Source: Puniceicoccaceae bacterium K14 (GTDB lineage Bacteria; Verrucomicrobiota; Verrucomicrobiia; Opitutales; Opitutaceae). Taken from it: a stretch of DNA of 64,000 nucleotides. Below, piece after piece: positions 1 to 64,000 of this stretch (positions are counted from its first letter, which is position 1; each line of letters opens with the position of its first letter). The stretch lies in NCBI GenBank assembly GCA_022538095.1, contig JAKYXN010000019.1:1-64000 (forward strand), given 5' to 3'. The notes beneath the pieces were generated by a model. The model worked only from the letters and a program-made list of their open reading frames with translations. It was not told where the DNA came from and ran no database searches. The translations under genes were made by a program, and so were the position numbers.

Positions 1-70
1 CAGCTGCGCTGTAGCCTTCTTGACGCAAGGCCACAGCTCTTTTTCGAATATCCATGCTTAACGGTTTCAT
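1..70 (-). CDS. IS630-family transposase, N-terminal fragment (cut by window edge)
   Basis: Reading the minus strand from the ATG at 68-70 gives 23 codons without a stop up to the window edge, beginning MKPLSMDIRKRAVALRQEG. This basic start followed by 'R.RAVAL...G.S' is the usual opening of the helix-turn-helix DNA-binding part of IS630/Tc1-mariner transposases. Only the first 23 residues are visible, so I cannot say whether the element is intact, frameshifted or a relic. The AT-rich 71-140 stretch upstream could be the left end of the element, but I could not define its terminal repeat. Confidence 0.55.
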   Translation of the reverse strand, partial: MKPLSMDIRKRAVALRQEGYSAA

Positions 71-192
71 GGAAGAGGCACCCTAACTGCTTTTTAAGAA
101 AAAGCGCTATTAAAATGCGACTATTTTAAAGAAAGTTGCTCTAGTTGATTTAGTAACCGTCCCAGGGACGACACCCTCATCACCCACTTTAG

Positions 193-215
193 AGCTCATT
201 TCAATGAAATGAGCT
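193..215. repeat. Perfect 11-bp palindrome
   Basis: An 11-base arm starting AGCTCATTT at 193-203 is exactly inverted at 205-215, with one base between. It lies between the transposase start and the tRNA-Phe terminator. No T-run follows on either strand, so it is not a clear rho-independent terminator. It could belong to the end of the insertion element or to an old gene end. Confidence 0.5.
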
Positions 216-246
216 TTGCCGTGCCATAGCATCTTTTAAAAAAGCA

Positions 247-278
247 CAAAAAAACGGCTCATCTTAACGAAAGCCGTA
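247..278 (-). terminator. Rho-independent terminator after tRNA-Phe
   Basis: On the minus strand a 6-bp stem ACGGCT/AGCCGT (272-277 with 254-259) is followed at once by a run of T (248-253). It starts 14 bases past the end of the tRNA-Phe gene, in the right orientation to end that transcript. Confidence 0.75.
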
Positions 279-291
279 ATAACTTAAAATA

Positions 292-367
<76 letters not shown>

Positions 368-383
368 TTGAAAGGAAAAACGG

Positions 384-411
384 ACAATAGAATTGAAGAT
401 CCTTCCGTCAA
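384..411 (-). promoter_or_regulatory. Sigma-70-type promoter of tRNA-Phe
   Basis: On the minus strand TTGACG (406-411) is followed after 16 bases by TATTGT (384-389). The tRNA 5' end is 17 bases further on. The match to TTGACA/TATAAT and the distance to the tRNA support this call. It was read by eye, not scored. Confidence 0.55.
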
Positions 412-499
412 TGGAATTTTACAAAAAATCTAAGTTTTTATGTAAGTCGTTATATTTCAGCTTGTAGCAAGAAATTGAGGTCCATTCCTTGATCTCGAA

Positions 500-745
500 A
501 TGTCATCCAAAAGGCTTCTCCTTCGTGGCGATTGGCACGGGATACCCTTCCTCACACAAATGCCCTGTGACCTTGATCTCACAAATCCTGCCAATAATTG
601 CTCAATTGAGCATTATCTGCCCGACGACCCCAAACTCGGTAGAAAGTGCTTTATCGAATTCGTCCACGAATTCGATTTGAACAACGAGCAGGAGGAATAC
701 TTTAAAACCGAACTCCGACGTAACAAAGACAAAGTGATTACTTAG
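500..745 (+). CDS. Hypothetical protein, 81 aa
   Basis: An ATG-started frame of 81 codons. The second half is acidic/charged (FIEFVHEFDLNNEQEEYFKT) and has a normal protein-like composition. I recognise no family and see no clear ribosome-binding site. A stop lies eight codons upstream of the ATG. The gene stands alone between tRNA-Phe and the allantoinase and could be a relic of an older gene. Confidence 0.3.
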   Translation: MSSKRLLLRGDWHGIPFLTQMPCDLDLTNPANNCSIEHYLPDDPKLGRKCFIEFVHEFDLNNEQEEYFKTELRRNKDKVIT

Positions 746-1247
746 AATGAAAAGCTTGGGTTTAAGACGCGGAGCTCAACTTCAGCCTAGCCTCCTATTC
801 ATCAAATAATCCGAACTAAGAACCTTTTCACCGCCTCAATTTTGACCTATAATTCTTCCAGAGATAATTGTATTCATATTAATTCCACAAAACACCCTAG
901 CGGACACGCATACTACGTGAGGCGTTCAACCTCGAGGCAAAGGCAAGGTGAATGTCAATTATATTTGAATACATTTATGTAAACTCGTTCAATTATCCAA
1001 TCAATTCAATTTAGAACTCAAAGCACAAATTGACTATCCTTAGTTTTGAATTGATTCTTCGCAAGCGGTGAGTTAACTCTTAAGTCGATGTGTGGATTTA
1101 CGGTATTATTAGAACTTTCAAAAATCCAGAAAGAGCGGTCGCGTATTCCACCTACTTGCATTATGATAGCTCTGATACATAATCTTTCCCTTCCACGGGT
1201 TGACGCCAAAGCCAACCGTTATCCTAGCCAGATCCTAATCAATTCCC
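746..1247. other. Intergenic stretch, nothing recognised
   Basis: About 500 bases without a supportable gene. A minus-strand open frame at 1018-1215 has an unusual composition and no family resemblance. No strong hairpin with T-run or tRNA is visible. The allantoinase promoter should lie near the right end, but I could not pick a convincing -35/-10 pair. Confidence 0.5.
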
Positions 1248-2582
1248 ATGCATGATTTAATCGTTCATGATGTAAAAATTCTCGAACACGGCGAGTGGGT
1301 TGAAACCGATATCGCTATTCACAACGGAAGTTTTTCCTCTATTGGATCTACCGGAGGAGCAGCCAAAACGATTATCGATGCAAATGGCAGTTATTGCGTA
1401 CCTGGAGGCGTCGATCTACACGTACATTTTAATGAACCCGGAAGAACCGAGTGGGAAGGCTTTGCAACCGGCTCTCGAGCTGCTGCTGCTGGCGGAATTA
1501 CCTTCGTTTCTGAGATGCCCCTCAATAGCATTCCTTCAACTGTATCTGTAGATGCCCTAAACGACAAACTCGATGCAATAGGAAGTCAATCAAGCGTAGA
1601 TTTTGCACTCTGGGGAGGTCTTGTCCCAGGAAACGTTCAAGACCTACAACCTCTCGCAAACGCAGGCGTTATTGGGTTTAAAGCATTCATGTCGCCTAGT
1701 GGGACAGATGATTTTGAGAACAGTGATACAGCAACGTTAAGAGCGGGAATGGCTGAAATCGCAAAAACAGGCAAAGTGCTAGCGATCCACGCTGAAGACC
1801 CACGTGTTTTGAAAGCAGCTGAAGCACGTGTGTTAAATAAAACCTCTGCTTATCACTGGGAAAATTCACGCCCAGTCGAAGCAGAGATAGAAGCAATAAA
1901 GACAGCAGTCGATCTTGCAGGCGAAACGGGATGCCGTATCCATATTGTTCACATTAGCTCGTCAGATGCGCTTTCCTTTGTATCACAGGGAAAACAAAAT
2001 GGTATAGATGTCACTTGCGAGACCTGCCCTCACTACTTACTATTATCAGTAGACGATTCTTATAGGTTGGGGCCTACCGCAAAATGCGCCCCACCTCTCC
2101 GTCAACCAACAACCGTGGGTGGACTCTGGAATTCTATTCGCAACAATGAAGTGAATACGATTGGATCAGATCATTCCCCTTGCCCAATTCAACTAAAGTC
2201 AGGAGCTCACAATTTTTATGAGGCTTGGGGAGGCATAAGCGGCCTACAACATGGACTTCCCCTCCTCTGGGATGCCTGCATGGGAGACTTAAAACTTTTC
2301 CAGAAAATTATGGACCTATCAACCTCCAACGCCAGTGACCTCATTGGCTTAAAATCCAAAGGTAAATTGGAACTTGGGAGAGATGCAGATTTTGTCCTTT
2401 TCGAATCTCTTGATATTCCAACAGGAATTTCACAAGAAGAGCTGCTCTATAAAAATGCTCACAGCGCCTACTGTGGCTCTGAAATCAGCTTAAAAGTCAA
2501 AGGAACTTGGTTACGAGGCAAATGCATTTACGGAGAAGAATCACACGTAGAACTACCTTTTGGTCGATTCCTCCGCTTCTAA
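1248..2582 (+). CDS. allB: Allantoinase (AllB-like amidohydrolase)
   Basis: A cytoplasmic amidohydrolase expected to open the hydantoin ring of allantoin to give allantoate. The 444 residues match the usual AllB length (about 450). Metal ligands of the family are in place: H58 and H60 in DLHVHFNEPGR, the carboxylated lysine K145 in GFKAF, H181, H235 in HIVHISSS, and D308 in SDHSPCP. MPLNS near residue 90 and SDHSPCP distinguish allantoinase from dihydroorotase. No allantoicase, ureidoglycolate enzyme or purine permease lies next to it, so the pathway context is missing here. It ends one base before the convergent gene at 2584. Hydantoinase activity on a related ring cannot be excluded. Confidence 0.88.
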   Translation: MHDLIVHDVKILEHGEWVETDIAIHNGSFSSIGSTGGAAKTIIDANGSYCVPGGVDLHVHFNEPGRTEWEGFATGSRAAAAGGITFVSEMPLNSIPSTVSVDALNDKLDAIGSQSSVDFALWGGLVPGNVQDLQPLANAGVIGFKAFMSPSGTDDFENSDTATLRAGMAEIAKTGKVLAIHAEDPRVLKAAEARVLNKTSAYHWENSRPVEAEIEAIKTAVDLAGETGCRIHIVHISSSDALSFVSQGKQNGIDVTCETCPHYLLLSVDDSYRLGPTAKCAPPLRQPTTVGGLWNSIRNNEVNTIGSDHSPCPIQLKSGAHNFYEAWGGISGLQHGLPLLWDACMGDLKLFQKIMDLSTSNASDLIGLKSKGKLELGRDADFVLFESLDIPTGISQEELLYKNAHSAYCGSEISLKVKGTWLRGKCIYGEESHVELPFGRFLRF

Positions 2583-2583
2583 A

Positions 2584-3144
2584 TTAGGATTCCGAAATAG
2601 ATCCTAAATCCTCAACGTACTCTGATGGCAAAAAGCTATTGGCCAAAAACATTAATGCTCCTTTGGCGTCACTCACCACGTATTCAATTTCTTGGTCCAA
2701 TGGATTTTTCCAAGAAGCCATATCTATCTCAGTGATCAATGCTAATTGACTTTCCTCTTTAGTCTCTGCCACAGCTATTTCTACCTGCTCATCGATTGAT
2801 CCTTGATTCCCTTTCCAAAATGTCACTGTCAATGCCATGATAGCAGCCACACCGCCAAGAGAGTAAACGGCTTTCTTAAAAAGGCCACGTCCATCAACCA
2901 TTACCGAATCGACTCCTTCCTCGGAAGAATCTTCAAGATTCGCCAAAATCCGATCCGCAAGTTCGCTATTATTTTCAGTAGTATCAGTCCTTAGTGATTT
3001 AGAAAGCAAGGTGTTGAAGTCGGTTTCCTCATCTAAGACCTCTGACAAACCTTGGTCATTGTCCGCCTTTCTGGCCAACCAATCCGGCACTTCAGAGCCA
3101 GAAGATAAATACCATTTTATTAAAAACTTATAGAACGCTTTCAT
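2584..3144 (-). CDS. Putative anti-sigma factor, single-pass membrane protein
   Basis: 186 residues with one hydrophobic segment at about 89-108 (AVYSLGGVAAIMALTVTFW). This separates an acidic N-terminal cytoplasmic half from a C-terminal part of about 75 residues. Its ATG overlaps the TGA of the ECF sigma gene (ATGA), so the two are translated together. That pairing and the topology are typical of sigma/anti-sigma modules. I see no HxxxCxxC zinc anti-sigma motif, so the role is inferred from position and topology only. Confidence 0.6.
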   Translation of the reverse strand: MKAFYKFLIKWYLSSGSEVPDWLARKADNDQGLSEVLDEETDFNTLLSKSLRTDTTENNSELADRILANLEDSSEEGVDSVMVDGRGLFKKAVYSLGGVAAIMALTVTFWKGNQGSIDEQVEIAVAETKEESQLALITEIDMASWKNPLDQEIEYVVSDAKGALMFLANSFLPSEYVEDLGSISES

Positions 3145-3695
3145 AGCTTTACTAACCCTTTCTTTTCATAGACACGCTTTAGCTGATTCCGAGCCCTAAA
3201 TAGCAGTATCTTTATGTTGGTTTGCGATTTATTTAACACCTGAGCAATTTCCTTAACCTGCAAATCATCGATGTACTTGAGCATCAACACCTCCCGATAC
3301 TCTTTTTTTAGAGTTTTGACAAGATCCCACAACACATCGGACTCATCACCTTTCTCGCTGAGATCGTCCGGCCTATCCGAAGAATCGATTACCTCAAAGT
3401 CTAACTCGTCGTTATATTTCTTCCCTCGAAAATGATTGTACGCCGTTCTTCGGGCGATGGTAAATAACCATGAAGAAAAGGCATATTTACTGTCATACCG
3501 GTGAAAATTTCGGAAAGCTTTAACAAACGTGTCCTGCGTGAGGTCCTCTGCATCTTGTTTATTGCCGGTGTAACGGTAGATAAAATTGCAAACCTTCGCA
3601 TGATGCTGGTGAACGAGCAACGCAAAGCTAGCGTTATCGACGCTCGGTCGATCCCCTGCAGCTCCCGCGATGTCGGCCTGTGATTGCGCATGCAT
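3141..3695 (-). CDS. ECF-type RNA polymerase sigma factor
   Basis: 184 residues with the two-domain ECF layout. Region 2 spans about 27-95, including DAEDLTQDTFVKAF and the -10-contacting SSWLFTIARR, and region 4 spans about 120-178 with the HTH around VKEIAQVLNKSQTNIK. The linker is acidic. It is co-translated with the putative anti-sigma gene downstream and lies 43 bases after the secreted-protein gene upstream, so it may be the distal part of the ABC operon. Its target promoters cannot be read from the sequence. The family assignment is secure. Confidence 0.92.
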   Translation of the reverse strand: MHAQSQADIAGAAGDRPSVDNASFALLVHQHHAKVCNFIYRYTGNKQDAEDLTQDTFVKAFRNFHRYDSKYAFSSWLFTIARRTAYNHFRGKKYNDELDFEVIDSSDRPDDLSEKGDESDVLWDLVKTLKKEYREVLMLKYIDDLQVKEIAQVLNKSQTNIKILLFRARNQLKRVYEKKGLVKL

Positions 3696-3738
3696 TACAG
3701 ATTAAGTTCTTCGATGCTTAGCAGCACAGCTAGGCTTT

Positions 3739-4662
3739 CTACTTTATAGATTTCGCTAGAGAATTCAGAAGTTCGATAATCTCTTCGCTCGGATAATTTA
3801 AATGAATAGACACAAAGTCATCGCCTTTCTGTATATCCATAGTTTCCGTTATAGCTGATAGGCTTTTATTCTCTATCTCAGCAAATGAAACAAGTGCCAA
3901 CATCCCCATCACAATCCTGTAAAGCTGCTCGGATACTCTCTTGCTTTCGGTTGTTAGCATGATCTTGGCTTCCACGTTCGTCCCATCCTCTCCTGCATAA
4001 AAAGCGGCGGCAGTTGCTTTTTGAAGTACTCGAGCTTGCGGGGGGAAATCTTTTAAATCGGCGATTCGATGAAGAATGCTGACAAGGAAGAAACCATCAC
4101 CTCTTTCCAAAGTTTTAAACATATCCGAGCTAGAAACATTCTCCTCTTTTCCTTCAAGAAGATCTGCCGTGTCTTCAATTTTCTCATACGATTTACTCAA
4201 CACAAGTACATCTTGTTCGGGAAAAGCAAAGTAAAGGTCATCTTCAATCGAATAGCTCGGAAAACGCTTTCTGCTCATATATTCAACCGAAGAATGCCCT
4301 TCGCCTTCCAAACTAGCGATATAGCCGTCTATAATTGCCTGTGCTTTGTCGCCTGTCTTGATAACAACTACGCTGTTCTCCGCAGCTTCGTCATCAAATG
4401 AAGTCCCATAGGCTGTCACAGATCGCATCTCCTTTAGCAATTGGCGCAAATTGATAGAAACAGGAGACTCCATTTCCTTGTCGAATATATCTTGAGCATG
4501 GGTCATCGCGAATTCTCCAAATTGAGAGTAAAGTAAATCCTCCATATCGAAGTGCACCAACCACTTAGCTTCTTTCGCCACATGCTCTTCAGCTAATGGT
4601 GTCGCCCAAGCGGTTACAACTGAGGCAAGAAAAAATTGGGTTATAAATAATGTCTTTTTCAT
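3739..4662 (-). CDS. Secreted protein of unknown function, 307 aa
   Basis: I prefer the ATG at 4660-4662 over the one 54 bases upstream, because it opens with a normal signal peptide (MKKTLFITQFFLASVVTAWA). The mature part starts with about 'HVAKEAKWLVHFDMEDL' and has alternating short strands and helices, and no cysteine pairs or catalytic motif that I recognise. I recall similar periplasmic proteins of unknown function in Verrucomicrobia and Planctomycetes. It sits 60 bases after the second permease and 43 before the sigma factor, so a role near the ABC system or as an envelope sensor is possible but unproven. Confidence 0.75.
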   Translation of the reverse strand: MKKTLFITQFFLASVVTAWATPLAEEHVAKEAKWLVHFDMEDLLYSQFGEFAMTHAQDIFDKEMESPVSINLRQLLKEMRSVTAYGTSFDDEAAENSVVVIKTGDKAQAIIDGYIASLEGEGHSSVEYMSRKRFPSYSIEDDLYFAFPEQDVLVLSKSYEKIEDTADLLEGKEENVSSSDMFKTLERGDGFFLVSILHRIADLKDFPPQARVLQKATAAAFYAGEDGTNVEAKIMLTTESKRVSEQLYRIVMGMLALVSFAEIENKSLSAITETMDIQKGDDFVSIHLNYPSEEIIELLNSLAKSIK

Positions 4663-4722
4663 TTTGTTTCGTATATAAAATCTTACACCAGCTTTAAGAA
4701 GAAGGTTACAAATCATCGTTTA

Positions 4723-5487
4723 TTAATCGCTTTTTTTTCCTACGGTATAGCTCTTAGAGCTAAAAACAAACATGCTCGTGACCAATGCGACCAGAGCTAT
4801 AGCTAAGCCACTAGTGAAAGAACTGTATGCCTCTTCCCCCCGAATTACGGCATTCAAGTGGTACGAAACAGAAATCAAGGCCACTTTGCTTGGAACACTG
4901 GCAAGCCAAATTTCCACGAGAACTCCGTATAAGACACCTACTATCATGTATTTAGAAAAAATCGCCGCTATTGCCAACGATAAAGCGCAATATGCAATAA
5001 CTGCCATTCCTTGAGCAAAAACCAATGCAACCAACTCACCAGCCACAAAAGAATTACCTTCCAGAAATAACACGCCACATAGAATAAAATCCAGAAAAGC
5101 CACAGTTAACATCGCCCCACCAACCGCACAAATATACGTCCCAAGAATCAACTGACTTTTAGTAACTGATCTCGTCCATAAATACTCAATCGTCCCATCT
5201 CGAATTTCACTTCGAATTAGCCCCCCCGTAAGGGAAAGGCAAATAAGGGGAACAATAATACCGCTGACTTCGTCTTCAATCCATGATTTTAAGGTCGCCC
5301 CTTCGCTCTCACCGCCAATCAAAAAGGCGATAAAACCAACGATTGATGCCATTCCTAACAGAGATCCTAATGTCCTCGCATTACCCCAAGACGAGAATTT
5401 CAGCACACACAACCCACGTACCGCCATCCAAAGTGTTTTAGCCCACGAACTACGCCCCCCCCCTTTCGATACTCTCATCATAATCAC
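4723..5487 (-). CDS. ABC-2 type transporter permease
   Basis: 254 residues with about six hydrophobic segments (near 45-60, 75-90, 125-145, 150-175, 180-195, 225-245) and the hallmark 'IRDGTIEYLWTRSVTKSQLILG' elbow region of ABC-2 permeases. The start is GTG (5485-5487), overlapping the TGA of the ATPase gene upstream; an ATG lies two codons inside. It should form the membrane part of an exporter with the ATPase at 5484-6398. The substrate is unknown. Confidence 0.85.
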   Translation of the reverse strand: MIMMRVSKGGGRSSWAKTLWMAVRGLCVLKFSSWGNARTLGSLLGMASIVGFIAFLIGGESEGATLKSWIEDEVSGIIVPLICLSLTGGLIRSEIRDGTIEYLWTRSVTKSQLILGTYICAVGGAMLTVAFLDFILCGVLFLEGNSFVAGELVALVFAQGMAVIAYCALSLAIAAIFSKYMIVGVLYGVLVEIWLASVPSKVALISVSYHLNAVIRGEEAYSSFTSGLAIALVALVTSMFVFSSKSYTVGKKSD

Positions 5488-6398
5488 ACCTTAGTAAAAA
5501 CCTTTTCTAAAGACGAATTTTCGTCGATGACCTCGTAGATTTTAACGTCATTACGATTAAGATACATAGGCCATTTTTTGTAAAATCCCTCTGGTTCTCG
5601 CAGCCAAACAATCAACTCGTCTTCTTGTATTAAATATCCCTTCAGTAGGTTTCTATTTAATAGGTGCTCCACCAATTGGGATGGCTTATCCACTTTTATT
5701 CTAACTTGATCGGATCTTTGATCCACTTCCGCTGCAATCTCCTTACGATTGCCGCTCGCCACAACTCTACCCCATTTTAATAATAGGAAATTTTCGCAGA
5801 GTGATTCTAGTTCATTCAAAATATGACTAGAAATTATAATATGGATACCATTTTCACTGAGCGATCTCAAAATTCCCGAGATATCGTTTCGCCCCATAGG
5901 GTCCAAACCATTCATTGGTTCATCCAAAATTAATAACTCAGGGTTATGCATCAACGCTTGCGCTAGCTTGACGCGCTGCTTCATTCCCTTCGAAAAGTCA
6001 CCGATTCGCGTATTCCAAACTTTTGGCGAAAGCCGAACTCGCTGCAAAACGTCCTCGCTTTTCTCCTTCAAATTACTCCATGGGATTCCCGAGAGGGTTC
6101 CCAACGATCGTAACAATACCATTGGAGTCGCGTTGCGATGCAATTGCTCGTGCTCAGGGCAATAGCCAATGCGACCTAATAGATCCACATTGTTCATTGG
6201 ATTCTGTTGCAACACCGTCAAAGAACCCGCTGAAGGCTTCAGCTGCCCTGTAATCATTTTTATCAACGTGCTCTTTCCTGCGCCATTGGGCCCAACCAAA
6301 CCTGTAATTCCGCCTCTTATTGCAAAGTTCACCCGGTTCAACCCCATCACAGGTCCGTAAAAACAGCTTAAGTCTTTTGCTTCTACAACATCCCTCAT
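5484..6398 (-). CDS. ABC transporter ATP-binding protein
   Basis: The start was placed at the ATG overlapping the upstream TGA (ATGA), giving MRDVVEAKDLSC and 304 residues; a TTG 45 bases upstream is less likely. It has Walker A GPNGAGKST, a signature around DFSKGMKQRVKLAQ, Walker B LLILDEPMNGLDP and a switch histidine in SSHILNE. A C-terminal extension of about 80 residues is shared by ABC-2 export ATPases (Ccm/Nod/Bcr type). It is the second ATPase of a four-gene overlapping run. Confidence 0.92.
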   Translation of the reverse strand: MRDVVEAKDLSCFYGPVMGLNRVNFAIRGGITGLVGPNGAGKSTLIKMITGQLKPSAGSLTVLQQNPMNNVDLLGRIGYCPEHEQLHRNATPMVLLRSLGTLSGIPWSNLKEKSEDVLQRVRLSPKVWNTRIGDFSKGMKQRVKLAQALMHNPELLILDEPMNGLDPMGRNDISGILRSLSENGIHIIISSHILNELESLCENFLLLKWGRVVASGNRKEIAAEVDQRSDQVRIKVDKPSQLVEHLLNRNLLKGYLIQEDELIVWLREPEGFYKKWPMYLNRNDVKIYEVIDENSSLEKVFTKV

Positions 6399-7390
6399 GA
6401 CGACAATAATCGTTTTGTTAGAATCAAAACTCCCAATATACAATGAATGCTTACCGCAATTATTGCCATCGACAATCCACTTGAACTACCTACCCAAAAA
6501 TCTGGCAACTCTCCAATCGAGTCTCGTGTATAGTAATCGAAAAACGGAATCATCGCTTTTGCCTCAGCAAAAATCTGATCAAATCGAAAAAGCGATAACG
6601 CCAACTCGTTCAAAGCATTGTTCAAACTAAGATACTTACCCCACTCATAGACCTTGGAAATCACATCAGCGACCACGCCCGTAAGTATCCAATAAAAGAT
6701 CCACAGAATAACCGATATGCCCGACCTTTTCGTCAAAGAAGAAATAGCGACACCCCATATACTAATAACAACAATGCAGATAGAAATCAGCGTAATTCCT
6801 CGCAGAGCCGCAACACTGGAATGAAAGAAATAACTCCAATCGGGTGACATCACATTTCCCACAATCCAAGCAAAGCATACGGGCAAAAGCCAAAATCCGC
6901 TGAGCAATAAAAAGGGGATTCCTAATTTTCCCAATATATAATCTCCCTTTCCAAGAGCTTTCGAATTATAAATCACAATCGCATTGCTCGCGATATCCTG
7001 TGCGCACAGCTTTGGAACGAAAGTAGCAACTGCGATTAGAGCTATAAATAATTGTCCATGAAATGCAGCATAAAACATAGCTCGGTAAAACCCATCGACA
7101 CAAATCTCTGGATACAAAATCACCCAAGATGCGAAGCCATTGAGCGTATCCCGAATCTTTTCATTCCCTTGAGCAATAAAGCTCAGCAAAGAGCTGTCCG
7201 GCGTCACTAATTGACCCAGAGTAAAAAATGCTCCAATTAAAAAAAGTCCGATAGTCAGGCCGAGCACTGCTACAAATCGAAAGATCTTGGACTTCGTCGC
7301 TAGGCTAATTCCATAGTGAACTATAACCCAACGCCGTTGCCAAATACTCGTTCTCTGCCCTTTCCACCGATTGTAAGCAGCCGTTTTCAT
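6395..7390 (-). CDS. ABC-2 type transporter permease (second)
   Basis: 331 residues, with the first strong hydrophobic segment near 38-62 and several more to the C terminus. 'AQDIASNAIVIYNSKALGKGDYILGK' is the cytoplasmic elbow found in ABC-2 permeases of the NosY/CcmB-like group. The start codon overlaps the stop of the ATPase at 7387 (ATGA), and its own stop overlaps the next ATPase. It probably pairs with the ATPase at 7387-8310, with both pairs made from one mRNA. Confidence 0.85.
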   Translation of the reverse strand: MKTAAYNRWKGQRTSIWQRRWVIVHYGISLATKSKIFRFVAVLGLTIGLFLIGAFFTLGQLVTPDSSLLSFIAQGNEKIRDTLNGFASWVILYPEICVDGFYRAMFYAAFHGQLFIALIAVATFVPKLCAQDIASNAIVIYNSKALGKGDYILGKLGIPFLLLSGFWLLPVCFAWIVGNVMSPDWSYFFHSSVAALRGITLISICIVVISIWGVAISSLTKRSGISVILWIFYWILTGVVADVISKVYEWGKYLSLNNALNELALSLFRFDQIFAEAKAMIPFFDYYTRDSIGELPDFWVGSSSGLSMAIIAVSIHCILGVLILTKRLLSS

Positions 7391-8310
7391 TTACTCGGCC
7401 CTTTATCCAAGGCTTTTAGAAACAGTTCATTCAACGCGTTCGGACTCGCGCTAATTCCTAGTGGAGCCACCCCAGTCTCGTCCAACAGAGATAAGAGTGG
7501 ATTCAGCGAATTTTGACCGTGAACCACTTTCACTTTCCCATTATTCAACTTTTCCCATTTCCACTGTAATCTATCAAACGCTTCGTAAAGAATAGCGGGT
7601 TCATCAACGAGTAACAGCTCAACCTCAGGTCTACGTTGCTGTTTCAAATGGGCTAATTCATCATGAACGAGGAGTTCGCCTTGCGAAATGATAACGATTC
7701 GTTCGCACACCCGGTCAACGTCATGGAGCAAATGAGACGATAATATCACACTGATACCTGATTCTTTCCAAATCCGCGTAATCAAGTCCAAGACCATCGC
7801 TTGCCCATTAGGATCGAGACCATTAGTCGGTTCATCCAAAAAAACAAGATCTGGATCATGCACCAAAGCTTGAGCGATTTTGACACGCTGCTTCATTCCA
7901 GTGGAATACGTATCCACTTTCCGGTAGCGTTCTTGTCCCATGCCGACAAAATCTAGCATTTCATGAGCTCGCTGCCGCGCATCCTCGAACGGCAATCCAG
8001 ACAGCTCGCCACAATATGTGACGTATTCCGACCCAATCATTCCAGGAATATGGCAATCTTGCTCCGGAGCATACCCAATTCGAGTCCGTGTCTCACGTCC
8101 TTTTTCATCGATATTCATTCCCAATAACGAGACTGATCCTGAAGTCTTGTTTTCCAATTGAAGCAAGCATTTGATAAAAGTCGATTTTCCTGCCCCGTTG
8201 GGGCCCAGTAAACCTATTGTACCCGCAGGAATTTTGATGCTCACATCCTGGAGAGCATGCGTCTCCCCGTACTTCTTATTCAATAAATGTGTCTCGATTA
8301 TCGGAGTCAT
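7387..8310 (-). CDS. ABC transporter ATP-binding protein (first of the run)
   Basis: 307 residues: Walker A GPNGAGKST near 35, Q-loop around PEQD, signature YSTGMKQRVKIAQALVHD, Walker B LVFLDEPTNGLDP, H-loop SSHLLHD, and an 80-residue C-terminal domain. It is similar in layout to the second ATPase, so the two ATPase-permease pairs probably came from a duplication. It begins 62 bases after tdk, so the same transcript may include tdk and rlmL. Confidence 0.92.
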   Translation of the reverse strand: MTPIIETHLLNKKYGETHALQDVSIKIPAGTIGLLGPNGAGKSTFIKCLLQLENKTSGSVSLLGMNIDEKGRETRTRIGYAPEQDCHIPGMIGSEYVTYCGELSGLPFEDARQRAHEMLDFVGMGQERYRKVDTYSTGMKQRVKIAQALVHDPDLVFLDEPTNGLDPNGQAMVLDLITRIWKESGISVILSSHLLHDVDRVCERIVIISQGELLVHDELAHLKQQRRPEVELLLVDEPAILYEAFDRLQWKWEKLNNGKVKVVHGQNSLNPLLSLLDETGVAPLGISASPNALNELFLKALDKGPSK

Positions 8311-8372
8311 TCAAATTGTCTTACGTTCCTACACCGCCACACATTTTTTGGTTACAAATTTACTCTAAAATT

Positions 8373-8954
8373 TCAGGTATCAAAGAATTTTTCCCTGAAA
8401 TGCCTGCGGCAGAAAGATTCGTACCGATCATTGCCCCCAATTTCAACCTGAGCGCCTTCTCGAACGATTTGCCCCTCCTCGTTAAGGCGAATCACCATAG
8501 TCGCCTTCCTTCCACAAAAACAGATCGCCTTGATCTCAGTTATATTATCCGCCCAAGCTAGGAGAAATTTACTCCCCTCGAATGGCTCCCCTTGAAAATC
8601 AGTACGCAAGCCAAACGCAAGCACTGGGATTCCTAACTTGTCAGCAACTTCCCCCAATTGAAAAACGTGCTCCTTTGAGAGGAACTGCGCTTCGTCTATC
8701 ATCACACAATGGTAGGCGCTTTCTTTGATCAATTCCTCTACTTTATGAAACAAGTCAGTCGATTCGCTAAACAAATAGGCTTCAGACTCAAGTCCGATGC
8801 GGGAAGAGACTTTCCCTACTCCAAAACGATCGTCAAAGTCCGGAGCGAATAGAATAGTGTCCATTCCACGCTCTTTGTAATTATAACTAGACTGCAGCAA
8901 TGCGGTAGACTTTCCCGCATTCATTGAAGAGTAATAAAAATACAAGTTTGCCAT
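8373..8954 (-). CDS. tdk: Thymidine kinase
   Basis: Phosphorylates thymidine to dTMP for salvage. 193 residues, the normal size of the TK1-like (type II) family. The P-loop is SSMNAGKST (9-17), the Walker B/catalytic glutamate is in MIDEAQFLS, the lasso region carries [12 protein letters not shown], and the substrate loop is [14 protein letters not shown]. Cysteines in CFCG and FC fit the zinc site of the family. It lies 67 bases downstream of the rlmL-like gene on the same strand. Confidence 0.95.
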
Positions 8955-9021
8955 AGCTAAAAACGCTTACCGGTGTCCAATGACATCCTTCTTAGTACCA
9001 TTCGTGCAGCAATCCCAAAAT

Positions 9022-10164
9022 CTAGCGAGAACCGCTGTACAGCTCGTATTCGAACAAGCGACATTCAATCGGCCCATTGTAGAACTCGACTCTTCGCTTT
9101 GGCTTCAAACCTACACGCTTCCCCAAAGGAATATTACCTGTAAAAACGTAGCCCCAGTACCCAGGTGCCTTTTTCTTTAAAAAATCACCGATCTCTCGAT
9201 ATGTCTCGATCAATTCTGACTCATCCCCCAATCGGTCGCCATATTCTGGATTAAAAATCAATACCCCCGGCTTCTCCGGCACTTTTGTATCTCGGAAATC
9301 GCACACCCTAAAATCAATCAAATTTCTAACACCCGCCAATTCCGCATTACGCTTTGCATCCTCTATCACGCTTCGATCTATATCAGTCGCAACTATAGAA
9401 ACAGCCGGCTTCCCATTTTCTTCACTGCCTAATTCACGTTTCATCTTTTCGAATTCAGAATGCCGGTACCCAAGCAAATGCATAAATGCGAAATTATCCC
9501 TCAGCATTCCAGCAGGCTTACCTGAGGCCAGCAATGCAGCTTCAATCGCCAGCGTACCGCTGCCACACATTGGATTGACAAAAGGTGAATGTCTATCCCA
9601 CCTCGTTGCGAATATAACCGAAGCAGCCAAGTTTTCGCGCATAGGAGCTTTGCCTGGACTGACACGGTAACCACGATTGCTCAAAGGAACACCAGATGTA
9701 TCCAAATATAAATGCACTTTGTCTTCATGCCAAAAGAGGAAAAGCATAGCCTTAGAATTATCATTCCCTGTGTCCGGGCGCCGACCGCGTTTTTCCCTAA
9801 TTCGGTCTACTAATGCATCCTTCAGAGTGAGATTCGCATATTGTGTATTAACAATGGTATCGTTTCTCACTGATGACCCAATCGACACATAGCCATCCGC
9901 TGGAATCCAATCTTCCCATGGAACAGAAACCGAGTTGTCATATAATTCATCACTGTCACGAGCAGTAAAACAACTCACTTCGTAAAGAACTCGCAAGCCA
10001 GTGCGAAGTTGTAAATTCAACCGTATACAATCCTCTATCGTGCCAGTGGTAAAAACGCCGGTAGCTACTTCGCTCTTCGCTTCGTAGCCTAGACTTTGCA
10101 ACTCTCGACTCAGATAAGCAGAACAACCCTTTGGGCAGGTAACGAGTATCGAACTTGACTTCAT
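9022..10164 (-). CDS. RlmL/YpsC-type THUMP-domain RNA methyltransferase
   Basis: 380 residues. An N-terminal ferredoxin-like plus THUMP region (about 1-155) presents structured RNA, and a C-terminal SAM-dependent Rossmann domain has NPMCGSGTLAIEAAL as the AdoMet site. The predicted product is N2-methylguanosine in 23S rRNA (G2445-type). It covers only the RlmL half of the E. coli fusion protein, as in most bacteria. The catalytic motif, usually NPPY, reads NPEYGDRLGD here, a substitution in a key position. It is divergent from the TMEM220-like gene with at most 43 bases between. Confidence 0.85.
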   Translation of the reverse strand: MKSSSILVTCPKGCSAYLSRELQSLGYEAKSEVATGVFTTGTIEDCIRLNLQLRTGLRVLYEVSCFTARDSDELYDNSVSVPWEDWIPADGYVSIGSSVRNDTIVNTQYANLTLKDALVDRIREKRGRRPDTGNDNSKAMLFLFWHEDKVHLYLDTSGVPLSNRGYRVSPGKAPMRENLAASVIFATRWDRHSPFVNPMCGSGTLAIEAALLASGKPAGMLRDNFAFMHLLGYRHSEFEKMKRELGSEENGKPAVSIVATDIDRSVIEDAKRNAELAGVRNLIDFRVCDFRDTKVPEKPGVLIFNPEYGDRLGDESELIETYREIGDFLKKKAPGYWGYVFTGNIPLGKRVGLKPKRRVEFYNGPIECRLFEYELYSGSR

Positions 10165-10174
10165 AAGAGCCTAT

Positions 10175-10567
10175 ATGACTAGCTATCTCCCGAGATCAAA
10201 CGTTAATATGCTAAGAGTCATAAACATAGCAGCCCTCGTCGCTTTCCTACTTTCGGTGTTCGTTCAATTTAACGACCCAGATCCACTCCTTTGGATAATC
10301 GTTTATAGCATGGCGTCCCTGAGCTGCATTCTCTTTTCCCTCAAAAAACCGACTCGGCTGATATCGACTGTCACTTGTGCCAGCTCAACCCTTTGGATCG
10401 TCTATCTGTTTATAGAACTTGCTCGATCCCCAATTCCCATTGAATGGGATAGCGTTTTTATGCAAACGAGCATGAAAACCATTTCGGTAGAGCTTGCTCG
10501 CGAAATCGGAGGCTTATTGATCGTTGCGGTTTGGATGCTCGTTTTGGCACTCAAGGCTAAGAGATAA
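10175..10567 (+). CDS. TMEM220-like small membrane protein
   Basis: 130 residues with four predicted membrane helices. 'VFVQFNDPDPLLWIIVYSMAS' is the characteristic stretch of the TMEM220 family, found in bacteria and animals with unknown function. The ATG at 10208 (residue 12, MLRVINIAAL) may be the true start because it opens directly into the first helix. The first ATG at 10175 is only ten bases from the divergent methyltransferase start. Confidence 0.75.
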   Translation: MTSYLPRSNVNMLRVINIAALVAFLLSVFVQFNDPDPLLWIIVYSMASLSCILFSLKKPTRLISTVTCASSTLWIVYLFIELARSPIPIEWDSVFMQTSMKTISVELAREIGGLLIVAVWMLVLALKAKR

Positions 10568-11024
10568 ATTCGCGCTAGCACGATAGGCTTATACGCAATT
10601 ACCAAGCCTTTATAAGTAGATCAGTCATTTTACTCAAAAAATGATAGAGTTCGGACCCCACTAAACAACTAATACAGTTAGCGAGCTTCCAAGAGCGTCG
10701 GTATGAACTAGCCTTCGTATCCAACAAAATTTTCGAGGGTCCGACTATAACCTCTTATTGAATCACACAAAACCTACGTCGGCATATTCTCTCAAGAGCT
10801 GTGCTTGTACCATCCTATTGACTCTAGAGTACTATTGCTCATTAGCGGAGTCTTACGCTCAGGGAGCTTCTTGAGAACGTGTAAAAGTTGTTATAAACAA
10901 TTCTTTTCCTAATTAACGTAATCCTTTGGTGGAGACGTAACCCTATCATGCATGCAGTATGGTGCATAAGGAAAATTGAAATCAATTCAGAACTCCTGAA
11001 CCCACCTTTCGGTTCCCGCATGAA
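10568..11024 (+). other. Non-coding leader region before the pseudopilin operon
   Basis: About 450 bases without a plausible gene on either strand. It includes a TTGACT with a weak AT-rich partner near 10817-10845, a near-palindrome around TTGTTATAAACAA at about 10890, and a ATGCATGCAGTATGGTGCAT repeat-like patch near 10950. Any of these could be operon control sites, but none is convincing alone. No RNA gene was recognised. Confidence 0.35.
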
Positions 11025-11534
11025 ATGATGTATAAGAAAACACAGTCGAATTCACAAAAGGCAGCTTTCACACTTATGGAAATAATGGTGGGGCTCTTTG
11101 TATTTGGCTTAATCTGCCTTGGGCTACTTTCCACAATTTTACAAACGAGAAGAGTCACAGAAGGTTCTATATTTCATAGTACATCGATGACAATCGCTCA
11201 GGGCTATTTGTCGCAGCTTATGGAGATGAATTATGACAATTTTGATAACTCCGTTATCAATAATCTGATTACACAAAACTCCGAAGAATCCCTTACATTA
11301 TCAACTACATCAAATAGAAATCTCAACGAGCGTTTCATAGACATTAAAAACACTCCAAGCACCTCTAGCGATGACATGAAAATGGATTTCTATGTCTACG
11401 TCGAGGATTTAGACGACAGTACCGTTGGCATAGAAGGCGCAAAAAAAGTCACAATTGACTACACGTACTACTTTGGCGGAGACGCTTATAATAATTCAAT
11501 TAAATCAATTCGCTCGAACGTAACTAGCAAATAA
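11025..11534 (+). CDS. Minor pseudopilin / PilV-like prepilin
   Basis: 169 residues with a type IV prepilin start: a short basic leader ending in KAA, then FTLMEIMVGLFVFGLICLG, the class III cleavage/methylation site with E at +5 and a hydrophobic helix. The rest is a small polar globular domain. It should be processed by a PilD-type peptidase and inserted in the inner membrane. Its TAA shares one base with the ATG of the next gene (TAATG), and it opens an operon of four. Confidence 0.85.
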   Translation: MMYKKTQSNSQKAAFTLMEIMVGLFVFGLICLGLLSTILQTRRVTEGSIFHSTSMTIAQGYLSQLMEMNYDNFDNSVINNLITQNSEESLTLSTTSNRNLNERFIDIKNTPSTSSDDMKMDFYVYVEDLDDSTVGIEGAKKVTIDYTYYFGGDAYNNSIKSIRSNVTSK

Positions 11535-12148
11535 TGACAAGTACTAGACAGAAAACTGCATTTACCCTGACGGAACTAGTCGTCGCGATGAGCATATTGG
11601 GAGTTCTTTCGATTGCACTCACTTCCTTTTATATCAAAGGAGTAAATCAAACCTATTTCGATGTCGGCAAACAACTCGTCAACAAAGACATTAGAAATTT
11701 CACTACTGAATTGAGCGATTCAGCAGTACACGCCAACTATTTTATTATTTACGATTCATTTCAAACGCGCGACCAGCAAGATGAAGGAAGCTCCGGCGAC
11801 TTTCTGCTATTAGTATACAATGATCCGGATGACGACCAAAAGATTGAACGAACGATAGGCTTCTACCGTAGTAGCAGTTCCAACGTCGAGGGCCCCGTAT
11901 TAACTTTTAATACGACGCATGATACGTCTGTTGTCACGCAGGCTGAACTGAGTGCATTAATACCTGATGCGAGCACTTTTGGAGCACACCAAGAAGTTAT
12001 CGAACTTTCCAAAGGCTTAGCAGATGGAAAACTCTTCTTCAACTTCTTCAACAAAAGCATCGTTGTACGTGGAGAAATTATCCATCAGGGAGACAACACC
12101 CGTAACGCTACAAATACTTACAATTTCACAATTTCACCAAGGGGGTAA
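11534..12148 (+). CDS. Minor pseudopilin / PilW-like prepilin
   Basis: 204 residues. The leader ends in KTA and is followed by FTLTELVVAMSILGVLSIA, the prepilin peptidase motif with E at +5. The globular part has repeated short strands and acidic residues. PilV-PilW-PilX gene order is typical of minor pilin clusters that prime type IV pilus or type II secretion pseudopilus assembly. No assembly ATPase or secretin gene lies nearby. Confidence 0.82.
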   Translation: MTSTRQKTAFTLTELVVAMSILGVLSIALTSFYIKGVNQTYFDVGKQLVNKDIRNFTTELSDSAVHANYFIIYDSFQTRDQQDEGSSGDFLLLVYNDPDDDQKIERTIGFYRSSSSNVEGPVLTFNTTHDTSVVTQAELSALIPDASTFGAHQEVIELSKGLADGKLFFNFFNKSIVVRGEIIHQGDNTRNATNTYNFTISPRG

Positions 12149-12151
12149 GAA

Positions 12152-14221
12152 ATGAAATCTTTGAAGTCAAAAAAAGGGTCATCGCTAATCCTAGTAACAA
12201 TAATAGCAACAGCAGTTGGGTTGATAGTCGCCAGTCTAATTAGCTCCGCGTTAACAGAACGAAAAGTTAACTACCGAAACGAATTGAGGTATGAGGCTCA
12301 AAATGCCGCTGCCGCAGTCTTAGAGTATGGGCTATCACAAGTAAGCTACAAATTTAAGTCACGAACAAACCTCACGACCGAGGCTCTTGCACCAGGTTCT
12401 TCAGATGCGTTGTCTTTGCCTACCGCCGATTTGCTCAGTGCCAATGTCAATTTATCTGAAATCGAACTAGTTGGTGGAACAGTTCCAATCTACCCGAACA
12501 CTCTTTATTACATCGATCCAGACGATCCGAATAATGAGTTCGACCCGTTAAAAGGGAAACGTGCCTATGTCCGAGAAGTAGAAGTGTATGGCAAAGCATC
12601 CGTTACCGACCCCAAAGCTCCCGCCAGCGCTAACGCATCTTACAAAGAAATGGAGGTTTATGCCACTCAACGCTTACAGATAAGAGATTCACCCCTCTTC
12701 GCCCACGCAATTTTCTATAACCTCGATCTGGAACTTCACCCAGGTCCCGTTATGAATGTATACGGCCCAGTACACACCAACGGGACACTGTGGGCACAAG
12801 CCGTTAATTCACTGAAGTTTCACAATCAAGTCACAACTTCCGAACACTACCGCTACGGACATAAAGCTCAAGGAATCGAAAACAGTCAAAACGGGAATGT
12901 CTACTTCAAAGACCGTGATGATAATTTCTTGAGTTCCAAAATCGACGGAACCTACTACGATGCTTACATGGGCGGAACAGCGCTCGACGATGATTTCCGA
13001 GAATTCGCGTCAAGTAGATGGAATGGAAATCTCATTACAAAAATGCATGACGTCCCCAAATACGATCCCGTAAATTTCTCATCCTACGAAGAAGACGATC
13101 CGATAACCCCTTCGTATGATCCAGTAAACAGCGGACGATCCATCATTGAACCGGCTATAACCGATACAATCGATCCGGAATACGACACCGAAATAGAATC
13201 TCAAAAAATGGCGAACAAGGCAGGCCTACGATTCGTTTGGGATACAGCTACAAATACTGTCACTGCGTACCGAGGGGACGGAACTCTTTTAGACATTTCA
13301 AACCTTGAAGGTGACCCAAGTGATTCTTCAGATGACGCAGACTCTCTTTTCGAATACAAGGCGAATTTAATGAAAGATCATCGTCGAAATCAAACTTTGG
13401 ATACTGTCGATATAAATGTAGGAAAGCTCAAACAATTGATCGAAAATCCAGATACAGGCGATGCCGAAAAACACATCGGAAACTTTGACCCAGATCTAGA
13501 TTGGAATGGCATAGTGTACTTCGAATGCGTAAGCAGTAATTCAAACGCAGCTGCAGCTCAGGCTCTCGACTACACGGGGATTCGCCTTTGGGGTGGCGAT
13601 ACAGATGAAAGCGGTCAAGGAATTCCAAGTCGAGGCACTGATCCTGGAATGACATTCGCCACCAATAATGCGTTGTACATAAAAGGTAATTTTAATGCAG
13701 ATGGCGTCCTACACCAAGAGAGCAGCTCCGAGCACAGCGCAATCGAACCAGAAGCAGGAGAAGTCCCTGTCGCCGTCATGGGGGACACGGTCACTTTTAT
13801 ATCCGACATTTTCGATGAAGCTAGTAGCCATACGACAAAGAACCCCAATGCTCCAAGCGCGGGCATGGAAGTCGCCGTCGGAATCGTGGCTGGAATTGTG
13901 CCCTCAAATGCTGAAGGTAACAATAAACTAAGTGGGGGTGCCCACAACTTCCCTCGCTTTTTAGAAAAATGGAGCGGCAAAGACTTCTTCATTCGCGGTT
14001 CCTTAGTCTGTCTGTACGAATCCGAAGTAGACCGAGGGACCTATGGCGGTGGATACTACTCGCCACCAAATCGAAAATGGGGCTTTAGCGAACAATATCG
14101 AGAAGGCGTATACCCACCCGGCACTCCGTTGTTAAGAGACATGGTTCGTGTCGACTATCGAACATTAAACAAGACCGAATACGAAACTGCTATCGCTAGC
14201 CTTCCGTGGAGCACACCTTGA
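12152..14221 (+). CDS. Large PilX-like pseudopilus-associated protein
   Basis: 689 residues. It starts with KKGSSLILVTIIATAVGLIV, a PilX-type membrane anchor with a serine-containing start rather than FTLxE, followed by a coiled segment (EAQNAAAAVLEYGLSQ). After about residue 175 comes a large secreted-type domain (SPLFAHAIFYNLDLELHPGP, then GPVHTNGTLWAQA), a motif I remember from pilus-associated proteins in Verrucomicrobia. A good ribosome-binding run (GGGGG) lies 8 bases before the ATG inside the end of the previous gene, which supports co-translation. Confidence 0.7.
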   Translation: MKSLKSKKGSSLILVTIIATAVGLIVASLISSALTERKVNYRNELRYEAQNAAAAVLEYGLSQVSYKFKSRTNLTTEALAPGSSDALSLPTADLLSANVNLSEIELVGGTVPIYPNTLYYIDPDDPNNEFDPLKGKRAYVREVEVYGKASVTDPKAPASANASYKEMEVYATQRLQIRDSPLFAHAIFYNLDLELHPGPVMNVYGPVHTNGTLWAQAVNSLKFHNQVTTSEHYRYGHKAQGIENSQNGNVYFKDRDDNFLSSKIDGTYYDAYMGGTALDDDFREFASSRWNGNLITKMHDVPKYDPVNFSSYEEDDPITPSYDPVNSGRSIIEPAITDTIDPEYDTEIESQKMANKAGLRFVWDTATNTVTAYRGDGTLLDISNLEGDPSDSSDDADSLFEYKANLMKDHRRNQTLDTVDINVGKLKQLIENPDTGDAEKHIGNFDPDLDWNGIVYFECVSSNSNAAAAQALDYTGIRLWGGDTDESGQGIPSRGTDPGMTFATNNALYIKGNFNADGVLHQESSSEHSAIEPEAGEVPVAVMGDTVTFISDIFDEASSHTTKNPNAPSAGMEVAVGIVAGIVPSNAEGNNKLSGGAHNFPRFLEKWSGKDFFIRGSLVCLYESEVDRGTYGGGYYSPPNRKWGFSEQYREGVYPPGTPLLRDMVRVDYRTLNKTEYETAIASLPWSTP

Positions 14222-14242
14222 TTATAAAACCTAAACGGCATT

Positions 14243-14932
14243 ATGAAAAAAAGAACATATATCATTTTTTTTAGCTTAGTATTTGCCCTATCGAGCGCAT
14301 ATGCTGCGACCATTGTTATACCATCGAAGCAACAAACTAGGTTACCCGATGTTCCACAAGACCTGCCTGAGGTAGCTCCCTTGCCCTGGCCTAGTGAGCC
14401 AAGACCAATCGGAAACGCTCAGGGCTTCACTCGCCAATTTGATGGCTTCAAGGAAATCCTAATACGCTTCTCACTGCCTACGTTCGACTGCATTATCGAA
14501 CCATTTGGCATATGGAAAGCAATCCCTCAAGGAGAGCGCTATTCAATATTGCTTAAGAGCGCAGACAGTTCGGTTACTTTCGGAGTCTCACAATTTCGAA
14601 AAGGTGAGTTCCTAACGTCTTTGAAAGACGAAGATTGGGTTCGCTATACTCATTTTCTCAAAACAGCCAACCCTCACCTACAAATCAAATTCGAGACATC
14701 AAACCTCGACTCGAACGATGGCCTGTACGTCCTTGGCGAAAAGTACCGGGAAATTGTATACGAAACTGTAATTCCAAAAAAAGAACCCATACTCGTTCAG
14801 GAAATATTCGCATTCGTAAATGACCAATTGACCGTTTTTACGGTCAAAGGGAAAAAATCAGATGTTCTTAGAAAAAAGGGAGCCACTCACGCAATGATTT
14901 GCAGAATGAACTATCCGGAAGAAGAAAGCTAA
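14243..14932 (+). CDS. Secreted protein of unknown function, 229 aa
   Basis: A signal peptide (MKKRTYIIFFSLVFALSSAYA) precedes a proline-rich linker and a domain of about 170 residues without a motif I know. It follows the PilX-like gene by 21 bases and is likely in its operon, so it may be a periplasmic partner of the pseudopilus. It ends 13 bases before the convergent gatB stop. Confidence 0.7.
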   Translation: MKKRTYIIFFSLVFALSSAYAATIVIPSKQQTRLPDVPQDLPEVAPLPWPSEPRPIGNAQGFTRQFDGFKEILIRFSLPTFDCIIEPFGIWKAIPQGERYSILLKSADSSVTFGVSQFRKGEFLTSLKDEDWVRYTHFLKTANPHLQIKFETSNLDSNDGLYVLGEKYREIVYETVIPKKEPILVQEIFAFVNDQLTVFTVKGKKSDVLRKKGATHAMICRMNYPEEES

Positions 14933-14945
14933 AGACTTTCCTCAA

Positions 14946-16391
14946 TTAAGCTAACAAGTCTCGAATAATGCCATCTACTAGTTGAGGGTTCGCTTTCCCT
15001 CTACTCTTCTTCATCACTTGCCCTTTTAATGAGTTCAGAGCCTTATCGTTTCCTGCTTTGAAGGATTCCACAGGCTTAGGATTTTCCGCGATCGCTTCTT
15101 CGCACCATGTCTTCACTTGGGAATCATCGAAGTCTGGCTTCAAACCCTTTCGTTCGATTACCTCTTCCGCAGTCTCGCCGCTCTTAAACATTTCAACAAA
15201 AACCTCTTTTGCGATGTTCTTTGTGATAGTGCCTTTCTCCACAACCTCCACCAAAGAAAGAATATGAGGAGGGCGAATTTTGCTTTCCGACAAAGCGATC
15301 CCCACTTCCGACACTTCACGTAACAAATCATTAACTACAAGATTCCCAATTGCTTGAGCTTTCTTTGGAGCCAAATTTGCAGCTTCCTCAAAGTATTCCG
15401 CCAATTCGCGATCTGGAACGATAACGGACGTTATTGTATAAGGCAGATCGAACTCTTCAAAATATCGTCTTTGCTTTTCATACGGCAATTCTGGAATCTC
15501 TGCTCGCAAGCGATTTCGCCACTCATCATCAACTCGAACAGGCATGAGATCCGGGTCCGGGAAATAACGATAATCATGAGCATTTTCCTTTTTGCGCATT
15601 TCTTCCGTAACGCCTAACTCCGCATCCCAACGCCATGTAGCCTGTGTAATCGTACGGCCTTTCTTCAATTCTGAAGTCTGACGCCTGATCTCATACTCAA
15701 TACCGTTCTTTACCCCAGTAATACTATTAAGATTCTTCAGCTCAATCCTCTCCCCAAGCGCTTTTTGCCCCTTTGGCCTGACTGAGATATTCGCATCGGC
15801 TCGCATTTGCCCCTTTTCCATGTCGCAATCAGAAATGCCGCAATAAACCATGATCTGACGAATAGAAGTCAGAAAAGCAAACGCCTCCTCGCCTGAGTGC
15901 ATATCTGGCTCGCTCACGATTTCCATGAGAGAGGTTCCAGCTCGATTATAATCAACCAAACTATCACTCGAGAAATGAGTCAGTTTCCCCACGTCATTCT
16001 CTAAGTGGATACGCGTCAATTTCACCTTGCGATGCTCGCCCATGATATTGCGAGACGCACCCGGTAGCTCAATTTCTACTTCACCGCCATCACAAATCGG
16101 CTGATCGTATTGAGTTATTTGATAATTGTTTGGACTATCCGGGTAAAAATAATTCTTCCGATCCCACTTCGAAACGTCTGGAATTGTACACCCTAACGCG
16201 AGGCCAGCTTTAATAATACCGTCCAAAGCCTTCTTATTCATCACTGGCAACGCTCCTGGCAATCCGAGTACGACGGGATCCGCGAGCTCATTAGGGCCAT
16301 GTCCGAATCCTGCTCCACAGCGAGCAAAGATCTTTGAATCGGCCTTAACCTGAACGTGAACTTCAAGACCTATAACTGCTTCGTATTCCAT
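14946..16391 (-). CDS. gatB: Asp-tRNA(Asn)/Glu-tRNA(Gln) amidotransferase subunit B
   Basis: 481 residues, full length for GatB. The start MEYEAVIGLEVHVQ, the kinase-like cradle with KNYFYPDSPNNYQITQYD, RIHLENDVGKL, VDYNRAGTSLMEIVSEPD, and the C-terminal YqeY-like tail domain are all present. It activates Glu/Asp on misacylated tRNA with ATP in the GatCAB complex. It is the last gene of the run pheS-pheT-gatC-gatA-gatB and lies 22 bases after gatA. Confidence 0.97.
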   Translation of the reverse strand: MEYEAVIGLEVHVQVKADSKIFARCGAGFGHGPNELADPVVLGLPGALPVMNKKALDGIIKAGLALGCTIPDVSKWDRKNYFYPDSPNNYQITQYDQPICDGGEVEIELPGASRNIMGEHRKVKLTRIHLENDVGKLTHFSSDSLVDYNRAGTSLMEIVSEPDMHSGEEAFAFLTSIRQIMVYCGISDCDMEKGQMRADANISVRPKGQKALGERIELKNLNSITGVKNGIEYEIRRQTSELKKGRTITQATWRWDAELGVTEEMRKKENAHDYRYFPDPDLMPVRVDDEWRNRLRAEIPELPYEKQRRYFEEFDLPYTITSVIVPDRELAEYFEEAANLAPKKAQAIGNLVVNDLLREVSEVGIALSESKIRPPHILSLVEVVEKGTITKNIAKEVFVEMFKSGETAEEVIERKGLKPDFDDSQVKTWCEEAIAENPKPVESFKAGNDKALNSLKGQVMKKSRGKANPQLVDGIIRDLLA

Positions 16392-16413
16392 AACTAATCT
16401 ATTTTTCTATCGG

Positions 16414-17883
16414 TTACAGTTTGGGGTGCTGGTTCGTAAAATCGTGAGCCTGCTCAAAAGCATGCCCGACACTGAGCAATTCTTCTTCCATAAATGGCTT
16501 TCCTAAAATCTGTAGACCAATTGGTAGGCCATCAGCGCTAAATCCACATGGAATCGACATAGCAGGTATACCAGCCAAGTTCGCTGAGATCGTGTAAATA
16601 TCGCTCAAATACATAGAAAGAGGATCGCTCGTTTTTTCACCTTTCTTAAAAGCTGGTTGAGGCGAAGTCGGAGCTATCAAAGCATCCACCTCTTCGTATG
16701 CCTTCATGAAATCGTTGCGAATCAAGGTCCGAACTTTCTGAGCCTTCAAATAATAGGCATCATAGTAACCACTACTTAGCACATACGTACCCAACATGAT
16801 ACGACGCTTCACCTCAGAACCGAATCCTTCAGCTCGCGATTGGAAATATAGATCAATGTGGTCGTCGTAATTTTCGGCTCGGTGCGTATAACGTACACCG
16901 TCGTAGCGAGCTAAGTTACTAGAAGCTTCAGCAGTCGCTACGATGTAATAAGTCGCTACAGCATATTCCGTATGAGGCAAAGAGACCTCCTTTACTTCAC
17001 ATCCAATACTTTTATAAAACTCAATCGCCTTGAGAACCGGCTCCATCGATGCCGCATCAGATGCAGTATCGAAATATTCCTTAGGTAAGCCAAGTGTCCA
17101 TTTCTTGCCAGCATTGTCTGAAAGAGCTTTTACGTAATCAGCAACCTCAGACTTAAATGAAGTTGAATCGCGGTCATCGTGTCCTGATATCGCCTGCAAA
17201 ACCATCGCCACGTCAGTAACACTACGTCCCATAGGACCGACCTGATCCAAGGAAGAAGCGAATGCTGCCAATCCATAGCGTGAGACGCGCCCGTAGGTGG
17301 GTTTCAGGCCAACCACCCCACAATGAGACGCTGGTTGGCGAATGGAGCCTCCTGTGTCGCTGCCCAATGACACAATCGCCTCGCCCGCAGCTACAGCGGC
17401 AGCTGAACCACCAGAACTACCACCGGGCACGTGATCTAAGTTCCAGGGATTTGAACAAACCTTCGTCGCGGAATTTTCCGTAGAAGACCCCATCGCGAAT
17501 TCGTCCATATTAAGACGCCCCCACAAGACCGCTCCCGATGCCTTCAGTTTCTCAATACAAGTGGCATCATAAGGCGAAACAAATTTTTCCAGCATCTTAC
17601 TGCTGCAAGTGAGTGGCTGTCCTGTAACTGCAAGAACATCCTTAATCCCAATTGGAATTCCATCCAGAGGCCCCAAGGACTGCCCGTCTGAACGGCGTGC
17701 ATCCGAGGCCCCTGCCTGCGCAATCGCGTCAACTTCGTCAAAACTGTTAAAAGCCCCAACGCGTTCATCAACCGCCTTTGTGCGATTGATTATGGACTGG
17801 ATTAACTCTACCGCGGAAATTTCCTTTTTTTCTAGCAATGCAGCTAGCTCTGAAGCCGATTTATAATAAAGTGTGTCTGACAT
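16414..17883 (-). CDS. gatA: Glutamyl-tRNA(Gln) amidotransferase subunit A
   Basis: 489 residues. The amidase-signature Ser-cisSer-Lys triad is present: K81 in IGIKDVLA, S156 in [10 protein letters not shown] and S180 in [12 protein letters not shown]. It releases ammonia from glutamine for GatB. It lies 24 bases downstream of gatC and is co-transcribed with it. Presence of GatCAB implies that Gln-tRNA and/or Asn-tRNA is made indirectly in this organism. Confidence 0.97.
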
Positions 17884-17907
17884 TATATGTATCCGGGAAT
17901 TTCTTTA

Positions 17908-18198
17908 TTATTCTACAACTTTAGGAACGATCACCATATTTTGACGGGATGCAGGGGCATTTTCCATTGCCTTTTCCGGCGACATTTTGCTCTCCACCTT
18001 GTCTTCGCGCCAAACGTTATAGACTGGATACGGATGCGCCATTGGTTCGATACCGTCTGTATCCAATTCATTTAGTTTTTCAACGTAACCCAAAATTGAA
18101 CTTAAGTCTTTGGAATATGCTGCTTTCTCTTCCTCACTTAAGGCGACACGCGCCAGGTTGGAAATATAATCAATATCGATTTTTGGTTTATCAGACAT
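17908..18198 (-). CDS. gatC: Glutamyl-tRNA(Gln) amidotransferase subunit C
   Basis: 96 residues, the usual length. The start MSDKPKIDIDYISNLARVALSEEE and the middle ILGYVEKLNELDTDGIEPM match the GatC belt that wraps GatA. C-terminal DKVE-type residues precede 'APASRQNMVIVPKVVE'. It lies 18 bases after the pheT stop. Confidence 0.96.
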   Translation of the reverse strand: MSDKPKIDIDYISNLARVALSEEEKAAYSKDLSSILGYVEKLNELDTDGIEPMAHPYPVYNVWREDKVESKMSPEKAMENAPASRQNMVIVPKVVE

Positions 18199-18216
18199 CT
18201 AAAACCCTTTCTATAA

Positions 18217-20652
18217 TTAATCACGCAAATCGTAGTTAGTCTTCTCACGAATCTGACTTTGGATCTGCTCAAATGCTTTATTCACTTCCTTGTCTTTGAG
18301 CGTGCGATCTGCAGATCTAAAAACCATCGATACCGCTACGCTCTTTTTCCCTTCCGGAACGCCCGAGCCTTCATACACGTCAAACACGAATACATTCTCC
18401 ACGTCGAATCCTTTGGTCGCTTTGCTAGCGATCTTTCCAACGGCACGAACAACCTCGCTAGCCGCTTCGCCTTTATCGACGACAATCGCAAGATCTTTGG
18501 CTGTCGCAGGGAAAAGACTGAAGGGCTTGAATTTTACCCGTTTGGGTTCACGTATTCTCTCTGACAAGATGCTAAACGAACCAGCAAATACTTCACCATC
18601 GATATCCAATTCCTTCGTGTAGGACAAATTCAACAAACCAATTTGAGCGGCGAAGCCAGCTTTCGGTTCGTCCACGACAGCAGCATGACCCGCTTGCCAT
18701 GCTTTGTTGTCCCCAGACGCTGGATTCACTCGGAATTTTCCAAGGTCCATACCCGCCATTTTCGCGAGTTCTTCAACACGACGTTTTGCTGAAAAATAGT
18801 CTTCGGCAATAACGTCTCTCCAACTTTTCTCAGTTCCTTCAGAACAAACGACAAAGGCAACGGAAACCATCTCAACGGGCTTTCCACGGCTTTCGCCAAA
18901 AGTACGGCCGGTCTCAAAGAAGCGAGTCGCGCCGGTCTTACGAGACTGGTTCAATTTCAATACTTCTAACAATCCAGGAACCAGGTTGCTGCGTAACAGA
19001 GTCTGGTCTTCGCTAATCGGATTTTTTAAGCTGAGATCGCTCATCACTTTTTCATCTGTCCAAGCTGCAAACTCAGATTCAGGTCTCAATGTGTAAGTAA
19101 CTGTCTCGCTAAAGTCTTGCCCAACCAAATAACCGCGCGTGGCTCGAATGTATTCAGTGATCGGATGATCATTCTTCGCAACCGCAGTGGCAAAAACCTG
19201 TCCTGATGGAATTCGATGCGTTCCATAGATTCGCAGTACTTCTTCCAATAAATCAATCGGACGACCTAAATCTCCGCGATAGCTTGGAATTGCAACAAGC
19301 CAAGCCCCATCATTTTGAACCGATACAGACAACTCCAAAGACTGAAGCGCATTTTTAATTTCCTCATCGGAAATCTCAAACCCAGCTTTTGCACGAATCC
19401 AATCTGTATCCAAAGTAATTTCGTTTTGCCAAACAGGAGCAGCTCCAGCTTCTATTTTCTTTTGGCAAATTGAACCACCTGCGGTTTCAACGATCAACTC
19501 GGCTGCTCGTTTAGCAGCGAACTCGAGCGAGCGTGGGTCCACTCCTCGCTCGAAGCGGTAGGATGAATCAGTAGACAACGCTAGCTGTTTGGACATCCAG
19601 CGGATCTTAGCTGGGTTGAAATACGCCACTTCTAAAATGACATTAACAGTATCGTCTTTAACTTCAGAGTTAGCACCTCCCATTACTCCTGCAATCGCCA
19701 AAGCTTTATGTGAATCTGCAATAACAACCATTTCCTCAGAAAGCGTACGTTTCTCATCGTCAAGAGTCGCTATTTCTTCGCTATCAGTAGCCTTGCGAAC
19801 AACAATTTTACCATCGGCGATATCGCGAGCATCAAATGCATGCATCGGATTACCGTACTCATGCATCACATAATTGGTGACATCGACAATGTTGTTTATT
19901 GGGCGAAGCCCAATTGAAGCCAAAAGCTCCTGCATCCAAGCCGGGCTTGGGCCGACTTTCACTCCCTTTATGATTGTCGCCAAATAGCGAGGACATTCTT
20001 CTTCGCATTCAATCTCTACCGACTTAAGCACGTCGTTTTCCACCACCTCATCGGAAATTGGCAGAGTATCAATCGATGGATAACGCAACTCGCGCTTATA
20101 CCAAGCGGCCAATTCACGAGCAATACCCACGTGATTCAAGCAATCTGGACGATTCGGCGTAACTTCTAGCGTAAAAACGGTATCGCTGTCAGTGAGGACC
20201 TTATTTATTGGCGTCCCTAGTTCAGGGCTGTTTTTCAAAATCAAGAGACCTGCCGCATCCTCGCCCGCTCCGATTTCCTTACCAGAGCACATCATGCCAT
20301 TCGATTCGACTCCGCGTAACTTTGATTTCTTGATCTTAAAGCCACCTGGAAGCTCAGCTCCAATCATTGCCACCGGAACGCGATCTCCTACCTTGTAGTT
20401 GCTCGCGCCGCACACAATTGTCGTTTCGCCGTGCTCATCGCCCAACGCGACACGACAAACGCCCAAGCGATCCGCATCAGGGTGTTGTTCGCGATCAAGG
20501 ACTTCGCCGACAACTACGTTGTCTAGCTGAGGAATGCCAGTTGTCTCGATATCGTCGACTTCAAAGCCTAGAAGCGTCAAAGAATCTGCGATTTCCTGAA
20601 CACCTTCAGGAAGATCAATATAACGTTTTAACCAATTGAGAGAAAGTTTCAC
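18217..20652 (-). CDS. pheT: Phenylalanine-tRNA ligase beta subunit
   Basis: 811 residues, standard length. The N-terminal tRNA-binding OB domain (about 40-150, VVVGEVLDREQHPDADRL), B3/B4 editing region, B5, catalytic-like core (DSSYRFERGVDPRSLE) and C-terminal FDX-ACB anticodon-binding domain (KFKPFSLFPATAKDLAIVV) appear in order. It works as the alpha2-beta2 enzyme with PheS, encoded 49 bases upstream. Confidence 0.97.
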   Translation of the reverse strand: MKLSLNWLKRYIDLPEGVQEIADSLTLLGFEVDDIETTGIPQLDNVVVGEVLDREQHPDADRLGVCRVALGDEHGETTIVCGASNYKVGDRVPVAMIGAELPGGFKIKKSKLRGVESNGMMCSGKEIGAGEDAAGLLILKNSPELGTPINKVLTDSDTVFTLEVTPNRPDCLNHVGIARELAAWYKRELRYPSIDTLPISDEVVENDVLKSVEIECEEECPRYLATIIKGVKVGPSPAWMQELLASIGLRPINNIVDVTNYVMHEYGNPMHAFDARDIADGKIVVRKATDSEEIATLDDEKRTLSEEMVVIADSHKALAIAGVMGGANSEVKDDTVNVILEVAYFNPAKIRWMSKQLALSTDSSYRFERGVDPRSLEFAAKRAAELIVETAGGSICQKKIEAGAAPVWQNEITLDTDWIRAKAGFEISDEEIKNALQSLELSVSVQNDGAWLVAIPSYRGDLGRPIDLLEEVLRIYGTHRIPSGQVFATAVAKNDHPITEYIRATRGYLVGQDFSETVTYTLRPESEFAAWTDEKVMSDLSLKNPISEDQTLLRSNLVPGLLEVLKLNQSRKTGATRFFETGRTFGESRGKPVEMVSVAFVVCSEGTEKSWRDVIAEDYFSAKRRVEELAKMAGMDLGKFRVNPASGDNKAWQAGHAAVVDEPKAGFAAQIGLLNLSYTKELDIDGEVFAGSFSILSERIREPKRVKFKPFSLFPATAKDLAIVVDKGEAASEVVRAVGKIASKATKGFDVENVFVFDVYEGSGVPEGKKSVAVSMVFRSADRTLKDKEVNKAFEQIQSQIREKTNYDLRD

Positions 20653-20701
20653 TGCTATGAAAAAATTGAAATGCTATAGAGTAGTTCGCGTCCAGAACAG
20701 T

Positions 20702-21739
20702 TTAGAACTGCTTCAAGAAACGATGATCATTTTGATAGAAATAGCGGATATCATCGATTCCGTAAACGATCATAGCTATACGCTCGATCCCCATTCCGAA
20801 TGCAAAGCCTGAATACACATCAGGGTCGATTCCAACAGATTCAAAAACCGCTGGTTCAACCATTCCACATCCGGCTATTTCGACCCAATCGCTTCCAAGC
20901 TTGGCCAAATGCTTAGAAGAGAAATCAACTTCGAAACTGGGCTCTGTGTACGGGAAGAAATGAGGACGGAAGCGGACCGTTGTCCCTTTTCCAAGCAATT
21001 GCTCAAAGAAGTAATCTAGAAGAGCCTTCAAATCACGCACCGTTACATTCTTGTCGACATAAAGCCCTTCAACTTGGTGAAAGTTCGCACTATGGGTTGC
21101 ATCCACGGTATCCCTTCGAAAACAACGCCCCGGCGAAATAATGCGTATCGGTGGTTCGCCCTGCAGCATTGTGCGAATTTGCACTGAAGACGTATGCGTA
21201 CGCAGCAAATAACGCTCATCAGTGCGTTTGGATACATTTCCAAAGTCAGCATCGTCCTTCATATAGAAGGTATCCTGTAAATCGCGTGCTGGGTGATTTG
21301 CAGGCGTATTCAAGGCATCAAAACAATAGTACTCGGTCTCGACCTCCGTACCCTCGGCAACGGTGAAACCTATTTGCTTAAAAATGCGGCTGATCTCTTC
21401 CCGAATTTGAGTCAACGGGTGTACCGTTCCACGCGTGGCATTGGGAGATGGCAAGGACGGATCAATTGCCGGCCCGAGCTTCGCAGCAAGTTCCGCTTCT
21501 TCGATTCCTGATAATACGCCATCATAAATTGATTGAACGTCTTGCTTCGCTTTGTTGATGAGCTTTCCAAAAGTAGGACGATCTTCCTTAGGGAGCGCAC
21601 CCATATTTTTCATGACGCGCGTTAAGGCGCCATTGGGTCCTGTTATCTCGGCCTTAAACGCCTCGAAACCAGGGCGACCGGATACCGCGCTCACTTTTTG
21701 CTTAGCAGATTCTACAATATTCTTGAGGTCCTCTTCCAT
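20702..21739 (-). CDS. pheS: Phenylalanine-tRNA ligase alpha subunit
   Basis: 345 residues. A coiled-coil N terminus (1-90) is followed by the class II catalytic core with HPLTQIREEI, DTFYM, RTHTSSVQIRTM, FRRDTVDATHSANFHQVEG and a GFAFGMGIERIAM motif 3. It charges tRNA-Phe together with PheT. A strong terminator lies just upstream (21777-21809), so expression may depend on read-through or on a promoter overlapping it. Confidence 0.97.
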   Translation of the reverse strand: MEEDLKNIVESAKQKVSAVSGRPGFEAFKAEITGPNGALTRVMKNMGALPKEDRPTFGKLINKAKQDVQSIYDGVLSGIEEAELAAKLGPAIDPSLPSPNATRGTVHPLTQIREEISRIFKQIGFTVAEGTEVETEYYCFDALNTPANHPARDLQDTFYMKDDADFGNVSKRTDERYLLRTHTSSVQIRTMLQGEPPIRIISPGRCFRRDTVDATHSANFHQVEGLYVDKNVTVRDLKALLDYFFEQLLGKGTTVRFRPHFFPYTEPSFEVDFSSKHLAKLGSDWVEIAGCGMVEPAVFESVGIDPDVYSGFAFGMGIERIAMIVYGIDDIRYFYQNDHRFLKQF

Positions 21740-21776
21740 GATACAGACTGGGAATTACGATTGTCCTAATTTAGAC

Positions 21777-21809
21777 AAAAAAAGGAGTCCGAGCAGAAAC
21801 CCGAACTCC
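21777..21809 (-). terminator. Strong terminator/possible attenuator between rplT and pheS
   Basis: On the minus strand a 10-bp stem (GGAGTTCGGG with CTCGGACTCC, two G-U pairs) with a 6-nt loop is followed by seven T. It ends the rpmI-rplT message 55 bases after rplT and lies 38 bases before the pheS ATG. Because so little room is left for a separate pheS promoter, partial read-through or attenuation is plausible. Confidence 0.8.
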
Positions 21810-21863
21810 AATAATTGAAAGGCTAAATTTTAATTTCCGTGGAATTCTCCAGCGGATGTTATT

Positions 21864-22235
21864 TTACTTCGCAGCCTTGGCTTTCAATGCTTCCTTCGCT
21901 TGGTCAACCAAAGCACTAAAAGCGATCGGGTCATTAACAGCGAGGTCGGCCAAAACCTTACGGTTTAGTGGGCATTCCGCTGCCTTCAAACCTTCTGTGA
22001 AACGGCTGTAACTCAATCCGAGTTCGCGGCAAGCTGCATTGATACGAACGATCCAAAGGGAACGCCATGTACGCTTCTTTGCACGACGGTCGCGATAAGC
22101 GTATTGAAGCGCGTGTGCTACGGCTTCCTTAGCGTAACGGTACAAACGCGATTTGTTGCCAAAATATCCTTTGGCTTTTTTAAGCATCTTCTTGCGACGC
22201 TTACGGTATGCTACTGAATTAGTTGCTCTAGGCAT
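21864..22235 (-). CDS. rplT: 50S ribosomal protein L20
   Basis: 123 residues, slightly longer than usual (about 118). The start [26 protein letters not shown] and the block [30 protein letters not shown], split here only to describe it, are diagnostic of bL20. It binds 23S rRNA early in large-subunit assembly. It follows rpmI by 85 bases, and no infC is upstream. Confidence 0.98.
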
Positions 22236-22320
22236 GTTTTATAGAATTATATGTTAGTTTCGTCAGGTCGCCTACTGTTACGTTTTTACCTAAACGAAAA
22301 TTGTCGTTTAAACCAAAATA

Positions 22321-22515
22321 TTAGAGACCGTGTGGAAGTCCGCGGATAAGATCCGCTTTTCTACCCTCGGAAACGAGTTTATCTTGGCTGAGTGAGCGTT
22401 TCTGCTTGGTAGTCTTCTGATGAAGATGGTGACGCATTCCTGGGGAACGGCGGACCAACTTACCTGTGCCTGTCAATTTGAAACGTTTTGCTATTGATTT
22501 CTTAGTCTTTTGCAT
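22321..22515 (-). CDS. rpmI: 50S ribosomal protein L35
   Basis: 64 residues, normal for bL35: MQKTKKSIAKRFKLTGTGK, then RRSPGMRHHLHQKTTKQKR. It is the first gene of the rpmI-rplT message. The usual upstream partner infC is absent; a tRNA pair and its terminator lie upstream instead. Confidence 0.97.
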   Translation of the reverse strand: MQKTKKSIAKRFKLTGTGKLVRRSPGMRHHLHQKTTKQKRSLSQDKLVSEGRKADLIRGLPHGL

Positions 22516-22627
22516 GACTTAAAAGGAAACCGAGGAGAAAGATACAAAAGCTGACCCTTGTAAAGGGGAAACATGGCCTTTAAACACTTTTTGTTATTGC
22601 CCTCCACAATAGGAATTCGAGGCAAAT

Positions 22628-22662
22628 TAAAAGGCCCGCCCTCAAATTGAGAACGGGCCTTT
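22628..22662 (-). terminator. Terminator of the tRNA-Lys/tRNA-Thr transcript
   Basis: On the minus strand a GC-rich stem AGGCCCG/CGGGCCT (22654-22660 with 22632-22638), with an extra inner pairing of TCTCAA-like bases, is followed by TTTTAATTT. It starts about ten bases after the tRNA-Thr end. Confidence 0.8.
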
Positions 22663-22669
22663 CGAAAAA

Positions 22670-22745
22670 TGGAGCCGGTTATGGGACTTGAACCCGCAAC
22701 CTACTGATTACAAATCAGTTGCTCTACCAATTGAGCTAAACCGGC
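22670..22745 (-). tRNA. tRNA-Thr (TGT)
   Basis: 76 nt. The acceptor GCCGGTT pairs with AACCGGC, the anticodon loop TTTGTAA carries TGT, and the T-arm reads GGTTCAAGTCC. The discriminator is T and CCA is encoded at 22670-22672. It lies 62 bases downstream of tRNA-Lys, probably on the same transcript. Confidence 0.96.
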
Positions 22746-22807
22746 TTAAAATGTGAAAGTGAACATTGCTCTAAAATCGAAGATTTCAAGAACTTTTTTT
22801 TCCAATT

Positions 22808-22883
<76 letters not shown>

Positions 22884-22903
22884 ACGTCAATTGAAAGGCC
22901 AGT

Positions 22904-22932
22904 GAAGATCCATTTCGAAAGACTCTTGTCAA
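22904..22932 (-). promoter_or_regulatory. Possible promoter of tRNA-Lys/tRNA-Thr
   Basis: A perfect TTGACA (22927-22932, minus strand) is followed after 17 bases by ATCTTC, a poor -10 box, about 20 bases before the tRNA-Lys 5' end. The -35 is convincing and the -10 is weak. The call rests on position. Confidence 0.35.
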
Positions 22933-23053
22933 CACCGTTTTAAATAATTTCACCGTAAATTTATCTTATCGCCCCAAAGGCGCACTCCGCGAACGAAATT
23001 ACGGTGGGTTCTCCGATCTTTGAGCGACATAAACCCCAGCAAACTTCTCTTAC

Positions 23054-24352
23054 CTAAAAATCCTGTAGAGCTCCTCCGCCAACAGGTGATTCCTCAAAAA
23101 AATGCTCCCACACTTCCCCGATTAAATAAATCGAGCCCGTAATCAATAAAGGACCACGCTCTGGCACATCCAAACTACAGACTCCTTTCCTGGGAAAAAT
23201 TTCCGAAACGCTTGAACGACGAACCTCACCCTTAAAACTTTCCGGAATAAATGACTCCATCTCTTCAAACGAACAGGCTCGTGATTGGGCAGGCACAACA
23301 AAAGTAATGGACCGAGCATAGCGTGCAACCACTGGCATCAGCGCCTCGGCCCTATACCCTCCCATAACGCCCATCACGACATCTGGAGCGCCTTCTGCAT
23401 CCGCAAGCTTCGCCATGTCCTTTTCCAGCCAATACGCTCCTTCTGAATTGTGTGAAACATCAAATATACCTTTGCGACTCGCCAAAGCGAACTCCTGCCA
23501 CCTTCCAGGCCAATTCACCTTAGCAAGACTCTTTCCGACAATTTCGTCTTTCAGATCAAATCGCTCTTTAAGTATCTTGCAGACTAATACAGCGATTCCG
23601 GCATTGATTTTCTGATAGTCACCCGAAAGGGAACAACTTGGGTAGTGTCCCAAACCTTCCCCATACGCTTCTTTAACAGAATAAAGCGGACTTCCCAGCT
23701 CCCGACAAATCGAAGTAATTTCGTCCTCCGCTTCCTTCGGCAAAAAACCAATCACAACTGGCTTCCCTGGTTTTATGATTCCCCCTTTTTCCCGAGCGAT
23801 TTTACGGAGAGAGTCACCCAAAATTTCGCAATGGTCTAAAGCGATTGAAGTGATGACACAAATCTCCGGATCGACCACATTCGTCGCATCCAAGCGCCCA
23901 CCTAATCCAACTTCTACGACGGCCACGTCGATCTCACTGCGGGCGAAATGGAGAAACGCCATCGCAGTCATAAATTCAAAAAAACTCGGATGCATATCTG
24001 CATTTCCGACAGCTATGCGTTCCCCAATTGCAGCGATCTCTCGGGTATACTCAAGGATCGATGACTCTTCCAAAATTTTGCGATCCACCTGGATACGCTC
24101 TCCCTGGCGAACTAAATGAGGTGAAGTCGAAAGCCCCACCCGAAAGCCGTGTTCTCTGAAGATTGTATCCAAGATAGCACAGGTAGATCCTTTGCCGTTT
24201 GTGCCCGCGACATGAACCACCGGGAAGTCTAACTGTGGATTTCTAAGCTCCTCAGCCAGCACTTCCATCCGCTCCAGCCCATAAGTCGAACCTTGGTTCT
24301 TTAGACTGTAAAGCCACTCCTTGGCAGATTGGTAGTCTCTTAAACTCTTCAT
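23054..24352 (-). CDS. folC: Bifunctional folylpolyglutamate/dihydrofolate synthase
   Basis: 432 residues, Mur-ligase-like ATP-dependent enzyme adding glutamate to (dihydro)pteroate/folate. The P-loop AGTNGKGST lies at about 49-57, followed by GLSTSPHLVRQGERI, VEVGLGGRLDATNV, TSIALDHCEILGDSL and the C-terminal FDVSHNSEGA. It is the last gene of a minus-strand run with accD, comF, truA, ruvX and manC. Confidence 0.95.
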   Translation of the reverse strand: MKSLRDYQSAKEWLYSLKNQGSTYGLERMEVLAEELRNPQLDFPVVHVAGTNGKGSTCAILDTIFREHGFRVGLSTSPHLVRQGERIQVDRKILEESSILEYTREIAAIGERIAVGNADMHPSFFEFMTAMAFLHFARSEIDVAVVEVGLGGRLDATNVVDPEICVITSIALDHCEILGDSLRKIAREKGGIIKPGKPVVIGFLPKEAEDEITSICRELGSPLYSVKEAYGEGLGHYPSCSLSGDYQKINAGIAVLVCKILKERFDLKDEIVGKSLAKVNWPGRWQEFALASRKGIFDVSHNSEGAYWLEKDMAKLADAEGAPDVVMGVMGGYRAEALMPVVARYARSITFVVPAQSRACSFEEMESFIPESFKGEVRRSSVSEIFPRKGVCSLDVPERGPLLITGSIYLIGEVWEHFFEESPVGGGALQDF

Positions 24353-24412
24353 TGCCTAAAAGCATTCTTGATACGAAAGCATCTCTAGAAGTGCTTTCGC
24401 TAAGTATTCGCC

Positions 24413-25276
24413 TTAAGCAGACGCTTCCACTTGTTTACCGACATAGATTGCAGACAATAAATCGCGAAAACGGTCTCTCATCTCAGTCCGTGGAACGATC
24501 TGATCGATCAAACCTTTGGCTAAGAGAAATTCCGCAGTTTGAAATCCGTCAGGAAGCTCTTCCTTTGTCGTTTCCTTGATCACACGGGCTCCCGCAAAAC
24601 CGATTAAAGCGCCCGGCTCAGCTATGTTGATATCTCCCAACGTAGCAAAGCTCGCTGTGACTCCACCCATAGTCGGGTTCACCATAACGGAAATGAATGG
24701 CAATCGCGCCTTGTTCAAGCGACTGAGAGCGGCACTCGTCTTACCCATTTGCATAAGGCTCAAGACCCCCTCTTGCATACGAGCGCCTCCTGAGGAGGAA
24801 AACACGATACATGGGATTTTCTTTTCAATCGCACGTTCAATCGCGCGCGTGATTTTCTCGCCTACGACAGACCCCATCGAGCCCCCCGCAAATTGGAAGT
24901 CCATCACAGCCACAGAAACCGGAATTCCGTGTATTTTGCCAGTGCCACTGACGAGGGCATCCTTGCGACCGGTCTTCTTTTGGTAAGTCTTTAGGCGGTC
25001 TTTATAGCTTTTCGAATCATTAAATTCGAAGGGGTCGCAGGGTTCTAGATCAGCGTCAAACTCTTGAAACGAGCCTATATCAAGCAAGTTGCGCAATCGG
25101 TCGTAGGCATCGATTGGAAAGTGGTAACCACTTTTGGGCACAACATTCTGATTTTGCTCCAACTCTTTGTTGTAGATGATTTCACCTGAAACCGGACATT
25201 TTTTCCAAAGACCTTGTGGAATGTCCTTCTTTTTTACGGTTACGGTAGAATATTTCGGCTTATGAAATAGCGACAT
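24413..25276 (-). CDS. accD: Acetyl-CoA carboxylase carboxyltransferase subunit beta, degenerate zinc finger
   Basis: 287 residues, normal length. The carboxyltransferase core is clear: [73 protein letters not shown]. The N-terminal zinc ribbon is degraded: against E. coli AccD cysteines 27, 30, 46 and 49, this protein has C27 but S30, V46 and S49. It can hardly bind zinc in the usual way. The partner accA is not in the window. accD is followed 60 bases later by folC, a pairing common in other bacteria. Confidence 0.95.
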
Positions 25277-25315
25277 AGCTGCTCCCTTTTTTATTAAATT
25301 CTTAGTTGCGACTAA

Positions 25316-26059
25316 CTAACCATGTCCAACTGTCAACGCATCGATGCGACGGGCACCCGCTTTTCTAAGAGCGCTAGCGCAAGCGTTGATTGTTGATCCA
25401 GTTGTGAAGACGTCATCTATAATTAGGTATCGTTTTGCGGGATCAATGGCACGATTCGATCTCAATGAAAAGGCATTTTTTAGGTTACGCCGCCGATCTC
25501 TCTTATCGAACTTTGTCTGAGACTCCGTATCGAGCACCCGCTCTAGTGGCTGCTCAAAGTGAAAGCCTGGAACTACCGAACACAATTCTCGAGCGATCAA
25601 TTCGCTTTGATTATAGCCTCTTTCACGCAATTTTCTCGGGTGCAAAGGAACCGCAACCACTTGGCCTTCCAAGGAAAACCCATCCGGCCAAGAAGCGTTT
25701 TCCATCAATACCCGTATATCTCGCAGGGCCCATAATCCTTGTTCATACTTTAAGGCATGCACTAACCCACGAACCGCTCCTTTAAATAAAACCAAGGACA
25801 CGCATTGCTCATACACTGGAGTCAAATGCTCGCAATTTTGGCAAAAATCCGCCGACTCCGCGTCTCCCCAAATAGGATAGCCGCAGGTGCGGCATCGAGG
25901 GTCCTCCACCAACCGAATCGATTGCGAGCATTTCATACAAACATGCGGATAGTCCACCGAGTCAGGCAAGGCTCCACACTCCACGCAAGAATTCGGAAAC
26001 GCCACCTCCGCCAACGCGCGGCCGCCTCGTTTGAGTATTTCAAATAGCTGGGGTATCAA
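25316..26059 (-). CDS. comF: ComF-family phosphoribosyltransferase
   Basis: 247 residues. An N-terminal double zinc ribbon (CVEC..CMKC, then CRTC..CQNC) precedes a PRPP-binding phosphoribosyltransferase fold with YLIIDDVFTTGSTINAC and GYNQSELIA. In naturally transformable bacteria ComF helps take up ssDNA. The start is TTG (26057-26059), since no ATG lies before the first zinc knuckle. It lies 10 bases after truA. Confidence 0.9.
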   Translation of the reverse strand: MIPQLFEILKRGGRALAEVAFPNSCVECGALPDSVDYPHVCMKCSQSIRLVEDPRCRTCGYPIWGDAESADFCQNCEHLTPVYEQCVSLVLFKGAVRGLVHALKYEQGLWALRDIRVLMENASWPDGFSLEGQVVAVPLHPRKLRERGYNQSELIARELCSVVPGFHFEQPLERVLDTESQTKFDKRDRRRNLKNAFSLRSNRAIDPAKRYLIIDDVFTTGSTINACASALRKAGARRIDALTVGHG

Positions 26060-26069
26060 GAACGAAAGA

Positions 26070-26804
26070 CTAGTAGAAAACCTTCTCCAAAAACAAGCCT
26101 TGAGGAGGGGCTACTTGAATAAGTGGTTCCCGTTTGCCTGACTCCACTATTTTACAAAATTGCTCTAGTCCCAAACGTCCCAGGCCGACGTTCACCAGAG
26201 CTCCTACAAAACTCCGGACCATCTTGTACATAAAACCGTCTGCTTCGAACGATAAATATATAAATCCATCCTTCTGATACATCTCGGAAGCAAATACGTT
26301 TCGAATGGTTGTCTCGTACTCTACACCTCGATTTGAAGCAAAAGGCGCAAAATCGCGTTCACCTGACAAATAAGGTAAAGCTTCTTTAACCAAATTCAAA
26401 TTCAGGCCTTGAGGAATAGACCAGCAATATTTCCAATCAAAGGGCCTAGCTGTCCCCTGAAAAAGCTTATAGTGGTAACGTTTTGATTTCGCCGAAAACC
26501 GAGCATGAAACGAATCATCCACTTCAACCACACTCGAAATCTGTATATCCCTCGGAATCACAGTCGAGAGGGCTCGCAACAATCTAGAAGCGCCATGTCT
26601 CCAGTCATGGTCAAAATGAAACACCTGCTCGCACGCATGCACGCCTGCATCCGTTCGACCACTACCGTAGATAGCAATCGACTCTTTCAAAATCTGCTGC
26701 AATCCTTTTTCAATGACGGTTTGAACGGACACCTGGTTGCTTTGGGTCTGCCAACCAAAGTAATCGGTACCATCGTAGGCACATACGCATTTCCACCGCG
26801 TCAT
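26070..26804 (-). CDS. truA: tRNA pseudouridine(38-40) synthase TruA
   Basis: 244 residues. Catalytic aspartate D52 lies in GSGRTDAGVHA, with the N-terminal AYDGTDYFGWQTQ and RFSAKSKRYHYKL motifs of the family. It isomerises uridines 38-40 of the anticodon arm. Its ATG directly follows the stop of ruvX with no base between. Confidence 0.96.
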   Translation of the reverse strand: MTRWKCVCAYDGTDYFGWQTQSNQVSVQTVIEKGLQQILKESIAIYGSGRTDAGVHACEQVFHFDHDWRHGASRLLRALSTVIPRDIQISSVVEVDDSFHARFSAKSKRYHYKLFQGTARPFDWKYCWSIPQGLNLNLVKEALPYLSGERDFAPFASNRGVEYETTIRNVFASEMYQKDGFIYLSFEADGFMYKMVRSFVGALVNVGLGRLGLEQFCKIVESGKREPLIQVAPPQGLFLEKVFY

Positions 26805-27266
26805 CTAACTCTCATCCTCCCAATCCTCATCATCACCATAAGGGTCGTATTCGGGAAGACTGACATTTTGACTCAAGTAATCTTGCAGGATTAAAGTAGC
26901 AGAAGCCGAGTCGATTTTGCCCGAGCGTCGAAGTTCGTCGTCGCGCTTATTTCCCAGATACTGCTTCACTTCATGGGAAGTCAAACGTTCATCGATTCTA
27001 TGAATAGGCACCGTCACAAGCTTGCTTAGCTCTTCAATAAACGCATCGACCTCCTTCGCTTTGAAGCCGATACTGCCATTCATATTATATGGGTAACCAA
27101 TTACGATATCAGTAATTCGCTTCCTCTCAACTTGCTTCACCAATTCCGCTAAACGAGCCGTTTTATCATCGATGATGATTGCAGGTAAAGGCGTAGCCAC
27201 GCCGATCTCATCGCCGTAACTCAACCCAATACGCCTTTCGCCCCAATCGATTCCTATGCAACGCAT
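26805..27266 (-). CDS. ruvX: Putative Holliday junction resolvase / pre-16S rRNA nuclease YqgF
   Basis: 153 residues with an RNase H-like fold. The start MRCIGIDWGERRIGLSYGD carries the first catalytic aspartate (D7), followed by IVIGYPYNMNGSIG, VPIHRIDERLTS and a final DSASATLILQDYL. In E. coli the enzyme trims the 5' end of 16S rRNA. The acidic C-terminal tail (PYGDDEDWEDES) is a small addition. It abuts truA. Confidence 0.93.
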   Translation of the reverse strand: MRCIGIDWGERRIGLSYGDEIGVATPLPAIIIDDKTARLAELVKQVERKRITDIVIGYPYNMNGSIGFKAKEVDAFIEELSKLVTVPIHRIDERLTSHEVKQYLGNKRDDELRRSGKIDSASATLILQDYLSQNVSLPEYDPYGDDEDWEDES

Positions 27267-27292
27267 TCGTCAATCAAGATCAATGGCTTCGA

Positions 27293-28381
27293 TTAAAGCA
27301 AATCCTTATAGTCGCCCGATGCACCCAAGCCCTTGACCAAAGCTTTGATCTTTTGCGCTTCATCCTTTTTACACACCAATGTCGCATCTTTCGTATGAAC
27401 TACAATCAATCCCTCAACCCCTACAAGGCCGACTAGGTGACCATTGGAACCGACCACTATATTGTCTGAACTATCTTCGAAAACAGCCAATCCGTCACAA
27501 ACGTTTCCTGATTCGTCTTTTGGAAAGTGTCTCTCGATCGCAGGCCAAGCCCCAACATCATCCCAGTCGAAAGTCGAAGCCATGGTGACAACATTGTCCG
27601 CTTTCTCCATGATCGCAAAATCGACGGAGATTTTTTCTAAGGTTGGGTACAATTCTTCTAATAAATCTTTCAACTCTTTACCCGCTACTAAACCGGATTC
27701 GATTTCATCAAGACCTGTTTTGAGCACTGGCGTGTATTTAGACAAAGCTCCCTCGATTGCAGCAACACTCCATACGAACATCCCGGCGTTCCAGAAATAC
27801 TCTCCGCTAGCCAAGTACTCCTTCGCAGTCTCCAAATCTGGTTTTTCCTTAAACTGCTTAACTTTAAAAACTTCACGCCCTTCAATCGTATCACAAACCT
27901 CACCGCGATTGATATAACCATAGCCCGTCGCCGGCTCAGTTGGTTGAATACCAATTGTAACGAGGTTAGCCGACGCTTCTGCTGCTTTGAATGCCACATC
28001 CAAAGCTCCTTGAAAGGCTTCGCTATTCTTAATGAATGCGTCCGCAGGAAGCATAGCCAAAGTCGCCTCTGGATTTTGGCGTTTAACTAACAACATCGCC
28101 AAACCAACCGCTGCGGCAGTGTCACGTCCGACCGGTTCCGCAACTACGTTTGCCTCTGGCAAGTTCGGGCACACTTCGTGTACGCCTTCAACTTGCTCGC
28201 TATTTGTAATGACAAAAATATTCTCGATTGGAATAAGTGAGCCTAGCCGATCTACAGTCTGTGTGAGCATCGGCTTATCGCCAACGATCGGCAACAAATG
28301 CTTCGGTCGCTTCAAGCGACTCGCGGGCCAAAAACGCTCGCCCTTTCCTCCAGCCATTATTACGATGTATCTGTCTGACAT
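27293..28381 (-). CDS. manC: Mannose-1-phosphate guanylyltransferase
   Basis: 362 residues, GT-A nucleotidyltransferase fold plus a short beta-helix C terminus, without the isomerase domain of long ManC/AlgA proteins. Motifs: MAGGKGERFWPASR, RPKHLLPIVGD, YGYINRG, FKEKP, WNAGMFVW, DWDDVGAW. It makes GDP-mannose from mannose-1-P and GTP for glycans. It is first in the minus-strand run ending in folC and divergent from the MoeB gene 116 bases away. Confidence 0.93.
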   Translation of the reverse strand: MSDRYIVIMAGGKGERFWPASRLKRPKHLLPIVGDKPMLTQTVDRLGSLIPIENIFVITNSEQVEGVHEVCPNLPEANVVAEPVGRDTAAAVGLAMLLVKRQNPEATLAMLPADAFIKNSEAFQGALDVAFKAAEASANLVTIGIQPTEPATGYGYINRGEVCDTIEGREVFKVKQFKEKPDLETAKEYLASGEYFWNAGMFVWSVAAIEGALSKYTPVLKTGLDEIESGLVAGKELKDLLEELYPTLEKISVDFAIMEKADNVVTMASTFDWDDVGAWPAIERHFPKDESGNVCDGLAVFEDSSDNIVVGSNGHLVGLVGVEGLIVVHTKDATLVCKKDEAQKIKALVKGLGASGDYKDLL

Positions 28382-28497
28382 ATGCTTTGTGAATAGTGAT
28401 TTACAGTTGGGGTCAAATGATTAGCAAAACGACTGAGATACAATTTTGTACCAAATTCGATTGATCATATCGGTAGACAATCGCTAAAGCTAACGAC

Positions 28498-29673
28498 ATG
28501 CCAGATTTTGCACAGACACAGCTAACCGCTTCCGAAACTGCTCGTTACAGCCGCCACATACTCCTAGAAGAGATAGGAACTGAGGGCCAGGAAGCCCTAA
28601 AACGGGCGAAAATTCTCATAATTGGCGCGGGAGGGCTCGGTAGCCCAGCTGCTTTATATTTAGCAGCAGCCGGTGTGGGTGAAATAGGGATCGCAGATTT
28701 TGACAAAGTGGAGCTTCACAATTTGCAGCGACAGATTATTCATGGCACGAGCGACGTAAATCGCCCGAAAGCGCAATCCGCAAAGGAATCTCTGGAAAAC
28801 ATCAATCCTCATTCCAAAATTAACATTCACTCGGAAGGGTCCACTCCAGAAAACGTTATAGAGTTATTTGAATACTATGATATTGTTGTCGATGGAACCG
28901 ACAATTTCTCCACTCGATATTTAAATAATGACGCTGCAGTTCTTACTAAAACACCCTTGGTGTATGGAAGTATATTTAAGTTTGAGGGTCAAATTTCAGT
29001 ATTCGACTCTTCAAATAAAGGTCCCTGCTATCGTTGCCTATTCCCAGAGCCTCCCGAACCTGGAACAGTCCCCAATTGCGGAGAAGCCGGAGTAATTGGA
29101 GCTCTGTGTGGACTGGTTGGTAGCACACAAGCACTCGAAGCAATTAAATACATAACAAAAGCGGGAGAAAATTTAACAGGGAGCGTATTGTTGATTGATA
29201 CGCTAAATTTGTCTTTCCGAAAATTAAAACTAAACGCCAATCCCGATTGCCCAGTATGCGGACACGCACCCACTATAAGATCGATAGAAAGCAATCTTTA
29301 TGAGGAAACTTGCGTAGCAAATATTACCGATAAAAAAAATTATATAATGGAAGAATACCCGCTCGAAATAGACGTCCAACAAACCAAAGAACTGTTGGAG
29401 AAAAACAATACGATCTTGCTAGATGTAAGAGAAAGCTTCGAAAGAAACATCTGCAAGATAGAGTCTGCTATCCACATTCCAATGAACGAGATACCAAACA
29501 ACTTGGAAAAACTTCCAAGCGACAAGCACATTCTGGTTCACTGCCACCACGGGGGCCGAAGCCGCAATGTAATGAATTATCTTCACGATAACGGCTTTGA
29601 AAAAGTGTCTAACGTCTCTGGAGGAATAGATGCCTGGGCACTTGAAATCGCCCCAGAAATGCAGCGCTATTAG
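28498..29673 (+). CDS. moeB: MoeB/ThiF-type adenylyltransferase fused to rhodanese
   Basis: 391 residues. The E1-like part (about 1-265) has the ATP site GAGGLGSPAALYLA, the DFDKVELHNLQRQ loop and two zinc CxxC pairs (CYRC, CPVC). The C-terminal rhodanese domain (about 285-390) has the active cysteine in the loop CHHGGRS. Such MoeZ-like fusions adenylate a MoaD/ThiS-type carrier and load sulfur on it, for molybdopterin, thiamine or cysteine/thio-modification. No carrier gene is next to it. It is convergent with the giant secreted gene, with a shared terminator. Confidence 0.92.
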   Translation: MPDFAQTQLTASETARYSRHILLEEIGTEGQEALKRAKILIIGAGGLGSPAALYLAAAGVGEIGIADFDKVELHNLQRQIIHGTSDVNRPKAQSAKESLENINPHSKINIHSEGSTPENVIELFEYYDIVVDGTDNFSTRYLNNDAAVLTKTPLVYGSIFKFEGQISVFDSSNKGPCYRCLFPEPPEPGTVPNCGEAGVIGALCGLVGSTQALEAIKYITKAGENLTGSVLLIDTLNLSFRKLKLNANPDCPVCGHAPTIRSIESNLYEETCVANITDKKNYIMEEYPLEIDVQQTKELLEKNNTILLDVRESFERNICKIESAIHIPMNEIPNNLEKLPSDKHILVHCHHGGRSRNVMNYLHDNGFEKVSNVSGGIDAWALEIAPEMQRY

Positions 29674-29713
29674 AGCATCGCTCGTGTAGCCTCTTTCTGG
29701 GCACTCAATACAC

Positions 29714-29747
29714 TAAAAGGATGCTTATCAGTTGACAAGCATCCTTG
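29714..29747 (-). terminator. Terminator of the 2733-aa gene (possibly bidirectional)
   Basis: A perfect 10-bp stem AAGGATGCTT/AAGCATCCTT (29717-29726 and 29737-29746) with a 10-base loop. On the minus strand TTTTAG follows. It sits in the 99 bases between two convergent genes and may serve both. Confidence 0.7.
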
Positions 29748-29772
29748 AAAATTCGCTAGGCTCCGGTCTCGC

Positions 29773-32700
29773 TTATTCTCTCGGAGCTACTTCGTAGACT
29801 TCCACAAGCGCCAGTCCGGTAGCGCCATCCGCGGAACTAACCAAGATCGTATAGGCTCCGGGTTCGAGATCTGCTATTATCGCGGCATCATTGCCATTCT
29901 CCTCTAGCAAAAACGCTCCAACATGCTCGGTAGTTGCCGCCAAAGACTGTAAGTCTTCATTATCGCCCCACCGTAGGTTGTTCGCAATCACATCCCCGTT
30001 CGTATCGACAATTTGGAGAAATGGATTTTCCAAAACACTGCTCAATCCGAACTGAGCCAAACTCGGCCCAACCGCTCTTACGAGGAGTCGACTAGATTGT
30101 CTGCCCGCTATCACAACACCTGGAATCGCAATTTTCTCATTAAGGCCGACGAACGCTCTCGTGGAGAGGTTTATCAATCGCGCGTTACTTCCCGACGCTT
30201 CGTAAACTTCGATAAGGCCAGTACCGGCACTTTCATTCGCCCCATTGAGAATAACCGTGTATGCGCCTGGTTCCAAAGTCGCATAAATTACAGTGTCATT
30301 AGAATTTTGATCTACATGAAACGCTCCCAATCGCTGGACTACTGAAAGAATCGATTCCTGATTTGCAAGGTCACTCCATCCCTGGCTCGTTTCAACCACT
30401 TCACTATTCTTGAGAAGAGTCAGCACCGGTTTCGCAAGCGCATCCGACAAGTTGAAGTCTTCTAAGCTAGGACCAATTCCACGTATCAACAATTGCTTGG
30501 TATCTTCTCCGTCTATCACAAAACCAGCAATAACGACTTCAGAGCCAGTGCCGACATGGGCTCTAGTCGACAAATTCACCAAGCGATTCTCCAAAACGAC
30601 CTCTCCCACATCTTCAGAATCAGAAGACAGAATCGAAGCACTCAATTCCGAACTCGAAGAGAATACTGGCAGTAGCTCATTTTGAGGAATCACCTCGATG
30701 CCACTAATCTTCGGATTCTCAATACCACGAATAAATTCAATGTTCAGCTCGCCATCCACAATGGAGACAGGAACCGTGATTGCGTAGGCTGTATTGGCAC
30801 CCACTTCCTTGAATATATCCAAATTTTCTGCAACCACGTCGCCCTCTATGCTAACACTGAAAACTCGAGCGCCCTCGAACATCGTTCCCACGTACACTTC
30901 CGCAAAGTACAAATTTACTAAATAGTCTCCGTTATCTACGCTAAATGTGTAACCCAAATTTGGATCATCGAAGAAGTCAAAGCGCTCACTTTGATAAATG
31001 AAATCGTCTTGTGTGCTCGCTATACCGTTTGCCACTTCGAAGGATGCTCCGGTATTGAAACCAAAGTCACCGGACCACTCACGACCAAGGGAATCGGTGT
31101 AAGCCCCACCGCCTGCATTCACCAAAATAATTGGCTCACCTAATGTAGTTGTTGAAATCGCAGCACTCAATCCAGATGCGATATCTGCAAGATCAACCGC
31201 CTGCACTTGGTACTCGTATGAAGTCTGCGTTATGAGGCCTCCATCCACAAAACTCGTCTCCGTGGCTGGGACCGTTGCGATAGGCGATCCATCGCGGTAG
31301 ATTTCGTAAAAGGAAATACCCGTATTGTCGATAGACGCTTCCCACACTAATTCTATAGTCGATTGAGTGACAGCAGCAAAGACCACATTCTGCGGAACGC
31401 TTGGAGCTGTTGTATCGTTAGGAAGTTCCAATGTCTCAATCTCTAAAGTTGCAGCACCAGAGACATTACCCGAAACATCGCTAGCATAGATTTCGTAGGA
31501 GTACACCGTACCTGGCGCCAAGCCGATATCCGTAAAACTCAAATCCAAGGTAGTGCCAACAAGAACCTCATTTCTGTACACACTATAGGTCACCGCACTC
31601 GTTTCATCACTAGAAGCGTTCCATGATAGAGCCACTGAATCGAAGGAAATCGTATCGGCTACAAAGTCGCTCGGATCCGTCGGAGCCTCAGTATCGCCTG
31701 CACCCATAGGAATCACTTCGATACCACTGATCTTCGGGTTTTCGATTCCTTCCAACAACACAATGTTCAGCTCACCATCCACAACCGTTGTCGGGATAGA
31801 TATGACATAAGCGGCATCACCGCCCACTTCTTGATAAATATCGACATTCTCAGCGACGACTACACCTTCAACTTGAACGTTGAATACGCGGCCTCCCTCA
31901 AACATTGCCCCAACATAGATTTCAGCAAAGTGGAGATTCACCTGATAATCGCCATTATCGAAATCAATTGCGTATTCGAGTTCTGGATCTCCATTAAAAT
32001 CGTAACGTTCGCTCTGGTAGATCGTGTCATCTTCAGTACCGGAAATTGGCCCGGTAATTTCAAACGTATCTCCAGTATTGAAGCCTGTATCAGCTTCCCA
32101 AACTCGACCAAGCGAATCTATATAAGAACCGCCACCTGCATTTAGGAGATATACGCTTTCACTCGTTGTTAGAACGGATTCCGCTAAACTGGAAGCCGAA
32201 GAATTACCAGCAAGATCAACCGCTACAACTTCATATGAATAAGAGGTGAGAGCAACTAAATCGACATCAACGAAATTCGTCTCAGATCCTGGAACCGACC
32301 CAACGAGGCTCCCATCTCTGTAGATCTCGTAAAGGGCTATCCCCGTATTGTCTGTCGACGCGTTCCATGTTAATTCCACTGTTGAATGAGTCACTGAATC
32401 AACCATCAATCCTTGCGGAGTACTCGGTGCAGTCGTGTCTACAGGCAATTCGAGTGTATCCACATCCAAAATAGCTGCGTCTGATACATTGCTTGAGGCA
32501 TCGCTGGCGTAGACTTCGTACTCGTAACTTGTTTCCGGCAACAATCCGGTGTCAGTGAAATAGGTATCAGCGGTTGTACCGACGAGCGTCTCGTCACGGT
32601 AGATGGAGTACGAAACCTCGCTCACATCGTCTAAAGATGGATTCCAAGACAAAGTTACGAAGTCGAATGAGATATCGTCCACTACCAACCCAGCAGGATC

Positions 32701-35700
32701 CGTAGGAGCTACAGAATCACCAGGTCCAGTAGCAAACAATTCGATACCGCTAATCTTCGGATTTTCGGTCCCTTCAATTAGAACAATATTCAATTCGCCA
32801 TCAACAACAGTCGTTGGGATTGATATAACATAAGCCGCTTCGCCACCAACTTCGGCAAAGATATCGACATCTTCTGCAACTACCACACCCTCGACTTCAA
32901 CACCAAATACTCGGGCACCTTCAAAGAGAGTACCTTCGAAGATTTCGGCAAAATGAAGATTTAAGAGATACTCTCCGTTCTCTACACCGAACGTATATTC
33001 CAATTCAGGGTCACCAAAGAAGTCATATCGTTCGCTTTGATAAATAGTGTCATCTTCAGTGTCTGCTATATCCGAATCGACTGCAAAAACACCGCCGGTA
33101 TTGAAGCCAACATCTGCCTGCCAATCACGGCCTTGGATATCGGTATAAGCAGGTCCTCCTGCATTTACTAACAGAACGAGTTCAGGGTCACCTCCTGCGT
33201 CGCCATCCTCTACGAGCAACGAGACCTTATCAAGGAGGTTGCTCGAATTATCAGTCCCTTGCGGTGTAAACACTATTGTAGTCACAGTTTGACCATCGGG
33301 TACTGTATAGCTGCCTTCGTACTTCACCCACGCCTCTGGAGAAGTGCTAAAAGAATCTATAGTCAATTCCGCTCCAGGAGCTCCGAGACTCATCGTCATT
33401 GTATCCGTAGTATCGCGACCTCGATGATAAAATGACCATTGTAATTTTGTTCCAGGAACGGTTGCAACTGCTTGAGCCCAACTGATTCCATTGAGTTCTG
33501 CTAACTGATTCCCGTCTACGACATCGAACCCCAAGAAGCCATCGGCCCAGAATTCCAATTCAGTGCCATCACTATCCCAACCTTCAACTTGACTTGGAGC
33601 CAGATGTACAAAAGTCGTAGCGACTATCGCTGTATTCTCAAAACTACCGTTGATTAATAGTTCTGTGCCTGCCACGGGAACATCTGGAACATCCGGATTC
33701 GGGTCCGAATTATCTCCAATTCCGTCGCCATCCGTATCAGTGGTTTCTGTTGGATCATTAGGGAAGGCATCATCGACGTCAGGTACACCGTCACCATCGG
33801 TATCCACCTCCGGTGCACCCCCTATTGTGTATGAAATCTTGTATTTATAACTGCGTTGCAGGTTATAAGCATTTAGGCTTTTGCCTACATTGGACGCTGC
33901 AATCGTTTCTCCTTCCACAATCGTTGGCACATCTCGGTCTGGATTGAATGGAACGGACGTACTCATCAGCGGAGCCGGAAGAAGTCCATAAATATCGTCC
34001 TCAGCCTGACCATTTGTTGTCGAAGCAGGAATTACCGAGCCACTGCCCCAACCGGTGCCATCGGGAAACGCGTCCATAAATCCTGTGACTAGAGTTTCAC
34101 CTGGTTGCAGAGTGACGAATGTAGAACCTGTTGCAGAGAAGGTAAAGGTATTTGGACCAATCACGTACTCCCCAGCCTCACGCGTTTCTCCAATAGCTAG
34201 TACCGTAAAATCGCCTGCGCCATGCATCACTGCAATTAACGGTGTGACCGGATTCCCAAGCTGGTTTGCATAAAACTGGAAATAGTTCATCGAAATCGTC
34301 AGCGATCCAGAATCTGTATTTGTATACGTGTCCGTCGTATTTATATAGAGACTTGGATGGTGTCCGTCTTGAAAATTCCCTCCCGTACTCGTATCGTTAC
34401 CCAAACTATCTGAAAGGCTGAGTATCCACTCTGCTAGTATCGTTATTCCCTCCTCATCAACGAGGTTTTTAGCGAGCGGAGGCATACTGAAAGACTCACC
34501 TACTGAATGTGCCCGCACGTACGCGATCGAGCGTTCTAGGTCACCGGGAACGATAACCGCTTCACCCAAAATGCCGAATGGTTCCGCCAATTCGCCATTG
34601 ATCAAACCAGAAGACTCAAGGTCAGTTACGAGTCGAGCGTCGAAATTTGCACGAACCCCCACGTCCGGATTGTGGCAATAAGCACAATTGACTTCGATGT
34701 AGGAGCGTGCTCGATCTTGGATTGGAGCACTCGTATCGTCGATTGGAGTAGTCGCAAGAAGGGTTGGGATTTTCTCTTCATCCAATGGCTCACTAAAGAT
34801 TCCTAAACTATTCCAATATTCGAGTTGGTTAACGATCTGACTAGAATTAGAGTACTGTAAATCGCCGTTGAGCTGATGCGAGTTAGCTCCTAGAAACCCG
34901 TTTGTCTGATCGGCATGGCAAGTACGGCAGTCAGACCGACTAGGGAAATCCCAAACTTGCTCGCGAGTGCCACCAGATGTTTCGGTGATGTTCAACGAAC
35001 GCTCATCGCCAGTCCTGAGTAGCTCAGCGTCAGTTCCGTCTTCATTCCAGCGATAACTGACTCCATAGTAGCCATCTGGTGTTCGAACAAAAAAGCGCGT
35101 TTCGATATTGATAGCAGACGTTGGATCGTCCTCAACTAAGGCCATCTGGAAATGTTTGATAGCTACTGTTCCCACCGGGAATTCAAATAGTCCGTCATCT
35201 TGAATGATTACTTGCTCAGAGGAGTCGCTAAATGTCCCATCGTTGGGAATAGCAATCCAACGATGCTTGATCGCATTGTCGGACCAGAAAGGAACATTAG
35301 GCGCATAAGGAATAATTTGATCTGTGGATGGTATGAAATTCTGAAGATCAGAAAACGCTCCTGTTTGAGAAAGAAGAGAAGGTGGTTCTTCGGTGATGCC
35401 TCCTTCTACCGTCAGTTCAAAAATTGACCCGCTGTTGACTGACTGTGTAGCGAGAATACGCCCGTCGCGTAAAACAGTATATGAACCTATACCGCTATTG
35501 AAACCTCCAGGCACTTGACCTATCAACTCAACGCCTTCGGGCAATTCTTCAGTTCCAGTGAGACGAAACGGACCATCTGCATCCGCATCAATCGCCCAAA
35601 GTTCTCCTGTGAGAAAATCGGAAAAAACGTGTTTTCCATATAAATCCGGATACAAATCGCCACGATACACACCGGCGCTAATCACGGAACCTCGTCCGTT

Positions 35701-37974
35701 GCTATGAGAATAATCTAAAACTGGAGGCTGCTCTGTACCAATTATAGACGATGGCTTGTTAATCGGCCCTCCGTCTTCGTCAAACCCTTCTCCGTACCCC
35801 CACTGGAGATTACTTCCTTTATAAATCACGCCAACTTCCTCATAATTCCCTTGGCCGACATCTCCGTAATAAATATTTCCGGTAACGGGATCCTGAGTGA
35901 ACGTCCACGGATGTCGCAAACCAATGGCATAGTACTCTTCTAGGTTGTCTGCTTCCTCTCCTGTAGTTGCATCGAAGTCTGCGTCATAAAAGGGATTGTC
36001 AAACGGTATCGAATACCCTTGAGAAAAGGATTCTGGCCAACCACTTGGACGTTGGTCCCCCGTGTCTCCAACATCAGAAGGCTCTCGAGGTTGACGGGCT
36101 ATGGGCGAACTCTTCGCCGGATCATTATCCACATCGATTCGAAGGATACCGCTCCAGAAACCCAGGTCGATTCTCTGAGTTGAGTAAAACTTGTTTTCTG
36201 AATTACCCTCATCTCCAAGACCAATATATAGGAAACCATCACTTCCAAAATACATATGACCCCCGATATGCCAATGCTGACGATCGTATTGTTGAATCAA
36301 CACCAACTCTGAATCTAAATCAGCTTCTGTTTGGCCATCCGGGATGGTAAATCTAGAAATTCGATTGTATCCATCTGTTCCCGACCCGGTCTGCCCTGTA
36401 ATCGTAGGATGGTAACGATAAGCGACATAAATGTAGCCACGATTTGGAGAATCGGGATCCTCGAATTCTGGATGAAAGGCAAAACCAGTGCACCCTCCTT
36501 CCCCTGTTCCAGGGTAGTTTGTAATACTGTTTAGGTTCAGGATGAGTTCCTTTTCATTGATGGTAGGATCCGTGTAATCAAATCTCCAAAAGTAGCCCTC
36601 CTTTGAAACGACCACGATCTCATCTTTAAAAGGGTGTTCTACGATGCGAACCGGCTCAATAAAGCTAAACTCGGGAAACGCGTTCTCCGTCGTAAACTGC
36701 CCTCCACTAACAGAGCTTCCGGGAATTGTGTCTGGGAAGATGCCGTTCAAATAAGGCCCCATCGAGTCTTGCGGGACCCCAGGACCATCCGCGGATGGAT
36801 CCACAATTTGAATATTATCTATCAGGCTTGAAACTGTAGCTGATGTCGAAGCTGCGAACACTATCGATGTCTGCGCTTGGCCTTCGGGAACGATATAGGT
36901 TCCTTCATAATAAGACCACTCTGTTGTCGAAGAGGTGAATTCACCGACTAAGACTTCTTCTCCAGGAGATCCTAGTGAAAGCCTCATCGTGTTATCAGCG
37001 CTCGCACCAGTTCGCCCTCGATGATAGAAGGACCACTGTAAGGTCATACCTGGAGTCGTAGCAAACGGTTGCTGCAATGTCGACCCGTTAAGTTCCATTA
37101 CCAGGTTTCCATCGACTGCTGAAACGCCTTCAAACCCGCTGGTCCAAATTTCAATATCACTGCTTGCGCTAGACCATCCACCAACATCAGAAATAGGAAC
37201 GAAGCCCCAAACTGCAGGTACCGTTGCGGTGCTTTCAAAGCTTCCATTGACTAGGAAGTTAGTATTGAAAGGGTTGTCAGTCGGATCGTTTGGATAAGGA
37301 TCTGAAACATCCCCAACCCCATCTCCATCGGAATCCACGCTCTCAGTAGGATCGTTAGGAAATAGGTCATCAGTATCCAAAACACCATCACCATCACTAT
37401 CCAGCCCGTCTATTTCCGTGAGTTCTATAATCGACACGTTATCCAATAGGCTTGAAACTGTGTCAGTCGTAGTTGCAGTGAAAACAATAGTGGTTTCCGT
37501 TTGGCCATCAGGAACAACATAGGTTCCTTCATGAAAAGCCCATTCGCCCGCCAAAGATGTGAACTCTCCTATGAAGCTCTCGTCACCGAGAGCACCTATA
37601 GACAATATCGCAGAATTGTTTTCAACTGCCGCAGTTTCCCGTGCTCGATGATAAAACGACCATAGCAACGTAGAGCCAGGCACTGTCTCAAAGGACTGGA
37701 ACAATGAAGAGCCGTCTAATTCCGCAATTTGAACACCTTCAACTGCAGGAGCATTTTTGAAACCGCTAATCCAAATTTCGATTGTACCGCTTGCGCTGTT
37801 CCAAGCAGACACCTCCGAGGACGGAATAATCTGAAAAGTAGCCGGTTGCGAGACCGTGTCCTCAAAGCTACCGTTCTCTATCAAAACGGTTTGGGCAACA
37901 ATGGTACTTGACCAACTGACCAATAGAAGAAAGCCAATAGTAAAAGTCTTAGAAAATGAAGCGAATGGTTTCAT
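29773..37974 (-). CDS. Giant secreted PQQ-type sugar dehydrogenase / diheme cytochrome / malectin protein
   Basis: 2733 residues with signal peptide (cleaved after about IVAQ, residue 28). In order: two DUF642/carbohydrate-binding-like repeats (about 32-190 and 240-395, each with SFYHR and DGQT), separated by TSP3 calcium repeats (DSDGDGV); a glucose/sorbosone dehydrogenase-like beta-propeller (about 435-855, GHMYFGSDGFLYIGLGDEG); an SO2930-type diheme cytochrome module with CRTCH (1016-1020) and CAYCH (1097-1101); an unknown domain (about 1190-1390); TSP3 plus a third binding repeat (1430-1590); three malectin modules (about 1600, 1940, 2283) separated by paired FnIII domains; and two C-terminal LVN-STR repeats (2460-2733). 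It probably oxidises a sugar at the cell surface and passes electrons to heme. The intact frame over 8.2 kb argues for function. Confidence 0.85.
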   Translation of the reverse strand: MKPFASFSKTFTIGFLLLVSWSSTIVAQTVLIENGSFEDTVSQPATFQIIPSSEVSAWNSASGTIEIWISGFKNAPAVEGVQIAELDGSSLFQSFETVPGSTLLWSFYHRARETAAVENNSAILSIGALGDESFIGEFTSLAGEWAFHEGTYVVPDGQTETTIVFTATTTDTVSSLLDNVSIIELTEIDGLDSDGDGVLDTDDLFPNDPTESVDSDGDGVGDVSDPYPNDPTDNPFNTNFLVNGSFESTATVPAVWGFVPISDVGGWSSASSDIEIWTSGFEGVSAVDGNLVMELNGSTLQQPFATTPGMTLQWSFYHRGRTGASADNTMRLSLGSPGEEVLVGEFTSSTTEWSYYEGTYIVPEGQAQTSIVFAASTSATVSSLIDNIQIVDPSADGPGVPQDSMGPYLNGIFPDTIPGSSVSGGQFTTENAFPEFSFIEPVRIVEHPFKDEIVVVSKEGYFWRFDYTDPTINEKELILNLNSITNYPGTGEGGCTGFAFHPEFEDPDSPNRGYIYVAYRYHPTITGQTGSGTDGYNRISRFTIPDGQTEADLDSELVLIQQYDRQHWHIGGHMYFGSDGFLYIGLGDEGNSENKFYSTQRIDLGFWSGILRIDVDNDPAKSSPIARQPREPSDVGDTGDQRPSGWPESFSQGYSIPFDNPFYDADFDATTGEEADNLEEYYAIGLRHPWTFTQDPVTGNIYYGDVGQGNYEEVGVIYKGSNLQWGYGEGFDEDGGPINKPSSIIGTEQPPVLDYSHSNGRGSVISAGVYRGDLYPDLYGKHVFSDFLTGELWAIDADADGPFRLTGTEELPEGVELIGQVPGGFNSGIGSYTVLRDGRILATQSVNSGSIFELTVEGGITEEPPSLLSQTGAFSDLQNFIPSTDQIIPYAPNVPFWSDNAIKHRWIAIPNDGTFSDSSEQVIIQDDGLFEFPVGTVAIKHFQMALVEDDPTSAINIETRFFVRTPDGYYGVSYRWNEDGTDAELLRTGDERSLNITETSGGTREQVWDFPSRSDCRTCHADQTNGFLGANSHQLNGDLQYSNSSQIVNQLEYWNSLGIFSEPLDEEKIPTLLATTPIDDTSAPIQDRARSYIEVNCAYCHNPDVGVRANFDARLVTDLESSGLINGELAEPFGILGEAVIVPGDLERSIAYVRAHSVGESFSMPPLAKNLVDEEGITILAEWILSLSDSLGNDTSTGGNFQDGHHPSLYINTTDTYTNTDSGSLTISMNYFQFYANQLGNPVTPLIAVMHGAGDFTVLAIGETREAGEYVIGPNTFTFSATGSTFVTLQPGETLVTGFMDAFPDGTGWGSGSVIPASTTNGQAEDDIYGLLPAPLMSTSVPFNPDRDVPTIVEGETIAASNVGKSLNAYNLQRSYKYKISYTIGGAPEVDTDGDGVPDVDDAFPNDPTETTDTDGDGIGDNSDPNPDVPDVPVAGTELLINGSFENTAIVATTFVHLAPSQVEGWDSDGTELEFWADGFLGFDVVDGNQLAELNGISWAQAVATVPGTKLQWSFYHRGRDTTDTMTMSLGAPGAELTIDSFSTSPEAWVKYEGSYTVPDGQTVTTIVFTPQGTDNSSNLLDKVSLLVEDGDAGGDPELVLLVNAGGPAYTDIQGRDWQADVGFNTGGVFAVDSDIADTEDDTIYQSERYDFFGDPELEYTFGVENGEYLLNLHFAEIFEGTLFEGARVFGVEVEGVVVAEDVDIFAEVGGEAAYVISIPTTVVDGELNIVLIEGTENPKISGIELFATGPGDSVAPTDPAGLVVDDISFDFVTLSWNPSLDDVSEVSYSIYRDETLVGTTADTYFTDTGLLPETSYEYEVYASDASSNVSDAAILDVDTLELPVDTTAPSTPQGLMVDSVTHSTVELTWNASTDNTGIALYEIYRDGSLVGSVPGSETNFVDVDLVALTSYSYEVVAVDLAGNSSASSLAESVLTTSESVYLLNAGGGSYIDSLGRVWEADTGFNTGDTFEITGPISGTEDDTIYQSERYDFNGDPELEYAIDFDNGDYQVNLHFAEIYVGAMFEGGRVFNVQVEGVVVAENVDIYQEVGGDAAYVISIPTTVVDGELNIVLLEGIENPKISGIEVIPMGAGDTEAPTDPSDFVADTISFDSVALSWNASSDETSAVTYSVYRNEVLVGTTLDLSFTDIGLAPGTVYSYEIYASDVSGNVSGAATLEIETLELPNDTTAPSVPQNVVFAAVTQSTIELVWEASIDNTGISFYEIYRDGSPIATVPATETSFVDGGLITQTSYEYQVQAVDLADIASGLSAAISTTTLGEPIILVNAGGGAYTDSLGREWSGDFGFNTGASFEVANGIASTQDDFIYQSERFDFFDDPNLGYTFSVDNGDYLVNLYFAEVYVGTMFEGARVFSVSIEGDVVAENLDIFKEVGANTAYAITVPVSIVDGELNIEFIRGIENPKISGIEVIPQNELLPVFSSSSELSASILSSDSEDVGEVVLENRLVNLSTRAHVGTGSEVVIAGFVIDGEDTKQLLIRGIGPSLEDFNLSDALAKPVLTLLKNSEVVETSQGWSDLANQESILSVVQRLGAFHVDQNSNDTVIYATLEPGAYTVILNGANESAGTGLIEVYEASGSNARLINLSTRAFVGLNEKIAIPGVVIAGRQSSRLLVRAVGPSLAQFGLSSVLENPFLQIVDTNGDVIANNLRWGDNEDLQSLAATTEHVGAFLLEENGNDAAIIADLEPGAYTILVSSADGATGLALVEVYEVAPRE

Positions 37975-37975
37975 G

Positions 37976-38067
37976 ATAGGTGTGAGCTACACTCTAAATA
38001 ATTTTGGAAATCGCCGATCACAACCAATGGGTTGAGTGGCTCAAAAATAATATGTACTCACACCTAT
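37976..38067 (-). repeat. 11-bp inverted repeat over the start region of the giant gene
   Basis: ATAGGTGTGAG at 37976-37986 is exactly inverted at 38057-38067. The near arm ends two bases before the giant gene's ATG and covers the place where a ribosome-binding site should be. A smaller hairpin CAACC/GGTTG lies in the loop. If transcribed, the arms could pair and hide the start. A protein-binding operator is another possibility. Confidence 0.5.
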
Positions 38068-38373
38068 AGGCAAAAAAACGTAAAAAGATATTCAATAATC
38101 GAGGCTTAGGCTTAAAACCGGGATTGCCCTACGATTAAACGGAAAGCTTATCTTAGGTAGAATAGACTAGCCCCTTTCTTTGATTTCGAAGTATCATAGC
38201 CCCTAATTTCAGGTTTCTAATAACCGCCTACTTAAGGCAATACTCATTCTCACGGAATTATCTTCATACAAAATAACTGGCAAAAAAATAGTTAATACAA
38301 AACTAATGCTCACAAGGATTTCGAGATAATCCCAATAAGATAGTATTCGACAAGTTTCCCTTATAGGTTTGTC
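38068..38373. other. Intergenic stretch, nothing recognised
   Basis: AT-rich, about 300 bases between the giant gene and the terminator of the HTH gene. No open frame with protein-like composition and no strong hairpin was seen. It probably holds the giant gene's promoter, which I could not pin down. Confidence 0.4.
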
Positions 38374-38406
38374 CAAAAAAATCCCACTTCATAACGAAGT
38401 GGGATT
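38374..38406 (-). terminator. Terminator of the HTH/coiled-coil gene
   Basis: A perfect 10-bp stem ATCCCACTTC/GAAGTGGGAT with a 5-base loop (38381-38405) is followed on the minus strand by TTTTTT. It lies 28 bases after the stop of the 124-aa gene. Confidence 0.88.
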
Positions 38407-38433
38407 AATATAAACAAAAAATATAATTAAAGG

Positions 38434-38808
38434 CTAGCTTCTGGCTTTAACAAGTCCAGCTGCCTTCTTGATATTGTGCAATGTTGGAATCGAGACGCCG
38501 AATCGAGCTGCTACTTCTACTCCCTTTTCACCTTTCTTGACAGCTTTTATAATATCAGCTCTCAATGAATCAGTAATGCGAGTTCTCTTGGCACGAGTCT
38601 TCCCTGCTTTAGAATAAGATACACGAGAAGGTTTCTTATTCTCAAGCTCCATCAAACACGCAATAAGGTCGGCTCGTTTGTCGAATCCCACCTTCTTGTG
38701 TAAAGAAGCAAGCTCCTTCCTTCTATCGCTTTCTACTTTTTTCTGCAAAGAAGCGATCTTCGCTTCGTAACCAGCAATTTCTTTTAGAGTTTCTGAGATC
38801 ATTCTCAT
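38434..38808 (-). CDS. Small coiled-coil / helix-turn-helix DNA-binding protein
   Basis: 124 residues. The first half (1-50) is a charged coiled coil (KEIAGYEAKIASLQKKVESD). A basic hinge (about 65-82, KAGKTRAKRTRITD) is followed by a helix-turn-helix (about 85-120, GVEVAARFGVSIPTLHNIKKA) like the Hin/transposase-type HTH. The layout resembles small nucleoid or H-NS-like proteins in plan, not in sequence. It has its own terminator and is monocistronic. I do not recognise the family. A domesticated transposase HTH is another possibility. Confidence 0.7.
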   Translation of the reverse strand: MRMISETLKEIAGYEAKIASLQKKVESDRRKELASLHKKVGFDKRADLIACLMELENKKPSRVSYSKAGKTRAKRTRITDSLRADIIKAVKKGEKGVEVAARFGVSIPTLHNIKKAAGLVKARS

Positions 38809-39096
38809 TAATGAAATTGTGAATTATATAAACTCAACTCTTTTTAATTAAAAAGTATAGATTTTCTCAAAAAATACTATTCTAACACAAACACCCAAGT
38901 AGTTCTCCCTATGCTTATTTACCTACATCAAGCGTGTTTATGATTTTTTATAAAAATCACCGCATAAATACTTTACTCAACGATAGAATCCCAGTCGCTT
39001 TATATGCATTATAAACGCCAGTTTAGCACCAACGCTTCGTATCTTCTTGCTGAAGAGTAAACATTTTTCCTAGACTCAGCCTAATTTCCAATCCCT

Positions 39097-39366
39097 ATGC
39101 ATCCAATAACTATATACATCCTTATCGGCATAAACTGCACCGCTTTTCTAGCGTACGCATGGGACAAATTGTTAGCCAAATGGAAGAAGAGGCGCATCTC
39201 CGAGAAGAACCTCTTACTACTCACTTTCCTTGGTGGCTCTATCGGAGCGCTGCTTGGAATGATGTTTTGCCGACACAAAATCTCAAAGACGCTGTTTCGC
39301 ATCTCAGTTCCCATCGCGCTTATCGTTCATGCTGTCGCCCTCTGGAAGCTTCACTCTTATCTTTGA
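39097..39366 (+). CDS. DUF1294-family small membrane protein
   Basis: 89 residues with three hydrophobic helices. 'YAWDKLLAKWKKRRISEKNLLLLTFLGGSIGALLGMMFCRHK' (given here in parts: YAWDK, RRISEK, GGSIGALLGM, RHK) is the DUF1294 signature. The function is unknown. The kinase-like gene follows 15 bases later, so the two are probably one operon. Confidence 0.88.
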   Translation: MHPITIYILIGINCTAFLAYAWDKLLAKWKKRRISEKNLLLLTFLGGSIGALLGMMFCRHKISKTLFRISVPIALIVHAVALWKLHSYL

Positions 39367-39381
39367 GCACATCAGTAAATA

Positions 39382-39885
39382 ATGAAGCATACTTTGTACA
39401 TCGTTACTGGCCTACCAGGATCAGGAAAAACTCATTACGGTAAGATGCTCGCAATAGAAAAAGGAGCTGCCTTTATAGACATTGATACGAGTACCGAAAC
39501 ACTTGTTCAAGCGGCTCAAAAGGCACTCGGCGAGGATATAGACGATAGAGATAGCCCTCTCTTCAAAGATAGATTCCGAGGCGCAATTTACAAAACTCAA
39601 TTTCAGATTGCTGCCGAGAACCTCACCCACACCGACGTCGTCATTACAGGACCGTTCACCAAAGAATTAACGAATCCCGATTGGCAAAACGATCTTGAGC
39701 GAAAGTTCGGATGCCCAATCCAAATTCTGTATACGCAATGCTCAACCGAACTCATCCGCCAGAGAATTGAAAAACGAAATAACCCAAGAGACATCGCCAA
39801 ACTCGCCAACTGGAGCGAATATTTAAAATACTACGGCAAAAACAGACTACCACGCTGCCCGTACATCCTCGTCAACACTGAATAA
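39382..39885 (+). CDS. P-loop kinase-like protein (AAA_33/zeta-like)
   Basis: 167 residues. Walker A is GLPGSGKT (10-17), followed by an acidic DIDTST loop, a central VVITGPFT strand (Walker B-like) and a lid RQRIEKRNNPRD. This is the plan of small nucleotide/sugar kinases and polynucleotide-kinase-like AAA_33 proteins. The substrate is unknown. No antitoxin-like gene is adjacent, so a toxin role is unlikely. Confidence 0.75.
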   Translation: MKHTLYIVTGLPGSGKTHYGKMLAIEKGAAFIDIDTSTETLVQAAQKALGEDIDDRDSPLFKDRFRGAIYKTQFQIAAENLTHTDVVITGPFTKELTNPDWQNDLERKFGCPIQILYTQCSTELIRQRIEKRNNPRDIAKLANWSEYLKYYGKNRLPRCPYILVNTE

Positions 39886-39924
39886 AAAAGCCCTCCTCGC
39901 AAACGCGAGGAAGGCTCAATTTTA
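39883..39924. terminator. Bidirectional terminator between convergent genes
   Basis: AGCC-CTCCTCGC pairs with GCGAGGA-AGGCT (39889-39900 and 39905-39916) around a 4-base loop, with T-rich tails on both strands (AATTTT on plus, TTTTTT on minus). It separates the kinase-like gene from the desaturase. Confidence 0.8.
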
Positions 39925-39949
39925 AAAGATTTGAAAGCTAGCTGGTAGC

Positions 39950-41050
39950 TTAGTGAGCAATACTGTACTGAACTGCGGCAAATTTCGTTAGATCGCCCCA
40001 AGATTTCCAAAGCTCTCCAAGCTCTTGCTTGAGTTCCTTTATATCGTGCTCGAGCTGCTTGCGTCGTTCTGCCGTAGCCACCTTCATTTCACGAAGTTTT
40101 TTCGCCAAGGTCTGCGACTTTTCGTGGTACAATTCCGACAATTCGTTAATCTTGTTGCGAATCTCTGTCGCTTTCTCGTCAAATTCACGGCTGATGTGGT
40201 CAAGGATCATTTCTTTATCCTTATTTACCAACGTTTGCTGTAACCGAATATTACTTACCCATTTCAGATCCTTGACTAGCCCCAACTTAGAGCAAGTCCA
40301 GATCAGCCATTTTGACGGGTCAAAGTGATACCAGCGAATACCATTCCTATAATCATGAGCAATCGCATGGTGGAAATTGTGGTAGCCTTCTCCGAAGGTT
40401 AGCAAAGCGATAATCGCGTTATCAGCTGCAGTTTGCTCCTTCGCATATGTACGTGAACCCCAAACGTGAGCCAACGAGTTGATGAACCACGTGCAGTGGT
40501 GAATCGCAAATACTCTCAGTAAAACACCTCCAACAAAGGAAGCTAGCGGATGCATGAACAAGCAACCTACACCAAATACTAAAAGATTAACAGCCAGGGT
40601 CACCCAGCCATAGTATTTGTGCTGAAACATCACTCTCGGATTATTCATCAAATCCGAAACCAAACGCTCGTCAATTGGAACCTTATAAGTAAAAAGCCAA
40701 CCTACATGAGCGTAGAAAAAACCTTTTTTAATGCAATAAGGGTCCTTATCCGTGTCTACATGACTGTGGTGAATTCTGTGATCATTAGACCACTGCAAAG
40801 CAGACGCTTGGATCGCCAAGCTAGACGAAAGTAAAGCCACCCACTCGTAAAACGGACTCGCCTTATATGTCTTGTGAGAAAAAAGACGGTGATAACCGGC
40901 TGTTATCGAGAAGCCCGATATCGCCCAAGTAATCACACACAAGACAATGGCCTTCCATGTAAAGACGCCTATGAAAGCAGGCAACAAAGCGAACAAAAGC
41001 AAATGATAGCCGGCTATAAAAGCGAAAATATCCCAATTTTTAATGCGCAT
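39950..41050 (-). CDS. Acyl-CoA/fatty-acid desaturase with coiled-coil tail
   Basis: Start at the ATG 41048-41050 (366 residues); a TTG 54 bases upstream would add 18. Membrane di-iron desaturase (stearoyl-CoA desaturase type, delta-9 expected). It has three histidine boxes, HRLFSH, HRIHHSH and HNFHH, with four hydrophobic segments between. After about residue 275 comes an extra tail of about 85 residues, highly charged with a heptad-like pattern (ELYHEKSQTLAKKLREMK), which desaturases normally lack. It is monocistronic, with a terminator downstream. Confidence 0.9.
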   Translation of the reverse strand: MRIKNWDIFAFIAGYHLLLFALLPAFIGVFTWKAIVLCVITWAISGFSITAGYHRLFSHKTYKASPFYEWVALLSSSLAIQASALQWSNDHRIHHSHVDTDKDPYCIKKGFFYAHVGWLFTYKVPIDERLVSDLMNNPRVMFQHKYYGWVTLAVNLLVFGVGCLFMHPLASFVGGVLLRVFAIHHCTWFINSLAHVWGSRTYAKEQTAADNAIIALLTFGEGYHNFHHAIAHDYRNGIRWYHFDPSKWLIWTCSKLGLVKDLKWVSNIRLQQTLVNKDKEMILDHISREFDEKATEIRNKINELSELYHEKSQTLAKKLREMKVATAERRKQLEHDIKELKQELGELWKSWGDLTKFAAVQYSIAH

Positions 41051-41214
41051 AACTGTAGTCTTTAGATCTGTCCTGAAAACATAGTTCCCAAAGAAAAGCG
41101 ACAATCAATCTGCATTTCGTTCATAATGACAACTCTCATCTCATCTTTTAGACTTTTATTATAAATAATCTCACTGATGGAGAGCGCTTTAGGTAAAACT
41201 CCCACCCTCCCGCT

Positions 41215-41247
41215 CTACCTTCAGTTTTTAATTTAAACTAAAGGTAG
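41215..41247. repeat. Long stem-loop upstream of the desaturase / downstream of the 2089-aa gene
   Basis: CTACCTTCAGTTT pairs with AAACTAAAGGTAG (one G-U pair on the minus strand), giving a 13-bp stem with a 7-base AT loop. It begins 27 bases after the stop of the 2089-aa gene on the minus strand and is probably its transcript end, although no T-run follows. Confidence 0.5.
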
Positions 41248-41273
41248 AATCTAGTCCCGATAGCGATCGGATC

Positions 41274-44200
41274 CTATTCGTCGTCTTCAATTTCGTAAAC
41301 TTCCACTAAAGCCACTCGCTGGTCGCCCTCAGCAAGAATAAGCTCGGAAGAGACAATAGCAGTATAAACACCCGGAGAAAGGTTAGCGAAAATTGATGCT
41401 TCTAGGTCGTTAGAGGGAGCAAAGCCGCTACCCGAAATCGATTGGGCATTTGCGCTCTCATTCCAAGAAGAGCTAGATTCGACAAGCTCCGCCTCTTCTC
41501 CCATTCGGTACAAGTCGACTTTCGGATCCGGCAAGTAATTCGCAACTCCTGCCGCCTCGAGTGAGGGTCCTTTTGCATTAACCAGTACTGTCTTTGCTTC
41601 CTCGCCATCGATCACAAATCCAGCAATCATAACATCTTGGCCCGAGCCAATAAGTCCGCGCGTTGAAATATTTACCACTTTGCTTATGACACCTGCGACT
41701 TCTCCTGCTATTTCATATACCTCTACGAGAGAAACGCCCGTTTCACTAGCAACAATCTCAGAATCAACCACCACTGTATAAATCCCGGGATCGAGCATGA
41801 GCAACATAGAAGGTTCGCGATCATCGCCAGGCGCATAACCAGTGTCAGTAATTTGCGATGAATTTTCCTCTTCTATCCAATTCGTGCTGACAACGGTCAA
41901 CCCAACCCCACCTTCTGGAAGCATTTGGAATAGCGTCAACTTTGGATCAGCCAAAAAGTTACTAATTCCTGCCGCTTCCAATGAAGGTCCCTTTCCGTTG
42001 ATTAAGATTTTCTTAGGTCCTTCGCCATCGATTACGAACCCTCCGATCATGACTCCTGTACCTTGACCCGCAGGCCCACGAGTCGAGATATTAACCAATC
42101 GGTCTGAGGCGACATCACTATCTTCGGTAGCAGCAGCAAACCCAAGCTCCTCTTGGTCTCTAGTCACCAGAGTCCCTGAAAGCAATTTGTCTTCTTCTTC
42201 AAAAATTGCATTCAATTCGCCTCCGTCATCGAAGGTTACAACCAATTCGCCTGTCTCTTGGATATCACCTAGCCCGGGCTCGGCCTCTCCGTTCTCAGTT
42301 TCCGATACAGCGAAAACTTTTCCTGATGGAGCCTTAACCATTCGCACAACCCCTGAAGTGTATACGCTGCCAAACTCTCCTTCATAGTACCCAGCAGAAT
42401 TGCTGTGTACATTAGAGCTTGGTTCTTTCGTTGCCGTACCAGTTGTGGCACTACCATCAACCGTAATCAAAAGATCTTGTCCTTCGCTTGAGAGTACAGA
42501 CGAGCTGGTAGAAACCGCTGGGAACAATGGCACTGAACCTGCAAATAGATGACCGTTAACCTCGAAAGAGAAACTACCATCCGAATTCAATTCAATGCCT
42601 TGCTCAAAAATCGCTTGTGCTCCCTCTTCCAAATATATCAAGAAGTCAGCCAGCCCGTCTAACGAAACGACAACCGCAAAACTTCCTGAATTCCCAGTGA
42701 ACTCTCCTATGTAATAACCATCATAGGTAAGCGTTTCAAAAATTGCACTTGGACTAGGGTCAGAAACCCGCTCGCCATCAACTGCTAGCACTAGGTATTC
42801 GTAGCTCGAACCAGGCGTCAAAGACTCATCTGTATACTCAAGTGCACCGACGACCGTATCCCATTCTTCCAACACTCCCGAAGGGTTTACTTTTTGTATA
42901 ATAAACTCGTTGATTTCACTATCACTTACAGTCCACGAGAAAGTCAAATCTCGGGCATTTGCTTCCACAAGCTCAGGTTCTGTTGGAACCGGCACTGGAG
43001 CCTGCTCAACAACGATAAAGTTCGCTACTACAGATTTATCAATATCCATAATTACCGATGCTGGATTCACACTACCTGACAAAGCTCCCGACCAGTGGCT
43101 AAACTCATAGCCTTCAGCTGGAATCGCTTCAACTTGTGCTGATTGGTCTTGATCGTAAGTGCCAACTCCAGTCGTCGTTCCACTATTCTCAGGTGAAACA
43201 CTGCCAGACAAATTATAAGTAATCACTTGCCCGCCACCACCGCCAGAGCGCGTCACAGAGGCTATATTCGAGAAGTCCGAAAAGTAATTACCTCGTATCG
43301 CAAAAACCCGATATTCGTAAGTCTCATTCCCGATGTCGAAGTCATGTTCGAACGACTCTATATTCGATATAACTCCTTCAACGAACGACCAATCTCCTCC
43401 ACTGGCATTGCGATACTCGATTCCAAAGCTATCCTCGTCCTCTGACAAATCGTCCCAAGACAATTGCACTTTCCCACTTATGTCCTCAGCGGTTAATGAC
43501 CCTGGAGCCACAACTTCTTCGGAACCGCCCCCGCCATTTCCGCTTGAGCCGCTAACGGATGCGACATTCGAAGGATTAGAAACATCTTCGCCTCGCACTG
43601 AGACAACGCGGTACTCGTAAGTATCAATTCCGATATCAAAGTCATGCTCAAAGCTTTCAACGTTCGCTCCAGTCGATCCGACATAATTCCAGAAGTCAGA
43701 ACCCTCAGGGCGTTGCTCTATTTCAAAACCGTCTTCGTCGCTCGACAAGTCATCCCACGACAACTGCACCTTCCCATCAACGTCATTAGCAGACAAGGAC
43801 GCAGGAGCTATCAATTCGGTGTTGCTTCCGCCTCCACCAGAGCCCCCGCCGTTGCCATTTGAGCCGCTAACAGCTGCGACATTGGAAGGATTAGAAACAT
43901 CTTGGCCGCGTACTGCTACAACGCGGTACTCGTAAGTATCGATTCCGATATCGAAATCATGCTCAAAACTCTCAACGTTCGCACCGATCGATCCGACATA
44001 ATTCCAGAAGTCAGATCCTTCAGGACGTTGCTCGATTTCAAAACCGTCTTCGTCGCTCGACAAATCATCCCACGACAACTGCACCTTCCCATCAACGTCA
44101 TTAGCAGACAAGGACGCAGGAGCAATCAACTCAGTGCTACTTCCGCCACCAGAGCCCCCGCCATTGCCATTACCTGAACGAGAGATAGATGCAACATTCG

Positions 44201-47200
44201 AATAATCAGAAGAGTTTTCATTCTTCACAGCCTTAACACGATATTCGTAGGAATCGTTTCCAATATTTATATTGTGAACAAACGCCTGAGAATTAGCCCC
44301 GATAGAAGCTACAATATCCCAATTTTCAGTACCTGATGCGCGGTATTCAACTTCATACCCCGTTTCATCACTCGCGTTATCAGTCCACTCAAGTCCAACG
44401 TTTCCAGTATTATCAACCGCTGTAAGAGAAGAGGGAGCTGATACACTCGAGCTACCACCAGAGCCTCCACTACCGCTACTTGCTTCAGGGGTGTAAGTGC
44501 CAGGAATTACAACATCGTTCCCCATATCGCCGTCTGTCGTCACTGCGTTAATACGAATTCGATAAGCCGTACCATTAGTCAATTGAGGGAGATTGTAACT
44601 CGTAGTCTGAGCGCTGCCAGTCTGCCCAATATGCGTCCAATTACCAAACACATCATCAACTTCCCTTACATAAAGAACCGCCGAATCGTAATCAGGGTCA
44701 CTTGACGCTGTCCAACTTACCGTTAGAGAGGCATCACCTTCCTCAACAGAGAATCCATCCAAATCTGCTATTGGTAAGGTTCCATAGTAAAAGGAAAATA
44801 ACTCTACGGTACTCGCATTGTTACCTGCTAAATCTTCTACACGATAATTGAACCTATAGCGCTCGCCTTCGGTCAATCCAGACAAAGTCGGACTCCAACT
44901 AGTCGCTGCTACGTCTAGAGTCGCGTCAGTCAAAGTCGAAAAATCGTCCACTACAGAAACGTAGGCACTTCCAATACCGCTCAAATTATCTTCAGGCAAG
45001 GTCCAAGAAAAGCTTAAGTTTGATGGGTCCGAAATCCAAGTCCCGGTTTCATAAGTCGCTTCCGTTGCACCGCTCGGTTCCCCCGGGCTCTCCTCGTCTA
45101 CGCCATAACCCACCTCATCTCGATCCACCAAGATTTCATTTTGAGCTGCATCGTCAGTCGCCTGCAGCCTAAATTGATAATACCCTTGACCCTCAGGCGC
45201 ATCGAAGGAGATCACATCCTGCACATTTGTGCCACTCACGTCTTTGACTGCATCATCAGTCCAGTCGCCCCAAATTTCATTGTCCAAAGAATATCGATAC
45301 GATAGACTTACGCTATCCACCTCACTATCGTCTGTAGCAGTGAAAGGAATATCCCAAGGGACCGACCCATGATTGCCTCCCTTCCAGTACCAATAATTGA
45401 ATGCTATTTCGCCATTCGAATCTAGATGATCAGGTCGATTACCTCCGGTCTCGCTAATTAATTCGAAATTTGAATGCGGTAAGTAGTCCAAGGCAACAGC
45501 TGCTGTCGCTGCCGTACCTACTTGCAACACACCCCATACATCAAAGGATGGCAAAGTAAAATCTAAATACGAACCATCTACCGTAAAACTAATATCAGTA
45601 ACAGCGCTCGACCCTACGATCATCCAAGAAAGCTTAACATCCCCACTTGTAAATCCGTCTGGGATTACGACCGAACAAGAGACGCTGGCTGTAGCATCAA
45701 TGGTTTGATTGTCTACATCTTCCGTTAGGTTGATATCGCGATTAACCAAGTGGTAAATTTCCGACCCGTCACTTCCCTCGTAACGATGCGCTCGCACGAA
45801 GCGTGAATGATCAGAGGTAAAATCATAAGAGAGTTCTGCGTCGACCGCACTCGTCCAAGTACTACGGATTGTGGATAAGTCGGTCTCATTTTGAGCAGTA
45901 AGCTCCCATTCACCTTCAGAAGCGCTCGTAGCAGAATTTCCATGATATTGATCTCCCAAGTCGGTCGCAAAGTGAATAACTTTCCCGCTACCAACGGAGG
46001 TTGTTCCTGTAGTGGAAAAATAGTCGTCGAAGCTACGAACACTGCTCACGTCAGTTCCATATTCATCAGAGTCGGCAACATCACCCAATCCAATAACGAT
46101 TCCACCGCCAGATAAGTAGCTATCCAACTTAGAAACCTGCGCATCTGTAAGCATCTTTGCTTGTGGTAAAACAATCGCTTTATACGAACTCAAGTCCGCA
46201 CTCGAAAATGGATCTACTCCATCACGCTTGTCAGGATGCCCAGCAAACAATACATCAAGCGGTCGATGAAGGTCTCCTAAAAGCATCATAGCCCCGAGGT
46301 AGCTCGACGTAAATGTACCCGTATCCTCAATTTGGTGAGCTTCATTGTAAAGAACAGCAACCTCCCCATCCTCGTTTTGATTAAACAATTCGGGGAACAT
46401 CGATGGAAATTGCAAGAAAGGTACCATTGGATCCAAGCGAGCGTCCTCATGATAATAAGACACCCAATCAATCGGAATTTGATACAAGCCACCTGCCGCA
46501 AAAACTTCAGCCGCATACACCTTACTCAGCTCTGTGATATGAAGTTTTCCATACGGATCATTGGAACCGTTCATAGAACCGGTATTAGCTGGGAAATTCC
46601 ACGACCAAAAGCGCTTATCGAAATTTCGGATATTCTTATAAACGTGATCCAAATTATAATACGGATAACCTAAGGCATCCAAAAACGTTTCTGCCATGCC
46701 CACGTCCAAGTTATCCAAATTATCCCACTGACGCGCTCCGACATAGCGATTAGCCGCAAAGTACACATCCATGCTATACTCGCTATTTGCATACGTGCGT
46801 ATTTCAGAAGTCCACTCCTCAAAGAACGCTCGCTCAACCTCTGTCATATGATCGAGCCAAGCATCCCACAAATCGCCGTAAGGAGGACTAGAACTTACCG
46901 AGTCAGAATCCGTGTAGCTTCCACCAGAAGCCGATTTCAAAAAATCTGCATAATCAAAAGTCGTAGCATCGGAAACGCCCATCCCTACCAACTCATCAAC
47001 CGTGTAATTGGCACTTAAGAAATCACGAAAGCCAGCTAATGCCTCGCTATCGAATGACAACGTACCCAACCCAGGCGATGCATTGTCTAATAAAAAATAA
47101 CTCGCTCCCAAATCTACAGCGACCTTACCCGAATCCACCAAATAGTCGGTAAAAGCCGATCGCGTAAAAACAAACCAAGAGCCCGTCGAACCGTCGAGAT

Positions 47201-47543
47201 CCACACTCTTTCCGGCCTCGCCTACCAACTCAGCCCCTTCTTCAGATTCAATAACACCAATGGCATAATAAGCAGCGTACTCGATGCCGTTAGCGTTCCA
47301 CTCTTCAATCGCATTAGCTATCTGGTCCTTCCGGACTTCGGAGAGCGTATCATCGATCCAACCGAAATCATCCACTACTACAGAAGGTTTTGTCCCATTC
47401 GTATAGATTGGACGTGGTCCAAAATAGGTTAAAGCGTCATCAGGGTCTCCCACATCAGCGTGCAGGCTCAGTGTTAAAATTGCAGCGATTAAAAGTAGCT
47501 GCGCCTTGAGGATAGCAAAGGGTGAGATAGAGGATATTTTCAT
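41274..47543 (-). CDS. Giant secreted glycosidase-like multidomain protein
   Basis: 2089 residues with signal peptide (to about LSLHA). Residues about 35-385 form a TIM-barrel-like region with 'FDSEALAGFRDFLSANYTVDEL', a pattern like GH42 beta-galactosidases. About 390-510 resembles their glutamine-amidotransferase-like trimerisation domain (YKAIVLPQAKMLTDAQVSKL, GGGIVIGLG). Then come Ig-like/FnIII domains (680-1020), four FnIII domains (1030-1435) joined by Gly/Ser/Asn linkers, an InlB-type repeat (1440-1515, GYEFSHWSG), another FnIII, an unknown domain with beta strands, and two C-terminal LVN-STR repeats (1813-2089). It is probably a secreted polysaccharide-active enzyme; the family and catalytic residues are not secure. 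Confidence 0.75.
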   Translation of the reverse strand: MKISSISPFAILKAQLLLIAAILTLSLHADVGDPDDALTYFGPRPIYTNGTKPSVVVDDFGWIDDTLSEVRKDQIANAIEEWNANGIEYAAYYAIGVIESEEGAELVGEAGKSVDLDGSTGSWFVFTRSAFTDYLVDSGKVAVDLGASYFLLDNASPGLGTLSFDSEALAGFRDFLSANYTVDELVGMGVSDATTFDYADFLKSASGGSYTDSDSVSSSPPYGDLWDAWLDHMTEVERAFFEEWTSEIRTYANSEYSMDVYFAANRYVGARQWDNLDNLDVGMAETFLDALGYPYYNLDHVYKNIRNFDKRFWSWNFPANTGSMNGSNDPYGKLHITELSKVYAAEVFAAGGLYQIPIDWVSYYHEDARLDPMVPFLQFPSMFPELFNQNEDGEVAVLYNEAHQIEDTGTFTSSYLGAMMLLGDLHRPLDVLFAGHPDKRDGVDPFSSADLSSYKAIVLPQAKMLTDAQVSKLDSYLSGGGIVIGLGDVADSDEYGTDVSSVRSFDDYFSTTGTTSVGSGKVIHFATDLGDQYHGNSATSASEGEWELTAQNETDLSTIRSTWTSAVDAELSYDFTSDHSRFVRAHRYEGSDGSEIYHLVNRDINLTEDVDNQTIDATASVSCSVVIPDGFTSGDVKLSWMIVGSSAVTDISFTVDGSYLDFTLPSFDVWGVLQVGTAATAAVALDYLPHSNFELISETGGNRPDHLDSNGEIAFNYWYWKGGNHGSVPWDIPFTATDDSEVDSVSLSYRYSLDNEIWGDWTDDAVKDVSGTNVQDVISFDAPEGQGYYQFRLQATDDAAQNEILVDRDEVGYGVDEESPGEPSGATEATYETGTWISDPSNLSFSWTLPEDNLSGIGSAYVSVVDDFSTLTDATLDVAATSWSPTLSGLTEGERYRFNYRVEDLAGNNASTVELFSFYYGTLPIADLDGFSVEEGDASLTVSWTASSDPDYDSAVLYVREVDDVFGNWTHIGQTGSAQTTSYNLPQLTNGTAYRIRINAVTTDGDMGNDVVIPGTYTPEASSGSGGSGGSSSVSAPSSLTAVDNTGNVGLEWTDNASDETGYEVEYRASGTENWDIVASIGANSQAFVHNINIGNDSYEYRVKAVKNENSSDYSNVASISRSGNGNGGGSGGGSSTELIAPASLSANDVDGKVQLSWDDLSSDEDGFEIEQRPEGSDFWNYVGSIGANVESFEHDFDIGIDTYEYRVVAVRGQDVSNPSNVAAVSGSNGNGGGSGGGGSNTELIAPASLSANDVDGKVQLSWDDLSSDEDGFEIEQRPEGSDFWNYVGSTGANVESFEHDFDIGIDTYEYRVVSVRGEDVSNPSNVASVSGSSGNGGGGSEEVVAPGSLTAEDISGKVQLSWDDLSEDEDSFGIEYRNASGGDWSFVEGVISNIESFEHDFDIGNETYEYRVFAIRGNYFSDFSNIASVTRSGGGGGQVITYNLSGSVSPENSGTTTGVGTYDQDQSAQVEAIPAEGYEFSHWSGALSGSVNPASVIMDIDKSVVANFIVVEQAPVPVPTEPELVEANARDLTFSWTVSDSEINEFIIQKVNPSGVLEEWDTVVGALEYTDESLTPGSSYEYLVLAVDGERVSDPSPSAIFETLTYDGYYIGEFTGNSGSFAVVVSLDGLADFLIYLEEGAQAIFEQGIELNSDGSFSFEVNGHLFAGSVPLFPAVSTSSSVLSSEGQDLLITVDGSATTGTATKEPSSNVHSNSAGYYEGEFGSVYTSGVVRMVKAPSGKVFAVSETENGEAEPGLGDIQETGELVVTFDDGGELNAIFEEEDKLLSGTLVTRDQEELGFAAATEDSDVASDRLVNISTRGPAGQGTGVMIGGFVIDGEGPKKILINGKGPSLEAAGISNFLADPKLTLFQMLPEGGVGLTVVSTNWIEEENSSQITDTGYAPGDDREPSMLLMLDPGIYTVVVDSEIVASETGVSLVEVYEIAGEVAGVISKVVNISTRGLIGSGQDVMIAGFVIDGEEAKTVLVNAKGPSLEAAGVANYLPDPKVDLYRMGEEAELVESSSSWNESANAQSISGSGFAPSNDLEASIFANLSPGVYTAIVSSELILAEGDQRVALVEVYEIEDDE
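43521..44135 (-). repeat. Recent tandem duplication of an FnIII-coding unit
   Basis: Units at 43821-44135 (315 bp) and 43521-43820 (300 bp) start with the same TELIAPASL codons. They are almost identical in protein (about five differences outside the linkers) and highly similar in DNA. The flanking FnIII units are clearly related but much more diverged. This indicates recent unequal crossing-over or slippage inside the gene. Confidence 0.85.
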
Positions 47544-47689
47544 GAGTTTTCTAAGATACTTTCCACAAATTTACAGAAAATACTTAGAATCGGATACCCA
47601 TAGGACCTTCTTAGAAAACTCTATCCCCCTCCTTCCTTTTCAACAAAAATTAGCAAAATAACCAACCCCAAGGACTAACAGCCGATCTA

Positions 47690-49081
47690 TTACTCGAAAA
47701 ACGAATCCACTTCCGGCAAAGCTCTGTCGATTTCCTCTACGCGATAGCCAAAACCGCTTTCGCACAGAGAGCTCAAATCGAGAAAACCATCTTTTCGCTC
47801 ATATAGCCCCGGATGTATAAGCGCTTCTAGCGACGATGCATCGGGATAGAACTGCATCGCATTGGTTTCCAAGCCCATAATCGTGCCTGCGTGAGCAGCC
47901 AACAAGGTATGTGGAATTTGAGCCAACATCGGATTCGTCAAGTCCTGCACCATAAGCGGAAGCGTGTGAGCCGACGCCCAAGCCTGCATCAACACCGCGT
48001 TTGTCTGCGTTTTACACGTTTTCAAAGCCACCCCCGTCCAACCCCGAGATCGCCCTTCACGAACAAGTTTCCAATCATGAGCGCTCTCGTCCATGAAGAG
48101 TGGCTTCAGAGCAGAAACCGCGTTAACATCCATGGGCGACTCCTCCATTTCGTAGGCAAATGGCTGCTCCACGTACAAAATTCTTCGATACGTATCCGGA
48201 GCATCCTCTGACAAACGCTCCAACATACGTGTAATAAAAGAGACTTCCTTGACTGTGCAATTAAAGTCCGCGCATAGCCATTCGCAATCAAACGCTTTCG
48301 CCATTTCTCCGATAGCAACAATACGCTTGTAGTCGTGCTCCCAATCTTGGCCAGAAAGCTTAATTTTCAAGCAGTTAAGAGAGTCCCGTTTAATCCACTC
48401 TTCTAATGTTCTTGGATAGGCATCATTCGGCTCGCTCCCGTCCAAATCCGCACTTGTCAAAGGATCTCCCGCCCCCACAGAGTGCCATGCAGGGATCCTT
48501 GAGGGAGGATTTTTTTCTAAATAGTCATTTGGATACTGCCCAACAAAAGAGACATCTACATCGTCTGCCGGCTCAAGGTATGCAGACAAGTCCTGATTCA
48601 TATACGGCTTCTTATAAGTCTCGTACACCGGAACCCGATGGAGGTTCGCATAGGCATCATGCAAAGCGATATCAAAGGCCGACAAACAAACCAAGCCCGC
48701 CAAGTAGGAAATCCCTCCCGGTACTCCTATTTCTTCGGACTTACGCAACTCATGAAACTCCTCTTCCTGGAATCCATGACAAATTTCGATCGGATGGCCC
48801 CGCTTTTCGTAGTTGCAAAGCTCTTTCCCCAACAGGCGACAAAAAGCCTTCATTCCAGCAATTCGTTCCTGAACGCCTTCGGAACTTGGCCACGCCCACT
48901 GAGCGCTCAAAGGTGTTTCTCCCCAGCCTCCTATTCGACTTCCCTTTGTATCCACAACCTCCAGCCACACACGAGCACAGGTCACCTCGCTTAATGTTTG
49001 TGAGCCAAACTTATAAGGCGTGCGCGTCGTAACCGGCAAAAAGTACAACTTACACGAAGAAATCGAAACATCGTAGTTCAT
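47690..49081 (-). CDS. Enolase-superfamily (MLE/MR-like) enzyme
   Basis: 463 residues, longer than usual (360-400), mostly from an insertion around 160-230 before the barrel. A capping domain (1-140) precedes the TIM barrel. The acid/base KxK is K239-I-K241; the metal ligands are likely D272 (CADFN), E305 (YVEQP) and D331 (MDES). A second lysine K354 (ALKTCK) suggests the muconate-cycloisomerase-like subgroup. It would abstract a proton next to a carboxylate of a sugar acid or similar substrate. It is the last gene of a three-gene operon, two bases after the dehydrogenase gene. Confidence 0.85.
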   Translation of the reverse strand: MNYDVSISSCKLYFLPVTTRTPYKFGSQTLSEVTCARVWLEVVDTKGSRIGGWGETPLSAQWAWPSSEGVQERIAGMKAFCRLLGKELCNYEKRGHPIEICHGFQEEEFHELRKSEEIGVPGGISYLAGLVCLSAFDIALHDAYANLHRVPVYETYKKPYMNQDLSAYLEPADDVDVSFVGQYPNDYLEKNPPSRIPAWHSVGAGDPLTSADLDGSEPNDAYPRTLEEWIKRDSLNCLKIKLSGQDWEHDYKRIVAIGEMAKAFDCEWLCADFNCTVKEVSFITRMLERLSEDAPDTYRRILYVEQPFAYEMEESPMDVNAVSALKPLFMDESAHDWKLVREGRSRGWTGVALKTCKTQTNAVLMQAWASAHTLPLMVQDLTNPMLAQIPHTLLAAHAGTIMGLETNAMQFYPDASSLEALIHPGLYERKDGFLDLSSLCESGFGYRVEEIDRALPEVDSFFE

Positions 49082-49083
49082 AG

Positions 49084-50190
49084 CTACGATTCATCCCCCA
49101 TTTTAAACACGAGCCCTAAAATTGAATCCGGATCTTTTGAGATTTCAGCCATTTCTTCCTCCAAACAATCAAAGGGCACTTCGTGAGTCGTTAGTGTTTC
49201 AACGGCAACTTTTCCCTCCTTGAGCCACCGCATGCAGAGTTCAAGATTCTCCCGCGTATCCCACCGGACGAATACATCCCCATAATTTCCACCGCGTTCC
49301 CATTCCTTGTCGTGATAGCCAGGTCCTGTTCGCGACGAACGTCGTATATCGATATTAGTCAAGGTTCGCGTAAAAGGGAATTCTGCGCCCCCCACAACAA
49401 TCATCACTCCCATTGGATGACCGTCTGGAGCCACCTTCATGCATTTTTCCAATGCATTCGCTGGCTTTTCCGCGTTACCGCCCAACGCAAGCACACAAGT
49501 ATCCAGTCCCTTACCTTGGGTGAATTCTAGAGTCTTTTCGGTCGTATCTTCTGAACCCACTAAAACCGTTGCACCTATTCCCAACTTCTTAGCATTCTCT
49601 AAACGAGCGGGCACTGTATCCCAGCCTATTACGTAGCATCCTGCGAGTTGAAACAATCTAGCTGTTAACAATCCAACCAGGCCAAGACCTGCAACAGCGA
49701 CATATTCGCCTAACTCCGGCTTAGCTCGACGCACCGCCTGCATTGCAGTAGCCAAGAGCATCGCATAACTTCCTCTTTCAAAACTTACTTCGTCAGGCAA
49801 ACCAACTACAAGATTCTGCGGAACAACTGTGTAGGTGGCATGTTGAGCATAGCGAACACCCACCGCAGCCACGCGATCGCCTGGCTGAACAGTCGTCACA
49901 TTCTCTCCCACCGCAACTACGATACCCGTATTGGAGTAACCAAATCCACGACGGTTTAAATCCGGATCCGGATTCAGCTGCAGGTCACGCAAAACACGCC
50001 ACCCTCCTGCCGCGTGTCGACCTTGCTTTGATGCGCCTTTTAGTTCCGAACCCGGGCTAATCAAAGACGCCTTCACTTCGATCAAAACCATACCGGCGTC
50101 CAAATCTGGAATATCTGTTTCTTCAATCTTGAAGGAACCGTCCCCTTTTAATGCTACAATTCTGCGTTTCCCAATTTTTTCTGTATTCAT
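49084..50190 (-). CDS. Medium-chain (MDR) alcohol dehydrogenase-like oxidoreductase
   Basis: 368 residues. A GroES-like N terminus (DAGMVLIEVKASLISPGSELK) is followed by a Rossmann domain with the NAD(P) motif VAGLGLVGLLTARLFQLAG. The usual catalytic-zinc pattern (CGTD, GHE) is missing: the equivalent place reads SPGSELKG and GFGYSNTG, as in the zinc-less threonine-dehydrogenase-like/bacteriochlorophyllide-a-dehydrogenase-like MDR group. It probably oxidises a polyol or sugar acid in the pathway of its neighbours. Operon gap to the enolase-like gene is 2 bases and to the epimerase 19. Confidence 0.88.
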   Translation of the reverse strand: MNTEKIGKRRIVALKGDGSFKIEETDIPDLDAGMVLIEVKASLISPGSELKGASKQGRHAAGGWRVLRDLQLNPDPDLNRRGFGYSNTGIVVAVGENVTTVQPGDRVAAVGVRYAQHATYTVVPQNLVVGLPDEVSFERGSYAMLLATAMQAVRRAKPELGEYVAVAGLGLVGLLTARLFQLAGCYVIGWDTVPARLENAKKLGIGATVLVGSEDTTEKTLEFTQGKGLDTCVLALGGNAEKPANALEKCMKVAPDGHPMGVMIVVGGAEFPFTRTLTNIDIRRSSRTGPGYHDKEWERGGNYGDVFVRWDTRENLELCMRWLKEGKVAVETLTTHEVPFDCLEEEMAEISKDPDSILGLVFKMGDES

Positions 50191-50209
50191 ATTACGGACA
50201 TTCCTTTTC

Positions 50210-51085
50210 TTACTTATAATATTCCGCCATTAACTCTTTCAAATAGGCGATATCCTCTTTAATGACAGGTAACACATCATCCCCTTTAAGTACCTTCTGA
50301 GAATTATCCTTATACTCAGCGGTAAGACATATAGGTTTAGCAAACTTCCGACGAGCCAACTCGCATACCGCTTTACGCCAAGACGTATATCCCTCTTTTC
50401 CTGGCACCCAGGTTCGATTCCAAATCACTTCTCCTCTCTCGTCTTTTCCATCACTGAATCGCAAGGCGTTCTTCAGATTCACCATCGAAAGCCTAGACCA
50501 GGCGATATCGATAGCGATGTCTTCACGTTCCCCCTCAAGCCCTGTATGCCCTAAGTCTAACACCGCGCTCACCGCCACATCACTCAAAGGCTCAATCGCG
50601 TGAATAATACTCAAAGCACTACACGCAAACGAGTCACAGTGATTTTGCAATCCTATCGAAACTCCGCAGCTTTCAGCCACTGAGGAAAATTCTCTGCACG
50701 TTTCTCTAAATTGCTCGACATTTTCCAAATAGGGCATTCCGGGCCTCAAAGGTAACATCGTTCGCAATATAGGAACACCCGCATCTCCGCATGCCCGGAT
50801 AGCTTCTGAACTCAAAACTGTAGCAACACTATAAATCTTCAAACCTCGTTTCTCAAAGAGCTTCGCCACACTAGGCAAATCTTCGGAAATCTTAACTGGA
50901 TCAACTTGAAATCCCTCACGAACCGGAAGTTCGACTCCATCAACTCCCATTTCATAAACCTGATCTACCAGCTCGGCAGGACTCAAGCTTTGCCAAGGTT
51001 TAGTAAAGACTGTTATAGGCGAACGGGCAAAGCCCTGTTTTTCTGAGACAAACATTTTTGGATACACTAAATTCAGTCTAGCCAA
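50210..51085 (-). CDS. Sugar phosphate isomerase/epimerase (xylose-isomerase-like TIM barrel)
   Basis: About 291 residues with the AP_endonuc_2 fold: YEMGVDGVELPV, then VSIGLQNHCDS, AVLDLGHTG, MVNLKNALRF and ICLTAEYKDNS, with metal-binding E/D/H residues at the strand ends. The first codon is TTG (51083-51085) with AGAAGG directly before it. The spacing is too tight, so a start at CTG/GTG a few codons later or the ATG at 51055 is possible. It is first gene of the catabolic operon. Confidence 0.82.
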   Translation of the reverse strand: MARLNLVYPKMFVSEKQGFARSPITVFTKPWQSLSPAELVDQVYEMGVDGVELPVREGFQVDPVKISEDLPSVAKLFEKRGLKIYSVATVLSSEAIRACGDAGVPILRTMLPLRPGMPYLENVEQFRETCREFSSVAESCGVSIGLQNHCDSFACSALSIIHAIEPLSDVAVSAVLDLGHTGLEGEREDIAIDIAWSRLSMVNLKNALRFSDGKDERGEVIWNRTWVPGKEGYTSWRKAVCELARRKFAKPICLTAEYKDNSQKVLKGDDVLPVIKEDIAYLKELMAEYYK

Positions 51086-51478
51086 CCTTCTCTATTTTCC
51101 AATAGGATAGCGGGCTAAACAATTGATAAGGTTTACTGATTGATACCCTACCTTTAGAATTTTCATGTTAAAGCCATTATTAATTAATATCGTATGACCA
51201 TCGCTCCTTCTATGGCTATATCGAAAAACGAAATGTAAAAAGCCTAACCAATACCTCTTTGCTAAGGCCCAATGAATCATATCGATAAAAACTCGCCTGA
51301 CCGACGAAGTTATAACTAAGTTTCTTATATTGATTCCTATTGTATCAGTTACATTGTTACTGACCTTCTACCACAAGCGTAGGGATTACTAAATTTTACG
51401 AACCGTTAACAATTAAATTACAAAACAGTAATAATAGAGCCATATACTTGAAACACTCGATTAACCTTCTTCATAGTT
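51086..51478. other. AT-rich divergent intergenic region
   Basis: About 390 bases between the epimerase and the YHYH gene, which point away from each other, so both promoters should lie here. An open frame at 51092-51280 (minus) has no family resemblance. The sequence is very AT-rich. No clear operator palindrome or riboswitch was recognised. Confidence 0.4.
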
Positions 51479-53119
51479 ATGAATAAGCTCAACGAACCAC
51501 CACCCATGCCTAATTCATTCTTAAATTTTTTTGCCTTAACGATCCTATTTGTTTCAAGCACACATCAAGTCCTATCTGAGCCCATCTTAAGCTCTTGGTA
51601 CTTAGAGCGAGCCGGTAACTATGCTCGAATCTGGAAAAGCATCGAAGATGAAACAACTGAAAAAACCACGGGAGTCGTGACATCTGTAACCACCTGGGAT
51701 GCCGATACCGTGGACGGCAGACCTTTCATCGGTACCCAAGATTCTCCAATCTATGCAGGAATACAAGGAGTCTCCTACTCCGAAGATTATGTCTACATAA
51801 AAGCGACCGGACTCGCAGTACACACAATGGGGCCTTGGTACGACGATTCAGATAAAACCGTCGCATTTCCATCGTGGCCTGCAAATGCAGCCATATTATT
51901 TCGTTTTCCCAGAGAAACTAATTATCCCCAAGACTATACTAATCCCAATAATCTTTCCGGGCTAGGAACCAACGGGCTAATGGTAGACAGTGTTCCTATT
52001 TTTAATTCTAGTGATGGATCTTCTTACGATGACGCAGGAGTCTGGAACCAAGACGCGTTCTATAACGAAGGAGGTACCTTCGACGCCGCCAATGCTCACC
52101 AAGCAGCCGAAGCTCATCACTACCACGCCAACCCTCCAGCGTTACGGCATCTTCTCGGCGATTCGGTCGAATACGATCCTGAAACCGTTTATACTGGACT
52201 TGCCTCCAACGGTGGTGTCAGCCCTTACACCGAAGTTCCCAACGGACAACACAGCCCAATCATTGGCTGGGTAGTTGATGGACTCCCTTTGTACGGTCCA
52301 TACGGATACAGCGACCCCAATGACCCTACTAGTGAAGTTCGACGCATGGTTTCTGGCTATCAAGTAAGAGACGGATCCAACGGCTCATATGACCTATCAT
52401 CAAACGGTAGAAACCTCTTACCAGAATGGTCCATTACTCTTGGAAACACAAATAGTACTACACCAAGTTCCGATGGTCCAAGCGTAGATGAAACAGGAAG
52501 GTACCGCCTTGGTTCATACATTGAAGACTATGCCTACAAAGACGACTTAGATGGGTTCAAACTCTATGAAGGCTTAGCAACAGACGGAGCATTTGATGAG
52601 AGTGTTCATTTCGACCTCAATATCTACAACGTTCGCTACTGCGTGACTCCAGAATTTCCAGAAGGCACTTGGGCCTATTTCACCTGCATCGAATCTGATG
52701 GCGTACCAATATACCCATACAACATAGGAAACCGATATTTTGGAGACTCTTCAAGCGCCACAGCCGTCACTGAAATCGATGAACCCGTAACTGAAGTTTT
52801 CGCAGGAGCAGAATCGATTGTAGATAGCCTAACCGGTAACCCAGAAATTAGCGACGATGGAACTATAACCATAATTTGGGAAGGCGTCGAAGGAGGAAAT
52901 TACAAAGTGCAAACGTCAAACAACCTTTCCGATTGGGACACGAGTTCAAACGAGTTCACTGCTACTTCGACTCAATTCGAAACCGTCAGCGAGCTCTCGG
53001 ACGATGCATCAGCACCCAACTTTTACCAACTTTACCGATCCGGTCTTGCGGACTACGACGACACCGAATTTGGGTCCTCAGGCGGCGGTGGTGGACCTGG
53101 TGGAGGAGGCCCTCCTTGA
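51479..53119 (+). CDS. Secreted YHYH-domain protein
   Basis: 546 residues with an N-terminal signal (NFFALTILFVSSTHQVLS). The YHYH domain is clear: HHYHANP near 220 and GHSP-like 'GQHSPIIGWVVDGLPLYGPYGY'. A C-terminal module of about 75 residues (TITIIWEGVEGGNYKVQTSNNLSDW, given in part as GGNYKVQTSNN and NLSDW) is a small beta domain common in Verrucomicrobia secreted proteins. The end is a glycine/proline tail (GGGGPGGGGPP). The function of YHYH proteins is unknown; metal binding by the histidines is likely. A terminator follows. Confidence 0.85.
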   Translation: MNKLNEPPPMPNSFLNFFALTILFVSSTHQVLSEPILSSWYLERAGNYARIWKSIEDETTEKTTGVVTSVTTWDADTVDGRPFIGTQDSPIYAGIQGVSYSEDYVYIKATGLAVHTMGPWYDDSDKTVAFPSWPANAAILFRFPRETNYPQDYTNPNNLSGLGTNGLMVDSVPIFNSSDGSSYDDAGVWNQDAFYNEGGTFDAANAHQAAEAHHYHANPPALRHLLGDSVEYDPETVYTGLASNGGVSPYTEVPNGQHSPIIGWVVDGLPLYGPYGYSDPNDPTSEVRRMVSGYQVRDGSNGSYDLSSNGRNLLPEWSITLGNTNSTTPSSDGPSVDETGRYRLGSYIEDYAYKDDLDGFKLYEGLATDGAFDESVHFDLNIYNVRYCVTPEFPEGTWAYFTCIESDGVPIYPYNIGNRYFGDSSSATAVTEIDEPVTEVFAGAESIVDSLTGNPEISDDGTITIIWEGVEGGNYKVQTSNNLSDWDTSSNEFTATSTQFETVSELSDDASAPNFYQLYRSGLADYDDTEFGSSGGGGGPGGGGPP

Positions 53120-53163
53120 TTAAGGCTTAATCCAAAATTTGCCCACAAAAAACTAATTTATCA

Positions 53164-53194
53164 ATACTCTGTTGAACACAACAGAGTATTTTTG
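53164..53194 (+). terminator. Terminator after the YHYH gene
   Basis: A perfect 11-bp stem ATACTCTGTTG/CAACAGAGTAT with a 4-base loop (53164-53189) is followed by TTTT. It lies 45 bases past the stop and 15 bases before the next ATG, so the downstream gene is partly uncoupled or has a promoter overlapping this site. Confidence 0.88.
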
Positions 53195-53209
53195 TATCAA
53201 CTAATACAC

Positions 53210-54340
53210 ATGCGCTTCAATCTTCTACTTATTTCGATTGTTCTACTTCTAACCGCTGCCTGCGCCCGACAAATAGAAACCAAGATCAAAGCCGAAAGTC
53301 CGGACACACAGAATTATACCCACGAAGTTATCGTTACAGATTTGGTCAGCCCCTGGAGCATCGCCTTTCTCCCCCAGGGCGGCATGCTGATAACAGAAAA
53401 ATCAGGCGAGCTCATCTTATTCAAAGACGATACTAAAACCAACATCCAAGGAGTACCAGACGTTCATCTCAATGGACAAGGCGGACTCATGGATATCGAA
53501 CTCCACCCCAACTATGCCGAAAACGGTTGGATCTACATATCTTACTCTTCACGCAAAGGAGAAGGCAAAGGCAGTAACACTGCCATCATCCGAGCGAAAC
53601 TTGCTAACGATACTCTCATTGAAATCGAAGAACTCTACAAAGGAACTCCAAACACAACCCGCGGTGTTCACTACGGAAGCAGGATAACATTCGACAACCA
53701 AGGCTATCTCTTTTTCTCCATCGGCGACCGAGGAAGCCGTGATACCAATCCACAAGACATCACACTCGATGGAGGCAAAATCTATCGTATCCACGACGAC
53801 GGACGTATTCCTGACGATAACCCTTTCATCGATCAAGAGAATGGAAAAAAAGCCATCTACAGCTACGGACATCGAAACCCGCAAGGTATGACCAAACACC
53901 CAGAAACCGGTGAAATTTGGTCCCACGAACACGGCCCCAAAGGCGGCGACGAAATCAACATCATCCACAAAGGCAAAAACTACGGATGGCCGGTAATTAC
54001 CTACGGTATCAACTATAGCGGCACAACAATCACAGATAAAACAAATCAAGTCGGAATGGAGCAGCCCCTGTTCTATTGGGTACCATCAATCGCCCCGAGC
54101 GGCATGGCATTCCTCGATTCAGACATCTACCCCGATTGGCAAGGCAGCCTACTCGTCGGCTCCCTAAAATTCGCCTGTATCGAAAGAATCACTCTCATAG
54201 ACAATCAAGTCACAGCCAGAGAAAAAATCCTAGAAAATCTAGGACGCGTCCGCAGCATAAAAATTGGACCAGAAGGCTACATCTACGCCGGTGTCGAAGG
54301 CCTAGGAGTTGTTATGGTATTGCCCAAAACAACTGAGTAG
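53210..54340 (+). CDS. PQQ-dependent sugar dehydrogenase (lipoprotein)
   Basis: 376 residues from the ATG 53210. A TTG start 18 bases upstream is less likely. A lipoprotein signal MRFNLLLISIVLLLTAAC places it in the envelope with a lipidated Cys. The soluble glucose dehydrogenase/YliI-type beta-propeller shows SPWSIAFLPQGGMLITEK, HPNYAENGWIYISYS, the SIGDRGSRDTNPQ and GHRNPQGMTKHP loops, and WSHEHGPKGGDEIN. The catalytic base histidine and PQQ-binding pattern of the family are visible in GHRNPQG. It should oxidise an aldose with electrons passed to a membrane carrier. Confidence 0.92.
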   Translation: MRFNLLLISIVLLLTAACARQIETKIKAESPDTQNYTHEVIVTDLVSPWSIAFLPQGGMLITEKSGELILFKDDTKTNIQGVPDVHLNGQGGLMDIELHPNYAENGWIYISYSSRKGEGKGSNTAIIRAKLANDTLIEIEELYKGTPNTTRGVHYGSRITFDNQGYLFFSIGDRGSRDTNPQDITLDGGKIYRIHDDGRIPDDNPFIDQENGKKAIYSYGHRNPQGMTKHPETGEIWSHEHGPKGGDEINIIHKGKNYGWPVITYGINYSGTTITDKTNQVGMEQPLFYWVPSIAPSGMAFLDSDIYPDWQGSLLVGSLKFACIERITLIDNQVTAREKILENLGRVRSIKIGPEGYIYAGVEGLGVVMVLPKTTE

Positions 54341-54362
54341 AAGCGGCGTCTCGCCGCTTTCC
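54341..54362. terminator. Hairpin between PQQ dehydrogenase and cimA (convergent)
   Basis: AAGCGGCG/CGCCGCTT with a 3-base loop (54341-54359), perfect 8-bp GC-rich stem, starting directly after the dehydrogenase stop codon. A short T/C tail follows on the plus strand. It can serve the cimA operon on the other strand as well. Confidence 0.6.
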
Positions 54363-54377
54363 ATTTCCTGCATCCTA

Positions 54378-55961
54378 CTACACACTCCCCTCGTCGTTGA
54401 GGAGTTTGTATTCGATGGAGTCTTTGATGGCTTGCCAGCTGGCTTCGATGATGTTGTCGCTGGCACCTACGGTACCCCAGAGACTCTCGCCATCGCCGGT
54501 TTCGATGAGAACGCGCGTTTTCGCATCAGTGCCTTGCTTGGCTTCTAGAATGCGTACCTTGTAGTCCTTGAGCTCCACATCATTCATGTTTGGATACGCT
54601 TTACTCAAAGCAAGACGCAGCGCCTTATCAAGAGCTCCTACAGGACCTGTGCCTTCGGCAACTGTGTAATGGGGTTCTCCATCAACGGAAACTTTGATAG
54701 TCGCTTCTGCCATAGGCTTGGCATCTGCTGAACGCTTTTCCACGATCACGCGATAGCCCTCGAATTCGAAATGAGATTTGTGACGTCCTGTCAATTTGTC
54801 GAGAAGCAACCGAAGTGAAGCATCCGCTGACTCGTAGGCATAGCCGTCGAACTCTAATTCCTTGAGTTTTTCGATAATTGCCTTCGCTTCAGGAGAATTG
54901 CGATCGAGATCGAATCCGAGCTCCTGGGCTTTCATTAACAAGCTACTGCGTCCTGCCATGTCGGATACCAATACGCGTTGCTTATTGCCAACGAGGGTCG
55001 GGTCAACGTGCTCGTAGCTATAGCTCACTTTCTTAGTGGCATCCGCGTGAGCTCCACCCTTGTGAGTAAAGGCTGATAGCCCGACGAACGGAGCTTTCTT
55101 ATCGTGTTCTAAATTAGCCAGGTCTGCTACAAAAATAGAAACGTCGCGTAGCTTATCCAAGTTTTCCTCACAACTAAGTGGGTACTTCATCTTCAAAGCC
55201 AAATTTGGAATAATCGTAGTCAAGTTGGCATTGCCCACACGCTCGCCGTAACCATTCATGGTTCCTTGGATATGAGTTGCCCCACCGTCAACTCCAGCAA
55301 GTGAAACGGCTACACCTAGACCGGAATCGTTGTGGCAGTGTACACCCACTTGAGTCTCTGGAAACGTATCTACGACAATTTGAGTAAAGGTAGCGACTTC
55401 TGAAACAAGTTTTCCACCATTCGTATCACAGAGAGAAAGACAATCTGCCCCACCATCAACCGCAGCCTTCAGGGTCTTAAGAGCATACTCTGGATTATCG
55501 ACATAACCATCAAAGAAATGTTCAGCATCATAGATAACCTCGCGTCCATTGCTTTTTAAGAAGCGAACGGAATCCTCGATCATCTTGAGGTTATCCTCAG
55601 GATCGACACGCAAAACATCGGTAACGTGAAGAAGCCAAGTCTTGCCAAAAATTGTAACAACGGGAGTCTCCGCTTCGAGAAGAGTCTTCAACTGAGGATC
55701 TTCTTCCGCAGTCAAGTTCGCTCGACGCGTTGACCCAAACGCTGCGATCTTAGCGTGCTTGAGTTTGAGCTTCTTTGCTTCCTCAAAGAATGCCATATCG
55801 CGTGGATTGGATCCAGGCCACCCGCCTTCAATATAGTCCACACCAAACTGGTCTAGCTTTTCTGCAATACGGAGCTTGTCAGTCACGGAAAAGGAAACGC
55901 CTTCGCCCTGAGTACCATCTCTCAGAGTTGTGTCATAGATATTAATCGTTGGCTTGCTCAT
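54378..55961 (-). CDS. cimA: Citramalate synthase
   Basis: 527 residues, the length of the CimA/TIGR00977 type of LeuA-like enzymes. The DRE-TIM metal motif YDTTLRDGTQGEG near 9-21 is followed by GGWPGSNP, SLCDTNGG, VHCHNDSGLGVA and a C-terminal LeuA allosteric domain. It condenses pyruvate and acetyl-CoA to citramalate, giving 2-ketobutyrate for isoleucine without threonine deaminase. The glycine/proline spacing GWPGSNP separates it from isopropylmalate synthase. It ends the serA-plsY-hom-lysC-thrC-cimA run. Confidence 0.92.
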   Translation of the reverse strand: MSKPTINIYDTTLRDGTQGEGVSFSVTDKLRIAEKLDQFGVDYIEGGWPGSNPRDMAFFEEAKKLKLKHAKIAAFGSTRRANLTAEEDPQLKTLLEAETPVVTIFGKTWLLHVTDVLRVDPEDNLKMIEDSVRFLKSNGREVIYDAEHFFDGYVDNPEYALKTLKAAVDGGADCLSLCDTNGGKLVSEVATFTQIVVDTFPETQVGVHCHNDSGLGVAVSLAGVDGGATHIQGTMNGYGERVGNANLTTIIPNLALKMKYPLSCEENLDKLRDVSIFVADLANLEHDKKAPFVGLSAFTHKGGAHADATKKVSYSYEHVDPTLVGNKQRVLVSDMAGRSSLLMKAQELGFDLDRNSPEAKAIIEKLKELEFDGYAYESADASLRLLLDKLTGRHKSHFEFEGYRVIVEKRSADAKPMAEATIKVSVDGEPHYTVAEGTGPVGALDKALRLALSKAYPNMNDVELKDYKVRILEAKQGTDAKTRVLIETGDGESLWGTVGASDNIIEASWQAIKDSIEYKLLNDEGSV

Positions 55962-55979
55962 GGTCTTGTTCGCTGGTGA

Positions 55980-57338
55980 TTATTGCTTAGAAAGGATAAA
56001 AGAACGAATCGCATCCTCTGTCGGCTCTAGTGGATACTTGGAAATATCCTTCTGCTTGAGCTCTTCTAAGCTTTTATGAGTAGAATCGATTCCAATTGAA
56101 TCTTTGATTACGTCGGGAAATTTGGCGGGATGCGCGGTTGCTAAAACGACTACGTTTTCAAACGAGTCGATTTCTTTGAACCCACACGCGGTATGCGGAT
56201 CTGCCACGTAATCGTATTTTTCATACAAATCTGCAATCACTTCTCGAATTTCGGCGTCGTCCATTCGCGTGCTGCTCATGGATGACAACAATCCACTCTC
56301 TTGCGTGACAAATTTCTTCTCATCCTTGAACGATTGCATAACGCCACGTGTCTTCTCGGCGTCTTCACCACAACTGAAATACAGGAAGCGCTCAAAGTTT
56401 GAAGCGATTTGGATATCCATAGACGGAGCCACACTTGGGTGAACCTCTCCCACTGAATAATCGCCCGTAGAGAAAAATCGATGCAGGATATCGTTTTGAT
56501 TGGTCGCGACCTGGAAGCCAGCCACCGTCATGCCCATACGAGATGCCATCCATCCAGCTAAGACATTGCCAAAGTTTCCAGTTGGAACGACAAAGGTCGT
56601 CTTCTCTCGCTTCTCAGCAGGCAAGCGAAGCCAAGCGTAGATATAATAAACGCATTGAGCCAAGATGCGTGCCAGGTTGATTGAATTAACCGCAGACAAA
56701 TTGACCGACTTGCTAAAATCTCTGTCGCCAAATACTGACTTAAGAGCTGTTTGAGCATCGTCGAAACTTCCAGTGATCGCTAGCGGATAGACATTGGACT
56801 CTTCCATGCAAGTCATCTGCCGCTCCTGCAAAGGCGACACGCGGCCATCTGGATACAAGATAAATATATTAACGCCCTTCTTTCCTAAGAGACCATTGAT
56901 TGCAGCTGCACCTGTGTCCCCTGAAGTCGCTCCGAGAACATTTATTTCTTCGTCTCTCTTGGAGACTTGGCGTTCGTACAAATTCCCGAGAAACTGAAGG
57001 GCAAAGTCCTTAAAGGCCAGAGTCGGACCATGAAAAAGCTCCAACACATGCAAGCTGTCACTTAAGCTCACTAATGGAGCGCACTCATCGTGATCGAACC
57101 GCGAGTACGATCGAGTGATCAACTCCTTCAACTCCGCCTCATCGATATCCGTCGCGAAATGCTTGAAAAACTCAAAGCATAGCTCGCTGTACGAAAGCGA
57201 TTCCCACGTAAGCATTTCTGCTTTCAAGTCCGGAAGCGCATCAGGCACGAAAAGACCTCCATCAGGCGCTAGACCGATGCGCACTGCTTCGGAAAAACTG
57301 TGTGGTTCTACTTGTCCTCGCGTACTGACAAATTTCAT
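55980..57338 (-). CDS. thrC: Threonine synthase
   Basis: 452 residues, PLP enzyme converting phosphohomoserine to threonine. The PLP lysine K110 lies in GPTLAFKDFALQFLG; LGATSGDTGAAAI, VPTGNFGNVLAGW and FVDPHTACG-type segments (VADPHTACGF) are present. It belongs to the long ThrC class. It follows lysC by 30 bases. No thrB is visible in the window. Confidence 0.95.
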   Translation of the reverse strand: MKFVSTRGQVEPHSFSEAVRIGLAPDGGLFVPDALPDLKAEMLTWESLSYSELCFEFFKHFATDIDEAELKELITRSYSRFDHDECAPLVSLSDSLHVLELFHGPTLAFKDFALQFLGNLYERQVSKRDEEINVLGATSGDTGAAAINGLLGKKGVNIFILYPDGRVSPLQERQMTCMEESNVYPLAITGSFDDAQTALKSVFGDRDFSKSVNLSAVNSINLARILAQCVYYIYAWLRLPAEKREKTTFVVPTGNFGNVLAGWMASRMGMTVAGFQVATNQNDILHRFFSTGDYSVGEVHPSVAPSMDIQIASNFERFLYFSCGEDAEKTRGVMQSFKDEKKFVTQESGLLSSMSSTRMDDAEIREVIADLYEKYDYVADPHTACGFKEIDSFENVVVLATAHPAKFPDVIKDSIGIDSTHKSLEELKQKDISKYPLEPTEDAIRSFILSKQ

Positions 57339-57368
57339 ACTTTCGTCAAGTTAAGTCTTTATTGCCAA

Positions 57369-58592
57369 TTAGGCTTCGGCTTTATCCAAACCAAATGCAG
57401 TGTGCACGATACGTACGGCATCCGCAGCTCCTTCTTCGTCGATGACGACAGAAATTTTGATTTCAGATGTGCTGATGATTTGGATATTGGATTTTGCTTC
57501 GGCGAGAGCAGAGAATAGAGTGCTCGCTACGCCTGAGTGACTCCTCATACCGATGCCGACTACTGATAGTTTCACAATATCGCCAAACAAAGTGACTTCA
57601 CCGCCTCCCAGCTCTTCAAGAACTTTCTCGACTGCGACACGGGCACGCTCAGAGTCGTCGCGTGGCACAGTAAAAGTCATGTTAGCCACGCCATTGCGAC
57701 CTAAGTTTTGCACGATCATATCCACGATTACATTGGCGGATGCCAAGGCATCGAATAATTTCGCGGCCGAACCTGGCTTGTCCGGAATATTTCCGACCAT
57801 AACCTTAGCTTGATTTTTATCGAGTGCTACGCCGCGTACAACGACGTCTTCCATTGAGCTTACTTCCTGCTTCACGATTGTGCCTGGGTTATTGTTAAAA
57901 CTAGATCGAACTTCAAAGGTTACATTATATTTGTTGGCAAACTCCACCGAACGAGCCTGCATGACTTTTGTGCCGAGACTCGCCAATTCGAGCATCTCTT
58001 CATAACTGATTTCAGGAATTTTCGTAGCCAAAGGCACGATACGTGGGTCTGCCGTATATACGCCATCCACATCGGTAAACACTTGGCAAATATCTGCTTT
58101 TAGGCCTGCTGCAAGCGCGATAGCCGACAAATCGGAACCACCACGACCCAAAGTAGTGACAAGACCGTCGTCGTTTGTGCCTTGGAAACCAGCAACGATA
58201 ACGACTTTCTTTTCTTGGAGAGCTTTCTCAATCTCTTCGCATTCCATGCTCACGATACGAGCCCGTGTATGAGCAAAATCTGTTTTGATTCCGGCTTGAC
58301 CTCCGGTCATGGAAACCGCTCCCACTCCTTCAGCGTGCAATGCCATCGCCGTCAAGGCAATGGTCTCTTGTTCGCCAGCAACGAGCAACATGTCCATCTC
58401 TCGATCGTTAGGCGTGCTGTTGATTGCCTTTGCACGGGCAACTAACTCATTGGTCACTCCTGAACGCGCTGAAACAACAACTACAACTTCGTTTCCTCGG
58501 TCATACTCTTCCTTCACGATCTTAGCGACATTCTTGATTCGATCTACGTCGCCTACGGAGGTGCCTCCAAACTTTTTTACAATACGGGCCAT
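57369..58592 (-). CDS. lysC: Aspartate kinase
   Basis: 407 residues. Kinase domain KKFGGTSVGDVDRI at the N terminus, GRGGSDLSAIALA, DVDGVYTADPR; then two ACT domains in the C-terminal 150 residues (GVALDKNQAKVMV and VGIGMRSHSGVAS), the usual sites for lysine/threonine feedback. It makes aspartyl phosphate, entry to Thr/Lys/Met. It is 9 bases from the hom stop. Confidence 0.96.
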   Translation of the reverse strand: MARIVKKFGGTSVGDVDRIKNVAKIVKEEYDRGNEVVVVVSARSGVTNELVARAKAINSTPNDREMDMLLVAGEQETIALTAMALHAEGVGAVSMTGGQAGIKTDFAHTRARIVSMECEEIEKALQEKKVVIVAGFQGTNDDGLVTTLGRGGSDLSAIALAAGLKADICQVFTDVDGVYTADPRIVPLATKIPEISYEEMLELASLGTKVMQARSVEFANKYNVTFEVRSSFNNNPGTIVKQEVSSMEDVVVRGVALDKNQAKVMVGNIPDKPGSAAKLFDALASANVIVDMIVQNLGRNGVANMTFTVPRDDSERARVAVEKVLEELGGGEVTLFGDIVKLSVVGIGMRSHSGVASTLFSALAEAKSNIQIISTSEIKISVVIDEEGAADAVRIVHTAFGLDKAEA

Positions 58593-58601
58593 CTCTAAAT
58601 A

Positions 58602-59930
58602 TTAGTCTTCAAAGTTGCCAATCGGCATCATGAAAGGCTTTGCGTCTACACACTCGTAGCCTTCCAAATTTTTGATAGCATCGAGAATCGCTTTCTCGGT
58701 AGTCATGTGAGTCGTCAAAATCAACGATGCCTGTGATGCATCTTCTGCTACTTCCTTTTGCGAAACGCTAGCTAAACTTACGTCATATGCCGCAAGTCGT
58801 GAAGCCACCTCAGCTAATACACCTGGCTCATCTTGCACGAGCAAACGAAGGTAGTAACGTGATTCAATTTCCTCAGGTTCCGCTAACTCCATATCGCAGC
58901 CACAACGTGGCACAGGGTCAAATACAGGAACCTTCTCATTCTTGCTTGAGCAAACCAACGTTTTGACAGCGTCTACCAAATCTGAAATCACCGCACTGGC
59001 CGTCGCATCACGCCCTGCTCCTGGACCGATATAAACGGTCTCGCCTACCACATCCCCGCGTACGGACACAGCATTGAAAACACCATCAACGCGTCCCAAA
59101 ACGTATTTCAATGGAACCAAGGTAGGTAAAACAGTAATATACAGCTTACCCGCATCACGGGTTTTGGCAATCACCGCAACGAGCTTGATACCGTATCCAT
59201 TTTCTTTGGCATATGCGATATCGTCCTGAGTCACCTTAGTAACGCCTTCAACAAAAAGATCTTTATACGGCACCCAACGTCCGTAAGCGAGGTACGCGAG
59301 AACAACTGCCTTGTGCGCCGCATCAATTCCTTGAACGTCTAAAGTCTCGTCCGCTTCCGCGTAACCCAGGTCCTTGGCGTCCTTCAAAATCTCTTCGTAA
59401 CTCAAACCTTCATTCGCCATTCGAGTGAGGATGTAGTTACAGGTGCCGTTTAGAATTCCGTAGATACTACTGAAACTATTAATCACCAAGCCTTCGTTAA
59501 TCGCCTTGATAATAGGAATGCCGCCAGCAACGCTCGCTTCAAAGAGCAAATGCCCGCCCCCGTCCTTGGCTGCTTTCAAAAGCTCTGGGCCATAGTCGCA
59601 AAGCAGTGCTTTGTTGGCGGTAATAACAACCTTCCCAGACTTCAAAGCAGTGGAACATACTTCGAGAGCGAGTGTGGTTCCACCCATGAGTTCACAAACG
59701 ACATCCAATGATTCGTCTTGGGCGATACTCATTGGATCGTCACACACAACGCCATCGGCTACCGCAAAATCGCGAGCTTTCTTCGTATCCCTTACCGCGA
59801 TACGGGTGATTTCTAACTGAGCTCCCAATTGGTCCGTCAAAGCCTTCGCTTTTGCTTGGACGTGATTGAACACGCCTTGGCCAACAACGCCAAAGCCACA
59901 CAGTCCGATTTTTATAACTCGTTCACTCAT
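58602..59930 (-). CDS. hom: Homoserine dehydrogenase
   Basis: 442 residues. NAD(P) fold GLCGFGVVGQGVF, core with NGTCNYILTRM, YAEADETLDVQGIDAAHKAVVLA and the C-terminal ACT domain (RLLVQDEPGVLAEVASRLAAY). It reduces aspartate semialdehyde to homoserine. It belongs to the stand-alone type common outside enterobacteria and lies in the operon between plsY and lysC. Confidence 0.96.
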   Translation of the reverse strand: MSERVIKIGLCGFGVVGQGVFNHVQAKAKALTDQLGAQLEITRIAVRDTKKARDFAVADGVVCDDPMSIAQDESLDVVCELMGGTTLALEVCSTALKSGKVVITANKALLCDYGPELLKAAKDGGGHLLFEASVAGGIPIIKAINEGLVINSFSSIYGILNGTCNYILTRMANEGLSYEEILKDAKDLGYAEADETLDVQGIDAAHKAVVLAYLAYGRWVPYKDLFVEGVTKVTQDDIAYAKENGYGIKLVAVIAKTRDAGKLYITVLPTLVPLKYVLGRVDGVFNAVSVRGDVVGETVYIGPGAGRDATASAVISDLVDAVKTLVCSSKNEKVPVFDPVPRCGCDMELAEPEEIESRYYLRLLVQDEPGVLAEVASRLAAYDVSLASVSQKEVAEDASQASLILTTHMTTEKAILDAIKNLEGYECVDAKPFMMPIGNFED

Positions 59931-59940
59931 TTAAAAAATT

Positions 59941-60561
59941 CTAGTTCGATTTCGATTTTCTCTCGAAACGATTTTCTTCGCCCTTCATCAAGCGGACGAT
60001 ATTCGACTTATGCCGTACAATAATGACCACAGCGATCGCAATGGAGAACCAAAAAAGCACTACAGGCACTCCTACTATGTAATTCGTCAGTGGCAAACTC
60101 GCTGCCATCAGAATTGAAGCCACGGACACATAACGAGTTGAATAAAACACGATCAACCAAAGGACTATTCCTACCGCAGCCGCCACATACATCAATGCAG
60201 TTACGCCACCCAACATAGTCGCAACGCCTTTACCGCCGCGAAACTTTGTGAATATAGAAAAAGAATGCCCCAAAACGGCAGCCACCAAACCAATGAGGCT
60301 ATACACCATAACCGCATTCTCTTTATCCGGCATAAACAAGAGCCAGCCGGCAGCGACTAGCCCTTTCAAGTAATCAAGTAGAAAGACGATATTGCCCGCC
60401 TTTGGACCTACTGATCGTTTGACGTTGGTAGCTCCAGGACTGCAGCTACCAACGGAAAAGATATCCACCCCATTCGCTTTGGCTACTAAGTAACCAAACG
60501 GCAAAGAACCGACGAAATAGCCGATGATTGCCGCCAATGCCAATGTTGTGTCAAAAACCAT
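59941..60561 (-). CDS. plsY: Glycerol-3-phosphate acyltransferase PlsY
   Basis: 206 residues with five to six membrane helices and the three family motifs: GSLPFGYLVA, GSCSPGATNVKRSVG and GHSFSIFTKFRGGKGVAT. It makes lysophosphatidic acid from acyl-phosphate at the inner membrane, first step of phospholipid synthesis. Its place inside an amino-acid operon is unusual; the gap to serA is 16 bases and to hom 10. Confidence 0.94.
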   Translation of the reverse strand: MVFDTTLALAAIIGYFVGSLPFGYLVAKANGVDIFSVGSCSPGATNVKRSVGPKAGNIVFLLDYLKGLVAAGWLLFMPDKENAVMVYSLIGLVAAVLGHSFSIFTKFRGGKGVATMLGGVTALMYVAAAVGIVLWLIVFYSTRYVSVASILMAASLPLTNYIVGVPVVLFWFSIAIAVVIIVRHKSNIVRLMKGEENRFERKSKSN

Positions 60562-60577
60562 CTATATATCTAAGCTC

Positions 60578-62164
60578 CTACAGATGTACGAGCTTAGCCT
60601 GTTTGATCGCGGAGATGTCTGAAATCTCTTTGAGAGCTGAATCACTCAACGGACTATCCAAGGCGACGATATTGAGAGCAACGCCTCCGATTTCGTTACG
60701 ACTCAAAGACATGCCTGCGATATTCACGCCGTCCTTACCGATTACAGTACCGACTTGTCCAACGATTCCGAGCTCGTCGTGGTTAGCGATAACCAAAAGA
60801 TCGCCTGTTGGCTCAACTTCGATTTCACGTCCGTTAATGTTAACTACGCGTGGAGACTTAGAGTTTCCAATCAAAGTGCCTTCAACAGAAACCTTATCAC
60901 CGTTGCCATAGAACGCTTCGATACGGATTAGCTCCGTGTAGTCTGTTTCTGTGCTAGACTTAACAATTTCAGAGCTGAGTCCCAAGTTTTCCATTACAGA
61001 GAAAGCATTAACGAAGTTTACGTTCGCGCTCACGTCGGTAAGGAATCCCTTCAAAATTCCGCGAGTCAAAGAATTCGCATCGAGATCAACGATCTTGCCG
61101 AAGTAAGAAATCTTTAGCTTCTCAACCTTTTCCAACGCGATTTGGTGAGCCAATGAACCAAGCTTTGAGCAAAGATCCAAGTAAGGGCCAACCTTCTCGA
61201 TTGTTTTCGCATCGAGTGAAGGCATATTGATCGCGTTTGAAATAGAACCGGTCTTAAGAACTGCAGATATCGTTTCTGCGATTTCTACACCCACGCTCTC
61301 CTGAGCTTCCGCAGTGGAAGCACCCAAGTGCGGCGTCAAAACAATGTTCTTTTCGCCGCGGAAAGGATGATCTTCCGCGAGTGGCTCGCTTTCATAAACG
61401 TCAAGGCCAGCTGCCGCAACCTTACCGCTTTGCACAGCAGCGAGAAGCGCGTCTTCTTTAATAATACCACCACGAGCGCAATTGAAGAGGCGCACGCCGT
61501 CCTTCATTGTCTCGATCGCCGCTTCGTCAATCATGTAACGAGTAGAATCCGTCAAAGGCATGTGAACTGTGATGTAGTCAGCCACCTTGAAAAGTTCTGC
61601 CAACTCGACTTGCTTAATACCGAGAGTTTCAGCGCGAGCTTCAGTCAAGTATGGATCGTAACCGACAACATTCATGTCGAACGCTTGAGCGCGCTTTGCA
61701 ACTTCTGCGCCTATACGGCCCATACCGCAAATGCCCAAAGTCTTGTTACGTAATTCGCTACCGCCGTAAATTTTACGGTCCCAACGCCCTTCGCGCATGC
61801 TTTGCGATGCTTGGGAAACAGGGCGAGCTCCACACAGCATGTGCGTGAAGGTCAACTCAGCTGTCGCAACAGTGTTGCCACCCGGAGTATTCATGACCAC
61901 AACACCATTGTCGGTCGCAGCTTGGATATCTATGTTATCAACACCCACACCCGCGCGTCCAACAGCCTTTAGGTTTGGAGCGTTTTCGATTACTTCGCGT
62001 GGAACCTTGGTATCGCTCCGAACAATGATCGCCGAAACGTCCTTCGAAAGCTCCAAGATCTTTTCAGGACTCGAACCATAGGCTTCTATGACTTCGAATC
62101 CTTCTTGTTTACGAAGGAATTCCACTCCAATTGGTGAGATTTTGTCGGCTACTAGGATTTTCAT
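60578..62164 (-). CDS. serA: D-3-phosphoglycerate dehydrogenase
   Basis: 528 residues from the ATG 62162-62164 ([17 protein letters not shown]); a TTG 39 bases upstream is less likely. Long SerA type: NAD-binding [14 protein letters not shown], catalytic Arg/Glu/His with [14 protein letters not shown] and [12 protein letters not shown], an intervening ASB domain and a C-terminal ACT domain ([20 protein letters not shown], given in part as HDELGIVGQ). It oxidises 3-phosphoglycerate for serine synthesis and heads the operon. Serine sensing through the ACT domain is likely. Confidence 0.95.
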
Positions 62165-62439
62165 TTTAAAAAAAGGAAGCCCATAAAAGGTGGTGATCAA
62201 CAAAAAGCAATTATAGAATAGGAACTAAATGAAGGGTAGGAACCTATTTGCTCAAATACTTCGATTTCGAGCCACTTCCGAGTACTATTACACACTCCGA
62301 GGATATAAAAGCATCGAATACAGCGAATAATTATGGGAGTCGTTGCCAGGATCCAAGAAACCTACAAGATTGACCGTAAGCAAAAAAAATAAAAGGACAG
62401 CTCCTCCGTTCCCTAGCAAATCCCGGCCCTACAACAATC

Positions 62440-63231
62440 CTACCGCGTCCCGCCGGCTAGGCCGCGCTCGGATTTTCGCACAAAGTCGCAAAAATGTTTC
62501 GCTTCGGCCATCTCGGCAAACTCGCTAGCCTCCACTGCTTCAAGAGCTTGCTGACGGTTTTTGCCCTCCCAGTAAAAGGCTTTAAAGAGAAACTTCACGG
62601 CACTCAATTGGCGAGCATCAAAGCCTTGCCGTTCCAAGCCAACTTTGTTGAATGTCCGGATTTTCGCAGGATGCCCATCGCCCAACATGAACGGAGGAAT
62701 GTCCTGCTCTACCTTGGCGCAACCACCGGTAAAAGAGAATTTTCCTATATGGCAAAATTGATGAAACGCAGTCCCACCACCTCCGACGATAACATTGTCT
62801 TCCACCGTAACGTGTCCGCCAAAAGTCGCTCCATTGCTCGCAATCAGATTGTTACCAATTATGCAATCATGCCCGACATGACAGTAAGCGAGTAAATAGT
62901 TATCATTGCCGAGAACCGTAAATTCACCGTCCTTGTCCGCAGAGTGAACCGTTACATATTCTCGGAATCGATTCCGATCGCCAATCTTAGTGCCCGGACG
63001 CCCACCAGCGAACTTCAGATCTTGAGTGATCATTCCAATACTTGCGTAAGGAAATATTTCACATTCCTCACCAATAAAGGTGTATCCCCAAACCGTAGCA
63101 TGATTCCAAATTTTTGTGCCACGACCAATCGTGACTTCAGGGCCGATCACAGCAAATGGACCTATCTCTACGTCATCTGCAATAGTAGCCTTTGGGTCGA
63201 CTACCGCCAATGGGTGTATCTTCGTCGCCAT
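62440..63231 (-). CDS. lpxA: UDP-N-acetylglucosamine O-acyltransferase
   Basis: 263 residues with about ten hexapeptide turns in the N-terminal left-handed beta-helix and a short helical C terminus. Catalytic histidine H121, with H118, lies in CHVGHDCIIGNN, matching E. coli H122/H125; NGATFGGHV follows. It adds a 3-hydroxyacyl chain to UDP-GlcNAc in lipid A synthesis. It follows lpxC-fabZ by 40 bases. Confidence 0.95.
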   Translation of the reverse strand: MATKIHPLAVVDPKATIADDVEIGPFAVIGPEVTIGRGTKIWNHATVWGYTFIGEECEIFPYASIGMITQDLKFAGGRPGTKIGDRNRFREYVTVHSADKDGEFTVLGNDNYLLAYCHVGHDCIIGNNLIASNGATFGGHVTVEDNVIVGGGGTAFHQFCHIGKFSFTGGCAKVEQDIPPFMLGDGHPAKIRTFNKVGLERQGFDARQLSAVKFLFKAFYWEGKNRQQALEAVEASEFAEMAEAKHFCDFVRKSERGLAGGTR

Positions 63232-63271
63232 TCTCTATGAGTTCTAAATTTAAGTATTCGTAATCTAAGGA

Positions 63272-64000
63272 TTACATTTCACTATCCTTGGCATCGATCA
63301 CCATGAATCGCAGCTCGCCAGAGGAAGCAACCTTGTCACCGACGTAGCACTTAGCCTCAGCTGTTCCAATCTTGCCACGCATGATCTTTAACAGCTTCAC
63401 CTCGATTCGGAGCTGATCTCCCGGAGTCACCTGGGTGCGCCACTTCACCTTGTCTACACTCATAAACACAGCTGTGGCTCCTTCTTTCTTAGTGTTGCGC
63501 AACATCAAAACGCCTGCGGCTTGCGCCATCGCTTCGATTTGCAAGACACCAGGCATAATTGGCATTCCTGGGTAATGACCTTGGAAATACGGTTCGTTAA
63601 TTGTTACGTTCTTAATAGCGACTAACTCATCATCCCCGCGAAATTCTACTACGCGATCGATCATCAAAAACGGATAACGATGCGGAAGCGTCTCGATCAC
63701 GCGGCGTATATCCATTTGAGTTTCCTCTTTCACGATCGTTGTCGGCTTAGCCGGCTGTTTCGCGCCTTCCTTAATCGCCTCGATTCTCTCCGTGAGTTTC
63801 TTCGCTAATTCGGAGTTCACTGCATGCACTGGACGAACAGCAACAATGTGCGCCTTGATCGGCTTACCAATTAAAATAATTTCGCCAATAATATCCAAAA
63901 TTTTATGACGTACGAGCTCATCTTCAAACCGAAGTGGCTCTTCCGTCATGATTTTGTTATCACGGAGAACAATCGCATTATCTAAGCTCCCTCCCCGAAT
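63272..64000 (-). CDS. LpxC-FabZ fusion, C-terminal part
   Basis: Open from the window edge. The first about 80 residues are the end of LpxC ([33 protein letters not shown]), the UDP-3-O-acyl-GlcNAc deacetylase. They run in frame into a full FabZ hotdog domain: [19 protein letters not shown] with catalytic His, [23 protein letters not shown] with Glu. The fused enzyme serves lipid A and fatty acid elongation and is known from Bacteroidetes, Chlorobi and Verrucomicrobia. The N-terminal three quarters of LpxC lie outside the window. Confidence 0.95.

Follow-up and report, generated by a model that had tools for sequence, protein, structure and literature searches.

A probably secreted verrucomicrobial protein combining a GSDH-type propeller, a probably P460-like heme domain and predicted binding modules

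Introduction

The stretch of DNA analysed here, 64,000 nucleotides from contig JAKYXN010000019.1 of Puniceicoccaceae bacterium K14 (hereafter the window), carries on its minus strand a 2733-aa open reading frame initiated at ATG (29773..37974). Its product joins a glucose dehydrogenase-type propeller, two heme motifs and a long series of predicted binding units on one chain, which raises the question of where, if anywhere, on this chain catalysis takes place, and with which cofactor. An earlier note, made from the sequence, had proposed a self-wired sugar dehydrogenase anchored on polysaccharide, in which a PQQ-type propeller is coupled to a diheme cytochrome. Here we examine the domain order, the propeller pocket and the two heme domains, as well as the distribution of the core among relatives. 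All feature coordinates of this protein are on the minus strand of the window.

Domain organization of the chain

The chain is a single intact one and probably secreted, as had been proposed, with a Sec-type signal peptide judged by eye from the sequence (residues 1-27; 37894..37974). It continues with a choice-of-anchor C type beta domain (residues 31-182; 37429..37884; NCBIfam and self-comparison), Ca-type D-x-D-G-D-G loops (residues 192-231; 37282..37401), a second anchor domain (residues 241-390; 36805..37254) and the GSDH/HHIP-type propeller (residues 425-860; 35395..36702), assigned from Pfam, residue mapping, the structure model and fold rows. Behind the two heme domains described below come module X (residues 1199-1386; 33817..34380), further Ca-type loops (residues 1391-1430; 33685..33804), a third anchor domain (residues 1440-1586; 33217..33657) and three malectins (residues 1600-1744, 1941-2085 and 2282-2426; 32743..33177, 31720..32154 and 30697..31131; Pfam and self-comparison). 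The malectins alternate with two pairs of fn3 domains, one at residues 1752-1930 (32185..32721; singly 1752-1842 and 1846-1930) and one at 2093-2267 (31174..31698; singly 2093-2183 and 2187-2267), and the chain ends in a tandem C-terminal module (residues 2465-2730; 29785..30582) made of two repeats (2465-2593 and 2600-2730), which also occurs in many other open reading frames of the genome. The fn3 domains, the second and third anchor domains, the C-terminal repeats and the four Ca-type loops (starting at 192, 214, 1391 and 1413) were delimited by self-comparison; fn3 was also matched by Pfam on the whole protein.

The search for malectin, GSDH and TIGR03806 domains that the note had suggested matched all three, TIGR03806 below its own cut-off. 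Pfam Malectin, a family which we take to be CBM57, matched three stretches at E 6.8e-82 (273.7 bits over the whole protein against a cut-off of 23), and each of the three places scored 96.9 to 99.5 bits. GSDH (PF07995) matched two stretches at E 7.3e-18, above the Pfam cut-off, and choice_anch_C (TIGR04362, NCBIfam) three stretches with 68.4 bits, below its cut-off of 120. The propeller, the CxxCH motifs at 1016-1020 and 1097-1101 and the three malectins are thus all present. The count of at least six carbohydrate- or Ca-binding units holds as a prediction, because self-comparison shows the copies of the anchor domain, the malectins, the fn3 domains, the Ca-type loops and the repeats.

The propeller pocket

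Pfam, the structure model and the fold rows all place the propeller in the six-bladed superfamily of sGDH and Asd. With VIA-align, it reached Z 36.9 to a PQQ sugar dehydrogenase (3a9g), 36.6 to HHIP and 32.5 to sGDH (1c9u); the value for the Trichoderma AA12 structure (6h7t), 28.5, is lower than those for sGDH, Asd and HHIP. HHIP is also its best sequence relative in the PDB (profile E 1.5e-41).

Residues of the PQQ site were mapped in a MAFFT alignment that included one unrelated frame (L013_3_1445_+), which was excluded from the counts. His569 and Arg687 of the window protein correspond to His144 and Arg228 of sGDH; the former is kept in 21/21 rows having the position and the latter in all 24, window included. 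The equivalent of Asn229 is found in 21 of the 24 rows, the window protein having His instead. The clamps of the PQQ carboxylates, Lys377, Arg406 and Arg408, are each present in none of the 24 rows, window included, where the corresponding residues are Leu788, Gly828 and Gly830. In this mapping, made on sGDH rather than on the Coprinopsis pyranose dehydrogenase CcPDH, neither position of the R-x-R motif of sGDH has an Arg; in AA12, the Arg shared with sGDH and Asd is Arg621. A plain GSDH encoded in the same window (53192-54340) has equivalents of all three clamp residues and retains every PQQ residue that was mapped. The genome, 97% complete, gave no match to PqqC, the one pqq gene looked for; PqqC was above the cut-off in 6/288 genomes of the phylum and had no match in 14 further control genomes.

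Three positions set the window pocket apart from most of the family. At 691, other rows have Arg or His, and the window protein alone has Thr; at 688, Asn is replaced by His, as in 5/50 other rows; and position 678 is changed throughout an eight-member clade that includes the window protein. Because of these deviations, its propeller may have lost activity. However, the change at 678 across the whole clade suggests that the pocket has shifted rather than decayed. The Arg-Asn pair kept by the bacterial family is lost in HHIP, an indication that the propeller has remained catalytic.

The propeller is therefore one of the glucose dehydrogenase/HHIP superfamily, in which the catalytic-type His and Arg are kept and the classical PQQ-carboxylate clamps are missing. 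Of the proposed PQQ-type propeller, the fold and the His/Arg pair stand, and the cofactor site is put in question by the lost clamps and the lack of a PqqC match in the genome; missing PQQ-contact residues, named beforehand as what would speak against the idea, were found in part only. We consider it unlikely that the protein uses PQQ; that it oxidises a sugar is conceivable, if rather doubtful.

The two heme domains

The TIGR03806 model (SO2930 family diheme cytochrome) aligns almost throughout, positions 2-314 of 314, with residues 865-1187 (E 7.4e-67). Its score of 225.7 bits is below the curated cut-off of 313.3, so that the protein is a relative of this subfamily rather than a curated member; all three TIGR03806 copies of the genome fall below the cut-off. 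The two heme motifs, CRTCH (residues 1016-1020; 34915..34929) and CAYCH (residues 1097-1101; 34672..34686), lie inside this unit, as expected from the note.

The second motif belongs to a class I cytochrome c-like domain (residues 1080-1187; 34414..34737), matched by PF13442 with 22.8 bits, short of the cut-off of 27. At E values up to 10, PF13442 was matched in 26/26 members (best 2.7e-07) and PF00034 in 19 of the 26 (best 3.8e-06). Met1164 (34483..34485) is invariant in 58/58 rows. From its sequence, heme 2 is probably of class I, with Met1164 as probable sixth ligand. The genome has two matches above cut-off to PF01578 (cytochrome c assembly).

The first motif lies in a domain of another kind (residues 865-1045, borders approximate; 34840..35382), assigned from fold rows and hhalign. 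Its 17 best VIA-align rows are all cytochromes P460/c'-beta, with Z from 7.0 to 4.3, the next row having 3.7; VIA-align works by re-ranking Foldseek candidates, Z 7.0 is below the level safe as a stand-alone fold match, and at least one fifth of the fold rows cover only residues 3-200 of the cytochrome model. Foldseek on the heme unit gave no match at E ≤0.001, the best P460 row ranking 13 with E 0.28. If the aligned ends are ungapped, His144 of McP460 and His123 of McCP fall at model residue 164, the window's being 163. In the profile alignment, an FPxGTVxVK-type stretch aligns to NeP460 and puts Lys940 (35155..35157) on Lys70, the heme-cross-linking lysine (hhalign P 0.00067, probability 27%). 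The score, 29.7, was reached by none of 100 column shuffles (maximum 21.6), nor by the reversed profile (13.2) or the unrelated module X profile (12.6). Two full-length hhalign paths score equally, and one alone is colinear through CxxCH. The P460 alignment was drawn from 8/38 plasmid records with a P460 match, L120 being excluded as too short.

Pro933, Gly935 and Lys940 are kept in 58/58, 57/58 and 55/58 rows, respectively; two of these 58 heme-1 rows (L060 and the second L028 copy) were excluded from row set A5. The exceptions at Lys940 are M, E and Q, and Met and Glu are known replacements for that lysine in c'-beta. The lysine motif is also retained in copies without a propeller (L021, L046). 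A lysine, Lys940, thus occupies the P460 cross-link position in the alignment with NeP460, the cross-link itself being a prediction.

Plain sequence searches miss this link. HMMER with the cytochrome-half profile gave nine matches up to E 10, none of them a P460 chain, and with the heme-1 profile none up to E 10; Pfam P460 was matched by 1/26 members, at E 0.52, and not at all when two heme-1 stretches were scanned singly; in global mode, hhalign gave no meaningful alignment of heme 1 with P460. With cytochromes P460/c'-beta the domain probably shares a beta-sheet heme fold with a C-terminal CxxCH, and it has the lysine-bearing motif; unlike them, it is enlarged by insertions and stands on one chain with a propeller and a class I cytochrome. 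Taken together, the profile alignment and the structure model make it very probable that heme 1 is P460-like. Since its first heme sits in such a domain, the heme unit is probably no simple diheme wire, contrary to what the note had assumed.

Distribution of the core and of module X

The fused core is found in 21 of 24 named-genome loci, the other three (L043, L046 and L047) matching essentially the cytochrome half only, and two CxxCH motifs are found in all 24. A 771-aa core query gave some match in 100/200 genomes of the same family, own genome included, many of them propeller-only or short. Nearly full-length matches (query start ≤75, end ≥765) were counted by hand among the listed rows in 35/200, again with the own genome, and uniqueness of the redox core is rejected on this count. 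The own genome also encodes a 743-aa fused paralogue, nearly all core, and a 492-aa cytochrome without propeller. The fused GSDH-TIGR03806 proteins, mostly from Verrucomicrobiota, have the same propeller and diheme core, with 25-41% identity for the named-genome loci and the best rows of the 200-genome search; in the window copy, malectins, anchor domains and module X are joined to this core, and the pocket is altered. We found no open-licence PMC paper naming TIGR03806 or SO2930, a search that papers naming either alone could escape, and none pairing P460 with sorbosone dehydrogenase.

The full architecture, with module X and malectins, was absent from 12 extended relatives scanned with Pfam, from the two of six g130 proteins that were scanned and from the C232 protein. 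The suggestion that the domain order may be new is therefore to be divided: the propeller-diheme core is common, and the whole with module X and malectins was not seen in the relatives scanned. As a type, a chain that joins propeller, cytochrome and binding modules is already known.

Module X, the segment of about 200 residues that the note had not recognised, is better bounded at 1199-1386 than at 1190-1390. Three copies scanned alone matched no Pfam family up to E 10, and the module had no relative on viral contigs and no plasmid match; in the joint structure model its pLDDT is below 50. An alignment of module X comprises 17 rows. It recurs behind the propeller-diheme core in a verrucomicrobial order, and in the core tree (6/58 cores shorter than 600 aa excluded) the window core and the X-bearing cores form one clade with support 100/100 and a changed pocket. 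It is a genuine domain for which Pfam has no model.

Discussion

Which known system does this protein resemble? Cellobiose dehydrogenase, to which the note had likened it, is alike in concept, a dehydrogenase coupled to a cytochrome; we know of no part of it that is homologous to the window protein. It is described as a flavin enzyme with b heme (in passages of PMC10916295), and better analogues are found in AA12 pyranose dehydrogenase and in the Teredinibacter CBM-GSDH-cytochrome proteins. CcPDH, with AA12, AA8 and CBM parts, has a six-bladed propeller, a cytochrome and a CBM on one chain; as described in parts of PMC6881789, its AA8 cytochrome is b-type and its PQQ residues differ from those of sGDH, whose clamp equivalents the window protein lacks. 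TERTU_2567/E7_MBN_03865 (CBM5, CBM10, GSDH and cytochrome c) and TERTU_3803 of Teredinibacter are among the closest systems, as secreted chains of binding modules, a GSDH-type propeller and c-type heme, likened here by description rather than by sequence and with different CBM families (excerpts of PMC12055684 and PMC10916295). For TERTU_3803, X183/X132 cytochromes and a PF08450-X173 propeller without PQQ binding are described (same excerpts of PMC10916295). The parts are arranged alike in hydrazine synthase alpha, where a six-bladed propeller is followed by a catalytic-heme domain and a type I cytochrome c; it differs by a Tyr-ligated heme and a bis-His second heme (passages of PMC12758564 and PMC12607021). 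This likeness is drawn from descriptions; hydrazine synthase alpha gave no match in the profile search up to E 10, and its absence from the displayed fold rows excludes nothing.

The protein is probably a redox enzyme, and we lean, by a little, toward an oxidoreductase of the fused GSDH-TIGR03806 family that is secreted and tethered to a glycan or a surface. Its binding modules would retain a saccharide or some other hydroxylated ligand, which would enter the propeller pocket; electrons would exit through a low-potential, probably five-coordinate P460-type heme and pass to the Met/His relay heme, then to an external acceptor. Catalysis would take place in the propeller, which would then use an unusual cofactor, or else at the P460-type heme. 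A bolder version, which we put forward tentatively and hold to be rather unlikely, is a novel type of extracellular enzyme whose architecture parallels that of hydrazine synthase alpha: on a chain anchored to polysaccharide, a lysine-cross-linked P460-type catalytic heme beside a glycan-facing propeller would pass its electrons to the class I cytochrome, and perform P460 chemistry on carbohydrates, or nitrogen or peroxide chemistry at the polysaccharide surface.

A true PQQ-dependent sugar dehydrogenase, using scavenged PQQ and passing electrons via two transfer hemes, would fit the superfamily and the retained His and Arg. E. coli makes no PQQ and depends on an outside supply, and AA12 has its carboxylate side rebuilt with other residues (both from parts of PMC6881789). 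We nevertheless think it improbable: the three classical clamps are missing from every row, PqqC is detectable in the phylum and not in this nearly complete genome, and a comparable Teredinibacter propeller is described as neither binding PQQ nor oxidising glucose (portions of PMC10916295). Somewhat less probable is that the propeller serves as an HHIP-like binding platform and that the P460-like heme is the enzyme, acting at the cell surface on hydroxylamine, NO or peroxide and releasing electrons through the class I heme. The closeness to HHIP, for whose C-terminal part heparin complexes have been solved (according to structure titles), argues for it, as do the lysine of the heme domain, its retention in propeller-less copies and the part order of hydrazine synthase alpha; the Arg-Asn pair, lost in HHIP and kept in the bacterial family, points instead to propeller catalysis, and no nitrogen-cycle gene was found among the 10 window ORFs scanned.

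The substitutions at 688 and 691, and a C-terminal module that is a general one in this genome, would suit a degenerate, non-catalytic adhesin whose redox core is kept by descent. This is quite unlikely, as the two heme motifs are preserved along with Met1164, Lys940, His569 and Arg687, and the clade-wide change at 678 suggests a shifted pocket. Very unlikely is a bacterial equivalent of cellobiose dehydrogenase or AA12 donating electrons to a lytic polysaccharide monooxygenase (LPMO). The protein has the same general make-up, with a propeller, a cytochrome and binding modules, and X183 of Cbp2D is reported to reduce an LPMO (a passage of PMC8981238); however, the genome has no AA10 LPMO in a search restricted to that family, and the Teredinibacter findings are said not to agree with electron transfer to an LPMO (a passage of PMC10916295).

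Returning to the favoured reading, a tethered oxidoreductase of the fused family, its meaning reaches beyond this genome. Judged by its domain names, a widespread verrucomicrobial family will probably be taken for a PQQ sugar dehydrogenase whose electrons pass along a diheme wire. If heme 1 is P460-like and the PQQ site incomplete, this annotation would be mistaken or at best partial, and catalysis may reside in the heme. One published view holds that a bacterial enzyme in the role of cellobiose dehydrogenase is yet to be identified (as stated in a section of PMC10916295). The fused family and the clade-specific module X, which on the bolder version above would be a novel binding module confined to a single clade of cores, provide defined candidates for work on extracellular carbohydrate redox chemistry outside Proteobacteria.

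An apparently lone gene encodes a propeller, two heme motifs and three malectins in one chain

The minus-strand ORF at 29773-37974 encodes 2733 residues, and we found in this single chain, as the earlier note had proposed, a propeller, two CxxCH sites and three malectins. From the N terminus, the protein displays a signal peptide (judged by eye), a choice-anchor domain, Ca-type loops and a second choice-anchor domain, the propeller (residues 425-860), a TIGR03806-like unit (residues 865-1187, with CxxCH at 1016-1020 and 1097-1101), module X (residues 1199-1386), further Ca-type loops, a third choice-anchor domain, a malectin-fn3-fn3-malectin-fn3-fn3-malectin series and a C-terminal module in two tandem repeats (window 29785-30582, minus strand). 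The gene appears to stand alone: by eye, there is only a short ORF upstream, and the downstream gene is oppositely oriented.

The C-terminal module, which holds the best stretch of none of the Pfam families listed for the giant protein, matches 58 pieces of the K14 genome (itself counted) and recurs in a neighbouring 2089-aa ORF and in a 2629-aa protein on contig 232. It is a general module of K14 and no pointer to substrate, resembling a sorting or surface module not yet described and probably serving surface attachment or sorting. The 2089-aa ORF (41274-47543, minus strand) carries fn3 and Flg_new_2 domains, with two pieces matching the module at or by its end. The contig 232 protein (L022:3422-11311, minus strand) is a paralogue that shares the C-terminus and also carries fn3 domains and four malectins; its N-terminal half differs and, though propeller-like by eye, gives no GSDH hit when scanned against Pfam at E 0.01. 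At 47690-51085 (minus strand), enolase-like, Zn-dependent alcohol dehydrogenase-like and xylose-isomerase-like ORFs lie in a row, probably forming a small sugar-acid catabolic cluster.

Searches located the core, i.e. the propeller and the diheme unit, at 24 named-genome loci, of which 18 carry verrucomicrobial titles; two CxxCH are present in all 24 and the propeller in 21. Among 200 genomes of the same family (K14 included), some part of the core query is matched in 100 and nearly the whole in 35 (best identity 41%); the latter figure, counted by hand, is the one that bears on the fused core. A Pfam scan of 12 extended relatives revealed PA14, Ig-like, Laminin_G, MBG or cadherin-like extras in eight and none in four. 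Decorating the core with binding domains is thus a habit of the family, of which the malectins are the giant protein's version.

The propeller keeps one end of a PQQ-type site

The propeller model superposes equally on Asd-type PQQ dehydrogenases (Z 36.9) and on HHIP (Z 36.6), the latter being also its best PDB relative by sequence. PQQ contacts (sGDH numbering) were mapped via the plain GSDH of the window, whose alignment with E. coli Asd, Pyrobaculum Asd and sGDH is clean. Over 24 rows, giant protein included, the equivalent of His144 is kept in 21/21 rows having the position, Arg228 in 24/24 and Asn229 in 21/24, and those of Lys377, Arg406 and Arg408 in none. In a larger set, the Arg408 position holds a residue in 55 of 58 rows (the other 3 have a gap), and in none of them is it Arg. 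The Arg-Asn pair is lost in HHIP, indicating that the bacterial core family is not simply HHIP-like. Judging from the alignment, the predicted site keeps its quinone-facing end and not its carboxylate-facing end.

The earlier note had called the propeller PQQ-type. The superfamily fold and the retained His144 and Arg228 speak for this reading; the three missing contacts and PqqC, not detected in the K14 genome versus over cut-off in 6 of 288 phylum genomes, speak against it. The carboxylate end can be rebuilt, as described for AA12 (PMC6881789), so that the giant protein may still use PQQ. A comparable Teredinibacter propeller, once expressed, is reported not to bind PQQ (PMC10916295). No AA10 LPMO was found in the K14 genome.

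The plain 382-aa GSDH (53192-54340, plus strand) retains equivalents of all six contacts. Encoded in a genome with no detectable PqqC, it may rely on scavenged PQQ, and it offers the giant protein a natural control. Elsewhere in this genome, a 481-aa ORF (L013:1459-2901, minus strand) has an N-terminal CxxCH segment (CASCH, residues 48-52) followed by a GSDH, the reverse of the giant-protein order, and keeps the R-x-R clamp with Ser at the Lys377 position.

Heme 1 is probably P460-like

We modeled residues 858-1192 with AlphaFold from 26 sequences (mean pLDDT 88). Foldseek returned nothing at E 0.001 or better. When its 1000 top-ranking chains were compared by VIA-align, 12 reached Z 5 or higher. 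Every one of the 17 top entries shown is a cytochrome P460 or c'-beta (Z 7.0 down to 4.3), led by 7s5o (Z 7.0, 122 residues, 3.0 A); the first entry beyond them has Z 3.7. The alignments stop 16 to 47 residues past the first CxxCH; assuming no gaps at these ends, the proximal histidines McP460 His144 and McCP His123 fall one residue off the heme-1 His.

A pattern of the type [FLY]PxG[TASM]hxhK (h, hydrophobic) occurs in 53/58 cores, and nine P460 rows carry [FW][PR][DE]G[TAS]xxxK at the corresponding place. Profile comparison aligns this stretch to P460 (P 0.00067), placing Lys940 on NeP460 Lys70, the residue described as bonded to heme; the score was reached by 0/100 column shuffles (reversed profile, 13.2; unrelated profile, 12.6). 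Pro933 is present in 58/58 rows, Gly935 in 57/58 and Lys940 in 55/58, the exceptions being Met, Glu and, in the own-genome paralogue, Gln. As plain HMMER did not find the P460 link, we grade the P460-like identity of heme 1 as probable, not proven. The heme 2 domain gives Pfam class I cytochrome matches, the giant protein's own lying under the curated cut-off, and its Met1164 is invariant.

P460-type hemes are described as very low in potential, with a distal site that is accessible; by analogy, such a heme would suit the binding of a substrate or small ligand better than simple relay. The hydrazine synthase alpha subunit likewise has, in order, a propeller, a catalytic heme domain and a type I cytochrome (PMC12758564, PMC12607021); profile search up to E 10 gave no sequence link between it and the core.

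Module X recurs in a clade with a changed pocket

Scanned against Pfam at E values up to 10, module X matches no family. It is present in 2/371 other genomes of the order of K14, one of which encodes two proteins with two tandem copies each ahead of a Pfam polysaccharide lyase, a recurrence that favours a carbohydrate-binding role. Among 386 other genomes sampled from the phylum, five have it, and all five belong to a single genus, whose order has it in 46/386 genomes and 14/50 genera (21 genomes at E 1e-20 or better, the remainder weaker). In the 12 best loci of that order, one per genome and including those five, X always lies behind the core, with the cytochrome half intervening in 11. At the twelfth (L110), propeller sequence runs straight into X, reflecting either a deletion or an assembly fault. 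The two Pfam-scanned X-bearing proteins of that genus start with a ThuA domain (L094:1066-5865 and L097:1152-6011, both plus strand; ThuA-GSDH-diheme-X-X), which suggests a link to sugar metabolism.

A tree built on 52 cores groups the giant protein's core with six X-bearing cores, which come from five genomes, and with that of one Bacteroidia MAG (L024) in a clade (support 100/100). The giant protein's core sits on a long branch, and the X-bearing rows do not form a clade by themselves. The MAG core, the closest by identity in the tree set (40%), comes with PA14 and a C-terminal tail of secretion type, and we found no X there; its placement may reflect gene transfer across phyla, or mis-binning. 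At position 678, 8/8 clade rows have Leu or Met versus Arg in 47/47 others that have a residue there; at position 627, 8/8 have Arg versus His in 42/46 others; and Asn229 is replaced in 7/8. These shared changes place module X in a putative enzyme sub-type with an altered pocket.

Proposed mechanism

Secreted chains combining propeller, cytochrome and binding modules are likewise described for a Coprinopsis AA12 protein (PMC6881789) and for Teredinibacter proteins (PMC12055684). As far as we have seen, the probable P460-like nature of heme 1 in TIGR03806 proteins, the PQQ clamps missing across the fused propeller-cytochrome family, module X with its clade, and the malectin decoration are new; no prior statement of these four points was found in the open-licence PMC literature, which is weak evidence of absence.

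What sequence and model show of the giant protein is its composition, its conservation and its predicted folds. The protein would be secreted, loaded with heme (cytochrome c assembly matches are present in the K14 genome) and tethered to glycan. Electrons leaving the propeller pocket or a heme-1 ligand would travel over heme 1 and then heme 2 to an acceptor outside the protein. With the PQQ clamps missing and a P460-like domain present, a heme-centred reaction is a serious alternative to propeller catalysis.
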